Assembly: GCA_950295325.1 (NCBI GenBank) | Contig: OX485806.1 | Span: 21,266,001-21,330,000, forward strand | Direction of reading: 5' to 3' | DNA from: Polytrichum commune | Lineage: Eukaryota; Streptophyta; Polytrichopsida; Polytrichales; Polytrichaceae | Length of the DNA: 64,000 bases | Part shown: piece by piece, positions 1-64,000 of the stretch | Position numbering within the stretch: position 1 is the stretch's first letter | How the letters are laid out: each line of letters opens with the position of its first letter | The notes under the pieces: generated by a model | What the model was told of the DNA's origin: nothing | The model's database searches: none | The model's input: the letters and a program-made list of their open reading frames with translations, nothing else | Position numbers and translations under genes: made by a program

Positions 1-760
1 CTCGTTCATCTCATGAAAATAATATTCATGAGATAATGATTCTCGGCACTTAAGAGAATACAGACAACCACTCAATCCCAATCGCACAATGGTTACCATA
101 TCTGCCTAAACTTTACTTCACGTTAAAGGTGGGCAGGCTAGCATCAAATCCTTAATCCTGACTAGCTTTCAAATCTACAGAGGTTTATGAAAACTCCCAG
201 CATCACTCTCTTAGTTGTAAACCTCAGGTCTTGCAATAGCGCATTCACAAACCTTTAGCTCAAATTATAACTCATCCCTGACTGGAACTCATGATTCATC
301 ATCATAACAAAGATGCTTTTGTTGTAATTCTCCCAATGTGATATTCTCTATGCGCTCTCTCTCTCTCACTCTCTCTCTCCATCATCCCGCATGAAATTTG
401 ACTCTCAAGGGTGAGAAACCCTACCCTGCTAATCAGAGCCTAAACGATAATCCAGCATAGCATCGTCGTCGTCGTCGTCGTCGTCGTCCCTGCGTTCTAG
501 AATATGAAATAGGGCAGATTTCCATACCAATCTAAAAGTTGAGAGATTGCATAAATAAAAATTCACATATGCGCCATCATCGAAACTACAGGAATGAAGG
601 AAAAAGGAGTTCGACAATGCGAGCAGCATAGCATCACATCACATGCCCCTGAGGCAAAATTTCGACAATCCAATACTATCACATGTCCCGAACGCACAAA
701 TTTCGAACTCCCGGGAACCAATCAACATCAAAAAAAACAACCAAAAAAATCCCACACACC
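1..760. other. Gene-poor stretch with small repeats
   Basis: No supportable gene. The sequence shows a 10-bp inverted repeat at 8-17 and 25-34 with a 7-nt loop, a CT-rich run at about 349-381, and a CGT trinucleotide run at about 463-489. Read on the minus strand the CGT run would give poly-Asp, but no convincing reading frame surrounds it. Confidence 0.5.
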
Positions 761-800
761 GTAGCGTGATTGATTGACGACAAACCCCAACCCCGGAACC

Positions 801-1232
801 CTAGAAACGCAAAACACATTGCTCAAACCACCATACCTTGGTTCTCCACCTCGAAACGCTCGCGGCCACATCCGAAGGTTCTGGAAATCCACACCAAACA
901 GAAAATAAACAGCGCGACCGGATTGCTCCCAACGCCGAATCGTATGCAAGTATCCCCGGTGCAAGCAACTTCCGAGGCCCCAATTCGCATGTGGCCACCA
1001 TCCCTAGCTGTTGCCACACATCCCGCCCTTGCAATTTTCGCTCCCGGAATGTAAATCCAGCTCGCTCGACATCGCGGAAGCCGAATCGGATCGATTTCGG
1101 GGCCAATTTGGCATCGACAATCTTCGCGAGGGTTGATGCCCTCGGGGGTAGAAGGCTCGCTCTCGCTACCCCGCTCGCAGCAGCACAGGCAAGCCTCAGC
1201 AGTATTTCTGTCCCTGTATTGTACGCACCCAC
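801..1232 (-). CDS. Possible 5' exon of an unidentified leftward gene
   Basis: This is a GC- and CpG-rich island in otherwise A+T-rich DNA. The minus strand is open for 143 codons from an ATG at 1232. Its first 35 residues are rich in Ala, Arg and Ser and poor in acidic residues, as in organelle transit peptides. A consensus donor (AAG followed by GTATGG) lies near 836 on the minus strand, so the real exon could end there. I recognise no family. Open frames overlap on both strands, which GC-rich DNA produces easily, so this may instead be an untranslated first exon or promoter island. No continuation was identified to the left. Confidence 0.2.
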   Translation of the reverse strand: MGAYNTGTEILLRLACAAASGVARASLLPPRASTLAKIVDAKLAPKSIRFGFRDVERAGFTFRERKLQGRDVWQQLGMVATCELGPRKLLAPGILAYDSALGAIRSRCLFSVWCGFPEPSDVAASVSRWRTKVWWFEQCVLRF

Positions 1233-1462
1233 TTAAACATACGTATATATTGTATTTATACGTATAGCAGCAGCAGCTACATGGCTCTTCTCCAAGAGAG
1301 GGAGAGGGAGGCGCCTGTATTGTACACTGTGATTTTTGTATGTATAATTTATTTGTGTACGTATTTTACTTTGGGGTGGCGCGAAAACCAGATGGAGGCT
1401 GGAGAGCGTAGAGTAAGTAGTCTAGTGAGAGTGTAGGGGGAATAGAAAGTTTAATAGGCCCC

Positions 1463-2320
1463 CTATACGGTCGGCTCCTTTTGTTATGCAATGTATGAAT
1501 CCTCCTAATAGGCTTGCCTTTATGAATGTATGTGGTTTGATGATATTATCTACACTAGTGCTACACATTTCATTTAGTTTGGCATTATAATTGGTGTGCA
1601 ATGTTCATTGGAGTCATCTTCATGATTTGCCATGTAATAAGTTAGCAACTTGTCATGTAACAAGTTCCACCTTAAATTTTCTAGTCTTCCTATACGGTGG
1701 GTTCCTTTTGTTTTGCAATGTATGGATCCTCCTAGGAGGCTTACCTTTGTGGAGGATATGTGGTTTGATGATATTATCTACACTAGTGCTACACATTTCA
1801 TTTAGTTTGGCATTAAAATTGGTGTGCGATGTTCATTAGAGTCGTCTTCATACTTTGCCATGTAATAAGTTAGCAACTTGTCATGTAACAAGTTTCACCT
1901 TAAACTTTCTAGTCTTCCTATACAGTGGGTTTCTTTTGTTGTGCAATGTATGGATCCTCCTAGTAGGCTTACCTTTGTGGATGATGTGTGGCTTGATAAT
2001 AATACTTACACTAGTGACTACACATTTAAGTTAGTTTGGCATTAAAATTGGTGTGCGATGTTCATTGGAGTCATCTTCATGACTTGCCATATAATAAGTT
2101 AGCAACTTGTCATGTAGCAAGTTTCACCTTAAACTTTATAGTCTTCCTATACAGTTGGTTTCTTTTGTTATGCAATGTATGAATCCTCCTAGTAGGCTTA
2201 CCTTTATGAATGATATGTGGTGTGATAATACTTATGCAAAAAGGAGTGATTTAGCATGGCATCAAAAATGGTGTGTGATGTAAATGAGAAGGTTGCTCAT
2301 GCCTTATCATATAACTAAGG
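1463..2320. repeat. Tandem repeat, about 228-bp unit, almost four copies
   Basis: Units begin at 1463, 1690, 1918 and 2147 (periods 227, 228 and 229 bp); the last copy is truncated and diverged. Each unit contains a CTATACGG/CTATACAG start, a segment reading GCAATGTATGRATCCTCCTA and a palindrome-like stretch around CAACTTGTCATGTAACAAGTT. No coding potential is conserved between units. The array size and unit length resemble satellite or intergenic tandem arrays. Confidence 0.85.
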
Positions 2321-5010
2321 ACAAAGAGCGATGAGTGCAAAGAGCGATGAGGAGACGAAGCAACAAACGGGGACGACAGTAAATGACAGCAATACGAAGA
2401 TTCGTAGATTTACGGCATTTTCAAGGTTTCGAATTGGCGACGTGGCCTCACAAGAGGCCAGAACCCTGGTTCGCCTCCCATAGACTTCTTCTCGACAAGT
2501 GTCGTAACGAGTGTCATATGTGGTTAATAGAAGTGTCAAATAAGTGTCAAATTTTATTAATGAAAGTTCACATTTAGGTTGTTCATACATTACAAATCAT
2601 AAATGACTTTGCTTGGTAAAATATTACATTCTCATTTAATAGTTATGGCATTATGTAACTCTCAAATAATAGCACGCATTGATTATGATAATCAGTGAAA
2701 GTATTTGCATAAGCCGACTTCTAGTTACCCTTCTCACTTGATTGTAGAGTTCCTTTGGACTAGACATTGTGGGATGCTAAATGCTTGGATTAGGATTTGT
2801 GGCAATCATATTAAAGGGATATGGTAAAACACATATCCTATAAGTTTAAGGCTTGTTCGTCCCAATTCAAACTAATTTGGATCTTTAATTCTAATTCTTG
2901 GGTCAAATATGCTTAAAATGATTCCCAACTTTTCACCTTCAACTTAACATGACTGCCACAAACCTCTAAATGCTCATGGACATACATGAATTTCATGAAG
3001 CTCTCCCCTTTTTGGATGTATCGTGTAATGGCCTTCAAATTGTCATTGCTGCATATATGTGACGCCATAGGTTTTGGTTTGAATTGGCAATTTTCTCGTC
3101 AAATGCATTAATTGAAAGTGTCCAATTGGGTTGGTTGGAAATCTTAGGGTTTTTAAGGAACTTTTAAAATTAGGTTTAAATTGAACTTTTGAATTATCGA
3201 AGATTCTAGCAAATTAAAAGTTTCATGGAAATACATCATCACCTAACATTCATGTTTACTTATCATTACCAAATTTGTGTCATTGGGAACTAAGAAATGC
3301 ATGTTATTTGGTTACTTTTCTTGATCGGACACCTAGATTTGATTGGTGTATGATTAGGTGAGGATCAAAGAACAAACACCATAAAGACACATGTATAATA
3401 GAGATTAACCTATGTCTTCTAGTCCACACTCAATAGTGAACACAATTGGGAGCACCTATGCATTCAATCAAAAACTCAACAAACATGCGCTTTCAACAAC
3501 CATAACTAAGTCACTGAAGATCCTATTTTTGCTAATGCTTTGTCGTTGATTTGCCAATGCAATACAAATATTGTTGTGTAAGTCTAATTGGTAGAAGTCA
3601 GAGAATGTAAAAAGAACAAACCCAGTAACAGTCACATACCTTATATCAGCAGGGAAAATGCTCAAGTTACATCAAGCTGCTTTCCAATGCAAATACCAAT
3701 CACATGGATGTGACCTTATGATCATCAGCATTTTTGATGGATTCCATTCAAGAGAAAATTTGATGAGGAATCTGATGACTTGCCATTTGCCAACAGCCAT
3801 ACAAGTGTTATTTGGACCTACTATGTTTTTTTTTTATAAAGTGGTTCAACACTTTTCGTGCTTGAATCCATGCAACAGTTCCCAGTGGAGAAGGGTCCCG
3901 GAAGTTTTTTGGGCATATTCTGTCAAGATCCTAGTGTTTCCAAGTCCAATCGGTTGATGTTGTAATCTTTCGGTTTTTTCTTTATTAATTTGGGTATATC
4001 CTATAGATTCATCTAGAGTAGAGGCACCCACAACCAATCACTTAAGAGATTCTACAAACGGAAATCTAGATGTGGAGAAATAGAAGGCAGTGCAAATTTT
4101 TTCCATGTAGGAAGGTAGAATCGGAAGGACTGCAAAATTTTCGATATTTTATTCCTTAAATTGGAATTACTATGAATTTTTGAAGCCAAAAGTTGGTTCA
4201 AACATAATACCAATGTCTAGAGTTTGACATAACCGTTCATTCCTCATCAATTTAGCACTAAAAAACGAGGACGTGTGTCATGACACTATTGGTTCCAGCT
4301 TGATCAGAAGTCAATCCCGACCTATTCATGCAAACCAAAAAAATAAAGGAATCTACAACTACTGTACTACCAGTCCTAGGAGCCAATCTCTTATCTTGAA
4401 TTTGATATGAAAGAATAATATGATGTCCGACCTGTTTCAAGGTTTCAACAACAAATTGGAAAAAGAAAGTGGAAAGAATCTCTTCATCTGCAAAAGTTGG
4501 TATACCAGTAGAATGTCTGCAAATTTTATTAACAGTTGAAAGAATGATAACAATATGGAACAACTTTTGTAAGGCACTTCAAGTGCATCATACTTGCCAA
4601 GCTAGCCACAATATTGTAGCCAGCAATCATGGAAATTTCCACTACTGAAGAGTTTGCTGCCCAGGTACAGTGAATTAACAACAACCCACAACTTATCAAG
4701 GCAGGAAATAATGCAGCACCCACGAGCTGATGGCAAGTCCCCTTTGTCGCCTTCGTCTTTGGTAGGTCCAGGAATTCTCCATAAAAATGTGCAAATCATG
4801 AAATTTTAATTCATGGATGCCATATGCAGTCTCGCAGAAAACAAGCTCCATCCATGTAATTCTCAAAGGCTCAGGGTCAAGTCAATAAAAAGGTAATCCC
4901 TGAAACCATGAGCCAGCTGAACAAACAGCACTGGCAACTGATTGAAAATGTGGGACGAAAGCATCACCACAGAGAAACCGTCTGGATAGATAAATATATC
5001 TAATTTTTAA
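2321..5010. other. Intergenic region downstream of the transporter gene
   Basis: No gene can be supported. Only short open frames without recognisable domains occur. A short direct repeat (AAAGAGCGATGAG) lies around 2322-2350. The right end, about 4700-5010, probably contains the 3' UTR of the leftward transporter gene, but no polyadenylation site can be placed with confidence. Confidence 0.5.
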
Positions 5011-8000
5011 TCAACCAACATAGGCACGATCATCTGCTGCATGCACGAGTAGGGTGCTGCTGTCTACAGGTGCTTCAGTGCGCGGGGTTTCCATTTTCTT
5101 GTACACAAACTGTGAACCGGCTGATAGGAGGAGAAGCATGGCAATCACACATCCACCTGCAAAAAGGAAGAATTCGTTTGCCTTCGAGAGCCTGTTACCA
5201 ATAATCGCCACGAGTGCCACAGTCACAAGGTTCCCTGCTCAACCAGCCACAAAGCAGGTGAGTATATCGTAACAATGCAATCTATCCCTTCACCAAGAAA
5301 AATAAAATGTTGTTGAGGGTTACTTCAATTTCAGTCATTTTTCAGAAAAGTGAACCTTATTGACAAAGCTTCATTTCTATTGAGATTCCCTGATTCTATA
5401 AACGGGGAGATCTGACCACTAGTTACAGATGAGGTGGTTGAGTTTGAGAAATAACCAGTTCAAGGTTAAGACTTTAGGCAAATCGCCAATCATATTAGAG
5501 GAATCTATAGAATAAACCTTAGATTATTGAAGAAAAACCAAAAGATATCAGCATATAACCAGTTATACTTGAAACACTTGGATCTCAACCAATTTAGCCC
5601 AAAATCTCCCGAGACACTGCTCCAATTGAGAAAATAAGTTGAAGTTGGGGTGGAAATACAGTCAAATACATGAAGGAATCCAGTGTCCAATTCTATGCAG
5701 TATCTGGTGCTTTTAGCCACCGTGTCAATGCAAGATTCTTTCTTTCAAATTATGTGGACCATGAGTTAGTTGTGAGTCTTAGAACACAATTTCATTAAAT
5801 AAAACCTTATGATAGATTATTTATATATAGTTGCAATCAAAATCTTTTACATGGTTTTCCGGATGTTTTATTTAGGTTTCAACCAATGGGTGCCATCTTG
5901 AAGTGAATAGTAACAACTTTTCTTTGTAAGATGAAAAGTTACTTGTTTCAATAAGACACCTATAATTTGAATGTTGGGTGGTTAGGGCAGAACTAAGAGC
6001 GGACACCAGAAAGATACCTGTTTGAAAGAGATTGAACTATGTGCTCAAAATTTGTTAACCATTCTAAGCTCAGTAGTCAACATAAAAGGGGGGGGGGTGG
6101 TTAAGTGGCCTTCTTAACAATTAGAGATTAGCTCCAAACCTTTCTGGAATTGATCATGGCTTCAGAAATTTCAACCTAGAGAATCTGTGGTTGGAGAAGC
6201 CATGGTCACAGATTTACACAAAAATTTCAACCTACAAATCCAAGTAGTATAAGGTAGCAAACAGAAAAAAGTAACAAATAAGGCCCATCTACCTTAATAT
6301 GAACAACATTTTAGCATTGAAGTACCTGCTGATACAGTGAAGAGCCATGCTGACTGGACAACAGCTTTCATGGAATCAGGGGCCTGGGAGTACGCAAATT
6401 CCAGACCAGTAATACTGAACATGATTTCTCCGGCTGTGATGACAATATACTGGGGAGTTTGCCACAACATTGACAGCTTTTGTCCAGATGCTGCACTATT
6501 GTCAATGGCTATCTGCAGGAGGCCTGAGCAGAGGAATGCAACAGAACTAAGAACCATGCCAACCACCATTCTTGGAATGGGGCGCAAGTTGAAGCCACGT
6601 TTCTCAAGAAACGGATAAATGATTTGGTCAAACAATGGGATCATAACCAGAATCAGCACTGGGTTGAGAACCTGCACAGAACAAAAACCAAAAGCAAATT
6701 AATGACACCTTCAAGTTAATGACCCTAGATTCAACATAAGCTAACTTCTCTTTTGTTAAAATGTTCAAATCTAGATCCCACGAGTAATTTTAGACAATAT
6801 TGATACAGCCTGGTTGATTTTGTCTCAGCTGCAGGGACAACAAAGGAGGTCTTTGGCAGTTAAGCTTGACTCAAGAACAATTAGAAATATCCAAGAATAG
6901 TAAGCACCCCTTATTCTCCCATGTTTGGAAGTTCTCGGTGCATGCTTGGAGGTAGTGTGGAGAAGGTTCAACAGAGAATATTCTATATTGGTTCTTTGAG
7001 AGTGAAACTCATTTTGGCATGCCAGTAGGTGCTGAATTGAATTTGGCCCTCAATGAACCAAAATAGGTTGCTCTATTTCAAACTCAAACACTACCTCCAA
7101 GCATGAATCACAAGTGGAAAGAAATTAACAATATTGTTTGCAGAACAACCAATAGAATATCATAGGGGACCAAAGCCCAACAGAAAGTAATACAACCAGT
7201 GGCTGATCATCAGCATTGACTAAGAAGGTGGGTCAGTGTTTCATAAACCTGCATTTGATCTGGTTGGATGGTAATATTGAAAAACCAAGGAACACGGCCA
7301 TCAAGATCACTAGCTTGGAAGACCCACTTTGAGGATTGTTGGTCAAAGAGGGACCAGAAGAGTGGAGTTGGGAGTAGCAATACAAGAACACGCATCAGCC
7401 CTTTCACATCCTCAACAACCGATGAGCTGTGCTTTGCTTTGGCACAGTCCAACCAATGTGCACCTTGTCTTGCACCACCCCGCAGTTTGATGGCATCCAC
7501 AACAACCGAACCAACCTCTGAGAACACATTGCCCTCAGGAGGACGATCAACATATGTTTTGCGGCCACACCAGAAGATCAGCAAGGCAAACATCATGAGC
7601 ACGGCGGGCACCGCGAATGCAATTGCATATGAGAGGTCGGCCCGTAGCACCGGTGTGAGGATGGTGGACAGAACTGACCCTGCGTTCACTGCAAAGTAGT
7701 ACATGAGGAAGAATTGACGGTGGAGTCGCTCCTTTTTAGGCCCGTCAGGAACTGAGTACTCTATTTGGTCACCACCAAACGCGGCCATACAAGGCTTAAT
7801 GCCACCTGTCCCAAATGCTATTAATGCTAGGGCACCTGCTGTTGACCAGAAGAGTGTCCTTCTCGTGCTTGGATCAGGTTCAGGAACAGCCGAGAGGGCC
7901 ATCAACCAGTTTCCAATACTATAAACCACTGACAAGTACAACACAGTGCGGTATTTTCCCTGCACATCCAACAAAGCTTGAACTATTAGCAGTTGTTGGA

Positions 8001-10623
8001 GACTGCTCTTTTGAAATGACAAATAAAAGATTTGCAAGGGTGAATATACACTAGGATCCAAGATCAAAGATACTCCAAATTTGAGGGACCTTATTTAGTC
8101 GGAGAGCAATTATGCTCCACAATTGAGGCATCCTATTGGTTGGAAGCAATAATTTGGACCCAAGGACTTTACACTAGGGTCCGGGTCCAAGATATGAAAA
8201 ATTGAAGTGGTGCTAATGTGGCATCACTTTCCTGCCACATCTTGATTGGTCCCCACTCAAGAGAATACTCCCCCTAGTTTGAAAATCCAATCTCCTAGAT
8301 TGGGTCCAATCTTGAGTCTGTACTTAAGGTCCATTAAGGGATGTTTTGAACCCCACGTCTCTTACCTGTACCCTAATGTATACTGTAGATATCAGTAACC
8401 AGAGAACAAAAGACCAATATCAAGAAATTGATCCAGGAATCAAAGAGTTGCATACTCCATACTCAAATATATTCTAGCGTTGAAGCCGGGGGGGTAATCA
8501 AAACCACCAGTGAACCAAAAAAGAACAGAACATTCAGCAATAGTCAAATGGTAAAAAATCATTCAAAGACCATTGACAACACTTGGGAACAGCCGAGAGG
8601 GCTATTATCCAGTATCCAATACAATAAACCACTGACCAGTACAGCACAGTGCAGTATTTGCCCTGCACAATAATCAAGATTCGACTCCTTAGCAGTTGCC
8701 GAAAACTGCACTAATTGACAGATGAAAGGATTGTACATATCATATTGTCAACAACAGTTACAGATATCAGTAGCAAGAGAACAAAGGACCCATATGAGGA
8801 TACCAATCCAGAGATCAAAGAGCTGCTTACTCAAATAGGACACAAGCAAGAAACAGAGATCAAAATCACGAATGAATCTCATTTCTCAATATTCTGTCAG
8901 AACTTCCCATTTTTTATGTTGATGAGCATTCCAATGGACTCCATTGTGTTGTAGACTGTCTCACCACCAAACACTTCTTGGCCACTTTCCATTCAAGCAT
9001 GACAAGATCAAGAAAGGTTCACTTTACCTTCCTTGAACCCTTTTAATGTTGAAGTATACACTCATCTTCCAATCCCTACACCTGACTGTTGTGAAGGAAA
9101 AGTGTAATGATTGCAGCATATGCTCTCTAAGTGGGCAAATTCAGCTGCCAAAAGATCATATTGTATCACAGAAACACCAGTACTTGTTCAAGGCATCACA
9201 GGGCAAACTGCAGAAGATTGAGTTGTGCTGGCAAGGATGATAACTAGCGAGACAACAACCATTGACAAAGAACCGAAACTTTGTGGCTGGGATCGTCCAA
9301 CTCTACAAGATTGATCAAATCATGGGCATGGCATGCAATGGACTGAATCCTACATCTGCATACACATAAAAGCAAACCTGTACACTAAACATCAGCCCTG
9401 TAATAAAGTTATCCTCTCACTCAACATGACTATTCACTGGAAGTTGGTCGTTTTGCACACAACACCTTCCATGTTTGTTAAGTTTTCAGTGCATGCTCGG
9501 AAGTAGCATGGAGGTTTGAACAAAGAACAATCTCTGTCGGTTCATTGAGGGTCAAACACATCGTGGCATGCCATGAGCTGCTAAAAGAGTTTGACTTTGA
9601 TAAACCAAAATAATTTGATTATAATTCAAATTCAAACACTACCTTCAAGCATACACCATCACAATTGAGAAGAAAGTATTGATTTTAAATGCAAAAGATC
9701 CGCTGATAAATCATAGGGGATCATCAACTCCCGACAAAGGCTATTGAGTTGAACGATAAACTTTACTGTTCCCAAATTCAAACAAGAATATCCACCCCTG
9801 AATTACGAGGTTGCAAAATTCCACCCAATGAATTGCTACACAAAAAGATGTCACCTTGTCATTCCAAGATGTGCAAATCAAAGGAGTTGTAAAAAGAGTG
9901 TTTACCCAGTAGCAGTCGCTCATTTAAGCATGCCAAGAGGTGCTAAACTGAGTTACACCGTTATATGAACCAAAATAAGTTGATCTTTCATTCAAATTCA
10001 AACACTACTACCTGCAAGCATGCACCATCACAAGTGGAAACAGAGTAATGATTTTGTATGAAAAGGATCATAGGGATCGTCAACTCTCGATAAAAAGTCC
10101 CATCAAGTTAAAGGATAACCTTTAAAGTTCCCAAATCTAAAAAAGAAAAATATATTGACCCCTGCATTACGAGGTTGCGAAATTACACCCAACGAAATGA
10201 TATGTGAAAAGATGTCACCTTGTCGTTCCAAGATGTGCAAATCAACAAAAGGAGTGATAAAGGAAAAAAAAGTGTTTCACTTGAGCTTACCCAGTAGCAG
10301 TCGCTGATGAAAGCACCCAGGAGCGGTGTGGCGTAGCATGCCACAATGAAGAGGTGTACGAGCTCGGTGGACTCGTTCTCGCTCAACCGGAGCCGCTGGA
10401 CGAGGTAGAGTGCCAGAATGGTCTTCATGCCATAGAAGGAGAAGCGCTCACAAAACTCATTCCAAACCAAGTACTTGATACTGCTGGGGAACGCGCTCAA
10501 GTAGCCCCCTCCCCCGCCCCTCTCGCTCGCCAATTTCTCGTTTCCTTTCAACAGATGCACATCCTCCTCACCCGGTGCTTCTATATAGGGACCGCTCCGC
10601 TGCTCTTGCGTGTCATCTGCCAT
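5011..10623 (-). CDS. Proton-coupled oligopeptide transporter (POT), SLC15-like
   Basis: The model has four exons: 10291-10623, 7249-7959, 6326-6671 and 5011-5234, joined at GT-AG sites. They total 1614 nt, giving 537 residues; intron phases agree at every junction. POT-family proteins have about 12 membrane helices and import di- and tripeptides with protons. The proton-coupling motif ExxER is present (NEFCERF, Glu56, Glu59, Arg60), followed by hydrophobic helices. FDQQSSKW lies near residue 316, then IQPDQMQ and a GLEFAYSQAPDSMK segment. These last three features are typical of metazoan/fungal SLC15 transporters, whereas plant NPF proteins read differently here. A long Asp/Lys-containing loop separates the two helical halves. 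The acidic N terminus (about 45 residues) is followed by a Gly run. Intron 1 (2.3 kb) carries MITEs and two relic exon fragments. The start is the first ATG of exon 1. Substrate is inferred from the family only. Confidence 0.9.
6941..7105. mobile_element. MITE with perfect 18-bp terminal inverted repeats
   Basis: The ends are CATGCTTGGAGGTAGTGT at 6941-6958 and its exact reverse complement at 7088-7105. The 165-bp element sits in intron 2 of the transporter gene. It has no coding capacity. Related sequences occur at about 9491-9653, 9960-10035 (right half only) and 32443-32535, sharing inner motifs such as ATTGGTTC and CTCATTTTGGCATGCCA. The superfamily is not clear because no certain target-site duplication is visible. 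Confidence 0.75.
8586..8668 (-). pseudogene. Relic copy of the 5' part of transporter exon 2
   Basis: This intron segment reads on the minus strand as GKYCTVLYWSVVYCIGYWI and onward to LSAVP. It parallels the start of genuine exon 2 at 7886-7959 (GKYRTVLYLSVVYSIGNWL). A CTGCAC-like acceptor remnant precedes it as in the real exon. It is a local duplication of the intron 1/exon 2 junction, about 700 bp upstream of the real exon in the direction of transcription, and is short and diverged. Use as an alternative exon cannot be excluded but is unlikely. Confidence 0.75.
9491..9653. mobile_element. Degenerate copy of the CATGCTTGGAG MITE
   Basis: Left end GCATGCTCGGAAGTAG and right end CTACCTTCAAGCAT form an imperfect inverted repeat. 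The interior shares motifs with the copy at 6941-7105, including a GGTTCATTGAGGGTCAAAC-like centre and AAACCAAAATAA. It lies in intron 1 of the transporter. A separate right-half fragment lies at about 9960-10035. Confidence 0.6.
9899..9923 (-). pseudogene. Relic copy of the 3' end of transporter exon 1
   Basis: The minus strand reads SDCYWV followed by intron-like sequence, matching the real exon 1 end (ISDCYW with donor GTAAGC at 10290) and the first part of its intron. The intron sequence just downstream is also duplicated (compare about 9741-9923 with about 10100-10310). The relic keeps a GTAAAC donor-like site. It indicates a local duplication of roughly 380 bp around the exon 1 donor. 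Confidence 0.7.
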
Positions 10624-10666
10624 ACTTGCCTCCTTGACCTAAAACCCAACTCAAACCTCACCTCTT

Positions 10667-11050
10667 TCACCAATTCTGTCCCCTAACCCCAAGTTCTTCC
10701 AAATCGACACCGAATCCTCACCTTCCACCTAACCAAACCACAGTCTTCAAAGGAACAACCTAATAACCCAAATCCCAACTCAACCCAGTGACTCTTTCAC
10801 CAAATTCCCTTGCCCTAACCCCAAATTCCTTCAAATCGACGCACCTCAGTAAAAACCCAACACAGGATCGTCACCTTCCGACGAACCAAACCACAATCTA
10901 CAAAGAAATAACCCAATAAACCAACCACTTTTTGACCAAATCTCCTCTGCCAAGCCCCAAATTCCTCTAAATCGACACACCCGGGCACAAACCCAACACC
11001 CAATCCTCGCCTTCCACTTAATCAAACCACAACCTACAAGCAAACAAAGA
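10667..11050. repeat. About 130-bp tandem triplication just upstream of the transporter start
   Basis: Three diverged copies begin near 10667, 10796 and 10928. Each runs CACCAAATT..., CCCTAACCCCAAATTCCT, CAAATCGACAC, then CCTTCCACNTAANCAAACCACA. The first copy begins about 44 bp before the transporter ATG (10623), so the array probably covers its 5' UTR and proximal promoter. No upstream ORF is conserved between copies. Confidence 0.7.
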
Positions 11051-11149
11051 ACTCAATAACCACTAACCCAGAAAACAAATTTCGATCTTTCGGAGCGCAA
11101 AGTCGATCACCCCACCTCGTCGCGCCTTGTGATGATGGTGAGCTCCCAA

Positions 11150-11650
11150 ATGCGTGGAACTCCGGAGCAATGCTTTGCTCTTCCTTGTCTGTTTGTTTCC
11201 TTCTTTCTTTCTTTTTCTCTCTCTCTCTTCTCTCTTCTTCCTTCACAACATACGAAGAGTTGAAGAGTGACTTAAAGTTAACCCTATTCTAGGTGCGGAT
11301 AGATGCCTTCAAGCGCAGGAGGATCATCATCAGTTGGCGCATTCGAGCGGTCCACGAAGAAGCTGAAAGCAACACGCAAAGCGAGGAAAGATGTGCAATG
11401 CGGGCGACTAGAGAAGCAGCCAAGCCAAGCAAGGAAGCCGCCTTGGCGTATGTATGTATGCAACTCGAAGAGACTCGGAACAGGGGGGAGACGGGAGATG
11501 ACGGGTCAGAGACGGGTGATGAAGGATAGTGACGGGTAATGACGGGACGGGACGGGACGGGACGGGCGTGGAAAGGCAGTGACGGGGGGAGCGAACGATC
11601 GTTGGATGAATCTTCGTGACCGTAGGATCTGGTGTCCACACTGAGCTAGG
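11150..11650. other. GC-rich island with a GACGG pentamer run
   Basis: The stretch is richer in G+C than its surroundings and contains a pyrimidine-rich block (about 11180-11240) and five tandem GACGG units at about 11541-11566. Short open frames overlap on both strands and none shows a recognisable domain. It may be an untranslated first exon or promoter island; I do not call a gene. Confidence 0.35.
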
Positions 11651-12218
11651 CTGGAATCTACGACTGCCACGCTAAATTAAGTGACATTGTGGGCCATTGT
11701 CTCTGCAAAACAATGAGGTTTGTGTTTCTGAAGAGTCTTTGAGGTAATCACTTCTAAATAGGGAGAATTGAAAGTATAGAGTGTTCACTTCTTATATATA
11801 TATAGAAAAAATGGGACCATAAATTAGTGGTGCCTCACCACTTCTTCTTTTTGTGACAAGTCTGAATAGGAGCCTTGGATACATGCTTATCACTGTCCGG
11901 GGAGTTTTGCAGAGAAAACGGCTAATTGCCGAGCTTTCTGGAGGTGGCTTGGATTTTTCAATTTTTACCTGGAAGTGGGCCTAGAGAGTGCAAAATTTAT
12001 CGGTTGGTAGCCCCCATTTCCTAATGTATTTAGGCAATTAGCCGACATTTGTTTCTTCATTTATGCAATTTCCGAAAGGTCTAAAGTGGGGCCGGTTATA
12101 TATTTTGGTGGTGGATGTGTCATTGTCATTTATTCTTTCTTTCTTTTTCAAGTGTTTAGGATTAAATAATGTGGGCATTCACTCTCCATTTTTTTTCGTC
12201 TAAATAGTATCCTTAGCA

Positions 12219-12229
12219 GGAGTTGAACC
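12219..12229 (-). other. Isolated Pol III B-box-like motif (tRNA-like relic)
   Basis: The minus strand reads GGTTCAACTCC, close to the tRNA T-arm/B-box consensus, and the flanking bases can form a short T-stem. No complete cloverleaf can be drawn. It may be a fragment of a tRNA-derived SINE or chance. Confidence 0.2.
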
Positions 12230-12321
12230 TACCATATTAGGGCTAAGGATTTAGCCTTCGGAAAATACAAGCACCACAAAAGGGTCCAAGTATTATCCGG
12301 AGGCTAGTTAGTATTGAAAAA

Positions 12322-12785
12322 TCACGAAATTTGCGTACCATTGCCGTTAGTATCAATTGCCCCAAACGAACAAGACACATTACTCACACTCACTGTATTA
12401 GGAGAATTTAAATAAGAAGAGGGATTAGCATACAAAAAACGGTACTTACTGTCCTTCTTCCAAAGTGGGATAGCGTCACCAATTATGTCATCTACCTCCT
12501 CATCTTGCCCTTCCAAGGCAATTCGCAGCATTGCATCGAGATTCTTACTACCCAACCTATTTCTAACTTTGGTCTTGATCAAATTCTACGCACTGAAAGC
12601 ACGCTCACATGTCGTTGTAGAAACACATTGCACATGAGCTAACTCTGCAAGCACTACCAGCACTCCCTCAAACAATATTTTTGTCTCACTGTAAGTACAT
12701 TACCTCACAGTTTCACAAAGCAACAACAATGAAAACCTCTTGAAGCTATTGTCACTCAACAATCCAACAATTCTAGAACTCAAAA
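12322..12785 (-). pseudogene. hAT-type transposase C-terminal fragment
   Basis: The minus strand encodes, with interruptions, the dimerisation region typical of hAT transposases and ZNF862-like relatives: VLAELAHVQCVSTTTCERAF, then IKTKVRNRLGSKNLDAMLRI and ALEGQDEEVDDI. CERxFS followed by a K-T-R-N-R-L block is the family hallmark. In-frame stops occur between SFKRF and the CERAF block and at the CERAFSA/NLIKTK junction, so the fragment is dead. The DDE catalytic core and zinc finger are absent. No terminal repeats were located. Region 11650-12320 next to it holds nothing else I can name. Confidence 0.75.
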
Positions 12786-13168
12786 ACTCATAATGCAAAC
12801 GACAATGCAAGTTCCACCGCTACGGAATGGAAGTTGTGGCGGGAAGCAAGGAACCCTAAACCACAAGCCAACAAGGCATAGTCTCCAACTATGCATAGTA
12901 TTGAAAAAATTACCTAAATATATATATATTTGGTCGGTTGCCCGCCATGAAAATAATTTTTCGATCGGTAATTTGCCGTGGTTACTCTAGGGCAGCTTGC
13001 CTTAATGCCGGCATTTTTTTTTTCTAATCGGCCCATTTCCGTAAACCTTGATTTTCTTCCGAAACCCCTTCCTAAACTTTCCAATTGCATTCGGAAATTC
13101 TCAAAATCAACCGGCTAGCTTGTAACTAACTGCCGGCACTACCCGTTCATTGATGCTTATCCCGAGTC

Positions 13169-13642
13169 CTAAGGGCCACTTCACACACGAGACTGAGAGC
13201 CCGTGACCCTTACACTCCAAGCACTCTCATTGGTGGAAAGAACGGGGCCAACCCAACCCTTGAGGGACCGACGGAGTATGTGAATGCAAGATGGATGTAA
13301 AGTCTACATGGATTCCTACATGGCATCAAACGGATCATGTTTCATGGTCACTTGGATTATTTTCAAAAACCATCTCTTGGAGGTAGGCCTAACACAAAAT
13401 TGGGAGACCATGGTGCTCCGAATGCTCACAACCGTTGATTTATTCCATTTTATCATGTGTGAAGATCCACATGAATTGACATAGCATTTGGTTGAGGGCC
13501 CAGTCACATATGACTTCGCACTACACTTGAGGGTCTGTGACCACACTAGATGATTTTGGAGGTGTCTTGGGACTGCCTTTGGACACTTTCTTTTGGGCTC
13601 TCACAATTTCATGGTCACGGCTCTCGGCTATGAAGTGGCCCT
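13169..13642. mobile_element. Tourist/PIF-Harbinger-like MITE
   Basis: The left end GGGCCACTTCACACACGAG matches the right end read on the minus strand (GGGCCACTTCATAGCCGAG). Both ends are flanked by TAA, the 3-bp target duplication typical of PIF/Harbinger. The interior (474 bp total) is non-coding. It lies next to a Harbinger transposase remnant, and a related end (GGGCCGGTTCACACAAGG on the minus strand, flanked by TTA) is found near 16483, so the two may be parts of one degraded element family. Confidence 0.65.
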
Positions 13643-15239
13643 AAGTCTCAACTCACTTGAGGTCAATCCGAGCAATCTCAGTCATTGAGAGCATGAAAGT
13701 TGGGACTTACCCAAGTCCTAAGTCCCAAGTATGACATGGATGCCTACATGGCAACACTTTTTGGAGGTGAGATTTGGGACTTGTGTTGAGAGTTGGGTTG
13801 AGCAAAAAGCTAGACCCAACTTTCAACATAATTCCCGAGAAAATTTGCATAAAATAATCAAAATTTGACAAGATATGGACCATTAGTTGAAAAGAGTCGT
13901 TTTTAGCCCTAAATGATGGGCAAGGTAGATTGTTTCCTTCTACTTTTTCCTCCTCTCTTACTCTCTTACTCTCTTTGTCTTTCACTATTGCGTGATTGTA
14001 TCTTCTAATTTGTGGTGTAGGGTATTTATTAAGGTTGTTGTGACTAAAACGGAGGGGTTTTCTAAAAACCAATTTTCCAAAAGTAGGTGAAGAAGAGAAC
14101 ACACAAATTTTAAGCGTATCCAAGAAGAAAACATTTGGCACAAGAGAAAAAGTTGCATCAAAAACCCTAAAGCGACAACTCACCCCCCCCCCCCCAAAAA
14201 AAAAGACTTCAAAGAAACTTGCAAAAATGATAATTGAAGGAGAAGGTGAGATATGGATGAAATGTTGGGATCAAACTTTGAGTAAAAGGATATTGATGTG
14301 AAGACATTAATTGCTTTATATGGAGACATAAAACTGGATTTTCTATTTAATGGCCAAAAAAAATGTATTTTCTTGCAAAATGTCACATTCAAATTAGGTC
14401 CAACTAGGCCTTTTGGCATGGACCCCCCTTCCTCCCCTCCCTCCACCCCCCACCCCCCATTCAAAGGGCAAGGCCTTTTTAGGAGGTTGGAATTGGAACC
14501 CTAGTCTCCACCACCGCAATATAAATTTCCACAATTGAACCAAACTTTATTTTCTTGATTTAATGTAGATTCTCATCATTTTTACCATTTTGTGCTCACA
14601 TTTTCATTCATTTCATTATAAGAATTGATACATGGATGCATCTTCATGCAAGAGTGGTTGCATTAGTTTTGGATTTTCAAAATCTATTGTAGTTTTCTAC
14701 ACTTCTCAAGCAATACAAAAAGGACAGATCGGCCAATGGGGGTCTCGGGTAATGATAGACATGAATATGAAATTTATGAATTTATGGACCAATAATGACA
14801 CCAAATAGGTCGAGTCATGAAGCATGTGACTATATCAACAAATGATATAGATTTACCATCAAGTCAAAATAAACATGATTGTTCTCAATAAAAGACCAAC
14901 ATATAACAATCAAATTTTCTTTCACTTTAAAATTTTTGATTTTTTTAATGAAAAGATGGTAGAGAATAACATTGTCATGATGAAAAAGATCATGAAACAA
15001 ATGCATTACTTGAAAAAAAGTTATCAAATTGATAGACTCATAAATAAGTTGTAGTATCTTTGACTACTTAAAATTTGAGAATCCTATTAACTATGTTATT
15101 AATTCTCTAATTGATTTGACTAATTTACAGTGTTCATATCTCCTTAATTTTTCTATCAAAATTCATCTTCATAAATAATACACACAATATGAAGAAAGAT
15201 GCATATAGTAATGATTTCAAGAACATTTTGTAAAGGCGT

Positions 15240-15890
15240 ATCAATTTTTTTTTAGCGATATTCTTTACATCCCCTTCAATATGCCACATATCCGTTCAAT
15301 TGTCGTACATGTGCTTGATTGAATGAAGTTCCAATATGTTTTCCCACATAACAATTCTAACATTTGATAGGTAAGTAAAATCAGGGCTTCATAGCATAAG
15401 TTGCATCTTTGATGAACTTACAAGGTAAAAATGTTTCTCTCATGGCCTTCTTCCCAATTTGTTTGTTTTTAGAATAGAATCTAACCATGTATACAACCAA
15501 TCCACCCAAAATCTTAATCCCATAATTTTTATTGTACATTTACAACCTCTTGAAGCAATGCCAAAAAAAAACTCTCTTTCTACGAGAATATAAAGTCAAA
15601 TCCCAAGAAGGTGCAATGATGAAATTTTGACTCCCATTAGTTGTTCCTAACACGTATTGAATGTTAGGGAGCTCCTCAAAATCAAAGGCAATTTTCTTAT
15701 AAGAGCTAATATTGGTTTTTCAAATTTCAAAGGCCTTACATGTCTTTTAATAGCTTTGCGACAATTTCTTACAATTATTCAAGCAATGCTATGTGCCCAC
15801 CCATGTAAATCGATATACAATATTAAAGTATTACCATGTCCTAATTGTGCTAATGTCAAAGCAACTCTAAGTTTGTATGGAAATACATTT
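15240..15890 (-). pseudogene. PIF/Harbinger DDE transposase remnant
   Basis: Minus-strand translations with several stops and frameshifts resemble plant Harbinger transposases in the correct order: an N-terminal RVALTLAQLGHGNTL segment near 15870, CRKAIKRHVRPL, KFEKP, LPCKFIKDATYAMKP (about 15400), then WNFIQSSTCTTIERICGILK near 15260-15310. The last block corresponds to the C-terminal ERxFGxLK signature. Catalytic DDE residues cannot be assigned securely. The flanks (13640-15240 and 15890-16490) carry only short open frames and repeated ACTTGGGACTTG-like words, compatible with internal DNA of the same element. Confidence 0.65.
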
Positions 15891-16489
15891 CCTCATATTT
15901 ATATTAATTTTTCTCAAACCATGCCCTAAAATTGTGCGCAAATATCTAACGTGGGAAGATTCACTTGTATACACTTTTTGAACATATTCTTCATAAATAA
16001 ACTCAAAAGATTTTTCTCTACATATCCACCTACCCTCTTATATTTCTATAAAGACCTTGCAGTCTTCATTCGACCTTCTTCAAAAATGAAAATGGCCATC
16101 AACAACATTTCAACATTTTTGTTCATATATAATAATTTGTTGACATTTTATGTAGACGGTCATCACATGTTTTATAACCACGAAGAGAGCAAGGACAACA
16201 AGAATGTGTTGTGTTCTCTCATCCGTGGCTATAAATTTTGAAAAGAGGGTTTACACATACTTCCATGATGATAGAAGTACTCAAGATATCCCTCAAGACT
16301 TTACATTTGGGATTGGACTTGGGACTTGTACATGAGACTTTGCACTTCACATGGACAAGTCCCAAGTCCCATGTAAATCATACTTTAATGGCCTCTCGAG
16401 GCTCAAGAGTTAGGACTTTGCCTCCAAATTGGAACTTATTCACATAGGTGGGACTTCGAATTTGGGGCCTTGTGTGAACCGGCCCTTAT

Positions 16490-19470
16490 AGAGTATATTT
16501 TAGAATTTGCAATAACCCCTCATCCTTTAAAGGCTAAAACATTCTACTTAAAATGGGATTGTTTACTTCAAATGAATAGACATGTAAAGCTTGTCCAAAA
16601 ATAGACAATGTTTAGTGCACAAAATTACCATGCATAGCTACATAAATTCTTTAATACCTCCAAGAGCCTTGTCATGTAAATTCATCAACGGTTAGTCTAT
16701 ATGCCTCACAAAGTGTTCATATCACAAAAAGATATATTGAGAGTGTTGGAAGACCATCTCAAGGGTCCACCCATTGTGGAGACCAAAAGCATGTGAATGG
16801 GTACCTCACCCCACCCCACTCCATATGTACATTTATTTTTGTTATGAAAAAATATATATACATGTGAAACCTTGTGCAAATTTTATGTGTTAAGACAACA
16901 CATTCATTATGTATTATCATTTGTATCCTACAATTCTTCAAAGCAAAATAATGAGACATTTCAATCCAAACTTTCCTTCAAATTTTGAAGGCCACTAATA
17001 TGAGTTTTTGTTGTTAAATAATTGAATTGCAAGTACTGAAATAATATCCGAAACATTGGACCTTAAAAATGATTATAGTCAATGTACATACGGGGGTAAA
17101 ACCATTATTTCACAGTCATGTGCTTTTGGTTTTCTACATTGAGTGGATCCCCCAAGAACAACATACAACATTGCATAACATTACTCAACTTAGCCATGGC
17201 CCACATAACACCATGGCTAAGCTGAGTAATGGCTATGTGGTAACTTCCCATCACTCTATGATGTTTACAATTCTAGGCAATCGTATCATGTTTATCATCC
17301 AACATAGTGGAGGACAAGCCATCGTTGGATGATGGGGTGTGGCTAATCCCCGGGCCTTATTACACTCATTTAGTGGCATGATTAAGGGTTATACATTAAT
17401 CTACATTTCCTCAATTGGCTCATTTGTGGATGAGCAAAGGAACCACACATCCATGTGTCATTGGGCATATCTTTGCATAGTTTCCATTTCCACATCATTT
17501 CCTAAGAGGTCTCAACCAATCACATTACGGCATATGGCACACTCAAATACCCCTTTTCTACATAATGAAAATATATCACATCAAATCTACTTGACAATAG
17601 AGTTATTCGAGAAGTTCATTAAAGAATGACCAAACAAGATGTTTAGTGCCTCTTTAAGGTCTTTTTTAAATAAAAAATAAAAAACAAACTCATCAGAGTT
17701 TGCATGTAAGAGCCCATTTTTGAAACATGGGTGGAATTATTTGGGTGCTTTTCTTCAATCCAAATAGCTTTTATAAGATTTGGTCCAAAGGCCCACCATC
17801 TTGAATGCCGACTCCGCTTATAGTCCACTGATTCTAAAATGGCAATTTTTTTTCATATTACCCAACCCCGTTTTAGCATGTTAATTTAAAAGTTAATATA
17901 CTTGGGTCACTTTATGCATAAGCATGGCATAAAGCTCTCAAACTCACCTTTTAGCCAACCCACAATGAGTTTTGTATGGAAGAAGTGACACCATGGCTAC
18001 AACGACATGTTATGCAAACCCTAAGACTACAAAGTTGTTGTCCTCATACACCTACACTAAGGACTCAACATTATATATCTACAATTAGCACATGAGGAAG
18101 TATTGGAAGAAAAATAACCAACAGTACAATCATAAGTAACAATTGCAAGCAAATACACTAGACAAAAAACCAACTATCTTCCACAACACTTGTTACTAAC
18201 GCAACAACACAACATACACACCAAGGCCGATCAAGGCTTACATGCTACGGCCAGGTTAGGGGATTGGGTGGCTAGAGGAGGCTCAAGTGGGGTAGGGGGT
18301 AGGCTAGGGACTAAGGAGGCTAGGATGGGGGCAAGGTTTCTAGAAGAATTCTTAGTTTAAAATTTGTAAATTCCATGGTTGTATGTTATAGTTATATATT
18401 GGGGGCATTCACGATTAGGGTACCACGAATGAGTGTCTAACATTTAAAGGACTAAAATAGATAACTTTATATAGTTGATGTGCTTAGATTTGTATTGTGG
18501 AGCATATTTTGAACCATACCTACATTTAATATTCCATAATGAGTACACCGACAAAGTTAATTTACAAGGAATAAAGTTATCTAAGATATCATTTTGATTC
18601 CTTAACGGACATTTATGGTTTTTGTTATAACTGTTGACCTTAGGATTAAGGAATGAAAAGGACAACAAAAATTAATTGAAATGATCCCAATTTTCTTCAT
18701 CACACTTGTCGTTCAATTGTGTACCAATAGAACCAAAAATGTATTGCATACCAATTGTATAACTTTACATATGACACCAAACATGGCCAACATTACACAA
18801 TAACATGGCTACATGAAATAGGAACGTTTAGAATTAGAATTGGACATAATAAAATATATATGTATGGACACATGACACTTACACCAAGGTACTAGGATGC
18901 AAAACATGAAATAATTCACCTCCAATGTACACTTCAATAATGAAATTGCCATTGATGTGGCCCAAACAAGTCCTATGACCTATCTATTCATTTAATAAAG
19001 GGTTTATCTATTATTATTAAATATTAAATATTAACTAATATATTTCTTGATAAATCCTATAAACTATCTACTTATTTATTTCAATTTTAATAATAATCAT
19101 AATAAATCATAATAAACGTCGAGATCCAATGCGACATAGTCCTTAATTCCTTTGTCCCAAAAGTAGTACCCCAATTATGAATGGCCCCTATTATAATATT
19201 TTATAGTGTAATTATAAGTAGGTTTGCTTTAATTTACCTTAGTCTGGATTAATATAGTTTAAAATTTTGAAGTATTGATGATAAATTTTACTTTTATATT
19301 GTCACTTCATCATACCCAATATGTGGGAGTGGTTCTCCACTTTTCTTTTCTTAATTTAGAAAATAATAATTTATCAAGCATTTTGTGACCTCCCTATCAT
19401 TTATGCATACCAGGTGCCTACCCACCATCTATACCACATGCACGTGCCAAGCAAACATATTGATGTGAGG
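16490..19470. other. A+T-rich intergenic region with one strong hairpin
   Basis: No gene is supported. An inverted repeat of 21 bp with one mismatch spans 17179-17199 and 17211-17231, separated by 11 bp and centred on CCATGG words. A G-rich stretch with repeated GGCTAGG words lies at about 18240-18330. Short open frames have no recognisable domain. Confidence 0.5.
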
Positions 19471-19562
19471 ATTTGGGCGAACCAACCCATACACTCATTC
19501 TTTGTTGGATGCCTAAACCCTTGCCTCCAAGGAACTAGTGTATGGGTTGGTTCGCCCCAGCC
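19471..19562. mobile_element. 92-bp microtransposon with 11-bp flanking duplication
   Basis: A perfect 21-bp inverted repeat (19475-19495 and 19537-19557, starting GGGCGAACCAACCC) brackets a 41-bp loop. The direct repeat TTGATGTGAGG flanks it exactly at 19460-19470 and 19563-19573. An 11-bp duplication is compatible with Mutator-like transposition (usually 9-11 bp). The element is far too small to code. It lies 112 bp left of the large retrotransposon. Confidence 0.7.
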
Positions 19563-19857
19563 TTGATGTGAGGTGGTATGAAGGCAAATAAAGGCCACAC
19601 TACACATTACACACTTGGTAAAACCAACTGTATCGGGTACACATCATATTGGTTTTCACGCCTTATTAATTTGTATTTCATATGCGGGATGGAGCGGATG
19701 GTTGTTCTTTCAAGGGCCGAGAGGCTGCCGGAGGTAAGGAACAGGAACTAGAGTCGTAGCGGCAACTTTCTGTTGCTCCTCGAAACTTCTCTCCTGGCCA
19801 CCCACCTCTCAGGTACCGAAAGGGTGCCGGAAGTGGCTCACCCAACCTTGCCACAAA

Positions 19858-19864
19858 GTATAAA
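19858..19864 (+). promoter_or_regulatory. TATA-like box in the retrotransposon leader
   Basis: TATAAAG is followed about 30-40 bp later by pyrimidine-rich sequence, as in plant core promoters. It lies about 170 bp inside the element, so transcription from it would lose the true 5' end; non-LTR elements normally start at their first base. The match may be chance. Confidence 0.25.
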
Positions 19865-19929
19865 GCTCCGCCCACTCCTGCAACCACTTCATCTTTTCTC
19901 CCCCGCAGCCTCTGGCAACACCACCAAGA

Positions 19930-20235
19930 AAACGCTGCTGCTGCTACAACCAGATCTCACCACCCTACTCCGAAGTGTCTGTCAAACATCACCAACGAAG
20001 GAACGCTGTTGCTGCTACTACAACCAGATCTCACCACCTCTACTCCGAGAAGTCGGTCAACACCATCAACGAAGGAAACGTTGTTGCTGCTGCAACCAGA
20101 TCTCATCACCTCTACTCCGAAGAGTCGGTCAACACCATCAAAGAAGGAAACGTTGCTACTGCTGCTGCAACCAAATCTCACCACCTCTACCCCGAAGAGC
20201 CGGACAACACCACCAACGAAGAAAAGTGTTTTTGC
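19930..20235. repeat. 5' leader tandem repeats, about 73-bp unit, four copies
   Basis: The word CAACCAGATCTCACCACC (with variants) recurs at about 19947, 20021, 20093 and 20168. Each is preceded by a CTGCTG-rich stretch and followed by TACTCCGAAGAGTCGGTCAA-like and CACCAACGAAGGAA-like words. The unit length is not a constant multiple of three, so the repeats are more likely leader or promoter monomers than protein repeats. Tandem monomers in the 5' UTR are known in several LINE families. Confidence 0.8.
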
Positions 20236-20939
20236 TGCTGAACTATGTAGACACTGCTGCTCCAAAGACCCTGCTGCTGTGATCACCCCAGATTCTCGAA
20301 GTATAGTTATATAGATTCTTGTAGACCTAGATCCCCCTTTCACAGATCCGACAGCGAAGACACTGTTGCGAAACCAACTCAGTCTACGGAGAGATGCGAC
20401 TGCCCCCACCGTTGTAATAAGTCACTGCCGCCGACGAAGTACGCTGCCATCAACGAAGACTGTCGCCGAACAACTCCGTAGACTCTGCTGCCGACGCCGC
20501 AGACCCTTGAAGTACACAGACTTGAGGAGAAACAGACACATACTCTGATTCCCTGTTAAACGCTGCTGCCGATATTAGATGCCCCCTTAGATTACGTTGC
20601 TAGAGATTAGCTGCTCCGACATCTAGACAACGCCTAGAGTAACACGCTGTTGCCGACAGTTGACGAAAATAAATTAGAATATAGCGCTGTTAGAACGCAT
20701 GAGAGCAGATGCCACACTGCGGAAAGGAAACGAGGGGACCGTTGCTAGACATCGCTACTCCGACGCTGCCAAACTGTAGTCACTGCGAAGAAGGATCGTG
20801 ATTAGCAAAGAACAATAGCGACTGTCCCCCCTGTCCAAAGAGGCAGTGACCAAGACCACCAAATTTCACTACATCAACCCCCAATACCCCTGCCCCGCTC
20901 ATAAAGCTACCTAGAGGAAGACCGCGGTGAGTTGCAGAC

Positions 20940-21125
20940 CGGTATAGAAGATCGGGGAAGAGTGTTGCCCAGGAGACCGTGAAGAGTGCTGCCCAGGAGA
21001 CCGAGAAGAGTACTACCGTGAAGAGTGTTGCCCAGCAAACCGTGGAGTGTGCTACCCAGTAAAACCAAGGACAGTTGTTGCCCAGACAACCGAAGAGAGT
21101 GTTGCCATGAAAACCGAGGAAACCT
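20940..21125. repeat. Second leader repeat block, short GTTGCCCAG-ACCG units
   Basis: Imperfect units of roughly 20-35 bp carry AGTGTTGCCCAGGAGACCG and shorter variants, repeated about six times with irregular spacing. The block lies between the 73-bp array and ORF1, inside the retrotransposon leader. The intervening 20236-20940 is GC-richer than the flanks, contains repeated CGCTGCTGCCGA words and shows no convincing ORF. Confidence 0.65.
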
Positions 21126-21495
21126 GCTGCCAGAAGAATCAAGGAGAATTCTGTGAAGGAGAGCTGCCGATACCTGCCGAGTCTGCTACCACCGCTGCCT
21201 ACCCAGGAGCTACTGGATCAACTTTTGGAGCTACTGGAGGCGCAACAGAAGTCGAGTTGCTGGACGATCACTGTGCGACAAAACCCCATCCCAGGGAAGA
21301 AAAGAAGGTGTTGGGACATCAAGGAGATTGAAGGCGAAGTGTTGTTGCTGGAGCTGTTGCTGACTGTCGTTTTGCTGCCCTTCATCCGCTTGGTAAGTTT
21401 ACACGTTAATTTGTTTTCTCATTATTTGCACATAGGCACACACATAGTCTTAGACACATCATAGCATTGATAGGTTTGTTAGGATAGTAAGCAAA

Positions 21496-23698
21496 ATGAA
21501 GGTTGCATATGCAACCTACCTTGTTATCATTATGTGGCTAGTACTAGTCACACCATACTGGATATACTCTCATAGTGTCAACTCTCACACCACATGGGAA
21601 TGCCTTACAAACTCTTGCTTTAAAAACACATATAAGAACGTCATAAATCCAAAGGTATGGTATAACAACCTTAATGTTCATATCATAAATGAATGTTCCA
21701 TTAGAAATAATGGATCCGTGGTAGTAACGGTAGATGTTTGTGCTTTTAGTTATACTTGCCTCAAATGCTTAGGAGATGTATGGAATGTTAGAGTTGTGAC
21801 AAATCATAATCTACATAAGAGCACTTACAACCAATTTGTAAATACTAATATGAAGATTCATATGAATAGGGAAAGGTGTTATCATAGGATGAATGCAAGT
21901 TATACTCATACTAGTACTCATATGATGTTAGAACATGCAAATCACTTCTTCTTTCACTCTCAATTCCTAGGAGGCCCACAACTTAATTTGTGGAAAGGAA
22001 TTAGAGGAAAGAAAATAAGAAGTATACCTCATTCAAAACTAAAGTACAAAACGTTTGTTTGCTTTGCTTATATCAGAATGGCAACCATCACTCCAACCTC
22101 ATCATCCCGTAAGTTGTTTGAAAATAAAAATATAGATTCTACAAGTGGAAAACGTCCAGTGCTTGCTGTGGTATTGTCAAGTCAAAAGAAGGTTAAAGGA
22201 ATAGCACCCACTGAGAGAACACGCCCCCCCCTATTGGCTTGGTTTTCAAACTATGAACACAATTGCAAAATTTGCCAACATGCCTCTCATTCAAACACCT
22301 TCTTTCACTGAGTTAGTCAAAAAAGGTATGTGTGAGTCTGAAGCACATGAAATGGTGGAGTCATCTCCCTCCTTTCCGTTCGTTGCCCAAGAAGAGTGGC
22401 ATTCTATACGAACGGATGGTAAGGAGGGAATGCACTACAATCTCACCCAGATTCCTTCGGATGTGGAAGTGGGTGACCATGGATTTGCTTTGGACTATCA
22501 CATATCTATCCATTTTGAAATTGAAAGAATAGAATTGGATAGAGATGTGATACTCAACTTAACAAAGGATAGCCTAAAAACAATGAGGATAGAGGTCGGG
22601 GAAGTCCTAGGAGAGCCCATAGCTGTCATTTGTTTTCATGGGACCAAAAGATGGAGTGGAATTATTAAACTCCACCTTAAAAACCCTGAAATGGATGGAT
22701 ATGGCCTTCTCTGTGGATTGAGACCTTTCATCCTCAAGCTTGGCCAATTTACACATGCTATAGGCAAAGTGTGTAAATCCTTTGATACCATTGCAATTGC
22801 ATTCATGCTCTCCGTCAAAGTCACAACCCCGTCAATCAAGGGTAAAGAATGGTATGATTTGTTTGTAGAAATAGTTGGGGATGGATTTCGACGAGGCCTT
22901 GACTTTGAAATAACGAATGTGCAAAAATCGGCGGATGCAGAGTTTGCTTAGATTAAAGCATCTTCTCCAGAGGAAGCCAAAAGAATTAAAGCACTCAAAC
23001 TTTCGTTTTTCAATGAAATAGTAGATGTAAACTTTGCAAGTAATGAAAAACTCTCAGAAGATGATAAAGCCCGAAAGAATGCACTCATTCTAATTGTCTG
23101 TAACCTCAATAAGGTAAAAACAACCATGCAAATCGAAGAAGGAATCCGAAAATGCATGGGAGAACTAAATGTTCTTGGTTTTTACTTTAGACTTGAGAAC
23201 GGGAAGCATACGGGCTCATGCAATGTCCAATGCCTCAACTCGTTTGTCTACAAGAAATTTGTTAAGAAAAATGAAAAAATATTTGGTAAATATGTTGAAT
23301 TTACCCCCCATCCAAAAAGTTTAGACGGAATAAATGCACCTAGTAAAGAAGAGCTAGTTAGACTTGGATTTTCAGACGTGAACACCGCACTTGCAAACAC
23401 CATCCAAGCTCTGGAGAATGGACCGCACCAAAACATCACCAACAAAGATCTCAACAAGATGGTAGAAGCAGCCGTAAAAAAAGGGATGGATGAAATACGA
23501 AAAGAAATGGTGAACCTTAAAGGTGAGATTGTGCAAAAGCCAAATGTTTATGCCGACCATGTGCAAGCGGAGTCAAACAAGGATTCCAAGCTCCAAATAC
23601 AACTCCTTCAAAGGCAAATGAAGATTACCTTGGATGCTATCGAAGCGGCTCATCCGGACATATCGGAAATTGAAAACAATATGGACTTGACAAACTAA
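21496..23698 (+). pseudogene. Retrotransposon ORF1, broken by one frameshift and one stop
   Basis: Frame 1 is open from ATG 21496 to about 22231. There an 8-C run (22224-22231) marks a +1 shift into frame 2, which runs to 23698 with one TAG at 22949-22951. Joined, it would be about 730 codons. The N terminus is hydrophobic (VAYATYLVIIMWLVLVTPYW), like a signal anchor, and is followed by a Cys-containing segment with two N-x-S sites. The middle is a Lys/Glu-rich soluble region. The C-terminal third contains a conserved-looking block (HPKSLDGINAPSKEELVRLG) and ends in a likely coiled coil. I recognise no nucleic-acid-binding motif. An alternative start is ATG 22078, just after an acceptor-like TATATCAG whose matching donor is GGTAAGTTT at 21393. 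Function is unknown; chaperone/RNA-binding is the usual ORF1 role. Confidence 0.7.
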
Positions 23699-23810
23699 TT
23701 TCGACAAACATCCCGGCGGCGTACAATTATAAATTACTTATAGTATATTTATATACTAAAAACAAAAACATAATTAAATTATTAATATATACTAAAAATA
23801 AAACCCTACC

Positions 23811-23832
23811 TATAGTATTCATGAATACTATA
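23811..23832. repeat. Perfect 22-bp palindrome
   Basis: The sequence is TATAGTATTC followed by AT and the exact reverse complement of the first ten bases. It lies between ORF1 and the second coding region of the retrotransposon, next to several TATACTAAAAA words. It could form a cruciform or RNA hairpin; its role is unknown. Confidence 0.8.
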
Positions 23833-23936
23833 ACATCAAAAACTCAGAAAGAAAACCCCCCCAACACCTCACAAAAATAAATATATTTACTCACAATACA
23901 ACAATATCCTATCCAATACAACAAAGTATACAATAC

Positions 23937-24262
23937 GGCCTCGGCCTACCGGCCTCGCCACAAAATAAAACTAACAAGATATATACACTACCACTCCCTC
24001 AACCCCATCATTAACACAATCACAAAGCCTACCCACCAACATACTAAACCTATACACTACCTCCCAAAAACTACACAAAAAATAATAATTGCCTTACCTA
24101 ATCTATTTATAAAAAGTAAATATAAACTACTCACCTTAAATAAACCTCACCTCAACATCAAACACCATCACAAACCCTATTTCAAACACCTACTAAACCC
24201 TCATTCAAAATACCAACCTCACCCAAAAGATACAATGGCCTCGGCCTACCGGCCTCGCCACA
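23937..24262 (+). repeat. Two GGCC-rich direct repeats exactly 300 bp apart
   Basis: GGCCTCGGCCTACCGGCCTC, extended by GCCACA, occurs at 23937 and again at 24237. The block stands out in a very A+C-rich, GC-poor context. The second copy includes the start codon region of the 2A-containing frame (ATG at 24235). The DNA between the copies is not itself duplicated. Confidence 0.8.
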
Positions 24263-24612
24263 CAAATAATAACACATACCACTTCATAAATAACTGGAGA
24301 CCTAATTCAATAACAAGCCAAAAATCTATAAAAAATACAAACTCACACTTCTCACCCAAACAAATAGAAAACATCATACCCGCTATACCTAACCTCTTTA
24401 CTACAACCAAGTTCACAATCATAATATATCTAAAAACAAACATGAAAAATCCAAAAACACTCCATTCCCACGGATACTACTTTATTAACAAACTAGAATT
24501 GCTAAAATGCGGGGACATAGAACCCAACCCCGGACCAATGTCTAACATCCTACATACACACCCTGCTACACACAAAAAAGAGCCAACATCTACTTCATTC
24601 CAAACACTATAA
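24235..24612 (+). CDS. 2A-bearing leader of the second retrotransposon ORF
   Basis: The frame from ATG 24235 encodes 125 residues to a stop at 24612. Residues 93-101 (24511-24537) are GDIEPNPGP, matching the 2A ribosome-skipping consensus D-V/I-E-x-N-P-G-P, preceded by a hydrophobic LELLKC helix as in functional 2A peptides. Skipping would fall between Gly (24532-24534) and Pro (24535-24537), and the next codon is ATG. In other non-LTR elements (for example trypanosome L1Tc and sea urchin elements) 2A peptides sit at the same N-terminal position. The stop at 24612 and loss of frame before 24756 suggest damage, and that the leader was once continuous with the endonuclease. Confidence 0.8.
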   Translation: MASAYRPRHTNNNTYHFINNWRPNSITSQKSIKNTNSHFSPKQIENIIPAIPNLFTTTKFTIIIYLKTNMKNPKTLHSHGYYFINKLELLKCGDIEPNPGPMSNILHTHPATHKKEPTSTSFQTL

Positions 24613-24755
24613 AACTACAACCTGAATACCAACACATAGCAAACACATTTGCCCCCATACTAAAAAACACACACCCACTACACCCTCAAGCAATAACCAC
24701 CTACCCGCATCTACATCAATATATCCAAACACAAAGGCAATCACCACTAACCCAT

Positions 24756-26430
24756 ATGCTATACGCTCTAATCATCACCATCCACCCCTCAATAGACACA
24801 TGCAATAACATACTAGCCCAACCCCAAAATTACCACTTTAATAACATATGGACGAACACATTGATTATCAGACTGGCCAACCTCACCAACCCCCCCGAAA
24901 GGCATATATCAACACCTCACCCCTACACAACTTTTGTAGAAAACAATCAAGATAAAATATACCCGAAAAATTCAATACACACAGAGATATATGAATTTAT
25001 CCACAACCAAGATACTACACCAACACCAATCACCCTTCAAAATAAATTTCCCTTCCTCCCAAATCAATTGATCACCGAAGCACTCCGATGCTTAGAAAAC
25101 ATCAACGAATATTCACACCTACCCCCACCCCCAGCCACTCCCATATCAACCCCAAGAATTAACACCGACACCTAGCACGAAACAAACATAAAAACATGGA
25201 ATGCGTCATCATTCAACACATCATTACCAAACCTACAAAGCCTAATAAACAACTCGCTAAACAATACAGCAATCATACATATCCAAGAAACCAAACTAAC
25301 TGCAAATAAATCTACAAAATACATACAAAACCTATTTCCGGAATTCAAACTCATTTTGAACAACACACATGCACTCACAAGATGCATACAACAAAGAATG
25401 CCTTATACCCTCGGAAGAGGAGGCTTACTCACACTTATCCACAATAAATATGCATTCCCTGGGAATATCACTAAAATTCCCACGCCAGTAAATATATCCC
25501 CATACCTACAAATAATTAAAATAAACAACCATCCACTAATACCTTGACTAATCATACACATGTACATGCCTACACACTTAGAAGACATATGCCTCATTCC
25601 ACACCTTAAGAACGAAATCACTAACGAAATCACTATACACCCCAATCACATGTATACATTATATGGGGACTTTAACCGAGATATCGCACTTAGAGGCAGA
25701 CAAAATAACAACATTAACACCCCTCCACAAGAAGAAGATTACCAATGGAAAATTTTCACCGCATCACTCAACCTAGAATATATCCCAACTAACACTAGCA
25801 TCTCCAGACAACGAGGCTATAATTACACATCAACAAGTCTAATAGATGGATTCTACATTCACTCACCAGACAACAACAAATTCATTTCTACCACAAACAC
25901 AAACATGAATCTAAACTCAGACCATTATCCAGTTGTACTACATATCCCCCACAATACCCTTATAGCCAAATCTCCACCCCCCACAAACACGTCACCAACT
26001 AGAATACTAAACCCAATACCACCAGAAAACATCGAAAAATTCAACATAACATTCTTTGAAGAAAACTCTGCACAAATAAAAGCCCTTACCACCCTACTCA
26101 AAAACCACCAACACTTAAGCCCGGATCAATGGGCGGAAGCCTGTACAACATTCGACCACATTGCATACAAAATTTCAAAAACAATTGAAGAAACTTGTAA
26201 AGCAGATCCACTACCCAACCTTACGAACAGAACATCACAACAAGGTGGGTTTTTGCCACGCAAACTTGCGAGAAAATAGAAAAGACACCTCAATACATAT
26301 CACCTCATCAGGAAAATCATATACATTGCACAACACGATCCACTCTGGCAAGCACACCCATCCTGAACGATATACGAAACCACCAACACACAAACATCCC
26401 ACACCCACCTGCTACAACGGCACCTACTAC
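24756..26430 (+). pseudogene. APE-type endonuclease domain
   Basis: The frame starting at 24756 continues in phase through stops at 25173 (TAG), 25545 (TGA), 26277 (TAG) and about 26364 (TGA). The order of motifs is that of LINE apurinic/apyrimidinic-like endonucleases: HIQETK (catalytic Glu at 25287-25289), RGGLLTLI, a LYGDFNRD block (Asp/Asn of the GDFN motif) near 25665, a SLIDGFYI block near 25836 and NSDHYPVVLHI (catalytic SDH) near 25914. This domain nicks target DNA to prime reverse transcription. The catalytic residues look intact; only the frame is broken. It is followed by a Lys-rich linker before the reverse transcriptase. Confidence 0.85.
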
Positions 26431-26545
26431 TGAATGGATTGATGCCATAGCAACCATCGCAAAAAATGCAAATAAAGAAGCCAGGAAAATCACCACAAAA
26501 TACACCAAAGACTCCATTCTAAAGGCCGTATCAAAATACCATCAA

Positions 26546-28620
26546 ATGTATGAAAAAACCCCCAAAAGGATAAATCGAAAAGTCTTCAAGAATACTGAAA
26601 CCTCACCCCTGGACTCCATCATTGATAAACAAAATAATATATTAACTAACCCAGAAGACATCGCAGCAGAAATATACACGCAACAATCTATCAGTAACCG
26701 TCCTACAGTTCTCACATGCCAATATCAAAATACACACCCATTACACTGCACATGTGGAGTCCGGCAATATCCATGGCATGATTTAGACGGATACATCATT
26801 GACAAACGAGGAGAACCCCAAACCCCCCTACACACATATTTTGACCAAGAAATATACGACTTTTGTCTTAAAAACTTAAGTAATAACAAAGCCCCAGACC
26901 CAGACAAAATACCCAATTCAATTCTAAAAAACATGCCTCCACGCTTCCATAAATTACTCTTCTTATTTTTTAAACATTGTTATAAACAAAAACAAATCCC
27001 TGCATCATGAAAAACCAGTCTGACAGTTTTACTATATAAAAAAGGTAACCCATCACAACTAACAAACCATAGACCTATTGCATTAGCTAACACCACATAT
27101 AAATTCTACACGAGTACATTAACTTCTATCCTATCAGCGTATGAAGAAAAGTACCAAATATTACACGATAGTCAAGAAGGGTTTACAGCAGAGAGAAGCA
27201 CTTCTAGACAAATCCAATTATTAATCGCAGCGCTTGAAGACGCAAGACTCATGAACCAAGATATATATATATATATATCCTTTACATTGACTTCAAAAAC
27301 GCCTTCGGCTCCATTGATCACGCCAGACTTTTAGCCATAATGAAAGATCTGGGATATCCCACTGATTCCATAAATCTCATAAGAAACATATATTCACAAT
27401 CCTCAACAATATTCACTAGTGAACACTTCGGTAAAACCTTACCAATCCCCATTCAAAGAGGTACAATACAAGGTGATACCCTTAGCCCATATCTATTTAT
27501 CATATTCCTAGAACCCCTCCTCAGATGGCTACAACAAGGGAATAATGGATACACTTTTGGTACATCTAAAATTAAAATTTCATCAGCAACATATGCAGAT
27601 GACCTAGCAGCAATCGCCAATAAACTAGAGACACTACAAACACAACTCAACAAACTAGACAAATTCTGCGAATGGGCAGGAATGGATCTTGGAATACCCA
27701 AGTGCGCAATAACTGGATGCCCAAACAAATCCAAACTTCATCCTACAACCTTTAAAGCCCTAATCCAATCTACCAATATCAACTACAGAAACCAACCTAT
27801 ACCGGTCTTAAACCAATATCAACCATACACGTATCTAGGAATAAATCTTGCACCATCACTCAAATGGAAAACACAAATAAATACCACTACAGCTAAAGTA
27901 ATAAAACAGTGTCAAACCCTTGTAACATGCCCAGCTACTATGAAACAAAAAATAAACATGGCAGATACAGTCATACGTGCTGGAATAGCATACAACTTCT
28001 ACGCAGTGCCATACTCCATACCAGCTATTAAAAACTCGATAAAAAAATCATAGCACTTCATAAAACGATATGCGGAATACCCAAATGCACATCTAACATC
28101 GTTACACAACTCCCACACAATCTATTCGGAATCGAAGCATTCTCACTACAAAATGCCTATTTAAGATGCATTGGAGAACAACTACAAAACGCCCTCAATG
28201 ATAAAGGTAGAATTGAGAAAATATATGCTGGTCTACTTCAATTCATACTCGCCAAATATGGGGGCTCTAAGGAAATCACCCGCATTAAATACCACCAATG
28301 TGTTAGATCACCTATCACTAGAACATTATTCTTGCTCAAACATAAAGCCGGAGTCCACCTAAAAAGTACAATAAACAATTTCCTACTAACCCCATCCCCA
28401 CTTGAAACTGCATGGATGCAGGAAGCACAAATGCTTCATGGCCTAAATCCCAACACCTCACTTAAATTACTACACAAACTACTTGTACAAAATATAATCA
28501 CACTAGACCAAATTACCGTGCCTAATGGTACCACTCTAATGAACCCGGACGAATTCAAAATCTACCACTTCACTCCCTCTAAACTTATCAAAAGCGCACT
28601 TAACATAGCTAATCAATTAT
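26546..28620 (+). pseudogene. Reverse transcriptase and thumb domain
   Basis: RT blocks appear in order across three frames: NKAPDPDKIPNSILKNMPP (about 26887), KGNPSQLTNHRPIAL, QEGFTAERSTSRQ, YIDFKNAFGSIDHARLL (catalytic Asp, about 27288), QRGTIQGDTLSPYLF (about 27457), ATYADDLAAIA (catalytic YADD at 27592-27603) and CPATMKQKINM. Breaks are a Trp-to-TGA at 27008-27010, a frameshift at an expanded TA run (about 27260-27278) and another near 28045-28053. After that the thumb continues in the third frame (GIEAFSLQNAYLRCIGEQLQ). A CTCGVRQYPWHD segment lies upstream. The sequence is close to the usual length and the catalytic Asps are intact. Confidence 0.88.
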
Positions 28621-28906
28621 TTTGCCACCCCCTTGTAATCAATGCCCCCTACCATGCCAACAACACCATCCACCAAGATCCCTAAAAAATAAATATATAA
28701 TAAGACACCACAATATCCTACCACACCCACCAACCGCCCCCGTACACCCCCCTAACCTCCCCATCCCCCCTCTACCCCCTCCTCCCAACAACATGCTTAA
28801 AGATCCCCGACAATTCCCCATACACAAAATAATCGATCATAAACAAAAACAATCTAATGACCATAACGGAATAAAAATAACAGTCACGTCGTACTTATGT
28901 CAATAG
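28610..28906 (+). pseudogene. Cys/His-rich knuckle and Pro-rich linker
   Basis: Immediately after the thumb, allowing one frameshift at about 28622-28640, the sequence reads LFCHP / PCNQCPLPCQQHHPP. That gives a CxxxCxxCxxxC-like cluster followed by two His, compatible with a zinc-binding knuckle. A Pro-rich stretch with PIPPLPPPPNN (about 28690-28800) follows and probably forms a flexible linker. No named family was recognised. Confidence 0.5.
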
Positions 28907-28959
28907 ACTACAACAAATAACAACACATATAACAAATGACGAACTCAAAGGGACCTATA

Positions 28960-29836
28960 CCCCTACTGTGAAGCCAACACATGTAATCACAACACAGACC
29001 TACTTATTCATTACTACAAAGAAAGACAACACAAACATTTTTCAAACATAATTAATACCTACTTCTCCACAGAACAACATAGAGACACAAGATACGTCAC
29101 ACCAACCACAATAATTCCACTAGCACATATCTCTATTAATGAATGCAACCCAGAAAATGACATCGAAACAAACTCTGATACCATCCAAACACAATTCGAT
29201 GTCGCTCACATATATGAAGACAATGGCCGACACCTCATTACCATCCCGAAAGCTAGACTAACATGGCTATGGAAACAATACCAATTGGCAAAAAACAACA
29301 CACACGGTCTAGAACCATCTACCCAATCGTTCGAAACTGAAATTGTTTGGTTATACCAAAGGTACAAATACCGTATCCCAAAAAATGACCCACTCAAATG
29401 AGCCCAATATACAATACCAACCCAAATATTAGATCTCTTGATTACAACATTCAATATTAACCACTCATATTTTTCATCCCCAGTTACATGCCCCACATAA
29501 TTCACCCAATTCTACTCACCATTCTCGCGAGACATAATATTTGGATCCCTAGGTAAAGCGTTTGACCATAAATGGCAAGGAATCGATTACGCACACCCTC
29601 ATAATACAAGAGATCTACAACAAGCTATTCACTGGGCGCGCATAGCGGCCCAAAATGATCCTTATACAATCACTATACTTATATCTCCGGATACTAATTG
29701 GTACCAAAACTCCAACCCACACACAGACCCATTTCTAGACACACACGTCATTGCCCATTTCGCCGCTGATACGATCACGTATGAGGAACCCACAATACCC
29801 CCCGAGCTCAATATCACAAGAAAAGAACCATCTACC
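28960..29836 (+). pseudogene. Segment resembling a PCIF1-like adenine-N6 methyltransferase
   Basis: In the frame of the downstream RNase H, broken by TGA at 29399 and TAA at 29498, a helical region (ARLTWLWKQYQL, ETEIVWLYQRYKYRIPKNDP) leads into SYFSSPVTCPT and FYSPFSRDIIFGSLGKAFD. HKWQGIDYAHPHNTRD and QAIHWARIAAQNDPYTITIL follow, then a SPDTNWY block. The order is that of the catalytic core of PCIF1-like adenosine methyltransferases: YFxS, FGSxG, an NPPF/NPEY-type loop, then an alternating hydrophobic strand ending in a P-x-W/WY. Here the loop reads AHPHN in place of NPPF, so activity is doubtful. Assignment rests on pattern recognition alone. Alternatives are a structural domain of unknown function or a different Rossmann-fold enzyme. 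Confidence 0.4.
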
Positions 29837-31564
29837 ATGCAAATATTTTGTATCCATCACCAAAACAATAACATAGGCACCTACGAACAAATGAAATTAA
29901 TAAACGACACAGCAAATAACCTCCAAATACTACAAAGTCACACACAAACTGCACCACCCACCCCTCCAAACATCACCGTTAACCCTAGTAAAAAATGGGC
30001 CAAATCAAACTACCCAAATACAATCCCACACAATAATACCCCTACCCCACAACTTCCAAACTACTACACTAATCTACCGCTAAAATTCCACCCCCAATTC
30101 AGCTACTACACGGATGGTTCCTTTATAAAACCTAAAGAAATTGCCCCTGGGGAATGGAGAAGAGAAAGAGCTGGATACGGTATCTACAGCCCCAAAGGCT
30201 TAAATATCGCCAAAAGACTCCATGGGCATCAAAACATACTACGCGCAAAAATGATGGCTATACACAAAACACTAAGAATCATCAATACACAATTTCCTAA
30301 TGAACCCGCATTCATATTCACAGACAGTCTAAACGTACTATACTTACTCAACACACAAATCAAACACCCCACTCTCCATAATAACCACCCAGACCAAACC
30401 ACATTCAACTCCATGGTAAAAATCCTTCAAAACCGTACACAACCAATCACACTATACAAAGTTAGAGCACATGTTAACATTGACGGTAATGAAAAAGCAG
30501 ATAAACTAGCAAAAGAAGGGTTAGAATTAGAACATAGAATTGCCATCCACCCATACGAACATGCCCACGCCACCCCGTACTATTATAAAAAAGACGTCTG
30601 GGCCTCGATGGCAGACGTCCCAGATAAAGGCCCAGTAAGATTCCTAGAAAAACAAATTAAAAAATACGATAGGGAAACCAATATAGCAATCATGGCCACA
30701 CAAACCCCCAACACGTGTAAATGGACAGAAAATATAGACATAGACAAAGAAATGTCAAACGAATTCTGGACAAATCCCTCAATCACCGACAAACAAAAAT
30801 CATGTCTTATTAAATTCCGCACAGGAACATACATGGATAATGCTAGGAAACAAATATTCTTTGGCCACCAAAGATACCCCTCTATTACGTGCCCCATATG
30901 CAATTCAAACGAACCAGACACCTGGCTACATGTACTACTTAAATGTAAACAACAACATATACACTCACTTAGAGTTAAAAGACATAACAAAGCAGTCGGA
31001 GAAATTAGGAAGCTCCTAATCTCGTCCGAAAAATCCCGATGCTTTACTCTCATGAATGCCGGTACCTTCAATAATAATCCCCAAGAAAACACTGTCCCAA
31101 ACTGGCTACTCCCCTGCACATGTAACACACAAAGATGTCACTGCAACGCAAGATTTCGACCTGATATACTTTGCGTTAAAGGGTTACCGTATCAAAATGA
31201 CCCTCCCATTGACATTGACCCTAACCTTACCATACAATTTATTGAATTCACATATTGCAACGATAGATTCTCCCCAAAAACAATAGAAGCAAAAATCAAC
31301 AAATACAAACCACTAATTGATAGTATCGCTTCCAGAGGATGGAAAATCGAACCACTTATTGTCATCACAGCCGGGGCCCGAGCTACGACCCATATTCCAT
31401 CTATGAAAATACTAGAGAACAACCTCAGAATACCCATGGTTACCATCAAAAATACCTTTAAAAACATTAATACCATTGCAATACAATATGCCATGTCCAT
31501 CCTCCTTCATAAAAGGAGGATCGAAAACCACCAACCGCTCCCCCAAAATTTAGACCCTCCATAA
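29501..31564 (+). CDS. RNase H, CCHC knuckle and restriction-like endonuclease region
   Basis: The frame is open without a stop from 29501 to 31564; the first ATG is at 29837 (575 residues). RNase H: YYTDGSF (Asp at 30113), RAKMMAI (30248, where the family has Glu), IFTDSLN (Asp at 30323), DGNEKAD (last Asp at 30500). One of four catalytic acids is therefore replaced. Downstream come CPICNSNEPDTWLHVLLKC, a C-x2-C-x9-H-x4-C knuckle from 30890, and VKRHNKAV. Next is RFRPDILCV (Pro-Asp at 31160-31165), FIEFTY (Glu at 31244), then KINKYKPL. That matches the CCHC plus PD-(D/E)XK endonuclease module at the C terminus of R2-like elements. RNase H removes template RNA, and the endonuclease cuts target DNA. 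This is the longest intact frame in the element. Confidence 0.85.
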   Translation, partial: FTQFYSPFSRDIIFGSLGKAFDHKWQGIDYAHPHNTRDLQQAIHWARIAAQNDPYTITILISPDTNWYQNSNPHTDPFLDTHVIAHFAADTITYEEPTIPPELNITRKEPSTMQIFCIHHQNNNIGTYEQMKLINDTANNLQILQSHTQTAPPTPPNITVNPSKKWAKSNYPNTIPHNNTPTPQLPNYYTNLPLKFHPQFSYYTDGSFIKPKEIAPGEWRRERAGYGIYSPKGLNIAKRLHGHQNILRAKMMAIHKTLRIINTQFPNEPAFIFTDSLNVLYLLNTQIKHPTLHNNHPDQTTFNSMVKILQNRTQPITLYKVRAHVNIDGNEKADKLAKEGLELEHRIAIHPYEHAHATPYYYKKDVWASMADVPDKGPVRFLEKQIKKYDRETNIAIMATQTPNTCKWTENIDIDKEMSNEFWTNPSITDKQKSCLIKFRTGTYMDNARKQIFFGHQRYPSITCPICNSNEPDTWLHVLLKCKQQHIHSLRVKRHNKAVGEIRKLLISSEKSRCFTLMNAGTFNNNPQENTVPNWLLPCTCNTQRCHCNARFRPDILCVKGLPYQNDPPIDIDPNLTIQFIEFTYCNDRFSPKTIEAKINKYKPLIDSIASRGWKIEPLIVITAGARATTHIPSMKILENNLRIPMVTIKNTFKNINTIAIQYAMSILLHKRRIENHQPLPQNLDPP
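31499..31521 (+). promoter_or_regulatory. 9-bp hairpin at the end of the second ORF
   Basis: ATCCTCCTT and AAGGAGGAT form a perfect stem around a CATAA loop. The 5' arm follows GTCC, giving the word GTCCATCCTC that recurs at the 3' UTR hairpin (31875-31884). It lies within the last codons of the frame. A structural role in RT recognition is inference. Confidence 0.6.
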
Positions 31565-31667
31565 AACTCAAAAACTTATATAATGTTTAATAACTATATA
31601 CAGCTCAGGATGAGGGATTGGTGCCGGTTGGTTGGTACAAATTTCCTGCCTTTTACTCATTGCAGCA

Positions 31668-31776
31668 CCAAGTCATGTGTTACACATTAGGCGATCAAAC
31701 GGACCCAACAGGAATCGAACCCGGACCGTCTTAACCCAAACATCCTCACACAACCAACCGAGGAATCATGACTTGG
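31668..31776 (-). ncRNA. tRNA-like sequence antisense to the retrotransposon 3' UTR
   Basis: A 10-bp inverted repeat (CCAAGTCATG at 31668-31677, CATGACTTGG at 31767-31776) closes a minus-strand sequence. It holds a perfect B-box GGTTCGATTCC (31711-31721), a D-arm-like TCCTC-GGTTGGTTGTGT-GAGGA and a T-arm. A- and B-like boxes are about 30 bp apart, as in Pol III promoters. The anticodon arm is weak and the whole is longer than a tRNA, so it is probably a tRNA-derived module (SINE-like) rather than a functional tRNA. Confidence 0.45.
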
Positions 31777-31878
31777 CGTACACCCTTACAACAAAACCAC
31801 TAGCTATACTTAAAAGGCATACACCCCCGTGGGCCATGATGGGCCCGTGTTATTTGTTCCCTGGCTACTATAGTGTCC

Positions 31879-31894
31879 ATCCTCGAAAGAGGAT
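31879..31894 (+). promoter_or_regulatory. GNRA-type tetraloop hairpin in the 3' UTR
   Basis: ATCCTC-GAAA-GAGGAT is a perfect 6-bp stem with a GAAA tetraloop. CTACT and AGTAG further out extend the stem across a 9-nt bulge. A second hairpin lies at 31970-31990 (CCGG/CCGG and CCC/GGG stems with one mismatch), just before the TCTA tail. Such structures are candidates for recognition by the element's reverse transcriptase. Confidence 0.6.
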
Positions 31895-31991
31895 AGTAGT
31901 TTTGTCCCAGCTTCCCCATGTCATGTGGACATCGGGTTGTTGGCATTACGAACGGACACTCTATTCACGCCGGCCCCTCAAAGGGACCGGA

Positions 31992-32012
31992 GTTTCTATC
32001 TATCTATCTATT
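31992..32012 (+). repeat. TCTA microsatellite tail of the retrotransposon
   Basis: TTTCTATCTATCTATCTATT directly precedes and overlaps the 3' copy of the 12-bp target-site duplication. Short simple repeats at the 3' end are common in L2/CR1-like and other LINE clades instead of poly(A). Confidence 0.75.
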
Positions 32013-32442
32013 TCATATGCACAAGTGCTATGGGTTGGGATGACACATACCCAAGCTAGTATAACACACATAAACATAAAAACTGACACAAGCATATTCA
32101 TATGTATTTAGTTGTTGGGATCTAATGCTTCATAATAGTTTGTGTATTGCACCAATCGAATATATTTAGTGAAACTCTATATAAGGTTCATTTCACAAGT
32201 TGGCAAGATTGGACAAAAATATAAATGGAGAATGGTAAATAGAGATTGGACAAAAATATAAATAGAGAATGATTCGGGCATATTACAGAGTGTCCCTAAA
32301 CAAAAATGCCGTATACGATTATGGCTCTCCAACAAGGAGTCAATCAATGCATTCGCCTATAAGAGCCATGTTCACGAAATTCTGAAAGAGTCTCCACAAA
32401 AGCTAAGCCACACTGATCAATTCACCACGGTTTGTTCACCTA

Positions 32443-32535
32443 GCTTGGAGTCAATGTGGAGGTTTGAATGAAGGACATTCCATATTGGTTCATTGGGTAT
32501 CAAACTCATTTTGGCATGCCACATTGACTCCAAGC
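32443..32535. mobile_element. Third copy of the CATGCTTGGAG MITE family
   Basis: GCTTGGAGTCAATGTGG at 32443-32459 is repeated in exact inverted orientation at 32519-32535. The interior shares CATATTGGTTCATTGGGTATC and CTCATTTTGGCATGCCA words with the copies in the transporter introns. Sequence similarity appears to continue outside the perfect arms, so the true ends may be wider. Confidence 0.65.
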
Positions 32536-32769
32536 ATGCACCCAAAACTTACCAAACATGGAAAATAATGCATGCGAAACAACCAACTCCCTACTAAAAC
32601 TCCAGTTGAGTTAATGGATAACTCTAATATCCTTAAAAAAAAGGGGGCATGCAATTTCGCATGTAGAGGCCCCCTTAAGCTTAAACAAAGAGAGAGAGAA
32701 AAAAACCCAAGTGTTTCAACATTCTAAGACCATCTGCATTAATTGATAGATAAGGCCTGCATGTGTTTT

Positions 32770-32789
32770 GGGGGGGGGGGGGGGGGGGG
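32770..32789 (+). repeat. Poly(G) run of 20
   Basis: Twenty uninterrupted G residues. Such runs are rare in plant DNA, prone to sequencing error and able to form a quadruplex. The region 32540-33736 otherwise contains no gene I can support; its right part may hold the 3' UTR of the glycosyltransferase. Confidence 0.8.
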
Positions 32790-33736
32790 TTAATTATGTC
32801 CGTAAAGGGCATGCATTGAGGGTGAGAGCACAAGAGGTGGTTCTTCCGACTAACAAAGATGTTCATGAACCAAAGCAATTGTTAGATGACGTCAACACCA
32901 AATTTAGAAATGGTTTTTGTCCATTTTGTTCCAAATCAATGCTCTTACCAGACCTCCTAAACTAATCACCCTTATTTTGCAGAGCTATATCACCACGAAG
33001 AAGAATGGCGCACCATGTTCAATGCAAATTTCTTTGCAAATCCATGCCAATTTCATAAAAAGCAAACTATCGACCACCAAACCAAGGATGATTTCGCGCA
33101 ACGTTCATATGCCTAGTTTCTATGAACTATGTTAATTAGTTCCCGTACAACACAGAAGAAGGTGTGTGATTGTGATTTCACTCACGTTGTAAGCATTTAC
33201 ACTTCCATGAACACCCAAAAACAAGGGAGCCCCTTTTGGAACCAGTGTTATCAACAAGAAAGCTGATAGATTGTCAGATGATGGTTAGAAATGTGGGCAG
33301 AGCTCATGATTGCCCACACACTTAATGGATACAGCAGCACAGTTGTGTTGTTTGGTTACTTTATCTGAATTGTTGCAGTCATACCTTCATATCATTTCGA
33401 ATGATATCGGAGGAAATGGGATTTTGCGTAACATTCTTAAGACAATATCACGCTGAATCTTCTACAAGGAATCGAAGCGCACTAAGGAGAATAAAATTGC
33501 ACCTTCCAACATCTAAAACTGAGTTTGAGACCACAACTTGAGCTCCTTTCAAGATATATGTTAGGTTCAGTGATCTCTTCATGCAATGGTTATGAAACAA
33601 ATCAAGCTCACTCACTTCACTCATGGTAGGGCCACAATGTGTCAAGGTAGTATTGGCTTACGAATGTTTTTTTATACCATGAACGACTTTTAACACAGAA
33701 ACCAAGAGTTTGATTCTACTGAAAATCTTTGATTGA

Positions 33737-36717
33737 TTACTCAAGCGATTGGGGTGCTGACAGTACAATTGCTTGTGCTCTTTTATACATGTCCACGGCA
33801 AAAGCGGCCAAATTGTTGTGCGAAGATCCACCGTGCTCAATAGCTCTCCTAGCAGCCTCTTTCCATCTTTGAGCTGCAATTCTGAGCTCTGAGTCTTGGG
33901 ACGCCAACATCCTCACCTTCTTTGCCACCTCATGCCTCTCAATGGACAGGTTAGCACGCCTCTCAAATTCCAAACCCATCTTCCAAACCTCCACAACATA
34001 CCTGTTGTTCATGGCTTGATCTGCAAAAAAAGGACAACCCAACATCGGAACCCCCATGGAGACACTCTCCATAAGTGAGTTCCAACCACAATGTGTTACG
34101 AAGCCGGTCGTGGATGTGTGCCCTAAAACCTTGAGCTGAGGAGCCCACGACACGACAAGGGCCCGATCCTTTGTTCGCTCCTCAAAGCCTGAAGGTATAC
34201 CTTGGGCTCCGCCGTCCACAAGGTTGGGCCGGATGACCAGTAAGAATGGCACTTGAGAATCTTCGAGTCCGAGGACAAACTCCTCGAGCATGTCCGGAGT
34301 CATAATAGTGGTGCTCCCAAATGAAATGTATACGACCGAATTCGGTTTTTGCTTGTCGAGCCAGCCAATGCAATCCACCTCTTCAGGCAATAAACTACTT
34401 GTTCCATCACCTTCATCACGGGAGGCTCCGTTGGGAATGATGGGAGCAACAACAAGTGGCCCAACGGTGAGCAAGTTCACTCTCGCGTGATCTTGTTGGA
34501 ATGGTTGGAGGACAGAGTCTTCCAGCTCGCTAAATGTGTTAATGAGAGACCAATCCCGGCTATGGAGGCTCTCCATTTGTTTAGTTGTAAAAAGCTGGAC
34601 CGAGGAACTAGACAAATCCGATGTCACAAGAACCGAGTGAAGTTCTCCAACTCTTATGGGATGCAAACCGGGAACACACGTCACTTTGCGTGCACACGCA
34701 ACTTTAGTTTGTTCGCCCGAATTTGCAATGCTTTGCAAAGTTTGGACGGACCCGGTAAGCGAGATTGGCGTTGGTATAGGTAGCAATCCTTCATTGATAA
34801 GCTTTTGGAAATGAAACTTGATGACAAATGACATGGCGCTTTGAGTGGAGAAGCCCACACTTGGAATACCCAAACGAATCGATGTATAGTGAGCTTCCAG
34901 AAAATTGAAGTCAGATATGATGCACGTGATCGGCACAGAATCCGAGCAGATTTTTTGTATGAAACTTTGCAGAAGGGGTCCTAGAGACATGAGCGAAAAC
35001 ATAAGAGTCATGAGTTCCTGGGTATTGTAGTATTCATCTGGCATGCCGTCCTCAATATCCACAAAGTGAATGTCATCTTCTGCACTCCTGTCCCAACATT
35101 TCATTGAGCAAGATGTTTCTGTTAGTATGTAAAGGCACCTCACTCAATCCTTCCTTTTATTTCCTACAATTCAACTCTTAATTTCACTTCGACCAAGCTG
35201 CGAAACCTAAGGCAGCCTTATGTGCTCACTCTCCTTATTCAGACATTGAGCGAAATATGGCAAACGCTTGTAGTTAAGAATAAACACCAGAAAGACGCAT
35301 GTTACGATGATATTGGACTGTGTGCTCAAAATTGTAGATCCATAGTCATTAAAACATTCAGGAGGGCTCATGCATTCACTCAGAGAGACGGAGAATCTTC
35401 ACTTGGACCATTTATAACTTTTGCATCTCAATTTCGATTCTGAAGGCCGATCTTCACGATACGCAATTGCTAACCGGATGAGACAATTCACATCCTGATC
35501 CTAACGTCCAAATTTGTCTGTGGAGTTGGAAGTGCCCACAGTAGGGTCACGAAGGTACCTTAACAACGCAAATTGCCTCGTACTGAAAACCATCCTCCCT
35601 CTTTCTTGTATTCCTAAGTACTAACAGGTCGCGCTAAGTGATCGTGGTCAACAGGACTACCAATAGTTCCTACATGAGTTGAAGTTCATAGGGAAGTTCA
35701 TGCGATTTTGAGGTAAAGGTGGGTTTCCTATTCTCCAGACTACCAGGTACTCTATCAAAATCTAAAATAGGGTTTCTCTGTGGTTCATCAGACGGGGTTT
35801 TACAAGTAGACAAATCATAGCAGTACATTCATCTCAAAATGCAAGTGACCACCGCTTAATGTTGAGTCAGTGCTGATACATACCCTTCCAAGTTCATTAT
35901 CTTCTTAGTGCTAACTCCACCTTTAACTAATGATTGAATGAACACTGATTCAACTCGTACTTCAATATTGTGGGCCTTGCAACTACATATTTGTCGAAAC
36001 AAGAGATTAAATCACAACCCTGTGTTTGGTAGGCATTGTTTCTAAGAAACATTCAAAACCTAAGAATTATTCTATTTGCGCTGGGAGGCAACATCCTAGG
36101 ATACCAAGAATGATGTTATGTGGATGGTAGTTGTTTAAGAATCCAAGCAATATTTTACACTAGAGAATGTGAGAGTGATAATGCGTGAACAACATACGTG
36201 CAAAGCCGACCCAAGCGCTTGTGAGTATGCAAAGTGTTGGCAATGTATAAAGATCCAATTGAAGATGTGCGTCCCAAATGGGATAATTATTAGGCTGACC
36301 TAAGATTTTTCCATCTGAGCAGGGAGACAACATCCTAGTCTACTCAAGACTGTTCTGAGGAGAATTAGTTCCAACGGCGTGTTAAGGGGATGGTGCGGGA
36401 ACAGCAATGGATATTAATTCATATGCACGGTGCAACGGGTCGGCACGAGCCCTAAACTGGTCCAGTACATAATCAGAATGCCGATGTTTGACTCGCGATT
36501 ACAGTGCAATATTTCACACTAGAAAATCTGAGAGTGATGGAGACTGAGAAGCTTACGTGTCAAGGCGACCCAAGCGCTTGTGAGTATGCGAAGTGTTGGC
36601 GATGGTGACTTTGAAACCATGTGCACCACTCAGACACTGGGCCAGCTGCACGAATGGCCGGACATGGCCTTGGACCGGCAACGGAAACAGCAAGGCATGC
36701 GGCCGTGGTGGACTCAT
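33737..36717 (-). CDS. Family-1 UDP-glycosyltransferase
   Basis: The model has two exons, 36557-36717 and 33737-35087, joined at GTAAGC/ACAG in matching phase. They total 1512 nt, 503 residues, the normal size for plant UGTs. The enzyme transfers a sugar from a UDP-sugar to small acceptors in the cytosol. The N terminus reads MSPPRPHALLFPLPVQGHVR, with the catalytic His in QGHVRP (His18). The partner Asp lies in CIISDF. The C-terminal PSPG box is complete: WAPQLKVLGH, FVTHCGWNSLMESVSMGVPM, then PFFADQ. The final Asp-Gln suggests UDP-glucose as donor (family knowledge). Ser/Gly in ISFGS contacts phosphate. The acceptor cannot be deduced. Exon 1 supplies only 53 codons. Intron 1 (1.47 kb) contains a relic copy of the exon 1 end. 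The start is the only ATG that places MSPPRP ahead of the conserved N-terminal strand. Confidence 0.92.
36193..36245 (-). pseudogene. Relic copy of the 3' end of glycosyltransferase exon 1
   Basis: The minus strand reads IANTLHTHKRLGRL followed by a donor-like CACGTATG. It parallels the true exon end (IANTSHTHKRLGRL, donor at 36556) at 36552-36604, offset by about 359 bp. Sequence further into the intron is duplicated too: compare about 36137-36190 with 36489-36548. The fragment sits in intron 1. Confidence 0.75.
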
Positions 36718-37133
36718 AGTAACCTCCACCTTTGCAAATCAAGCAGCAATAAATTTGGAGCAAATCGATATGTTGGAAGCAGTGATGGTTGGCCCGTCTC
36801 CGTTGGGAAACTACAACTCCGCTTAACACATTCCAACTCTGTGCACAGCAGGTTATGTAGTGAAAAAAAACCCAGATGAATGTCCAGAGCGGATGGACGA
36901 TCGGATTCACGGAACACATCGAACCAAACTTGAGTGACTGAAGCTGACGTGAAGAGAAAGAGTGATGAGGCTCACTCCTGAATCACGAAGGAGAAGGAGA
37001 AGGCTCCTTTGACTGTGCACTACGTCACAATGTGTACTAATGAAATCTGTGAAAAATGTGCCCCGGTCGGTCAAGAATTTTCGCCCAAGTGGTCCGAGAT
37101 GACCTTAAACTACCGGATGATGGTGGAGAGATA

Positions 37134-38379
37134 CACCCTAACCTTGATAATGTCACACCCTCCGTTTCACCAAAAAGTGTGATATAAACAAGGTGTGACA
37201 TACTTGATAATGTCACATTTTGTGCATAATGTGATATTATAAAAAAATATGTAGAAAATCAAAATATAATTACAATTTAAAAAAAAAAAAAATACGAGAC
37301 TTCAATGTTTTTGAATGTAAAATCTAATTCAAAATTGTGAATAACAACAAGAGCACATCATAACATTGTGTCATTGAGATCAGGTAAAGACCTCTCACTA
37401 GAGACAAAGAAGCTTCTAATGTCACATTGTTTTGTTGATGTTAAATGTGCAACACCAATTCTAATGAGTTTGTCATGGATTTTTTCCATTTCTAACAACT
37501 CATGAGTGCTGAAAATCTGAGAACCTTGCCCACTATGCCCGCATGCAGCACTTGTTCATCGATCAAGGTTGGTGCTCAATGAACAGGTAGAACCAGCTGG
37601 TAGTTACAGATGAACAGGTGAAGGTCAAGACTTCAGGAAAATTACTGATATCAACATATTTACAAGCAAGAGCAAGGACAGAACTTAGAACCAAACATTC
37701 AAATTTGTGGAATGCAAGTTATAAGGGGAAGAAACCCACCACCACCACCAAGTTGATGTGAGTCGAACAATCAGCAGGAAAAATCGGCAGGAAGTGTATC
37801 TATGTGTTTGTGAACTTCCACCTTTGGCCTCAACTCACAGACAACTGCGAGTATGTAGAATTGAGCATTTGGACTCCGAAACACGTACCAAATTTGAAAT
37901 TACACAAGGCATCCCACTATGCCGAAAGCATTGAATGAGAGCTCATTCAATGACCCCCAATATGCTTTGCTTTAGCCCATGCTCACCCATGAACAATAAT
38001 ATCAAACCCATGCCCACCCATGAACAATAATATCGAACCCATGCCCACCCATTATAATATCGAACCCATGCCCACCCATTATAATATCGAACCCATGCCC
38101 ACCAATGAACAATAATATCGAACCCATGCCCACCCATGAACAATAATATCGAACCCATGCCCACCCATGAACAATAATATCGAACCCATGCCCACCCATT
38201 ATAATATCAAACCCATGCCCACCCATACAATCCATCCATACTTGATATTATCACATTTACACTACGGATTTTGAAAAAAAATAGTGACATTATCAAGGGT
38301 GATAGGGATAATAACGAGGGAGTTTTACACTATGAAAATCAGTTTCAAACTTTTAGGTGACATTATCAAGGTTAGACTG
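37134..38379. mobile_element. Pogo/Emigrant-like (Tc1-mariner) non-autonomous element
   Basis: CTAACCTTGATAATGTCAC at 37138-37156 is repeated as a perfect 19-bp inverted copy at 38357-38375. Extending outwards the ends read TA-CACCC... and TA-CAGTC... (minus), giving TA target duplications at 37132-37133 and 38380-38381. CAGTCTAACC resembles the CAGTAAAACC start of plant Emigrant/Lemi elements. Internal subterminal copies of TTGATAATGTCAC lie near 37203 and (inverted) 38283. No transposase is encoded. The interior carries a minisatellite. Confidence 0.7.
37977..38224. repeat. 27/31-bp minisatellite inside the pogo-like element
   Basis: About eight units of CATGCCCACCCATGAACAAT followed by AATATCGAACC, alternating with a shorter form lacking the AACA segment (CATGCCCACCCATTATAATA). 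All units are nearly identical and contiguous, with no unique spacers, so this is not a CRISPR. The low divergence indicates recent expansion. Confidence 0.88.
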
Positions 38380-39276
38380 TACCCAAATCTCAAGGAAGAG
38401 GTTGGCAGTTCAAATCCTGACTATGAAATCTCCTCTCTACTTGACGGAAAACTTCCCAGGTGGTGAACTGCCTCCTATGCTTTGGCGCTGGCATGTCGGC
38501 CTTCTGTCTCAAAAAAGAAAGAAAGAATTTTCGCCCAAGAGAAGATGAAAAGATGAAAAGAGAATAAAATAATGCCTTAAGAAGTCTTGACCGGCCGTAG
38601 TGTAACCACCTAGAGGAGAAGTGTACACGGAAGTGTATTGGACAACTTCACCAAGAGGAGAAGTCCACCAGACTACTTCACAAAACGGTCAAAGTCGGCC
38701 ATAGTAGAAACCTTACCCCCTAAATGACCATTGTATTGATATTTAAAATAAAAATATTGATAAAAAAATAAAATGTATATGGCAATGTTTTAGAACTTCT
38801 TTCATGACAATAATTTATTTGAAAATGTTCCACCTCTATAATCCAAATTAGGTAAATAAGTAGGTAACATTATCTTCTTATTGACTTTTAAAGAAATTAC
38901 ATGTTGGTATAGTCCAACCTTGTTAATACAACACTTGTTTATATGACACCCTCAATATAACGACACATTTTTACGAGACCGAACTTTTTAGTTCAAAATT
39001 GTCTCTTTTATACGACTACAACACTCGATAATGCAACATATAGAATCTTCGTTTTGTCATATTAAAGAGGTAGTTAATGCTAAAATTCCTGTCATCTATA
39101 CAATGTACATCTAAAATACATCCATTTTCACTTGGAAACCACTTGGGAACTTCACTTATTGTTGGGAACTTAAAAGTAATTAGGGTTACTAGTGTAGAAT
39201 GGACATAGTTAGGGTGAGAGTGGCCTCATGCCTAGTATGTTGCCTTGTACACGGGTGATATAGTATCACCAGTATC
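38380..39276. other. Intergenic, with a pogo-like terminal fragment
   Basis: No gene. At 38908-38935 the sequence TATAGTCCAACCTTGTTAATAC resembles a pogo-type left end, and a related inverted end (GTCATATTAAAGAGGTAGTTAA) occurs near 39057-39080, suggesting a small degraded MITE of about 170 bp. The stretch 38575-38720 repeats AGGAGAAGT/CCACC words also seen around 41580-41720. Confidence 0.4.
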
Positions 39277-39685
39277 CACGGGGGGGTCACTCCATTGTCA
39301 AGTTGAACACCACGTGCGACCAAAAAAAATCTTCTTTTGGTAAGTTGCACCACCAAAATGAGTCAAAATTTTATCAATTTTTTTTCATGAGTAGATATAC
39401 ACAGTTCTATGACATAGTTAAAAGTGGTAACTAAATTTGATGATTTGTTTTTTTCATAAAACATACCGTTTCTAACTAGAATGACACAGAATTGAACTAA
39501 AACATTTACTAAAAAAAATAAAGATGTCTAAAAATTTCAAAAAAAATTACGAAAGATACTATCAATGGTTATGTATATGTAGAAAAAATATCATAAGTTT
39601 TAAAATTATATATGGCATGTAATATAGGGGTAGCAAACTTTGTCCGCACGTGATGTCAACTTGACAATGAAGTGACCTCCCCGTG
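39277..39685 (-). mobile_element. hAT-type MITE copy 1 (409 bp)
   Basis: The ends are CACGGGGGGGTCACTCCATT and the inverted GAAGTGACCTCCCCGTG. The element is flanked by the 8-bp target duplication CCAGTATC at 39269-39276 and 39686-39693. An 8-bp duplication and CA...TG ends fit the hAT superfamily. It is inverted relative to copies at 40276 and 44085. It is non-coding. Confidence 0.9.
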
Positions 39686-40275
39686 CCAGTATCTTGATGC
39701 TAAACGTCATGCATCATTATTGTCTAGTCTCTTATTAGAGAACTCTTTATATTTTGGTGTTAATGAAATTATTGGTTTCCAAAAGTTAGATGGGAATTTA
39801 GATAAGATGACATTTGCTAACTTGGGTAGGCAACACCAAAGATCTTTGGACTCTTATTTTAAGGGTTCTTGAGAATATTTGTAATTTTTTGGAGTTATAA
39901 TTTATTATTTCATACCATCTATATTGCTTAAACTCGTTGTATACATTTTTAAGCTCATATTACTTATAATTTCATATTCCGTCAATCATATGACAACTTT
40001 ACGTCATTTTTCATATTAATGAGAAGACGACAAGTCAATAATACGACTTTTTTTGTATTTCTCAAAAATTTCATACCAAAGAGGGAGAAAAATAATGCAA
40101 AGATTTCTCTCGGGCCATCACACCCCCTTACATTTCATAACCACGTGCGATAAAAGTTTGTTGCCCTATATTATATGCCATATATAATTTTATAATTTAT
40201 GATATTTTTTCTACATATGCATAATCATTGATAATATCTTTTGTATATTTTTTTGAAATTTTTAGGCATCTTGAT

Positions 40276-40685
40276 CACGGGGAGGTCACTTCATTGTCAA
40301 GTTGACACCACGTGCGGACAAAGTTTGCTACCCCTATATTACATGCCATATATAATTTTAGAATTTATGATATTTTTTCTACATGTACATAATCATTGAT
40401 AGTATCTTTTGTATACTTTTTTGAAATTTTTAGTCATCTTTATTTTTTTTAGTAATTTTTTTAGTTCAATTCTGTGTCATTCTAGTTAGAAATGGTATGT
40501 TTTATGAAAAAAACAAATCATCAAATTTAGTTACCACTTTTGACTATGTCATGGGTACTGTGTATATCTACTCATGAAAAAAAATTGATAAAATTTTGAC
40601 CCATTTTGGTGGTGCAACTTACCAAAAGAAGATTTTTTTTGGTCGCACGTGGTGTTCAACTTGACAATGGAGTGATCTACCCGTG
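40276..40685 (+). mobile_element. hAT-type MITE copy 2 (410 bp), nested
   Basis: CACGGGGAGGTCACTTCATT begins the element and GGAGTGATCTACCCGTG ends it. The target duplication ATCTTGAT lies at 40268-40275 and 40686-40693. It is inserted into the older family member at 40109-41427. Confidence 0.92.
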
Positions 40686-40870
40686 ATCTTGATTTTAAAA
40701 AAATTCAATTCAATTTTGCGTCATTTTAGTTAGAAACGGTATGTTTTATTTTATTTTATTTTTAAAAAAATCATCAAATTTGGTTACCAATTTTTACTAT
40801 GTAATAGATACTGTGTATATCTACTCATGAAAAACAATTGATAAAATTTTGACCCATTTTGGTGATGCTA

Positions 40871-41358
40871 CAGTCCTCCCTCTATAAATGTTAGGCTCTA
40901 GAGTAAAATTTTCCTAACATTTATAGTGAGTTAACATTGTAACAGTTATAAATGGAGCTTTTTGAATGCTTAACAAATATAAATTCATTACAATTATGGA
41001 GGGAGAATTTTGCAAAATTATCATATATAAAATATGTGTATCAAATCAATCTTTTATTTTTATGAAACAAAATAAGAATCAATATAGTCTAGATGAATAA
41101 TTTGATCACAAAAGTCAAATTTGGTGGCTTTTGCCACTTTGAAAGGTTGTGAGTCAATGTAATGGATGTCATCACACAATATTGGATGTATTTCATAGGT
41201 TAACATTTATAAGTGGCAAATTAACAAAGAGGGGAGTAAATTATTGTTAACATTTAACATGGTTAACATTCTAGTTAGCAATATGAGGGGAGTACGATTT
41301 TGTTAACAAATATAATGAGCTAACGTTTATAAGTGTAACATTTATCGAGGGTGGACTA
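40871..41358. mobile_element. Pogo/Emigrant-like MITE (488 bp), nested
   Basis: The left end is CAGTCCTCCCTCTATAAATG and the right end on the minus strand is TAGTCCACCCTCGATAAATG. TA duplications lie at 40869-40870 and 41359-41360. Inner TTAACATTTATAAGTG repeats are present. It is inserted in the older hAT MITE. Confidence 0.8.
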
Positions 41359-41464
41359 TATATGTAAAAAGTAGATTTGTTTTATCGCACGTGATGTTCA
41401 ACTTGATAATGGAGTGCAGCCCCCGAGAGATTTCTCTAAGGAAGAAATATTTTATTGAAGTTGG

Positions 41465-41534
41465 AGTTCTCCGGAGGCCAAGTTTCTTGTCCAAGGCTTT
41501 GAGGTTGCCCAAGAAACTTGACCTCCGGAGAACT
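41465..41534. repeat. 25-bp inverted repeat around CTCCGGAG
   Basis: Arms at 41465-41489 and 41510-41534 differ at one base and enclose a 20-bp loop. Words from the region (TTCTCCGG, GCCGTAGTGTAAACCACC) recur up to 41720 and near 38590, suggesting remains of a fold-back element. Confidence 0.65.
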
Positions 41535-41920
41535 CCCCTTGGAAAAAGTGTGGCCACGTTGCCAACCATGTCATTTTTTCATCCATGTACAAAGTTCTCC
41601 GCCAAAGGACTCTTGGCCGTAGTGTAAACCACCACCGGACAAGAGTGTCACTCTCGGCCAATCAAATTTCAGAATTCCCCTAGAATTCTTGACCGGAGGA
41701 CTTCTCCACCGTAGTGTAAAGCAGCCCTTAGGCCCTGGCTGCCCATGTCACACAGGCATTGTGGTTTCATGGGCAGACCACATCCAAGCCATCCCATTCA
41801 CAGCGCTCCATCCAACGCTTTATGAAACCTCTCGGGCAGCCCAACAAAAAACCTTCGATAGAAGAAATTTTGGCGGATGAAAAATCAATGTTTGCAAGAT
41901 GAAGGGGTTGATTGTTCATT

Positions 41921-42047
41921 CGGTTGTATGAGAGCATTTGTGTGGGATTTTGAAGGTTCCCATAGAGTTCCCAACGTTCATAGAGGGGAACTCCATTGGG
42001 AACGTTGTGAACCTTCATAATCCCACACAAATGCTCTCATACGACCC
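41921..42047. mobile_element. Fold-back element with arms of about 38 bp
   Basis: The arm beginning TTGTATGAGAGCATTTGTGT (41924) is matched by the inverse arm ending at about 42047, with two or three mismatches; the loop includes a further CAACGTTC/GAACGTTG pair. It is non-coding, with no certain target duplication. Confidence 0.65.
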
Positions 42048-42143
42048 GTTAAATTTCATTTCATTTGATGCTTGGTCATCAAAAGGGGCTTGGAGTTGAT
42101 AGCTAATACCCTTGGCTTTTACCTTTGGGGACGAAGAGGTAGG

Positions 42144-42154
42144 GATTCGATTCC
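42144..42154 (+). other. Pol III B-box-like motif (tRNA-like relic)
   Basis: GATTCGATTCC differs from the B-box consensus at one base and lies in a GGGATTCGATTCCCC stem-loop like a T-arm. Upstream 42090-42140 could supply a degenerate D-arm. This may be the head of a tRNA-derived SINE; no body or tail was recognised. Confidence 0.25.
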
Positions 42155-42362
42155 CCCTATTGGCGCGCATCATCTCTTCCACAAGTCCTTTTCATGAAGC
42201 ATTGAGTTTGAAAATTTTCATCCTAGATTCATGAGTGGATGGAGGTGGAGATTTCATCCAACATGAAGTTTTTTCAAGCTCTATCCGAGGGGAAGAGAAG
42301 CCAAAATTTGGGGTAGCCTAGGAGCCTTTAGAACTCTCAAATCGCAATCGACGGCCGACTTC

Positions 42363-42554
42363 TTCTTGCCCATACATGTGTGGGAACTTTTCCTGGTTGG
42401 GAACCAATGTGACAATACCCGATCACTTTCATTATTCCCAAGTTAATTGATGGAGTTCTTTCACATGTCAAAGGAGCTTGATGGCTTAAGTGAACGGATA
42501 TTGTCACATTGGTTCCCAATGAGGAAGAGTTCCCACGTAGGTGCGGGCATGAAG
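42363..42554. mobile_element. MITE-like element with imperfect 58-bp inverted ends
   Basis: The left arm (42363-42420) includes TGGGAACCAATGTGACAAT and the right arm (42495-42554) its near-exact inverse ATTGTCACATTGGTTCCCAA. The outer parts of both arms match less well. It is about 190 bp and non-coding. Confidence 0.65.
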
Positions 42555-42972
42555 ACCAGGTAGTGAAAGAGGCGTGAGAGGGGTGGGGCCCAACCAAACT
42601 TAGATGTGATTTAGCCTAGGGCGTCAAGTAAGGACTACACCATTTTTGGTATTTAATGTCACGTACACTATTTGCGAAGGGCCTAAACTAGATGGCTAGA
42701 GGTCTCAAAGGCCAAACACTACGAGCTTTTAGGAGGAGGTGGATCAAGGTTTGGACAATCCTCCATAATTATTTTGATATTTTCTAATCCCGACTAAAAA
42801 TTGTTGCTCGTCTCCTGCCCAACTTCAAAAAAAAAAGCATTGCCCTAATATTCTTAAAGGTCTTTGGTCCACAAAACTCATATTGAGTGCAATTCACTTT
42901 CACATAATGTTATTTAGCATTCAACTCTTGTTTCATGGGCCACCGTAATACAGTAGTGAGATGCTCATAATT

Positions 42973-43054
42973 ACATGTAATCCTCATAATAAAAACATTA
43001 CATAATCCTCATTAGCATTGAGGTTGTATTTTATGTTTCATGAGGATTACATGT
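42973..43054. repeat. 15-bp perfect inverted repeat
   Basis: ACATGTAATCCTCAT at 42973-42987 pairs with ATGAGGATTACATGT at 43040-43054. Further partial copies of ATCCTCAT lie between. It is possibly a tiny MITE. The surrounding 42560-44076 has no supportable gene. Confidence 0.6.
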
Positions 43055-44084
43055 TTTATTGACAATTTCACTTTGGGAATGAAATCCTAGTTAGTTGTTT
43101 ATGTATTAAGTGGAAGTGCACATATATATTTGGATAGTGAACAAATATTTACATTATGGCAATAAACGTAGCACATTAGGATACTCATCAAGATGATAGT
43201 TTTGCGTTTTTGTATGCAAGGGGAGATAATAGTGAGGATACTAATAGTAGGTGTCACGTGTTTATATTTTAATGTGCATGAGAAAGATGTTCTTGAGCAT
43301 AACAATGCCAAGTGCCATTTGGGTATACTTTAGTCAACTTGTAAACCATTGTGTAACATAGGCGTATACCTTATAACACTATTAAACATATGCATGCTAG
43401 GATATTTGTAAGTGCACTTGAATGTCAAGTGCCATGAGATGACACTAATAGTGAAGTCGTTGATCATTACACTAAATATTGTGCTTAGTGTCACATGGCA
43501 TTTTATGTCACTATAGTAATTTTTTTAATGACACTTCTTATGAATAAGTTTACAAGTATTTTCATGGATGATTGAAATTCATGCTAATTATGGAGACGAA
43601 TTTTGGTATATTCTACGTCCAAATATTTTTGTGATAAAATATTGCAGACCTTGGACAACTACCAAAATAACTATAGTTAACTGGAATTTTTCGAACCGCT
43701 TTGAAGAACAACTATAGCTAACTAGAAAAAATTCAGACAACTATAACTTGAGAGTCCCCAAATCAGTAAGGAGCCAACCGGCGAGTTCTTGCATTTATCT
43801 CAAAAAATGAAATGAATATATATTATAATAACTTTTGAAGGAGACCTTGTGTTAGAATCAATGCTTGTCACCCATGTTGGTCCATCTCAAGAAGGAATGG
43901 AACCCACCGTTCCTTGCAGTAGTTGAACCTATTATACTTTAAGTTACTTATAGACAATGAGGTCGTGCTCACTGGGTGTTGATTTGGTCCATGTCACAAA
44001 TGGAATTAGGTCCCAAATTTAAAATTATGAATGAAAAGAAAAAAGAAAATATATAGATGCTTTGATTTGTCCTTGTACTAAATT

Positions 44085-44495
44085 CACGGGGAGGTCACTT
44101 CATTGTCAAGTTGACACCACGTGCGGACAAAGTTTGCTACCCCTATATTACATGCCATATATAATTTTAGAATTTATGATATTTTTTCTACATATACATA
44201 ATCATTGATAGTATCTTTTGTATACTTTTTTGAAATTTTTAGTCATCTTTATTTTTTTTAGTAATTTTTTTAGTTCAATTCTGTGTCATTCTAGTTAGAA
44301 ATGGTATGTTTTATGAAAAAAACAAATCATCAAATTTAGTTACCACTTTTGACTATGTCATGGGTACTGTGTATATCTACTCATGAAAAAAAATTGATAA
44401 AATTTTGACCCATTTTGGTGGTGCAACTTACCAAAAGAAGATTTTTTTTTGGTCGCACGTGGTGTTCAACTTGACAATGGAGTGATCTACCCGTG
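44085..44495 (+). mobile_element. hAT-type MITE copy 3 (411 bp)
   Basis: It is nearly identical to the copy at 40276-40685, with the same ends. The target duplication ACTAAATT lies at 44077-44084 and 44496-44503. The high identity between these copies points to recent mobilisation by an hAT transposase elsewhere in the genome. Confidence 0.93.
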
Positions 44496-44503
44496 ACTAA
44501 ATT

Positions 44504-46287
44504 ACAGGCTACGCTCAACTTTAGTTAACTAGATATAACTATGGTTAACTGGATTTTTTGGTAGACTGGAATTAAACAACTATAGATAGCTACATTTTTT
44601 GGCAAGTCAAATCATGAACAACTATAGTTATGAAAAAGAAACTAGTTAACTAATAGTTGAACTAGTTGGTTAGTTGTCCAAGGTTTGAAACATTGTCATG
44701 AATCATTGAAATTTGAATGAAAAAACACTTAGTAAGTGATAATGATTGCAACATTTTAAATCTACAATGACCAAAACTTTTTACAAGGGATGACAAATAA
44801 TGTTAGGTTTACTTTTAGTGTTGAGGACATTAAATACAATGTCCAATATAGTGTAACATAGCATGCACCTCGAACTAGGGTAATTGAGATTATTACCCAT
44901 GTGACACTAAATACCATAAACGACATAGTTGTGTTAAGTTAGTTTGAAGTTTTGCGGTTGTGCCATGTTAGCTAGAGCTAGCATAAATTAAGGTAGATGG
45001 GTCTTAAATAATTTTTTTTTTCGACTAGCCCACTTTTCTTAGGATATAGAACACAATTGGTACAAGATGATCAACAAATCCAAATTAAGGCCTTGGCCAT
45101 TTCCTCATAACTTCTAGAGGTCATATGAATATGTTATCCATTGTTAGCATGAATTTTTTGTGCTCATTAAATGGTCATATAAGCCTCTTGAATTCCCCTC
45201 CAATTATGAGTGTGGAATGATTATCATATCTTGAGCACGCAATGCGATCTCTTATATTATTCTCCTCCTCCCACATGTTGTTGGGGAGAAAGTTGCTTAG
45301 AAAAAGAGGCCGGTTACATTATCCCTAAGGTGGATGTGCCTAATTCAATTACTTGTCTTAATTGGACACTTGCATTTGAGCGGTATGTGATTTCACGTGC
45401 CTCTAATATTTGATACAAATAAGACATGTTTTAAAAGAGATTGGATTGCGTGCTTAAGATGTAATAAACTATCCACACTCATAATTAGCACAACAATGAC
45501 ATTAATTGAAGTATCTCAACAAGTGTTTAGGGGTCTAAGAAAGGAAAAATCACAACTAGAAAGGGATGTGGGAAAAAAACTAAATATTTATCATGGTAAA
45601 GATTGTTGATTTTGGGATGAAGGTTTTTAAACAAAAAAACATAATGAAAGTGATATGGAGAAAGAACTACATGATGGTCTACATCCTATTGAGTTGGACA
45701 TGCTTATTGGTGGCTCTCTCTAATGGCCTCAAATGTGGCGATGACAAAGAATTTAAAAACTACATATTAATCTTCATAGTAAACCTAGTATGATAGTGTT
45801 TAGAATTACATCGCATTTGTTTCTCTCCAAATGATGTGATAGCACACTAAAATAGACATCAACTGATATATCTTTTATTAAACATTATCCATATTTGATT
45901 TTGAAATGTAAGGAACAAAACTTCGGCCCTATTATGATGTCATTATAGAAAGTATCCATTAAATATGTAACGTTAAGTTCATAGTGATGCAAATAATCAT
46001 TAGTCACCATTTGTTACACATCGGTCATTTGCTGATATTCAATAGTTGTGCTTGAAAATAATAATAATTCTTCATCGTTTATGAGACAACTTTGACTTAC
46101 CCAATAATGAAATTGGATTGGGCTTTGTCAATAAGGAAATTTGTGAAGAAAAACGTTGGTTGAGTCCTATGCCTGTGACAATATTTGAGGGTAAGGAGAG
46201 GGATGAGGATAGATACAAGCGTTTAGATCGTACTTCAGATATACTAAAGCCCAAAATTGGAAGAAATTATATAATTCAAGATGGATT
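44504..46287. other. Intergenic, no gene recognised
   Basis: Repeated AACTATAGTTAACTAG-like words occur on both sides of the hAT MITE (about 43670-43750 and 44505-44670), so the MITE landed in an older repeat. Short open frames at 45210-45800 show no known domain. Confidence 0.4.
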
Positions 46288-46630
46288 CGTAACCGGTTGG
46301 CCGCTTTGTTTCGCCGAGGTGGCACTACACGATTGGCTCTGAGCACACAGGTTTGCAGACGATAACCTCGACATCCCAACCGGTTATGATCATCTAAATC
46401 GGATATAAACAGATTACATAATCACATTGTTGAAGAAGACGACAGGTGACCCACTGTTTAGGTCACCTGCGCGGCTCAACAAAGTGGCCAACCGGTTACG
46501 TCCGGTAATCGTTTTATTGGAACCGGTCATCAGTGCAGAACAGGTTTTGTCGAGCTGGCTCGCCCTTGCGGGCTCGCCACCTTGACAGAACCGGTTCTGC
46601 ACCGATAACCTTTCCAATAAAACGATTACC
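46288..46630. mobile_element. Nested fold-back element rich in ACCGGTT
   Basis: Inner unit: a perfect 19-bp inverted repeat (GGTAATCGTTTTATTGGAA at 46504-46522 and its inverse at 46612-46630). It continues inwards through GTGCAGAAC/GTTCTGCAC and GGCTCGCCC/GGGCTCGCC arms to a TTGC loop. Left unit: GTAACCGGTTGGCCGCTTTG (46289) pairs with the inverse at about 46470-46501. Together they form a long hairpin-capable structure of unusually high GC content for the region. It is non-coding. Confidence 0.65.
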
Positions 46631-46639
46631 TAATACATA

Positions 46640-49600
46640 ATTGACAATTCATTCAAACAACATAATTTATCTTCAAAGTATGAAAATGATTAAATATTTT
46701 CTTCTACTTGATGTAAATAAGATTCTCCTTGCTCATGCGTATATGCGATCAGACATTGTTAGGCAGATAAATAACTTCATCCATGATTTAGGGATAGAAT
46801 TCATCCCTTATTGTTTATGAAACTTTTGCGTTACTTTCTGAGCTTGCTTGAAAAAGAAAAAGAAAATATGGAAATTTACATCATTTCACTTTGGATACAG
46901 GTGCCCAAGCTTCATGCACTAGCCTATAGTCATTGGGCATCATTGTAAATTTATACAAAAAAATTTGGTGGTGAAGAAATTGTAGTTCCCCCCCCCCCCA
47001 CTTTTAATGTGAATTAATATGATGGGTTTATGGCATTATTGTCTTCCATGTCATATGATGTTTACGGGCTTAAAATATTATGTCTGCACTTCTCTCTAGC
47101 TCTAGTCTTTATCATTTATCATACAAACTACCACATTACACTACTTGTAGATGAAACTTGGTTTTTTAAAATCATAAATGAAATTAACTATATTTTTAAT
47201 TATATAGTATTGAGGTCTCAACACTTGACCTCAAATGTCTTCATGTTCCACCACACACGGTCAAAAAATGCGTTGTATTTTACATCATGGGCCTCTCATA
47301 CTATGTCAATGAAAAAATTCCAACCACGCCCGGGAATCCTCATGGGAACATTGTGAAGTGGTATGGGCTAAAAAACCATTTGATATGCTATCATCTCAAT
47401 TATATGTGGGCCTTTGGTTTAGGATGCCCATGCAACAACTAAACCTTTAGTGGCTTATGTTCTTCCAACATCAATTATTGAGAGCCTACGCTTGATCTTG
47501 AGTAAATGAGATTGTTCATGTAAAGAGAAATTTCCATGGAATTACAAAGTGTTGAGAACATTTTATTCAAAGATTAGTACGAGAGACATATGTTAGGGAC
47601 CTATGTATTTTTTGTTGACTTCAATCCATTGTCATTAAGACTAAGCCCTGATTATGCATGCTACATTCTTTGGCTGTTTATAGGCAAATTATTCCATCCA
47701 ACATGAAGCGGCGTCATTCAAAATTTTGCTACTAATATTCTACCCTTCACATTTCATTTACATAAGTTTGAGTCCGTTCATGAATACACAAGGATTGCGC
47801 AAATCCATCAAATACGACTGCTCAAATTGGGCTGGAATTTTTTGGGAGGTGTTTGAAGTGTTGAATGTGGGCTGACAATCTCCTTGATATTTGAAGATAA
47901 TGAACACAATTGGGGAGGTATAAAAATAATGGAGGTGGGCCGACAAATTCCTCGACATTGAATATAATGGACATGGTAGAGCATTCCGAATATTGAATTA
48001 GTATTGGGAGATGAATCATAACTTTCAAGTAGTTTGTGGCATTACTTAAACTAGCTATACAAGAATGCACCTTTGGTCACAAACATGTACAATCAAAAAA
48101 ATTGAGATGAAACAATACGATTTCAATTCATTGAGTTTGTGGCAAAATGGTTGATATTAGTTCTAGATTTTGCTTAGTCTATAATTACTTAAATGCTAGT
48201 TTAATGGCTAGGAGTCTTGGGTGATTTATGGAGCTGGAAGAAATTTTTAAGTCTATGTAGGTGATGTATTTGTCTTTAATCTTGAATTTAGCATCTTCTA
48301 GTGTTGCAATAATAGCATCTTCTTGTATTTATTTGGTTGTGTTTCTCATTGGACGGAGTCCTTCTTGACTACGGTGCAAGATTTTGTGGTCTTCACCAAA
48401 TGTGCAACACTAAATATACCAATTAGTGAGGGTGGTATTAATTCAAGTCACATGTACAATCTAGCCAAATCACAAACGTACCAAGGGCTGAAGTTGCTAC
48501 TAAGTGACACTGAATTCATGATTATGGTAAATTCTATGCTCATATATGATAGATTTAAATAAATGAAATAATGCGTGCTTGTGCTTAGTGCACAACACAT
48601 GCTTGTCAGTGAATAGTGCCAAGTGCTAAGATGAACAATACTTCCTAGTCTTAGATCTAAGATCTTTTGGTGGCACTAATTCATAGTGTAGACGAATTTG
48701 GTATCACTTTCACAACTATTCCACACTCACTAATTGGTATATCTAGTGTAGGAAATAATTTATAAACGGTACATGCTAACGTTATGGGTCTATAGTTGGT
48801 GATTATTGTTGGGTTGTCATTTTTATGGAGGAGAATTGTGATGTTATGTTTCCATGGGCTTGATATTTCTATTTGGAGATAGTATTGTAGAAATGAAAGG
48901 TGGAACTTGTTGTGGAAGCTTTTGGTAGTGCTTTGAGAATGTCATTGGGGATTCTATTTGGTCCTAGGGATATACCTTTGGAGAGGTTTTTGAGGCACTT
49001 ATCATAGATAATTCTTGTGAATGAAGAGGCTAGTGGTTGGTTTTGAAGGGAGGATCACATTCCCAATATGAGGCCATCATTGTTTTGCCATGGGTTTTGT
49101 TGATGGCACACATGCATTTGGCAGGGAGGTCTATGTGGTTTGAGCATAGGGGTGCTTGTATGTGGAATGGCTTTGTTGTGTTGAATGTATAACTTTGGCA
49201 ATGTCATAAGGGTGGGTTGCTAGGTGATTGTTTTGATCTACCATGCAATCAAGTGGTGTGGAGTCTTGTGGGAAAAGATTATTTTGTGTATTGTTTTGAG
49301 TTTTGAGTTTTTATTTTTTATTTTTTTATTTTAGTCAAGGATAGTTCTATATATTTTTTGGTAGTTTAATGTAGTTTGTTGGATAATGATTTTACCTGCT
49401 TTGGCATTTTTGACAATGTATGTGATATTGTTGATCCATAGTTGTATCTTTTGTAGGTCATTAGTGTGGGGGTTGTGGTGAGTTGGGGTTGTTGCTTATA
49501 CAATCCTTGGCCTATAATATGAGCTTCCATTCCAAGGGCAAGGCAAAATTTCATTCTTTGCAAAACACTAAATATTTGTTGGATGTAGATTGATTGATCA

Positions 49601-52600
49601 ACGAGGTCTTGAACATATTTGGCTATCCACTAAAGCTTTTCAATGTATTTATGAATCTTAAGGGTTTCTTGGCAAGGGGCTTGCGCCGATCGATACTCTA
49701 GCAATTGCTTGTGGGCAAGGGAGTGACAAACTTGCTTTCATGCAATGAGAACCCTGCAAGTTATATTGGTTGGGAAATAAAACACAAAGCTAAAAAGAAT
49801 GACACATAGTTTGAACAAATGGATCTATATACTGGAGTTGAAAGTGCACCTGGGCATGCACATAGAAGGATAAAATGGAAATCATGTATGGAATATTGGA
49901 AACAATGGAATGGTGTGAATGGGGGGATGCATGTTGTTGCACACATGTGCTAGGCATGCATTGGAACTAGTATTTAAATAACCCCAGATTTTTTGGCGAA
50001 TTTTGGACTAAACCTACTTAACATCTCCACTATGATGCCAAATGTACACACACATCATGTCCGTGGTCTTTTCATATACAATCACGTATACAATGCTACA
50101 TGGCAAGTATACATAACAACACTTGAAGCATGGGTGTTCATATTGTCAAATAGTGCTTGCATTTATCCAAACTCATCAAAAGTCTGGAATCAACTAATAT
50201 TAGTTAATCGGTGTCAAATGTCAAGTTGCAATGCATGTCAAGAGATACAAGTTTTAACTCAATCTAAAGAAATATTCAATCCTTAGTGCATCAAGATGAC
50301 ATACACATGCATGTTGGATGGCAAGGGAGTGTGGACAAAAATGAAGGTGGAGCTTGCACATGACAAATGGAAAAGAACATTCCAGACCTAGGACGGTTGG
50401 CCAACTAGCATCACCTAGCTAAATTTCCTGGGCCCCTATTTGTCACTTAGCTTTAGCTAGCTAACTTTTCCGGAATTCTCACTATCACTCAACTTCAACT
50501 ACACTAAATATGATATTTAGTGTTTGATTAGATTTAGTGTTTTACCACCCTACTCTGCTCAACACTAATTTTCAATTCTTTGATAATTAGTGTAAGACAT
50601 AAATGCGCCGCCGTTGCCTTCCTTGTTGCCACCTCTTTCCTACTAAACACTAAATTCGTGCATGTAATTTTCACATATTACCATAGATGATATTTAGTGT
50701 TTGAGTTTACATTTAATGTTACTTACTTTCATAGGGTTAGTGATATTTAGTGTAGTGTTCGTATTTAGTGTATCTAACACTAAATATCATATTTAGTGTA
50801 GCTAAAAAGTTGTGTAACATGCATATTCATTCTAAACCAAAGAGAAACCCATTTAAACAAAACCAAACAATATATAATTGGTTGTATTGCTCTTAGTTGG
50901 CTTTGTATTTTCATGTTGTTGCGCAAGAAAATTGAAAGTCTTACTATCGGCATGTATAGCGGCTTCCTCACTTTCGACTGGCATTGGTGATAGATCATCA
51001 TCATCTTCATCATCATTATCATCGGGATCATTAATGTCATATGGCAATTTAGGATGAGATGGAATCAAGGTGTTCCAAATCTAAGATTCCGTGACATCTA
51101 TTGTATTATTGGGAATCATGCTCTTGTTTAGTCTCAAAAACATTTATTCTCCAACGAGTCCGGGTTTGTTGAGTGTACATTACATATTCCAGCTAGTTAT
51201 TAGTCATTAAATGTGCCCAACAATCTCCAACTCCAAAATATTGAATGAATGTATTCTAAGGTTGTTGGTGCCAACCTTCAAGTTTGGTGCTAGTGGAAAA
51301 AAAACCACCTGTGAATAAAAAATAATTATTAATTATTAATGTGAAGATTTGACTTGCAAAAATAATCAACTCTCTAAATTAATATTGATTATTTTTTTAT
51401 CTTGAATAGAGCCCACCCTCAAAAAGAGCCTCTTCATTCATGCTTGCTTTGCCAAGAACCAGCATTTATGTTTACCCATTGTTAAACGAGTTCCAATACC
51501 AAATGGAATTGACGGCTACATTGATAGTCCCATTCAAAACATGCAAGGGCGAAATTTTTTCACTAAAGGATACTAAATTCATGAATGGATGCTCTTTTAC
51601 CATACATTTCAAGCAAACTAGTGCATGCTTGAAGGTGTTTATAAAGTGCATAATTTATTTTGGTGAACTTGAAGAGGCTTCTTTGTCTTCCTTTTAGTTG
51701 GCACCACTAACTCCTAAGGCATCTCCTAACACTAAGAAATTGAAGAGAGCTTGCATTGAGAGATTTTGATAGATGATGTTGAATAAAAATTATCACAACA
51801 TTTAGCCTCCTTGGATCAATGTTCCTTTCCGAGGAAATTTTTTTGTCTTCATCAACCCTTATTTGACTTTTAGATAGAAGTAGAAATTGCAAAGGATGAA
51901 TCGTCATTGATCTCCACCAAATCAGTTTTGAAGCATTTTCCTTTAGAAATTAACCATAATTCCAAGGTAAATCAAAATCAGGGGCTTGTATACATAGCCA
52001 CTCATCCCTTTGTGATTGACACCATTCATCGGTTCGTAAATGCACATCGCCCTTTGGGAAATCGAAATAAAATAAAATTGTTGCATACAACTTTGAGTAC
52101 ACATGGGGTTTTCATCATCTTCTCATATTGGACCAAAAACTCAAATTCTGGAATCTGACAGAAAAACAATGAAGCCATCCTTTCAAGCTGGCCTATCTGG
52201 AGTTGATCGAAAAAGCATTGAACATGACTGGAACCTCTACTATATGGACATAAATGAGTCAAGGATCTAGAGACGCATAAACCTGGCTGGATTTTCTCTT
52301 TGGTTTTTGAGGAATGGACATCTGTAGGTAGAGGAGTCCTCTGGGGGGTGTCTACGGTGGAAACAAACGGAAGAAGTATGGGAATGCCTGGTTTTTATGC
52401 CGGAGAAAGGTTCTGTCTACTGAACATCTGATTTAGTGATGCATCAGTAACCCACACTAACTGGCGTGCAATCACTGCGCGACAACTAGAGAAGGTGTAC
52501 ATGGCAAGTCATGAGGACCATTCTTCGACTAATTCCCATGGCGCACCAGTTTTAGTGCCACACTCAATCACACGTTTAGTGTAACCTCAAATCTAAACCA

Positions 52601-52630
52601 CAAACGTCCTCTTCAGCTACCCTTCTATAC
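46640..52630. other. Gene-poor A+T-rich region
   Basis: I see no gene. It contains a C12 run at 46988-46999, many copies of ATTTAGTGT-like words around 50500-50800, a CAT-rich microsatellite at about 50995-51031 and assorted short open frames without domains. The right edge probably contains the 3' UTR of the receptor kinase. Confidence 0.45.
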
Positions 52631-52635
52631 TTAAA

Positions 52636-55600
52636 TCACCTCGGATCCAGTTCCCTTGCCCTGGGCTCCATGAATGTGTGAGACGTGTCAGGTGTACTCT
52701 TGAAAGAGTGCGTGTGATCACCTTGGTTTTCTCCACTTTCAAGAGCAATGGCATCTCTAAGGTCGCGGACGACCTCAGTCATAGTGGGCCTGTTCACAGC
52801 CTTCGGCTCCACACACAGCATTGCCGTTTCAGCCACCTTCCACATGCTTTCGAGATCGTAGTTTTCTCCGAGAGATGGGTCGACAATGTCTCTTATGTTC
52901 CCTGCTGAGAGAAGCGGCCTCACCTGCTCACATATCAACCAAACATTCCATCCCACTTCAACATTCCATTCCACTAGACTGGATCGTAGCAAGAAACATC
53001 GCCATGTCAAGAAGAAAGAGAGAAGGAATGACTCCAATGTTGCCACTGGTGTGAATTATGGTGTTCCTTCATCTTCAAGTCCATCTAACTCTCTATGTAG
53101 TCGCCAAACGGGCATCACAAAGAATTAGAGGGACCCCAAAGACTTTGCCTGCTTTCAAAGCTTAACACCTTGAACGGGTGCGGACAAGTTGGCCCACACC
53201 TATCTCCCTCCAAGGGCAAGCCCCTAGGTTCCCAGATAACCCCACTAAGGTTGGGTGGACCATAGGTGGTATGGTGCCCCAGAAATCAAATTATAGGAAG
53301 GTCACCCATCCGAGTGCTATTCCGGCCGTAGGCGGCTATACCTTTGAGTTCCCATGTGCTATTCCGGCCGTAGGCGGCTATACCTCTGAGTTCCCATGGG
53401 ATCCTGGTTAAGGCCTTAAGTTTGAGCCAGCCTTCATTGCCATGAGTTTCAACTAGGCAATGATATTCAAGAAACATTGTCACGTAATTCAGTGACCATT
53501 ACTGTAAAACATGAGTGAATGGAGACTCACCCATTCAACAAGGACAACTTGACCGCGATCATAACGTGTTCTGTCAATCGCCTCTCGTCCACATACCAAC
53601 TCCAGCAATACAACTCCAAATCCATACACGTCGCTCTTGTCGGTCAAATGACTTGTTACCAAGTACCTGTACAATATACACAGCTCACAAAGTAAATAAG
53701 AAAACATTCAGAGTGGGATAGCAACTGTCTGTAGCACCCAGAAGGGTTATTCAAGCAATTTTATACTGTATCGTAAAAGTGAAAGAAAAAAAAAACCAAA
53801 ACAGAAGAAAAACCCAATGGATTCTGTTTGGTGACCCCCGGTTTAGAGAAGAGTAACCAGTAACTAAGAATGACATATAAAAATGCCTAAAAGGTGTAAA
53901 CCTTTTCTAATTCAGGTACAAATAGTAAGAATAAATTCTTCTCAATGGCCTCTTTCTGATCATATTGCTCCTCTTTGTAAAACAACATATCATCAATTCA
54001 TTAGAAGCACTAGAAGTGATCGATTAACAGTTGTTCTCCACCCTAAGAGTGGGTAAAGAGTCTAGAACAATACTGACTAGACACATGAGAAAGAATGAAC
54101 ATGAACAATAACATGAAAGTAACTTACTCAGGATCGAGGTATCCAGTAGTGCCTTTGACATCAGTTGTAACATGTCGTGTTGCCTCATTGGAAATTAATT
54201 TTGAGAGTCCAAAGTCTGCCACCTTGGCCTCCATATTACCCTTGAGTAGGATGTTGCTTGTTTTCACATCCCGATGAATTATACTTGGACTGCATCCAGT
54301 ATGTAAGTACTCCAAACCTGCAACATTCAAAGCTCCCTTGGATCAAACTCATGTACTAAGAATGTCCTGACAAAACTTGATTTCTTTCAACTTGGCAGGT
54401 TTTCAACCATATGAAAGGCTTCAGCACAAAAATTATACCTCACATTTGACTTGAACCATTCACCTAAAGCATGCATCCGAATCATATTCTAATCATCAAG
54501 CACCACCTTACCTTGGGCTGCAGAAAGTGCAATTTCTAGTCTCAGTTTCCAAGGTAGAATGGTCTTAGGGAGGCCCGGGTTGTTGCCATCTCCTGCACAA
54601 TTATGATTGGTCAGTCACTAAACACAAGAGTGTTATTCAATTCTTTTAGCAGCAAGCCAACTTTCATTTGTCAAAAAGGAGAGAAGAAACGCCCTACCAT
54701 CTTCAACAAAATTTGAAAGTTCCTTCATGTACATGAACTAAGAAAGTGTATCTACCTCATCGAGTCTGGTCAGCATCAAAGAAAATGTTGTAAACTCACC
54801 GTGAAGATATTTTCTCAAGTCTCCATTTGGCATGTACTCGTAAATAAGAATTTGTTCACCTCCTTCTTGACAGTGACCGACCAGAGACACAAGGTTTCTA
54901 TGATGCACCCTAGCGAAAAGATCCACCTATACACACGCCAAACATAATGAGAATGCCTGGTAAGAATCAGTAAAGTCTACACTGCTTGAACACCCTCGCA
55001 TAGCATAAAAGGGAGGCGAGTTCATCACTAGTGTGACGAAATATTTATTTATTTGGATAAAAACATTCTGTGAGGCTTGTTTGAAAATTTCCAAAATTTC
55101 CATTATTAGTTCAAAAGGGTCTTCAAACAAGCCAGAATTTTATCGTAATGACTCCAACTTTTGACATGCATTAGTTTTCTAAATTTTGTAAATTATCAAT
55201 AACGAACCAGAGTCACTGCAGCGGTATCCATTTGAAAGACATATCTCTTTGATCTAGGTAATGGGTATACTTGTATACCTAAGTCTAGCTCTGAGTGGTC
55301 CCATTAAGTAAATCATTAAATCAAAGTCACTAAATCAACCTATTCGTAAGTCAAAAGATAATCAATGATGTCGAGTGCGTCATCACTATCTCAAGTATAC
55401 ATTATCAAAACAATTTCAAGAAACCTAGGAAATCCAAACCTCGTTAGCAAACTCAGCAGTGCCATGTTTGTTGGAAGGTCGGCATCTCTTTACTGCAACT
55501 TCTTTACCATCCGGGAAACGACCAGTGTATACAGGACCAAATCCTCCTTCGCCAATTTGATTTTTGAAGTTATTAGTTGCTGCCTTTACTTCAGCTAATG

Positions 55601-58600
55601 TATATGCCTTTGCTTGGTCTGATGCACCACCATGCATCTGAGAACCTGATACAAACACCTTACCGTCATTTGGAAAGTCATGAACGTCAGCTTATCAATG
55701 TTGTGACCACAAGAATATTCCATTGAGTGTCATCAATTCTCAATAGGCAAACCGTCCTTGCACATGGCTCACGATATGGAAAGCGCTTTATGATTTTTGC
55801 GTGTACAGACCAGTACACAATGAATATGACCCATGATATGACTTACCAATGTAGGCTGAACGAGCCCACTGGTTCCCATATCCATATCCATAAACAATCA
55901 ATGTAGATGAAATCCATTAGGTTTGTTGAAAAACATATTGATTGCTCCCACCCATTGCAAATATCAACATTTTAATTGCGTAAATGTGAATGTGGCTATC
56001 CAACCAATGAGCTCTTTTCCTGCCACCAATGACTTCTCAAGAAACTTTATGATAGTTGCTCGGGAAAAACTGTGGATCTCAAGAAAGTTCATCGTTTCAA
56101 TTTTGTGATGGCATGTCTACATAACCACATGAAATCCACAAAGTTTTTCCCAAAGGACCTTTATGGATATGGCCAACGGTTGGGAGGATGGTCCAACATC
56201 CGTATCAAGAAAAACAAAAAAAGGGGAAGGATGCTTCAGGTTTACTTGATACAGATGTTGGAACCGGTGGGCTTGTTCTTGAGGAAATGGAAAATGAAAC
56301 ACCCACATGTGGTTTCTTGGGGTCAGAGTCCATCATAAAAAGTTGTGACAGAGGCAGTTATCAAAGAACTACATTGTTTCAGAGAGGTTGGGATGATACC
56401 TGCAGGGTCCTTCACTGTTTTCTTAGTTGATGCTGCCGATGCGAATGAAGTTTTTGATGACTCCACAACAGGCTTTGACTTGCGGCAACATAAAAAGTAA
56501 ACTACAAGAAAGATCAAGATTGCCAACACCGCAATACCCCCTATAACACAGCCAATAATGAGGCCTAAATTGGTTGAAGACTTGGAATTGGGTCCAGGAT
56601 TTGGGGCACAGGTTGTCGAGTTTGCGGAGCACAGTGACAGTGCAGGATTTCCAGGTGTGTATCTGTGCCAAAGTTTGCATTTCATGCTGTTAAACAAACA
56701 ATTAAAGTAGGAGGTTTACTATGGTACAAGATTGACAGATGTTGGCTCCCATGAGAAAAATTGACAAAGGATCTCCTTCTAGATCGCATTGACCAACTTG
56801 AATACCGAACAAAACAATATTTCCATTTTCATCTCAAAACTTCCTTGGAGAAACTGAGAGGCATAGGTTCTTGACGTACTTACTTGAAAATTAAGCCCGG
56901 TTTGTTTATTAAACTTGAAGGTATTTCTCCAGTCAGATTGTTTCCATATACATACCTACATCAGAATATTGGCATCATATGGTTAACAACTAGAAGTCAC
57001 TAGGCTATATCATTCAATAACTCATCATATGCAACTTGTGATAATGTATTAGATAATGGCCATTCGGTGGACCCGGCTAAATCCATCCAATGGCCATTAT
57101 CTAACATGATTTCCATGAGGAAGACGAAAAGCACATCATTTAAGAACTTTGTGAACAGTCCGTCATCAGACCCTTTGACAGTTTATAAATGAGGTGGATG
57201 AGTTTATATGTGTGGTTAACCCTAAGAAACTTTGGGTGGAGGCCATAATCTCTTCCCTATGGAAGTTACGTAGCTAAACATGATCGCCAAAAATGTGTGT
57301 AGCTATAGATTATTTACTTACAGCTGTTGCAAGTTGGGGAGGCTTGCGAGCCATTGAGGGAGTGGACCCGAAAGACGATTATTCTGCAGATGCCTGCCAC
57401 CCAATGTCACAATTGCGTGAAGAATGTCAAGCCCACATTGATGAAGATTGATCATGTTGTGCAAAGTGGAAAATTACGCTACGCAGTCCCTGATTCAAGT
57501 CGAATGCACAGTCCAGTTGTGCTTAAGACACCAAGTTACAGATATCGATGGTGAAAGATGAGCTTACAATTGCGTGAGTGCGGATAAAGAACTCAGATCC
57601 GGTATGGACCCAGTGAGTTCGTTATTTTCCAACCACCTGCAGACAACCACACCAGTGGAGTTAGATCATTGCAAAAAACAAAATCCATGTCCATGCGTTA
57701 ACTCCTGGTTGAAACAGTCTGCAATCAACCTTCAGTTTAGGGTTTTAGGGTTCAAGGTTTAGGATCTGCAATCAACCTCGTTTGCATGAAACTTGGACAT
57801 GAAGGTATACTGAGTACTTACAAAATGGTGAGTGCAGTAAGATTGTTAACTGCGGCGGGTACTTCACCAGTCAAATTGTATCCTGCAAGTGCTCTGTTGA
57901 CCAAACCGATAGTCGAAATTATTATTTAAAAGAGCAACAGCAGTTTCTCCATTTAACATAACCGAGAATTTTCATGAACATCATCAAGTAGGTATAAAGC
58001 TGAGATTCTTCTAATTGTATCAGTCCCTAAAATTCAAATCCTACTTCACCATATGCCAGTCTTACACTAAGACAGAATCTCTTACAGAGAAATTTGAGCA
58101 GGATTGCGGCAGGAGAAGCATCAAAGATACTTACTGTCATTATAAGGATATGAAATGTAGATCTACTTACAAGCCTGTTATTCTGAGATTTGTGCCAGTC
58201 GAGCAATTGACCCAATCATACGGAACACTTAAACAAGGGTCCCCAGTCCAGTCGCTTAAATTGAGTTGAGTTTTGATAGTGTCAAGAACGGAAGCTGCAT
58301 TGCATAATTAAGAACCACATCTCAATCTACCTCAAAGAAACAACATATCGAAATACCTTAACCAATATTCGATCAAACTTGGAAAGAGATGTGAAATTGA
58401 AGCGCTACAGGATAAGGCTAGGATTCCTTAATCAAACATGACCATTGAATCTAGATTGAAGAATGTCTTAGAAAATTAAGGCTGTTAATGTAGCATTTTC
58501 TATATTGACTAGTAGTTGCAAGACTTTTAATTTTTGGGGTTATTTCCGATGCATGAATGTGCTTTTTCCTTAAAAAAACATAGTCATAATCTTGAAACTT

Positions 58601-61600
58601 ACTAGAGCTTTTAAAAAAAACAACATATATGAGGTCAAGGAAAGATCCAAGAAGCGCATGAAGTAGGAAGGAAGGGAGAGAGAGGAGAGAACTACAAGGA
58701 CGGAGAGGAAGGAAGGAAAAAAAGATGGGAGGTAGAGAGGGAGGGAGGAAATGGTTGATTTTAATTATTTTTGTTTTAGTTATACATGCAGTCATCTTTT
58801 CAATGATGTGGCACCTCTGCACAATCATCTTCCTCTTCATATTTATGAGATACTGTTTAAGGGTGGCTTCTACTATTGGAAGCAGATGCAAAATAATTGA
58901 AGTGCAAGGTAATACCATCTGGCCCGTATGAATCAGTCCTGTGCGGAATCAGGTCCGAAATCAGGTAAACTTCAATTCCATTCAGAATTGGGCCAAGGTC
59001 AGAGTCAGCTGTTGCTGCAAGTGTCAAAATGGACGTGCTGGTCAAATTCACACCGGTGTATCCATATTCGTAGGCCAAGTACATACCACCAGTGACATTC
59101 ACAATATTGATCGGCGGCTGCATATTGGAATCAATTCCCGCTTGAAATTTCCGCGTCTTATTCACGGCTTGTGGATCTATTTCCGCAAACCACATGTACA
59201 CTATATACTCATTGCCTCCACTCACATTGAAGGAGAAGTTGAAGGTCTCCGACTTCAGCCAATACTGAGCTGTCTGCAACACGGCAACAGGGGCCTGGTC
59301 TCTACTCCTCCCGAGACTAACAGTTTGGGTAGTGTTAATGACACGCTTGGGAGCCTCAGTGCCATAAGCATTCCACGTGCGATCATACTTGTCGTCTGGG
59401 TACCTTAAAAAAAAATGTAGACACATAACATTCAAGAGTTTCAATGATTAGTAGTACTACAAGAAACAAGAATTAAGTAAGTGAAGGGTTGTTTATACTA
59501 CAAAGGAGGTTGTGGTTGTGGTAGAGGTTAACCACAGTAATCAATCATAAACATGAATTTTTGTCTTGTGCAAATCCTTGTAGTTGTGGTTGATGATGGG
59601 GCTAGTCTTCTAAATCCCACTCTATCAATGGTTTAGGTTTTGGATTTGAGAAGAGCTTAAAGTGATTATTATCTTTGTTGGCTTTGGATTGTAATGTTAA
59701 AGTGGTTGTCTCCTCAACTTTCTCTCTGGACCTTGACCTTGAAGTTCTCTAGTTATGCCACATGAGCATGAATAGTAACCCCCCTTTAACTTGTGGCTGA
59801 TGGGGTAAGGGTGGTTTCATTTATTATGCAATTTTCCTTATTGCCTTATGATATAGAACCCAATAAAGTAAACCACTTCCATAACCACGACTGGTACCCC
59901 TAATGTAAATAACTCTTGGAGTTGATGTCATGGCCAAATCAAATGACGTGGGGACAAGTGCTACAAAGGAGACCCCTCCCTCTCCACCCTTTGTTTCCTT
60001 GGGTTGTAACTTCTGCAACCTTCTAAGATAAGCGGGTCTTAAAATAGACATTTCTTATTTAAGTTGACATACACCACTCAGAACAACACCTAAGATTCCT
60101 TGTGAGAACCTTAAAACAGGAGGCCTGCACAATATCATGGAAGTTCTTCGGACTTTGCAAACCCTATTCACTCCTCTTCATAGAGTTTGCATGGTAGATC
60201 ACCCAAAAACCAAGGGCACAGGTAGGTGGGGTCCCCTCTGCAGCACTTTTACCCATAACTAGAAACCAGTTTTCTTGAAGCTTTTGAGATTCACTTGCAT
60301 ACCTTAATGAAGTGTCCGATCCAAAGTTCTCTCGATATTTGTTGAACAAGTAAAAGCCACCATTTGCCTTCGGATACAGTGTTCCGAAGCCAAGGCTACG
60401 CAGTTCAAGGAAGCTGATGAACGGAACATCGACACCCTCAGTATCAGGGACAAGGCACACGTAGATGTTGGCTGCAGTGGCCACTAAGGTGATCTCAAAA
60501 ATCACTCTGGCAGAAGTATCAGCAGTATCCAAAACTTCGCCAACATCATATGTGTCAACAGTGAGGTGGAAATTATGGCGAGCAGCTCCACCATCGTAGT
60601 CACCATACAAGAACACTGTACGGAGGAGGTAAGTCCCATTAAATGTCGCCGGTAGGACATAGCAGTGCTTTCTCCTAGGCTCAGGGAAGTATCTCACAGT
60701 CTTGTAGCGATCAAATGTGTATAAGTTGGAGGTGGCATTGGCTGAATTTAAACCAGTTGTAATATAAGGGCTGTCAGGAACCCAAGAGATATTTAAGATT
60801 GGATCCGTGTATGCAGCAAGCGCGCCACAGTCAATGCTCAGAAACCCTGCGAAGAAGTTCCGCAAACACACACACCTGTTCAGGAATTCTTACGTGACAT
60901 GTTGACCAAGATAGGAAAAACATTAATTTCTGATGCATAAATTGATTGATCCCAGAGCCCCTACAGCTAGAAAACTGTTAGGGAATCTACTAAGCTAAAG
61001 ACTACCAATTCTGATCCTAGGGTGGCCACTCCCCTTTTAGAACAGTTGCTTCCAAATCACATGTCATGCATGTAATGAATTGATGATGTGGTAATCAACA
61101 ATGACGACTAACATGCTTGGAAAGAAGGCATAAATTGAGAGGAATCAATTGATTCCATTTGTGTCTGATTTATAAATGGCGTTTTTGGAACTTGTCAAAA
61201 TATTTTTTTCTAAAGCACGGGTCACCATCCAGACCCCTTGGATCTTTAGTTTCACTTCCTAAAAAAAATATCCAGGACTAAAATCTTAGAGATTTTAGTC
61301 CTAGACATGCTTGTAAAACAACTCCAAACTAATGTTTCTTAAAAACGTTTTGGCACCTCCAAACCAAGTTCTATGCTACAGATAGTTGCCACCAAGAAGA
61401 CTTCTCTCAAATTCTCTCTGTTCCCTTGCAATGATGGTTTTTTTTTCAACTCTTTGTGAAAGTATTGCCGTGCTCATTCCACCAGAACGTCTCGGATCGT
61501 GACCTAAAAAAATTCTGCTCTAATTCTCTTATTCACATTTCCAGCTCGACCTCTTGATCGCACGTTTACATTACATCAATTAACAACGATTTTGCCAAGC

Positions 61601-61729
61601 ATTGATGATTGCAAAACATTAAGTATGGAATTGCTTACCAGGTTGCGCATGCGTTGGAGCCACATTCAGTAAGCTAAGTACACCAATTAGCAACCCTACA
61701 GTAACTGGCCATACTTCAGAACACACCAT
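52636..61729 (-). CDS. LRR-I-type receptor kinase with malectin-like ectodomain
   Basis: There are fifteen exons: 61639-61729, 60303-60846, 58916-59403, 58171-58294, 57822-57893, 57568-57636, 57322-57393, 56884-56955, 56400-56662, 55440-55645, 54800-54926, 54512-54592, 54128-54317, 53531-53666 and 52636-52923. They total 2823 nt (940 residues) with consistent phases. Exon 1 encodes a signal peptide ([20 protein letters not shown]). Exons 2-3 give a malectin-like domain ([30 protein letters not shown]). Exon 4 has the WTGDPC cap, and exons 5-8 are 69-72-nt LRR exons. Exon 9 holds the membrane helix (about 544-568). The kinase has [27 protein letters not shown] and [10 protein letters not shown], so all catalytic residues are present (RD type). 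Such plasma-membrane kinases relay extracellular or cell-wall signals; the ligand is unknown. Confidence 0.93.
53300..53410 (-). repeat. 5S-rRNA-derived sequence in a receptor-kinase intron, partly duplicated
   Basis: The plus strand GGTCACCCATCCGAGTGCTA, CCGGCC and GAGTTCCCATGGGATCCTGG parallel the reverse complement of plant 5S rRNA (GGTCACCCATCCTAGTACTA, GAGTTCTGATGGGATCC). The GGATGGGTGACC part is the 5S internal promoter box C. A 42-bp segment is tandemly duplicated (53314-53355, 53356-53397). It lies in the last intron. It could be part of a Cassandra-type TRIM LTR or a 5S-derived SINE; no LTR pair was identified. Confidence 0.65.
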
Positions 61730-63333
61730 GTTGCGCCTGCCGCGGTCTTCTAATGCAATAATAGTTACCTTCAATTCTGTGAATCTGTACGCATGACTGG
61801 CCTATTATCCCTGCTCATACCCCACACCTCCAAAAGCGTCAAATTTGTGCTAGTTAGAGCTGTTACAAAAGCCACACTCCAAGACCTCATCCCATGAACA
61901 CCTTGGAGAAAACACTTTGGCTGTTGCCGGCTTCAGAAGAAAACATTCAGGTTATCACTGTCCACATCACAACCCTCTAAATTGATAGATACCAACACTA
62001 AAAGTTAACATTTACTCAATCGCATCAACGACAGCATTGTATCAATGCCTACCAAACATAGGGTTACCATTTTAATCTTCAATTCTTATAATTTTGTAAC
62101 TGCAAGACCTGAAAGGTTGAATTACGAGTTGAATCGATGTTGAATGACCCATTAGCTAAACGTTGAGTTAGCACTTATAAGATATTTAACCCTGAACCTG
62201 AAGGGTATGTATCATTAACACTGACTCAACATTAGACGTTGGCCTATTGCACACAATCTTCGATGGAAACGGTGGTCAATGATTGTACTGCACTTTCTTT
62301 GGGTATATGTTTTAGGGATAAGGTGCATTTATAACAACCACAAGCACAACTACTCTTACTTGCCCAGTTGACCACAATACAAGGGTGTAGCTGAGAGTAC
62401 TTGCGATGATGATAGTTGTTGTTTGTGAGAACTTGAAGGCGGCAAGGTGGGAAAGGGTTGGTAGGAAGCAATCACTCTTAGAAAACCTTTCGACTAGAAT
62501 CTACAAATTGATTGTCTAGACTTGGCGGATTGCACCAACAGTAGAAGGGACGGTCATTGAGGTCGAATCCACTACACAACACAACTACAAGAGTAGTTGA
62601 GTGTCATGTGTAAACGAAAAGAAACCGTAGGTGGGTTTGAAAGGTAGTCCCATATCCCAACTCAACCATCACTAGTGGTTGTGCGTAAACACACCCCTTC
62701 AAGTGGTGGCTTTCTAGCTGCGAGAATCAGAGTCTAAGCAAAGCGGAAGGTCCCAACGAATCCCTCTTGCAGCGAATGCTACAACGAAAGTACTGCAGCC
62801 TCAAGTGCACCACTTGGTTAATCCTCTTCACAATGTAACTGCCATCAGGAGCCCGGAATTCAAGGCCAGTATCTTCTGAACTTCCAATCTACAAACACAA
62901 GACGTAAGCTGGCAGATTGCTCTCACCCTGCTGCAACAAAGTGTCACGGTCGTGTACAACAAAACCTGGGAATGATCCCGCGGGGACCTCCGACGGATCC
63001 CGAGAGTGCTAAGTTATAAGCCTGTGCAGGCGTCGCGCTACCGACTCACCACCCAATCCTCATTCTTTCTCCCACGCATCGGCACTTCACTTGCTTGGCG
63101 AATGCACCACCGGCACGCCTGATGTTAGATCTGATCACTCCGCTGAGTTGCTACATTGACCCAACAGGCCCCCAAAATGCTTGAAGCTCCACTCACTGAC
63201 AGGGTAGACTACTGAGATAAGATCGAGCGAGAGGGGATGCTAGATCTTACGAGGATCCTGCGCCTACGTTGCCAGGAGAGCAACCATTGTCAGCGGAGAC
63301 AAAGGACTCCGGAGCCGAATCGGTAGCGAGGTT
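61730..63333. other. Upstream region of the receptor kinase, no gene recognised
   Basis: It presumably contains the kinase promoter and 5' UTR next to 61729. From about 62700 to 63330 the DNA is GC-richer and has several CGNNGG words, but no open frame with a recognisable domain appears on either strand. Confidence 0.4.
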
Positions 63334-63770
63334 CTATTTTGAGTATGCTTCTTTTATAGCACTTCTACTTTCACAAGTATTCATACACATTCAAACCAAC
63401 TTCATGGAGTGTGATTAAATGCATATAAGCGCAAATAACCATAATTGAAGGGTAATTGCGCCCAAGGCCAAACTTTCTATAAGTATTCACACACATTCGA
63501 ACTAATTATGAGTGGCCGATCGATAAAGTGCAAGTGAGCACATCAATTCTTCACATCTGAATTAAATTATGTGTAATTCAAGTAAGCGCATTTCAGATCT
63601 GTATTATGCTTAATTAGTTTGGTAAGCAAAATTTTCATTTGATTCGGCTTGATGAGGCTTAATATGCTTAATTACTTGTGATCGTACTTAGTTAGTTTGA
63701 ATGTGTATGAATACTTGTGAAAGTAGAAGGTGTTAACTAAAATACTATAAAATAAGCATACTCAAAATAG
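63334..63770. mobile_element. MITE-like element with interrupted long inverted ends
   Basis: The left end CTATTTTGAGTATGCTTCTT (63334), then CTACTTTCACAAGTATTCAT, is matched in inverse order by ATGAATACTTGTGAAAGTAG and AAGCATACTCAAAATAG ending at 63770. The right arm has a 15-bp insertion between the two blocks. A third, inner copy of AGTATTCACACACATTCGAA lies near 63482. It is non-coding. Confidence 0.65.
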
Positions 63771-63958
63771 CACACTAATTTAAGCTTCATTCTAGAATTA
63801 CAAAGACTCTTTTAAATGGTAAGCCTCAAAAATTATAACCTCAGTGTTGTAATTGAGGATTTTGTAATATTTCCTACTTCCAAGTTAATTACATGCTTCA
63901 TCGATGGTTCACTTCATAAATGAAATCCCAATCAATGACTCAATTACAAAGTGGAAAT

Positions 63959-63960
63959 GA

Positions 63961-63986
<26 letters not shown>
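63959..63986. repeat. TA dinucleotide microsatellite
   Basis: About 13 contiguous TA units near the window end, a common plant microsatellite. The flank 63771-63958 shows nothing else. Confidence 0.8.
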
Positions 63987-63993
<7 letters not shown>

Positions 63994-64000
63994 TGGACCT

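Follow-up and report, generated by a model that had tools for sequence, protein, structure and literature searches.

A Probable Dualen/RandI-Type Retrotransposon of a Land Plant with a Proposed Two-Nuclease Mode of Insertion

The moss Polytrichum commune harbors a family of non-LTR retrotransposons (LINEs) that, as far as Dualen can be compared by its published descriptions, is likely to be of the Dualen/RandI type and for which insertion by two nucleases is proposed. The family came to light in a stretch of 64,000 nucleotides (the window; positions 21,266,001 to 21,330,000 of contig OX485806.1, C4 in our numbering), and its other copies were sought in the whole 408-Mb assembly (64 contigs, seven of 42-78 Mb). 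Among the 60 of 84 matches listed, PsaB from contig C8 of this assembly scored best with three chains (8htu, 6l35, and 7ksq; 1,701-1,705 bits, the next at 1,667) that we take to come from the moss Physcomitrium. In the window copy, stops and frameshifts interrupt and disable both ORFs: its ORF2 aligns as six pieces holding nine stops, and ORF1 is broken too. The coding capacity of the element is described from other copies, and the features of the window copy are collected in Table 1.

A Single Insertion and Its Relatives in the Genome

The ends of the element can be read from L025, an empty site on C3 that is paralogous to the insertion locus and in which the 5' flank (up to 19685; 90.8% identity over 424 aligned bases) is joined to the 3' flank (from 32021; 98.7% over 226) with a single TATTTCATATGC between them. 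Because the empty site carries this sequence only once, the 12,323 bp at 19686-32008 represent one insertion with these ends, flanked by a 12-bp duplication. The original prediction, made from the letters of the window, had described a single non-LTR element with just this span and target duplication; the empty site makes it exact to the base and, together with other copies, contradicts the possibility that the 12-bp repeat lies elsewhere than at the element ends. Could the element nonetheless be a composite of two nested ones, with its extreme strand bias limited to ORF2? The GC skew does change from -0.038 at 22-24 kb to -0.603 at 24-26 kb, but in the other copies read ORF2 comes right after ORF1; a nested composite, next to inconceivable, is ruled out by an empty site that shows one insertion. 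A UDP-glycosyltransferase gene adjoins the element. An ARAGORN scan of the window was negative for tRNAs, and a search of 18000-34000 for known RNAs (Rfam) gave a single sub-threshold match, to SAM-II (E 0.76).

Table 1. Features of the window copy and its flanks; the start of ORF1 is a guess, the first ATG being assumed.
Feature	Position	Strand	Evidence
Target-site duplication, 5' copy (TATTTCATATGC)	19674..19685	.	Single copy at empty paralogous site
5' untranslated region; 72-bp (19919-20240) and 24-bp (20957-21120) tandem repeats	19686..21495	+	Related 5' ends elsewhere
ORF1, broken in window copy; 747-codon frame in other copies	21496..23698	+	Without significant Pfam match
ORF2 region, broken in window copy; 2,625-codon frame in other copies	23674..31564	+	
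2A/StopGo motif LLKCGDIEPNPGP	24490..24537	+	Core pattern
APE-type endonuclease domain (QETK, GDFN, SDH)	25179..25991	+	Pfam; fold match
Reverse transcriptase (YADD 27592-27603)	26861..28127	+	Pfam RVT_1; R2 best PDB match; tree
PCIF1-like methyltransferase-type domain; NPPF-equated position reads AHPH	29267..29866	+	Pfam PF12237; structural match, low-confidence model
RNase H domain	30089..30541	+	Pfam; PDB profile
CxxC-H-C zinc motif	30890..30946	+	C, C, H, C invariant in 9/9 rows
Putative C-terminal PD-(D/E)XK-type (R2-like) nuclease domain	31115..31531	+	Invariant core; structural match; no profile match
3' untranslated region, conserved hairpin at end	31565..31994	+	
(TCTA)n 3' tail	31995..32008	+	
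Target-site duplication, 3' copy	32009..32020	.	Empty site

A genome search with the ORF2 C-terminus scored 65 places, the window included, at 92-100% identity (among 6,812 candidates), and one with the ORF1 C-terminus scored 150 places at 38-100% identity (among 582 candidates). The 2,625-codon frame of ORF2 is open at three scored places, two of which were fetched (L013 and L014); these are 99.5% identical over 9,086 bp and thus point to recent activity. One locus, L015, matches ORF1 at 68% and ORF2 almost not at all; it was left out of the alignments, and L016 is without the part after the reverse transcriptase (RT).

Layout of ORF2

In L013, ORF2 encodes, in this order, a 2A/StopGo motif (core at residue 277), an APE-type endonuclease (~500-770), an RT (~1061-1480), a PCIF1-like domain (~1861-2060), an RNase H (~2135-2285), a zinc motif (from 2402), and a domain resembling restriction-like endonucleases (RLE-like; ~2477-2615). 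A Pfam scan of the whole protein matched RVT_1 (1.1e-29), RNase_H (7.3e-13), and PCIF1_WW (3.6e-10). Of the domains named in the original prediction, the APE endonuclease before the RT has Pfam profile matches and a significant fold search, the RT and the RNase H match Pfam (the latter also a PDB profile), the C-terminal CCHC corresponds to the zinc motif mapped in Table 1, and the C-terminal nuclease is putative; the PCIF1-like domain and the 2A/StopGo motif had been overlooked.

The identical order of parts recurs in a second lineage, L091 (C5), whose unbroken ORF2 of 2,372 codons is 43% identical, with the RT at 62%, the RLE-like domain at 47%, the APE at 45%, and the PCIF1-like and RNase H domains at 43% each. 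Comparison of eleven copy pairs gave dN/dS ratios that are rough, because dS is often above 1 or saturated. Leaving aside the pair of L013 and the window copy, the APE had ratios of 0.09-0.20 (saturated in one pair), the RT 0.06-0.10, and the PCIF1-like domain 0.05-0.19; those of the RLE-like domain were 0.05-0.14, with saturation in two pairs, no data in one, and L019-L020 covering part of the domain. Elsewhere the ratios were looser, reaching 0.68 in a linker, and the leader ahead of the 2A motif spanned 0.21-0.53. Between L013 and the window copy, at low dS, the values were 0.40 for the APE, 0.06 for the RLE-like domain, and 0.59 for the PCIF1-like domain.

A 2A/StopGo Motif and a PCIF1-Like Domain

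2A/StopGo motifs are a feature of viruses and reportedly, as a 2013 title by Odon has it, of APE-type LINEs; the element shares their core and differs in having a land-plant host. Nine of 11 aligned rows have an exact core, DIExNPGP; the exceptions carry an H at p14 (L022) or at p16 (L016), and the motif of the second lineage has an H at p14 as well. PMC12846837 describes active motifs that have an H at the one or the other place, and it reports no plant virus that uses 2A naturally. The motif probably serves to separate the nuclease-RT protein from the N-terminal leader.

The PCIF1-like domain presents a more complex case. PCIF1_WW was matched in 9 of 13 alignment members; of 697 candidate places in the genome, 150 were scored, unsorted as to element or host gene, and every one of them passed the cut-off; the L091 domain alone scored 31.0 bits, the cut-off being 31.1, and a PDB profile match to PCIF1 was weak (E 0.94). 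Residues 34-254 of a structural model resembled the cap-specific adenosine methyltransferase of human and of zebrafish (Z 5.8-7.2) as well as RlmJ (up to Z 6.3); because this part of the model is of low confidence (10-residue means of only ~32-66), the PCIF1-like call leans on Pfam. In PCIF1 methyltransferases, NPPF is the catalytic motif. At the place that by our own reading corresponds to it, the 14 copies read have AHPHN, AHPNN, AHPHT, AHPPN, or AFPTD, and NPPF is absent; catalysis has thus probably been lost. An active methyltransferase working on the RNA of the element would fit the Pfam match and the structural resemblance to the cap-specific enzyme, but with no NPPF at the equated place we hold it to be very unlikely. 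The domain, which shares PF12237 and a middling fold match with the PCIF1/CAPAM cap methyltransferase and differs from it at the NPPF-equated place, probably no longer methylates; it may bind RNA, the cap, or the transcription machinery. A literature search, with subscription papers mostly outside its reach, showed among the papers listed none that ties PCIF1 to retrotransposons.

Placement of the Reverse Transcriptase

By sequence comparison, the RT is outside L1 and matches R2 better than L1. The whole ORF2 of L013 matched R2 structures in the PDB at 105-67 bits, with no L1 among the matches at E up to 1; the RT of L091 scored 135, 125, and 124 bits with turtle and bird R2, 89 and 85 with silkworm R2, and 76-73 with human L1. 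The RT of a host L1, used as a control, scored 170-165 bits with human L1 and 63-51 with R2. The organisms given here and elsewhere for matched PDB chains (turtle, bird, silkworm, human, zebrafish) are those from which we take the chains to come. An unrooted tree of 11 RTs, drawn from the dual elements, L1, and R2 alone, resolves each of these three as a clade (support 100/100, 100/98, and 97/96, respectively); long branches lead to silkworm R2, human L1, and one host L1. The original prediction had named placement inside an APE-only clade as evidence against itself; for L1, this is contradicted by the scores and by the tree, in which L1 and R2 serve as the only references. Scans of viral and genome contig collections returned no relatives for placing the RT.

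Two Candidate Nucleases

The APE-type domain is recognized at several levels. Its motifs lie at 25284-25295 (QETK), 25665-25676 (GDFN), and 25917-25925 (SDH) in the window copy and are kept across copies: QETK in all 11 covering rows (in L024 a stop falls at this place), GDFN in 12 of 12, and SDH in 10 of 11. The whole-protein Pfam scan of L013 gave no APE match at E up to 1. Scanned alone (E up to 0.1), the APE domains matched Exo_endo_phos_2 in 10 members of the 16-row alignment (best 1e-9) and Exo_endo_phos in 8 of 16 (best 1.3e-6); the L013 domain did not reach the curated cut-off of either (2.2e-4 and 0.0039, respectively), and the L091 domain passed that of Exo_endo_phos_2 (9.7e-8). For a model of moderate quality (mean pLDDT 68.3), the structural matches were ExoIII, TDP2, and the L1 endonuclease, with E from 5e-9 to 3e-8 and TM-scores of ~0.5.

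What, then, is the last domain of ORF2? It follows the zinc motif, and in the window copy its RPD to K stretch lies at 31157-31303. Pfam gave no match to it, in L091 as elsewhere; PDB profiles gave one unrelated match (E 1.2) and, with L091 added, none up to E 10. The D, E, and K of its core are invariant in 9 of 9 rows, with P before D in 8; with L091 as the first sequence, all 7 rows keep P, D, E, and K, the others being 42-47% identical to L091. In a structural search with model residues 563-777, R2 structures took ranks 1, 2, 4, 6, and 8 among 998 chains aligned, at middling Z-scores (6.9-7.3); bunyavirus PD-(D/E)XK nucleases scored nearly as high (up to Z 7.1), channel proteins of no relation came to Z 5.4, and Foldseek reached only E 0.0077 with R2. 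The 785-residue model behind these searches is poor (mean pLDDT 48.9), with 10-residue means of 40-86 over its RLE part (model residues 591-760). From the invariant core, the position, and the structural match, we tentatively infer that this domain is a restriction-like nuclease. The original prediction had placed such an endonuclease at the C-terminus and had proposed profile searches for both nucleases: these were significant for the APE and gave nothing for the RLE-like domain, for which the D-E-K core, the position, and the R2-led fold match speak instead.

A different reading makes the C-terminal domain a degenerate or DNA-binding remnant and the element an ordinary APE LINE in which the APE alone cuts both strands. 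The clear recognition of the APE, set beside a domain that matches no nuclease by sequence profile, favors this; yet a core of P, D, E, and K that is invariant in all seven sequences at identities to the first as low as 42%, and a constraint on the RLE-like domain as strong as that on the APE (by dN/dS), are not what a remnant would lead one to expect, and the target duplications of the element (11-13 bp) are narrower than those of APE-only L1. We regard a remnant as unlikely and proceed with a restriction-like nuclease as the candidate partner of the APE.

Target Sites and a Proposed Insertion Mechanism

Target duplications were found in 18 of 25 copy pairs: 12 bp in 10, 13 bp in 5, 11 bp in 2, and 9 bp plus a mismatch in 1 (C6:11695). 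A first pass had found them in 11 pairs; 7 of the other 14 were redone with other tails, and all 7 then gave one. Among the 7 pairs that remain without a duplication, no 3' end was located for 6, and C5:35137 has a tail and no repeat of at least 9 bp; four further 5' ends (L075-L078) and L063 are left out of the count. With a tail/duplication boundary that is ambiguous by 1-3 bases, the first base of the duplication is T in 17 of 18 (P ~1.7e-8 at 30% T); the bottom strand would thus be nicked after an A at 17 of 18 sites, where a pyrimidine precedes the A in 15 of 18 and G never follows, so that the site is mostly YA^H. The 18 sites read have no common target sequence. Duplications of 11-13 bp that begin with T in 17 of 18 cases suggest two cuts at a fixed spacing.

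The 3' end of the RNA may be recognized as well. A hairpin sought by pattern in 32 sequences was seen in 13 true 3' ends (matches in L015, L016, and L051 are due to chance). In most copies read, (TCTA)n or (TTC)n comes after it, the L056 and L060 families having a less regular CT-rich run. In an alignment of 9 of the 13 ends, with the structure drawn by eye, paired cells make up 93.8%, and both sides are changed in 4 of 9 pairs. None of 500 shuffles attains the observed paired cells or covariation score; 44 of them reach the number of pairs with changes on both sides, and all 500 reach that of pair types.

In the proposed mechanism, the RT would recognize the 3' hairpin and tail; one nuclease would nick the bottom strand just after the A that faces the initial T of the duplication; the A at the nick end would pair with the tail and prime reverse transcription; and the other nuclease would cut the top strand ~12 bp away. 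Which nuclease would prime? In APE LINEs, it is the APE, and we give an even chance to an assignment in which the APE makes the priming nick and the RLE the second cut. The reverse assignment, in which the RLE primes as in R2 and the APE cuts second, is possible though it seems to us less probable: the RT resembles that of R2 more than that of L1, and a nick after A at 17 of 18 sites, mostly YA^H, is unlike the TTTT^AA preferred by L1; against it stand the priming role of the APE in APE LINEs and the distance between RT and RLE, as the R2 RLE lies close behind the RT and here ~900 residues separate the two. That one nuclease makes both cuts we consider unlikely.

Relation to Known Elements

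Three known kinds of LINE invite comparison. The RT of the element has its best match in the R2 group, with which the element shares a C-terminal zinc motif and a putative PD-(D/E)XK-type domain; unlike that group, in which an RLE is the sole endonuclease, it adds an APE, an RNase H, a PCIF1-like domain, and ORF1, and its sites share no target sequence. With plant L1, it has in common an APE before the RT, two ORFs, and a plant host, but its RT lies outside L1, its tail is a microsatellite, and it carries an RLE-like domain. The resemblance to Dualen/RandI of green algae, as drawn in the literature, extends to an APE N-terminal to the RT, an RNase H (reported in PMC4640811), and a microsatellite 3' tail in place of poly(A), the tails of RandI being (ATT)n and (CTATTT)n (PMC3747384). 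The mark of Dualen/RandI in these accounts is an APE together with a PD-(D/E)XK-like nuclease (PMC3636483, PMC4640811); an APE and an RLE thus stand in one element there (PMC3636483), the RLE of the moss element being putative. The element differs from Dualen/RandI of green algae in its land-plant host, PCIF1-like domain, and 2A motif, and the last two would make it a variant within Dualen/RandI. The original prediction of this kinship in a land plant is supported in part by the APE, the RNase H, the microsatellite tail, and copies with intact ORF2, and lacks a profile match for the RLE.

Published accounts list Dualen/RandI in green algae only (PMC4438587, 2015), place RandI among green algae and not flowering plants (PMC3747384, 2013), and describe Dualen/RandI in relatives of Chlamydomonas (PMC8226300) and LINE/Dualen in cryptophytes (PMC12747079). 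A literature search, with subscription papers mostly outside its reach, showed among the papers listed none that reports Dualen/RandI from land plants.

Implications

A bolder reading, which we advance tentatively and consider rather doubtful as a whole, is that these elements form an old and recently active clade of dual-nuclease LINEs of land plants in which each nuclease serves one strand, with ~12 bp between the cuts. This clade would have captured a PCIF1-type pseudo-methyltransferase along with a functional StopGo, perhaps the first natural StopGo in a plant mobile element. A large and recent family in a moss would extend the Dualen/RandI kind to land plants, and its PCIF1-like domain and StopGo motif suggest an unexpected control of the RNA or protein of the element.

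Sequence features of the element and its flanks

Positions of features in and around the element (window coordinates)
Feature	Position	Strand	Details
MITE-like palindromic unit, 5' flank	19475-19557		83 bp; arms of 30 nt each, 90% complementary
Strand-biased stretch over ORF2	24001-32000		GC skew -0.60 to -0.29, AT skew +0.25 to +0.34 (2-kb steps)
3' UTR segment	31601-31778		
UDP-glycosyltransferase gene	33740-35143	minus	Pfam UDPGT, 2.9e-23

The strand bias of ORF2 is extreme; skew in 2-kb steps reveals no bias of this kind over ORF1. The element adjoins a UDP-glycosyltransferase gene, and part of the MITE-like unit in its 5' flank is shared with the empty site, a paralogous locus in which both flanks are joined without the element. 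By eye, the 3' UTR segment resembles a reversed tRNA; ARAGORN, scanning the window, found no tRNA there. A matching segment appears in inverted orientation in another family, L017.

Divergence among copies

An additional relative (L099, C1:40948585) has an open frame of 2,919 codons, and the position taken as the methyltransferase motif in its PCIF1-like domain reads AHPPN. At another locus (L015, C4:38512806), ORF1 is 68% identical to that of the window copy and is followed by nearly no ORF2 of the element's kind: this is either a truncated copy or an ORF1 employed by something else. In two further copies (L023 and L024), the ORF1 C-terminus is 38-39% identical to that of the window copy, whereas ORF2 pieces downstream of the leader (the N-terminal part preceding the 2A motif) are ~77-89% identical to L013, a copy with an unbroken 2,625-codon ORF2. 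This disparity in sequence identity suggests that ORF1 was exchanged or changed very rapidly.
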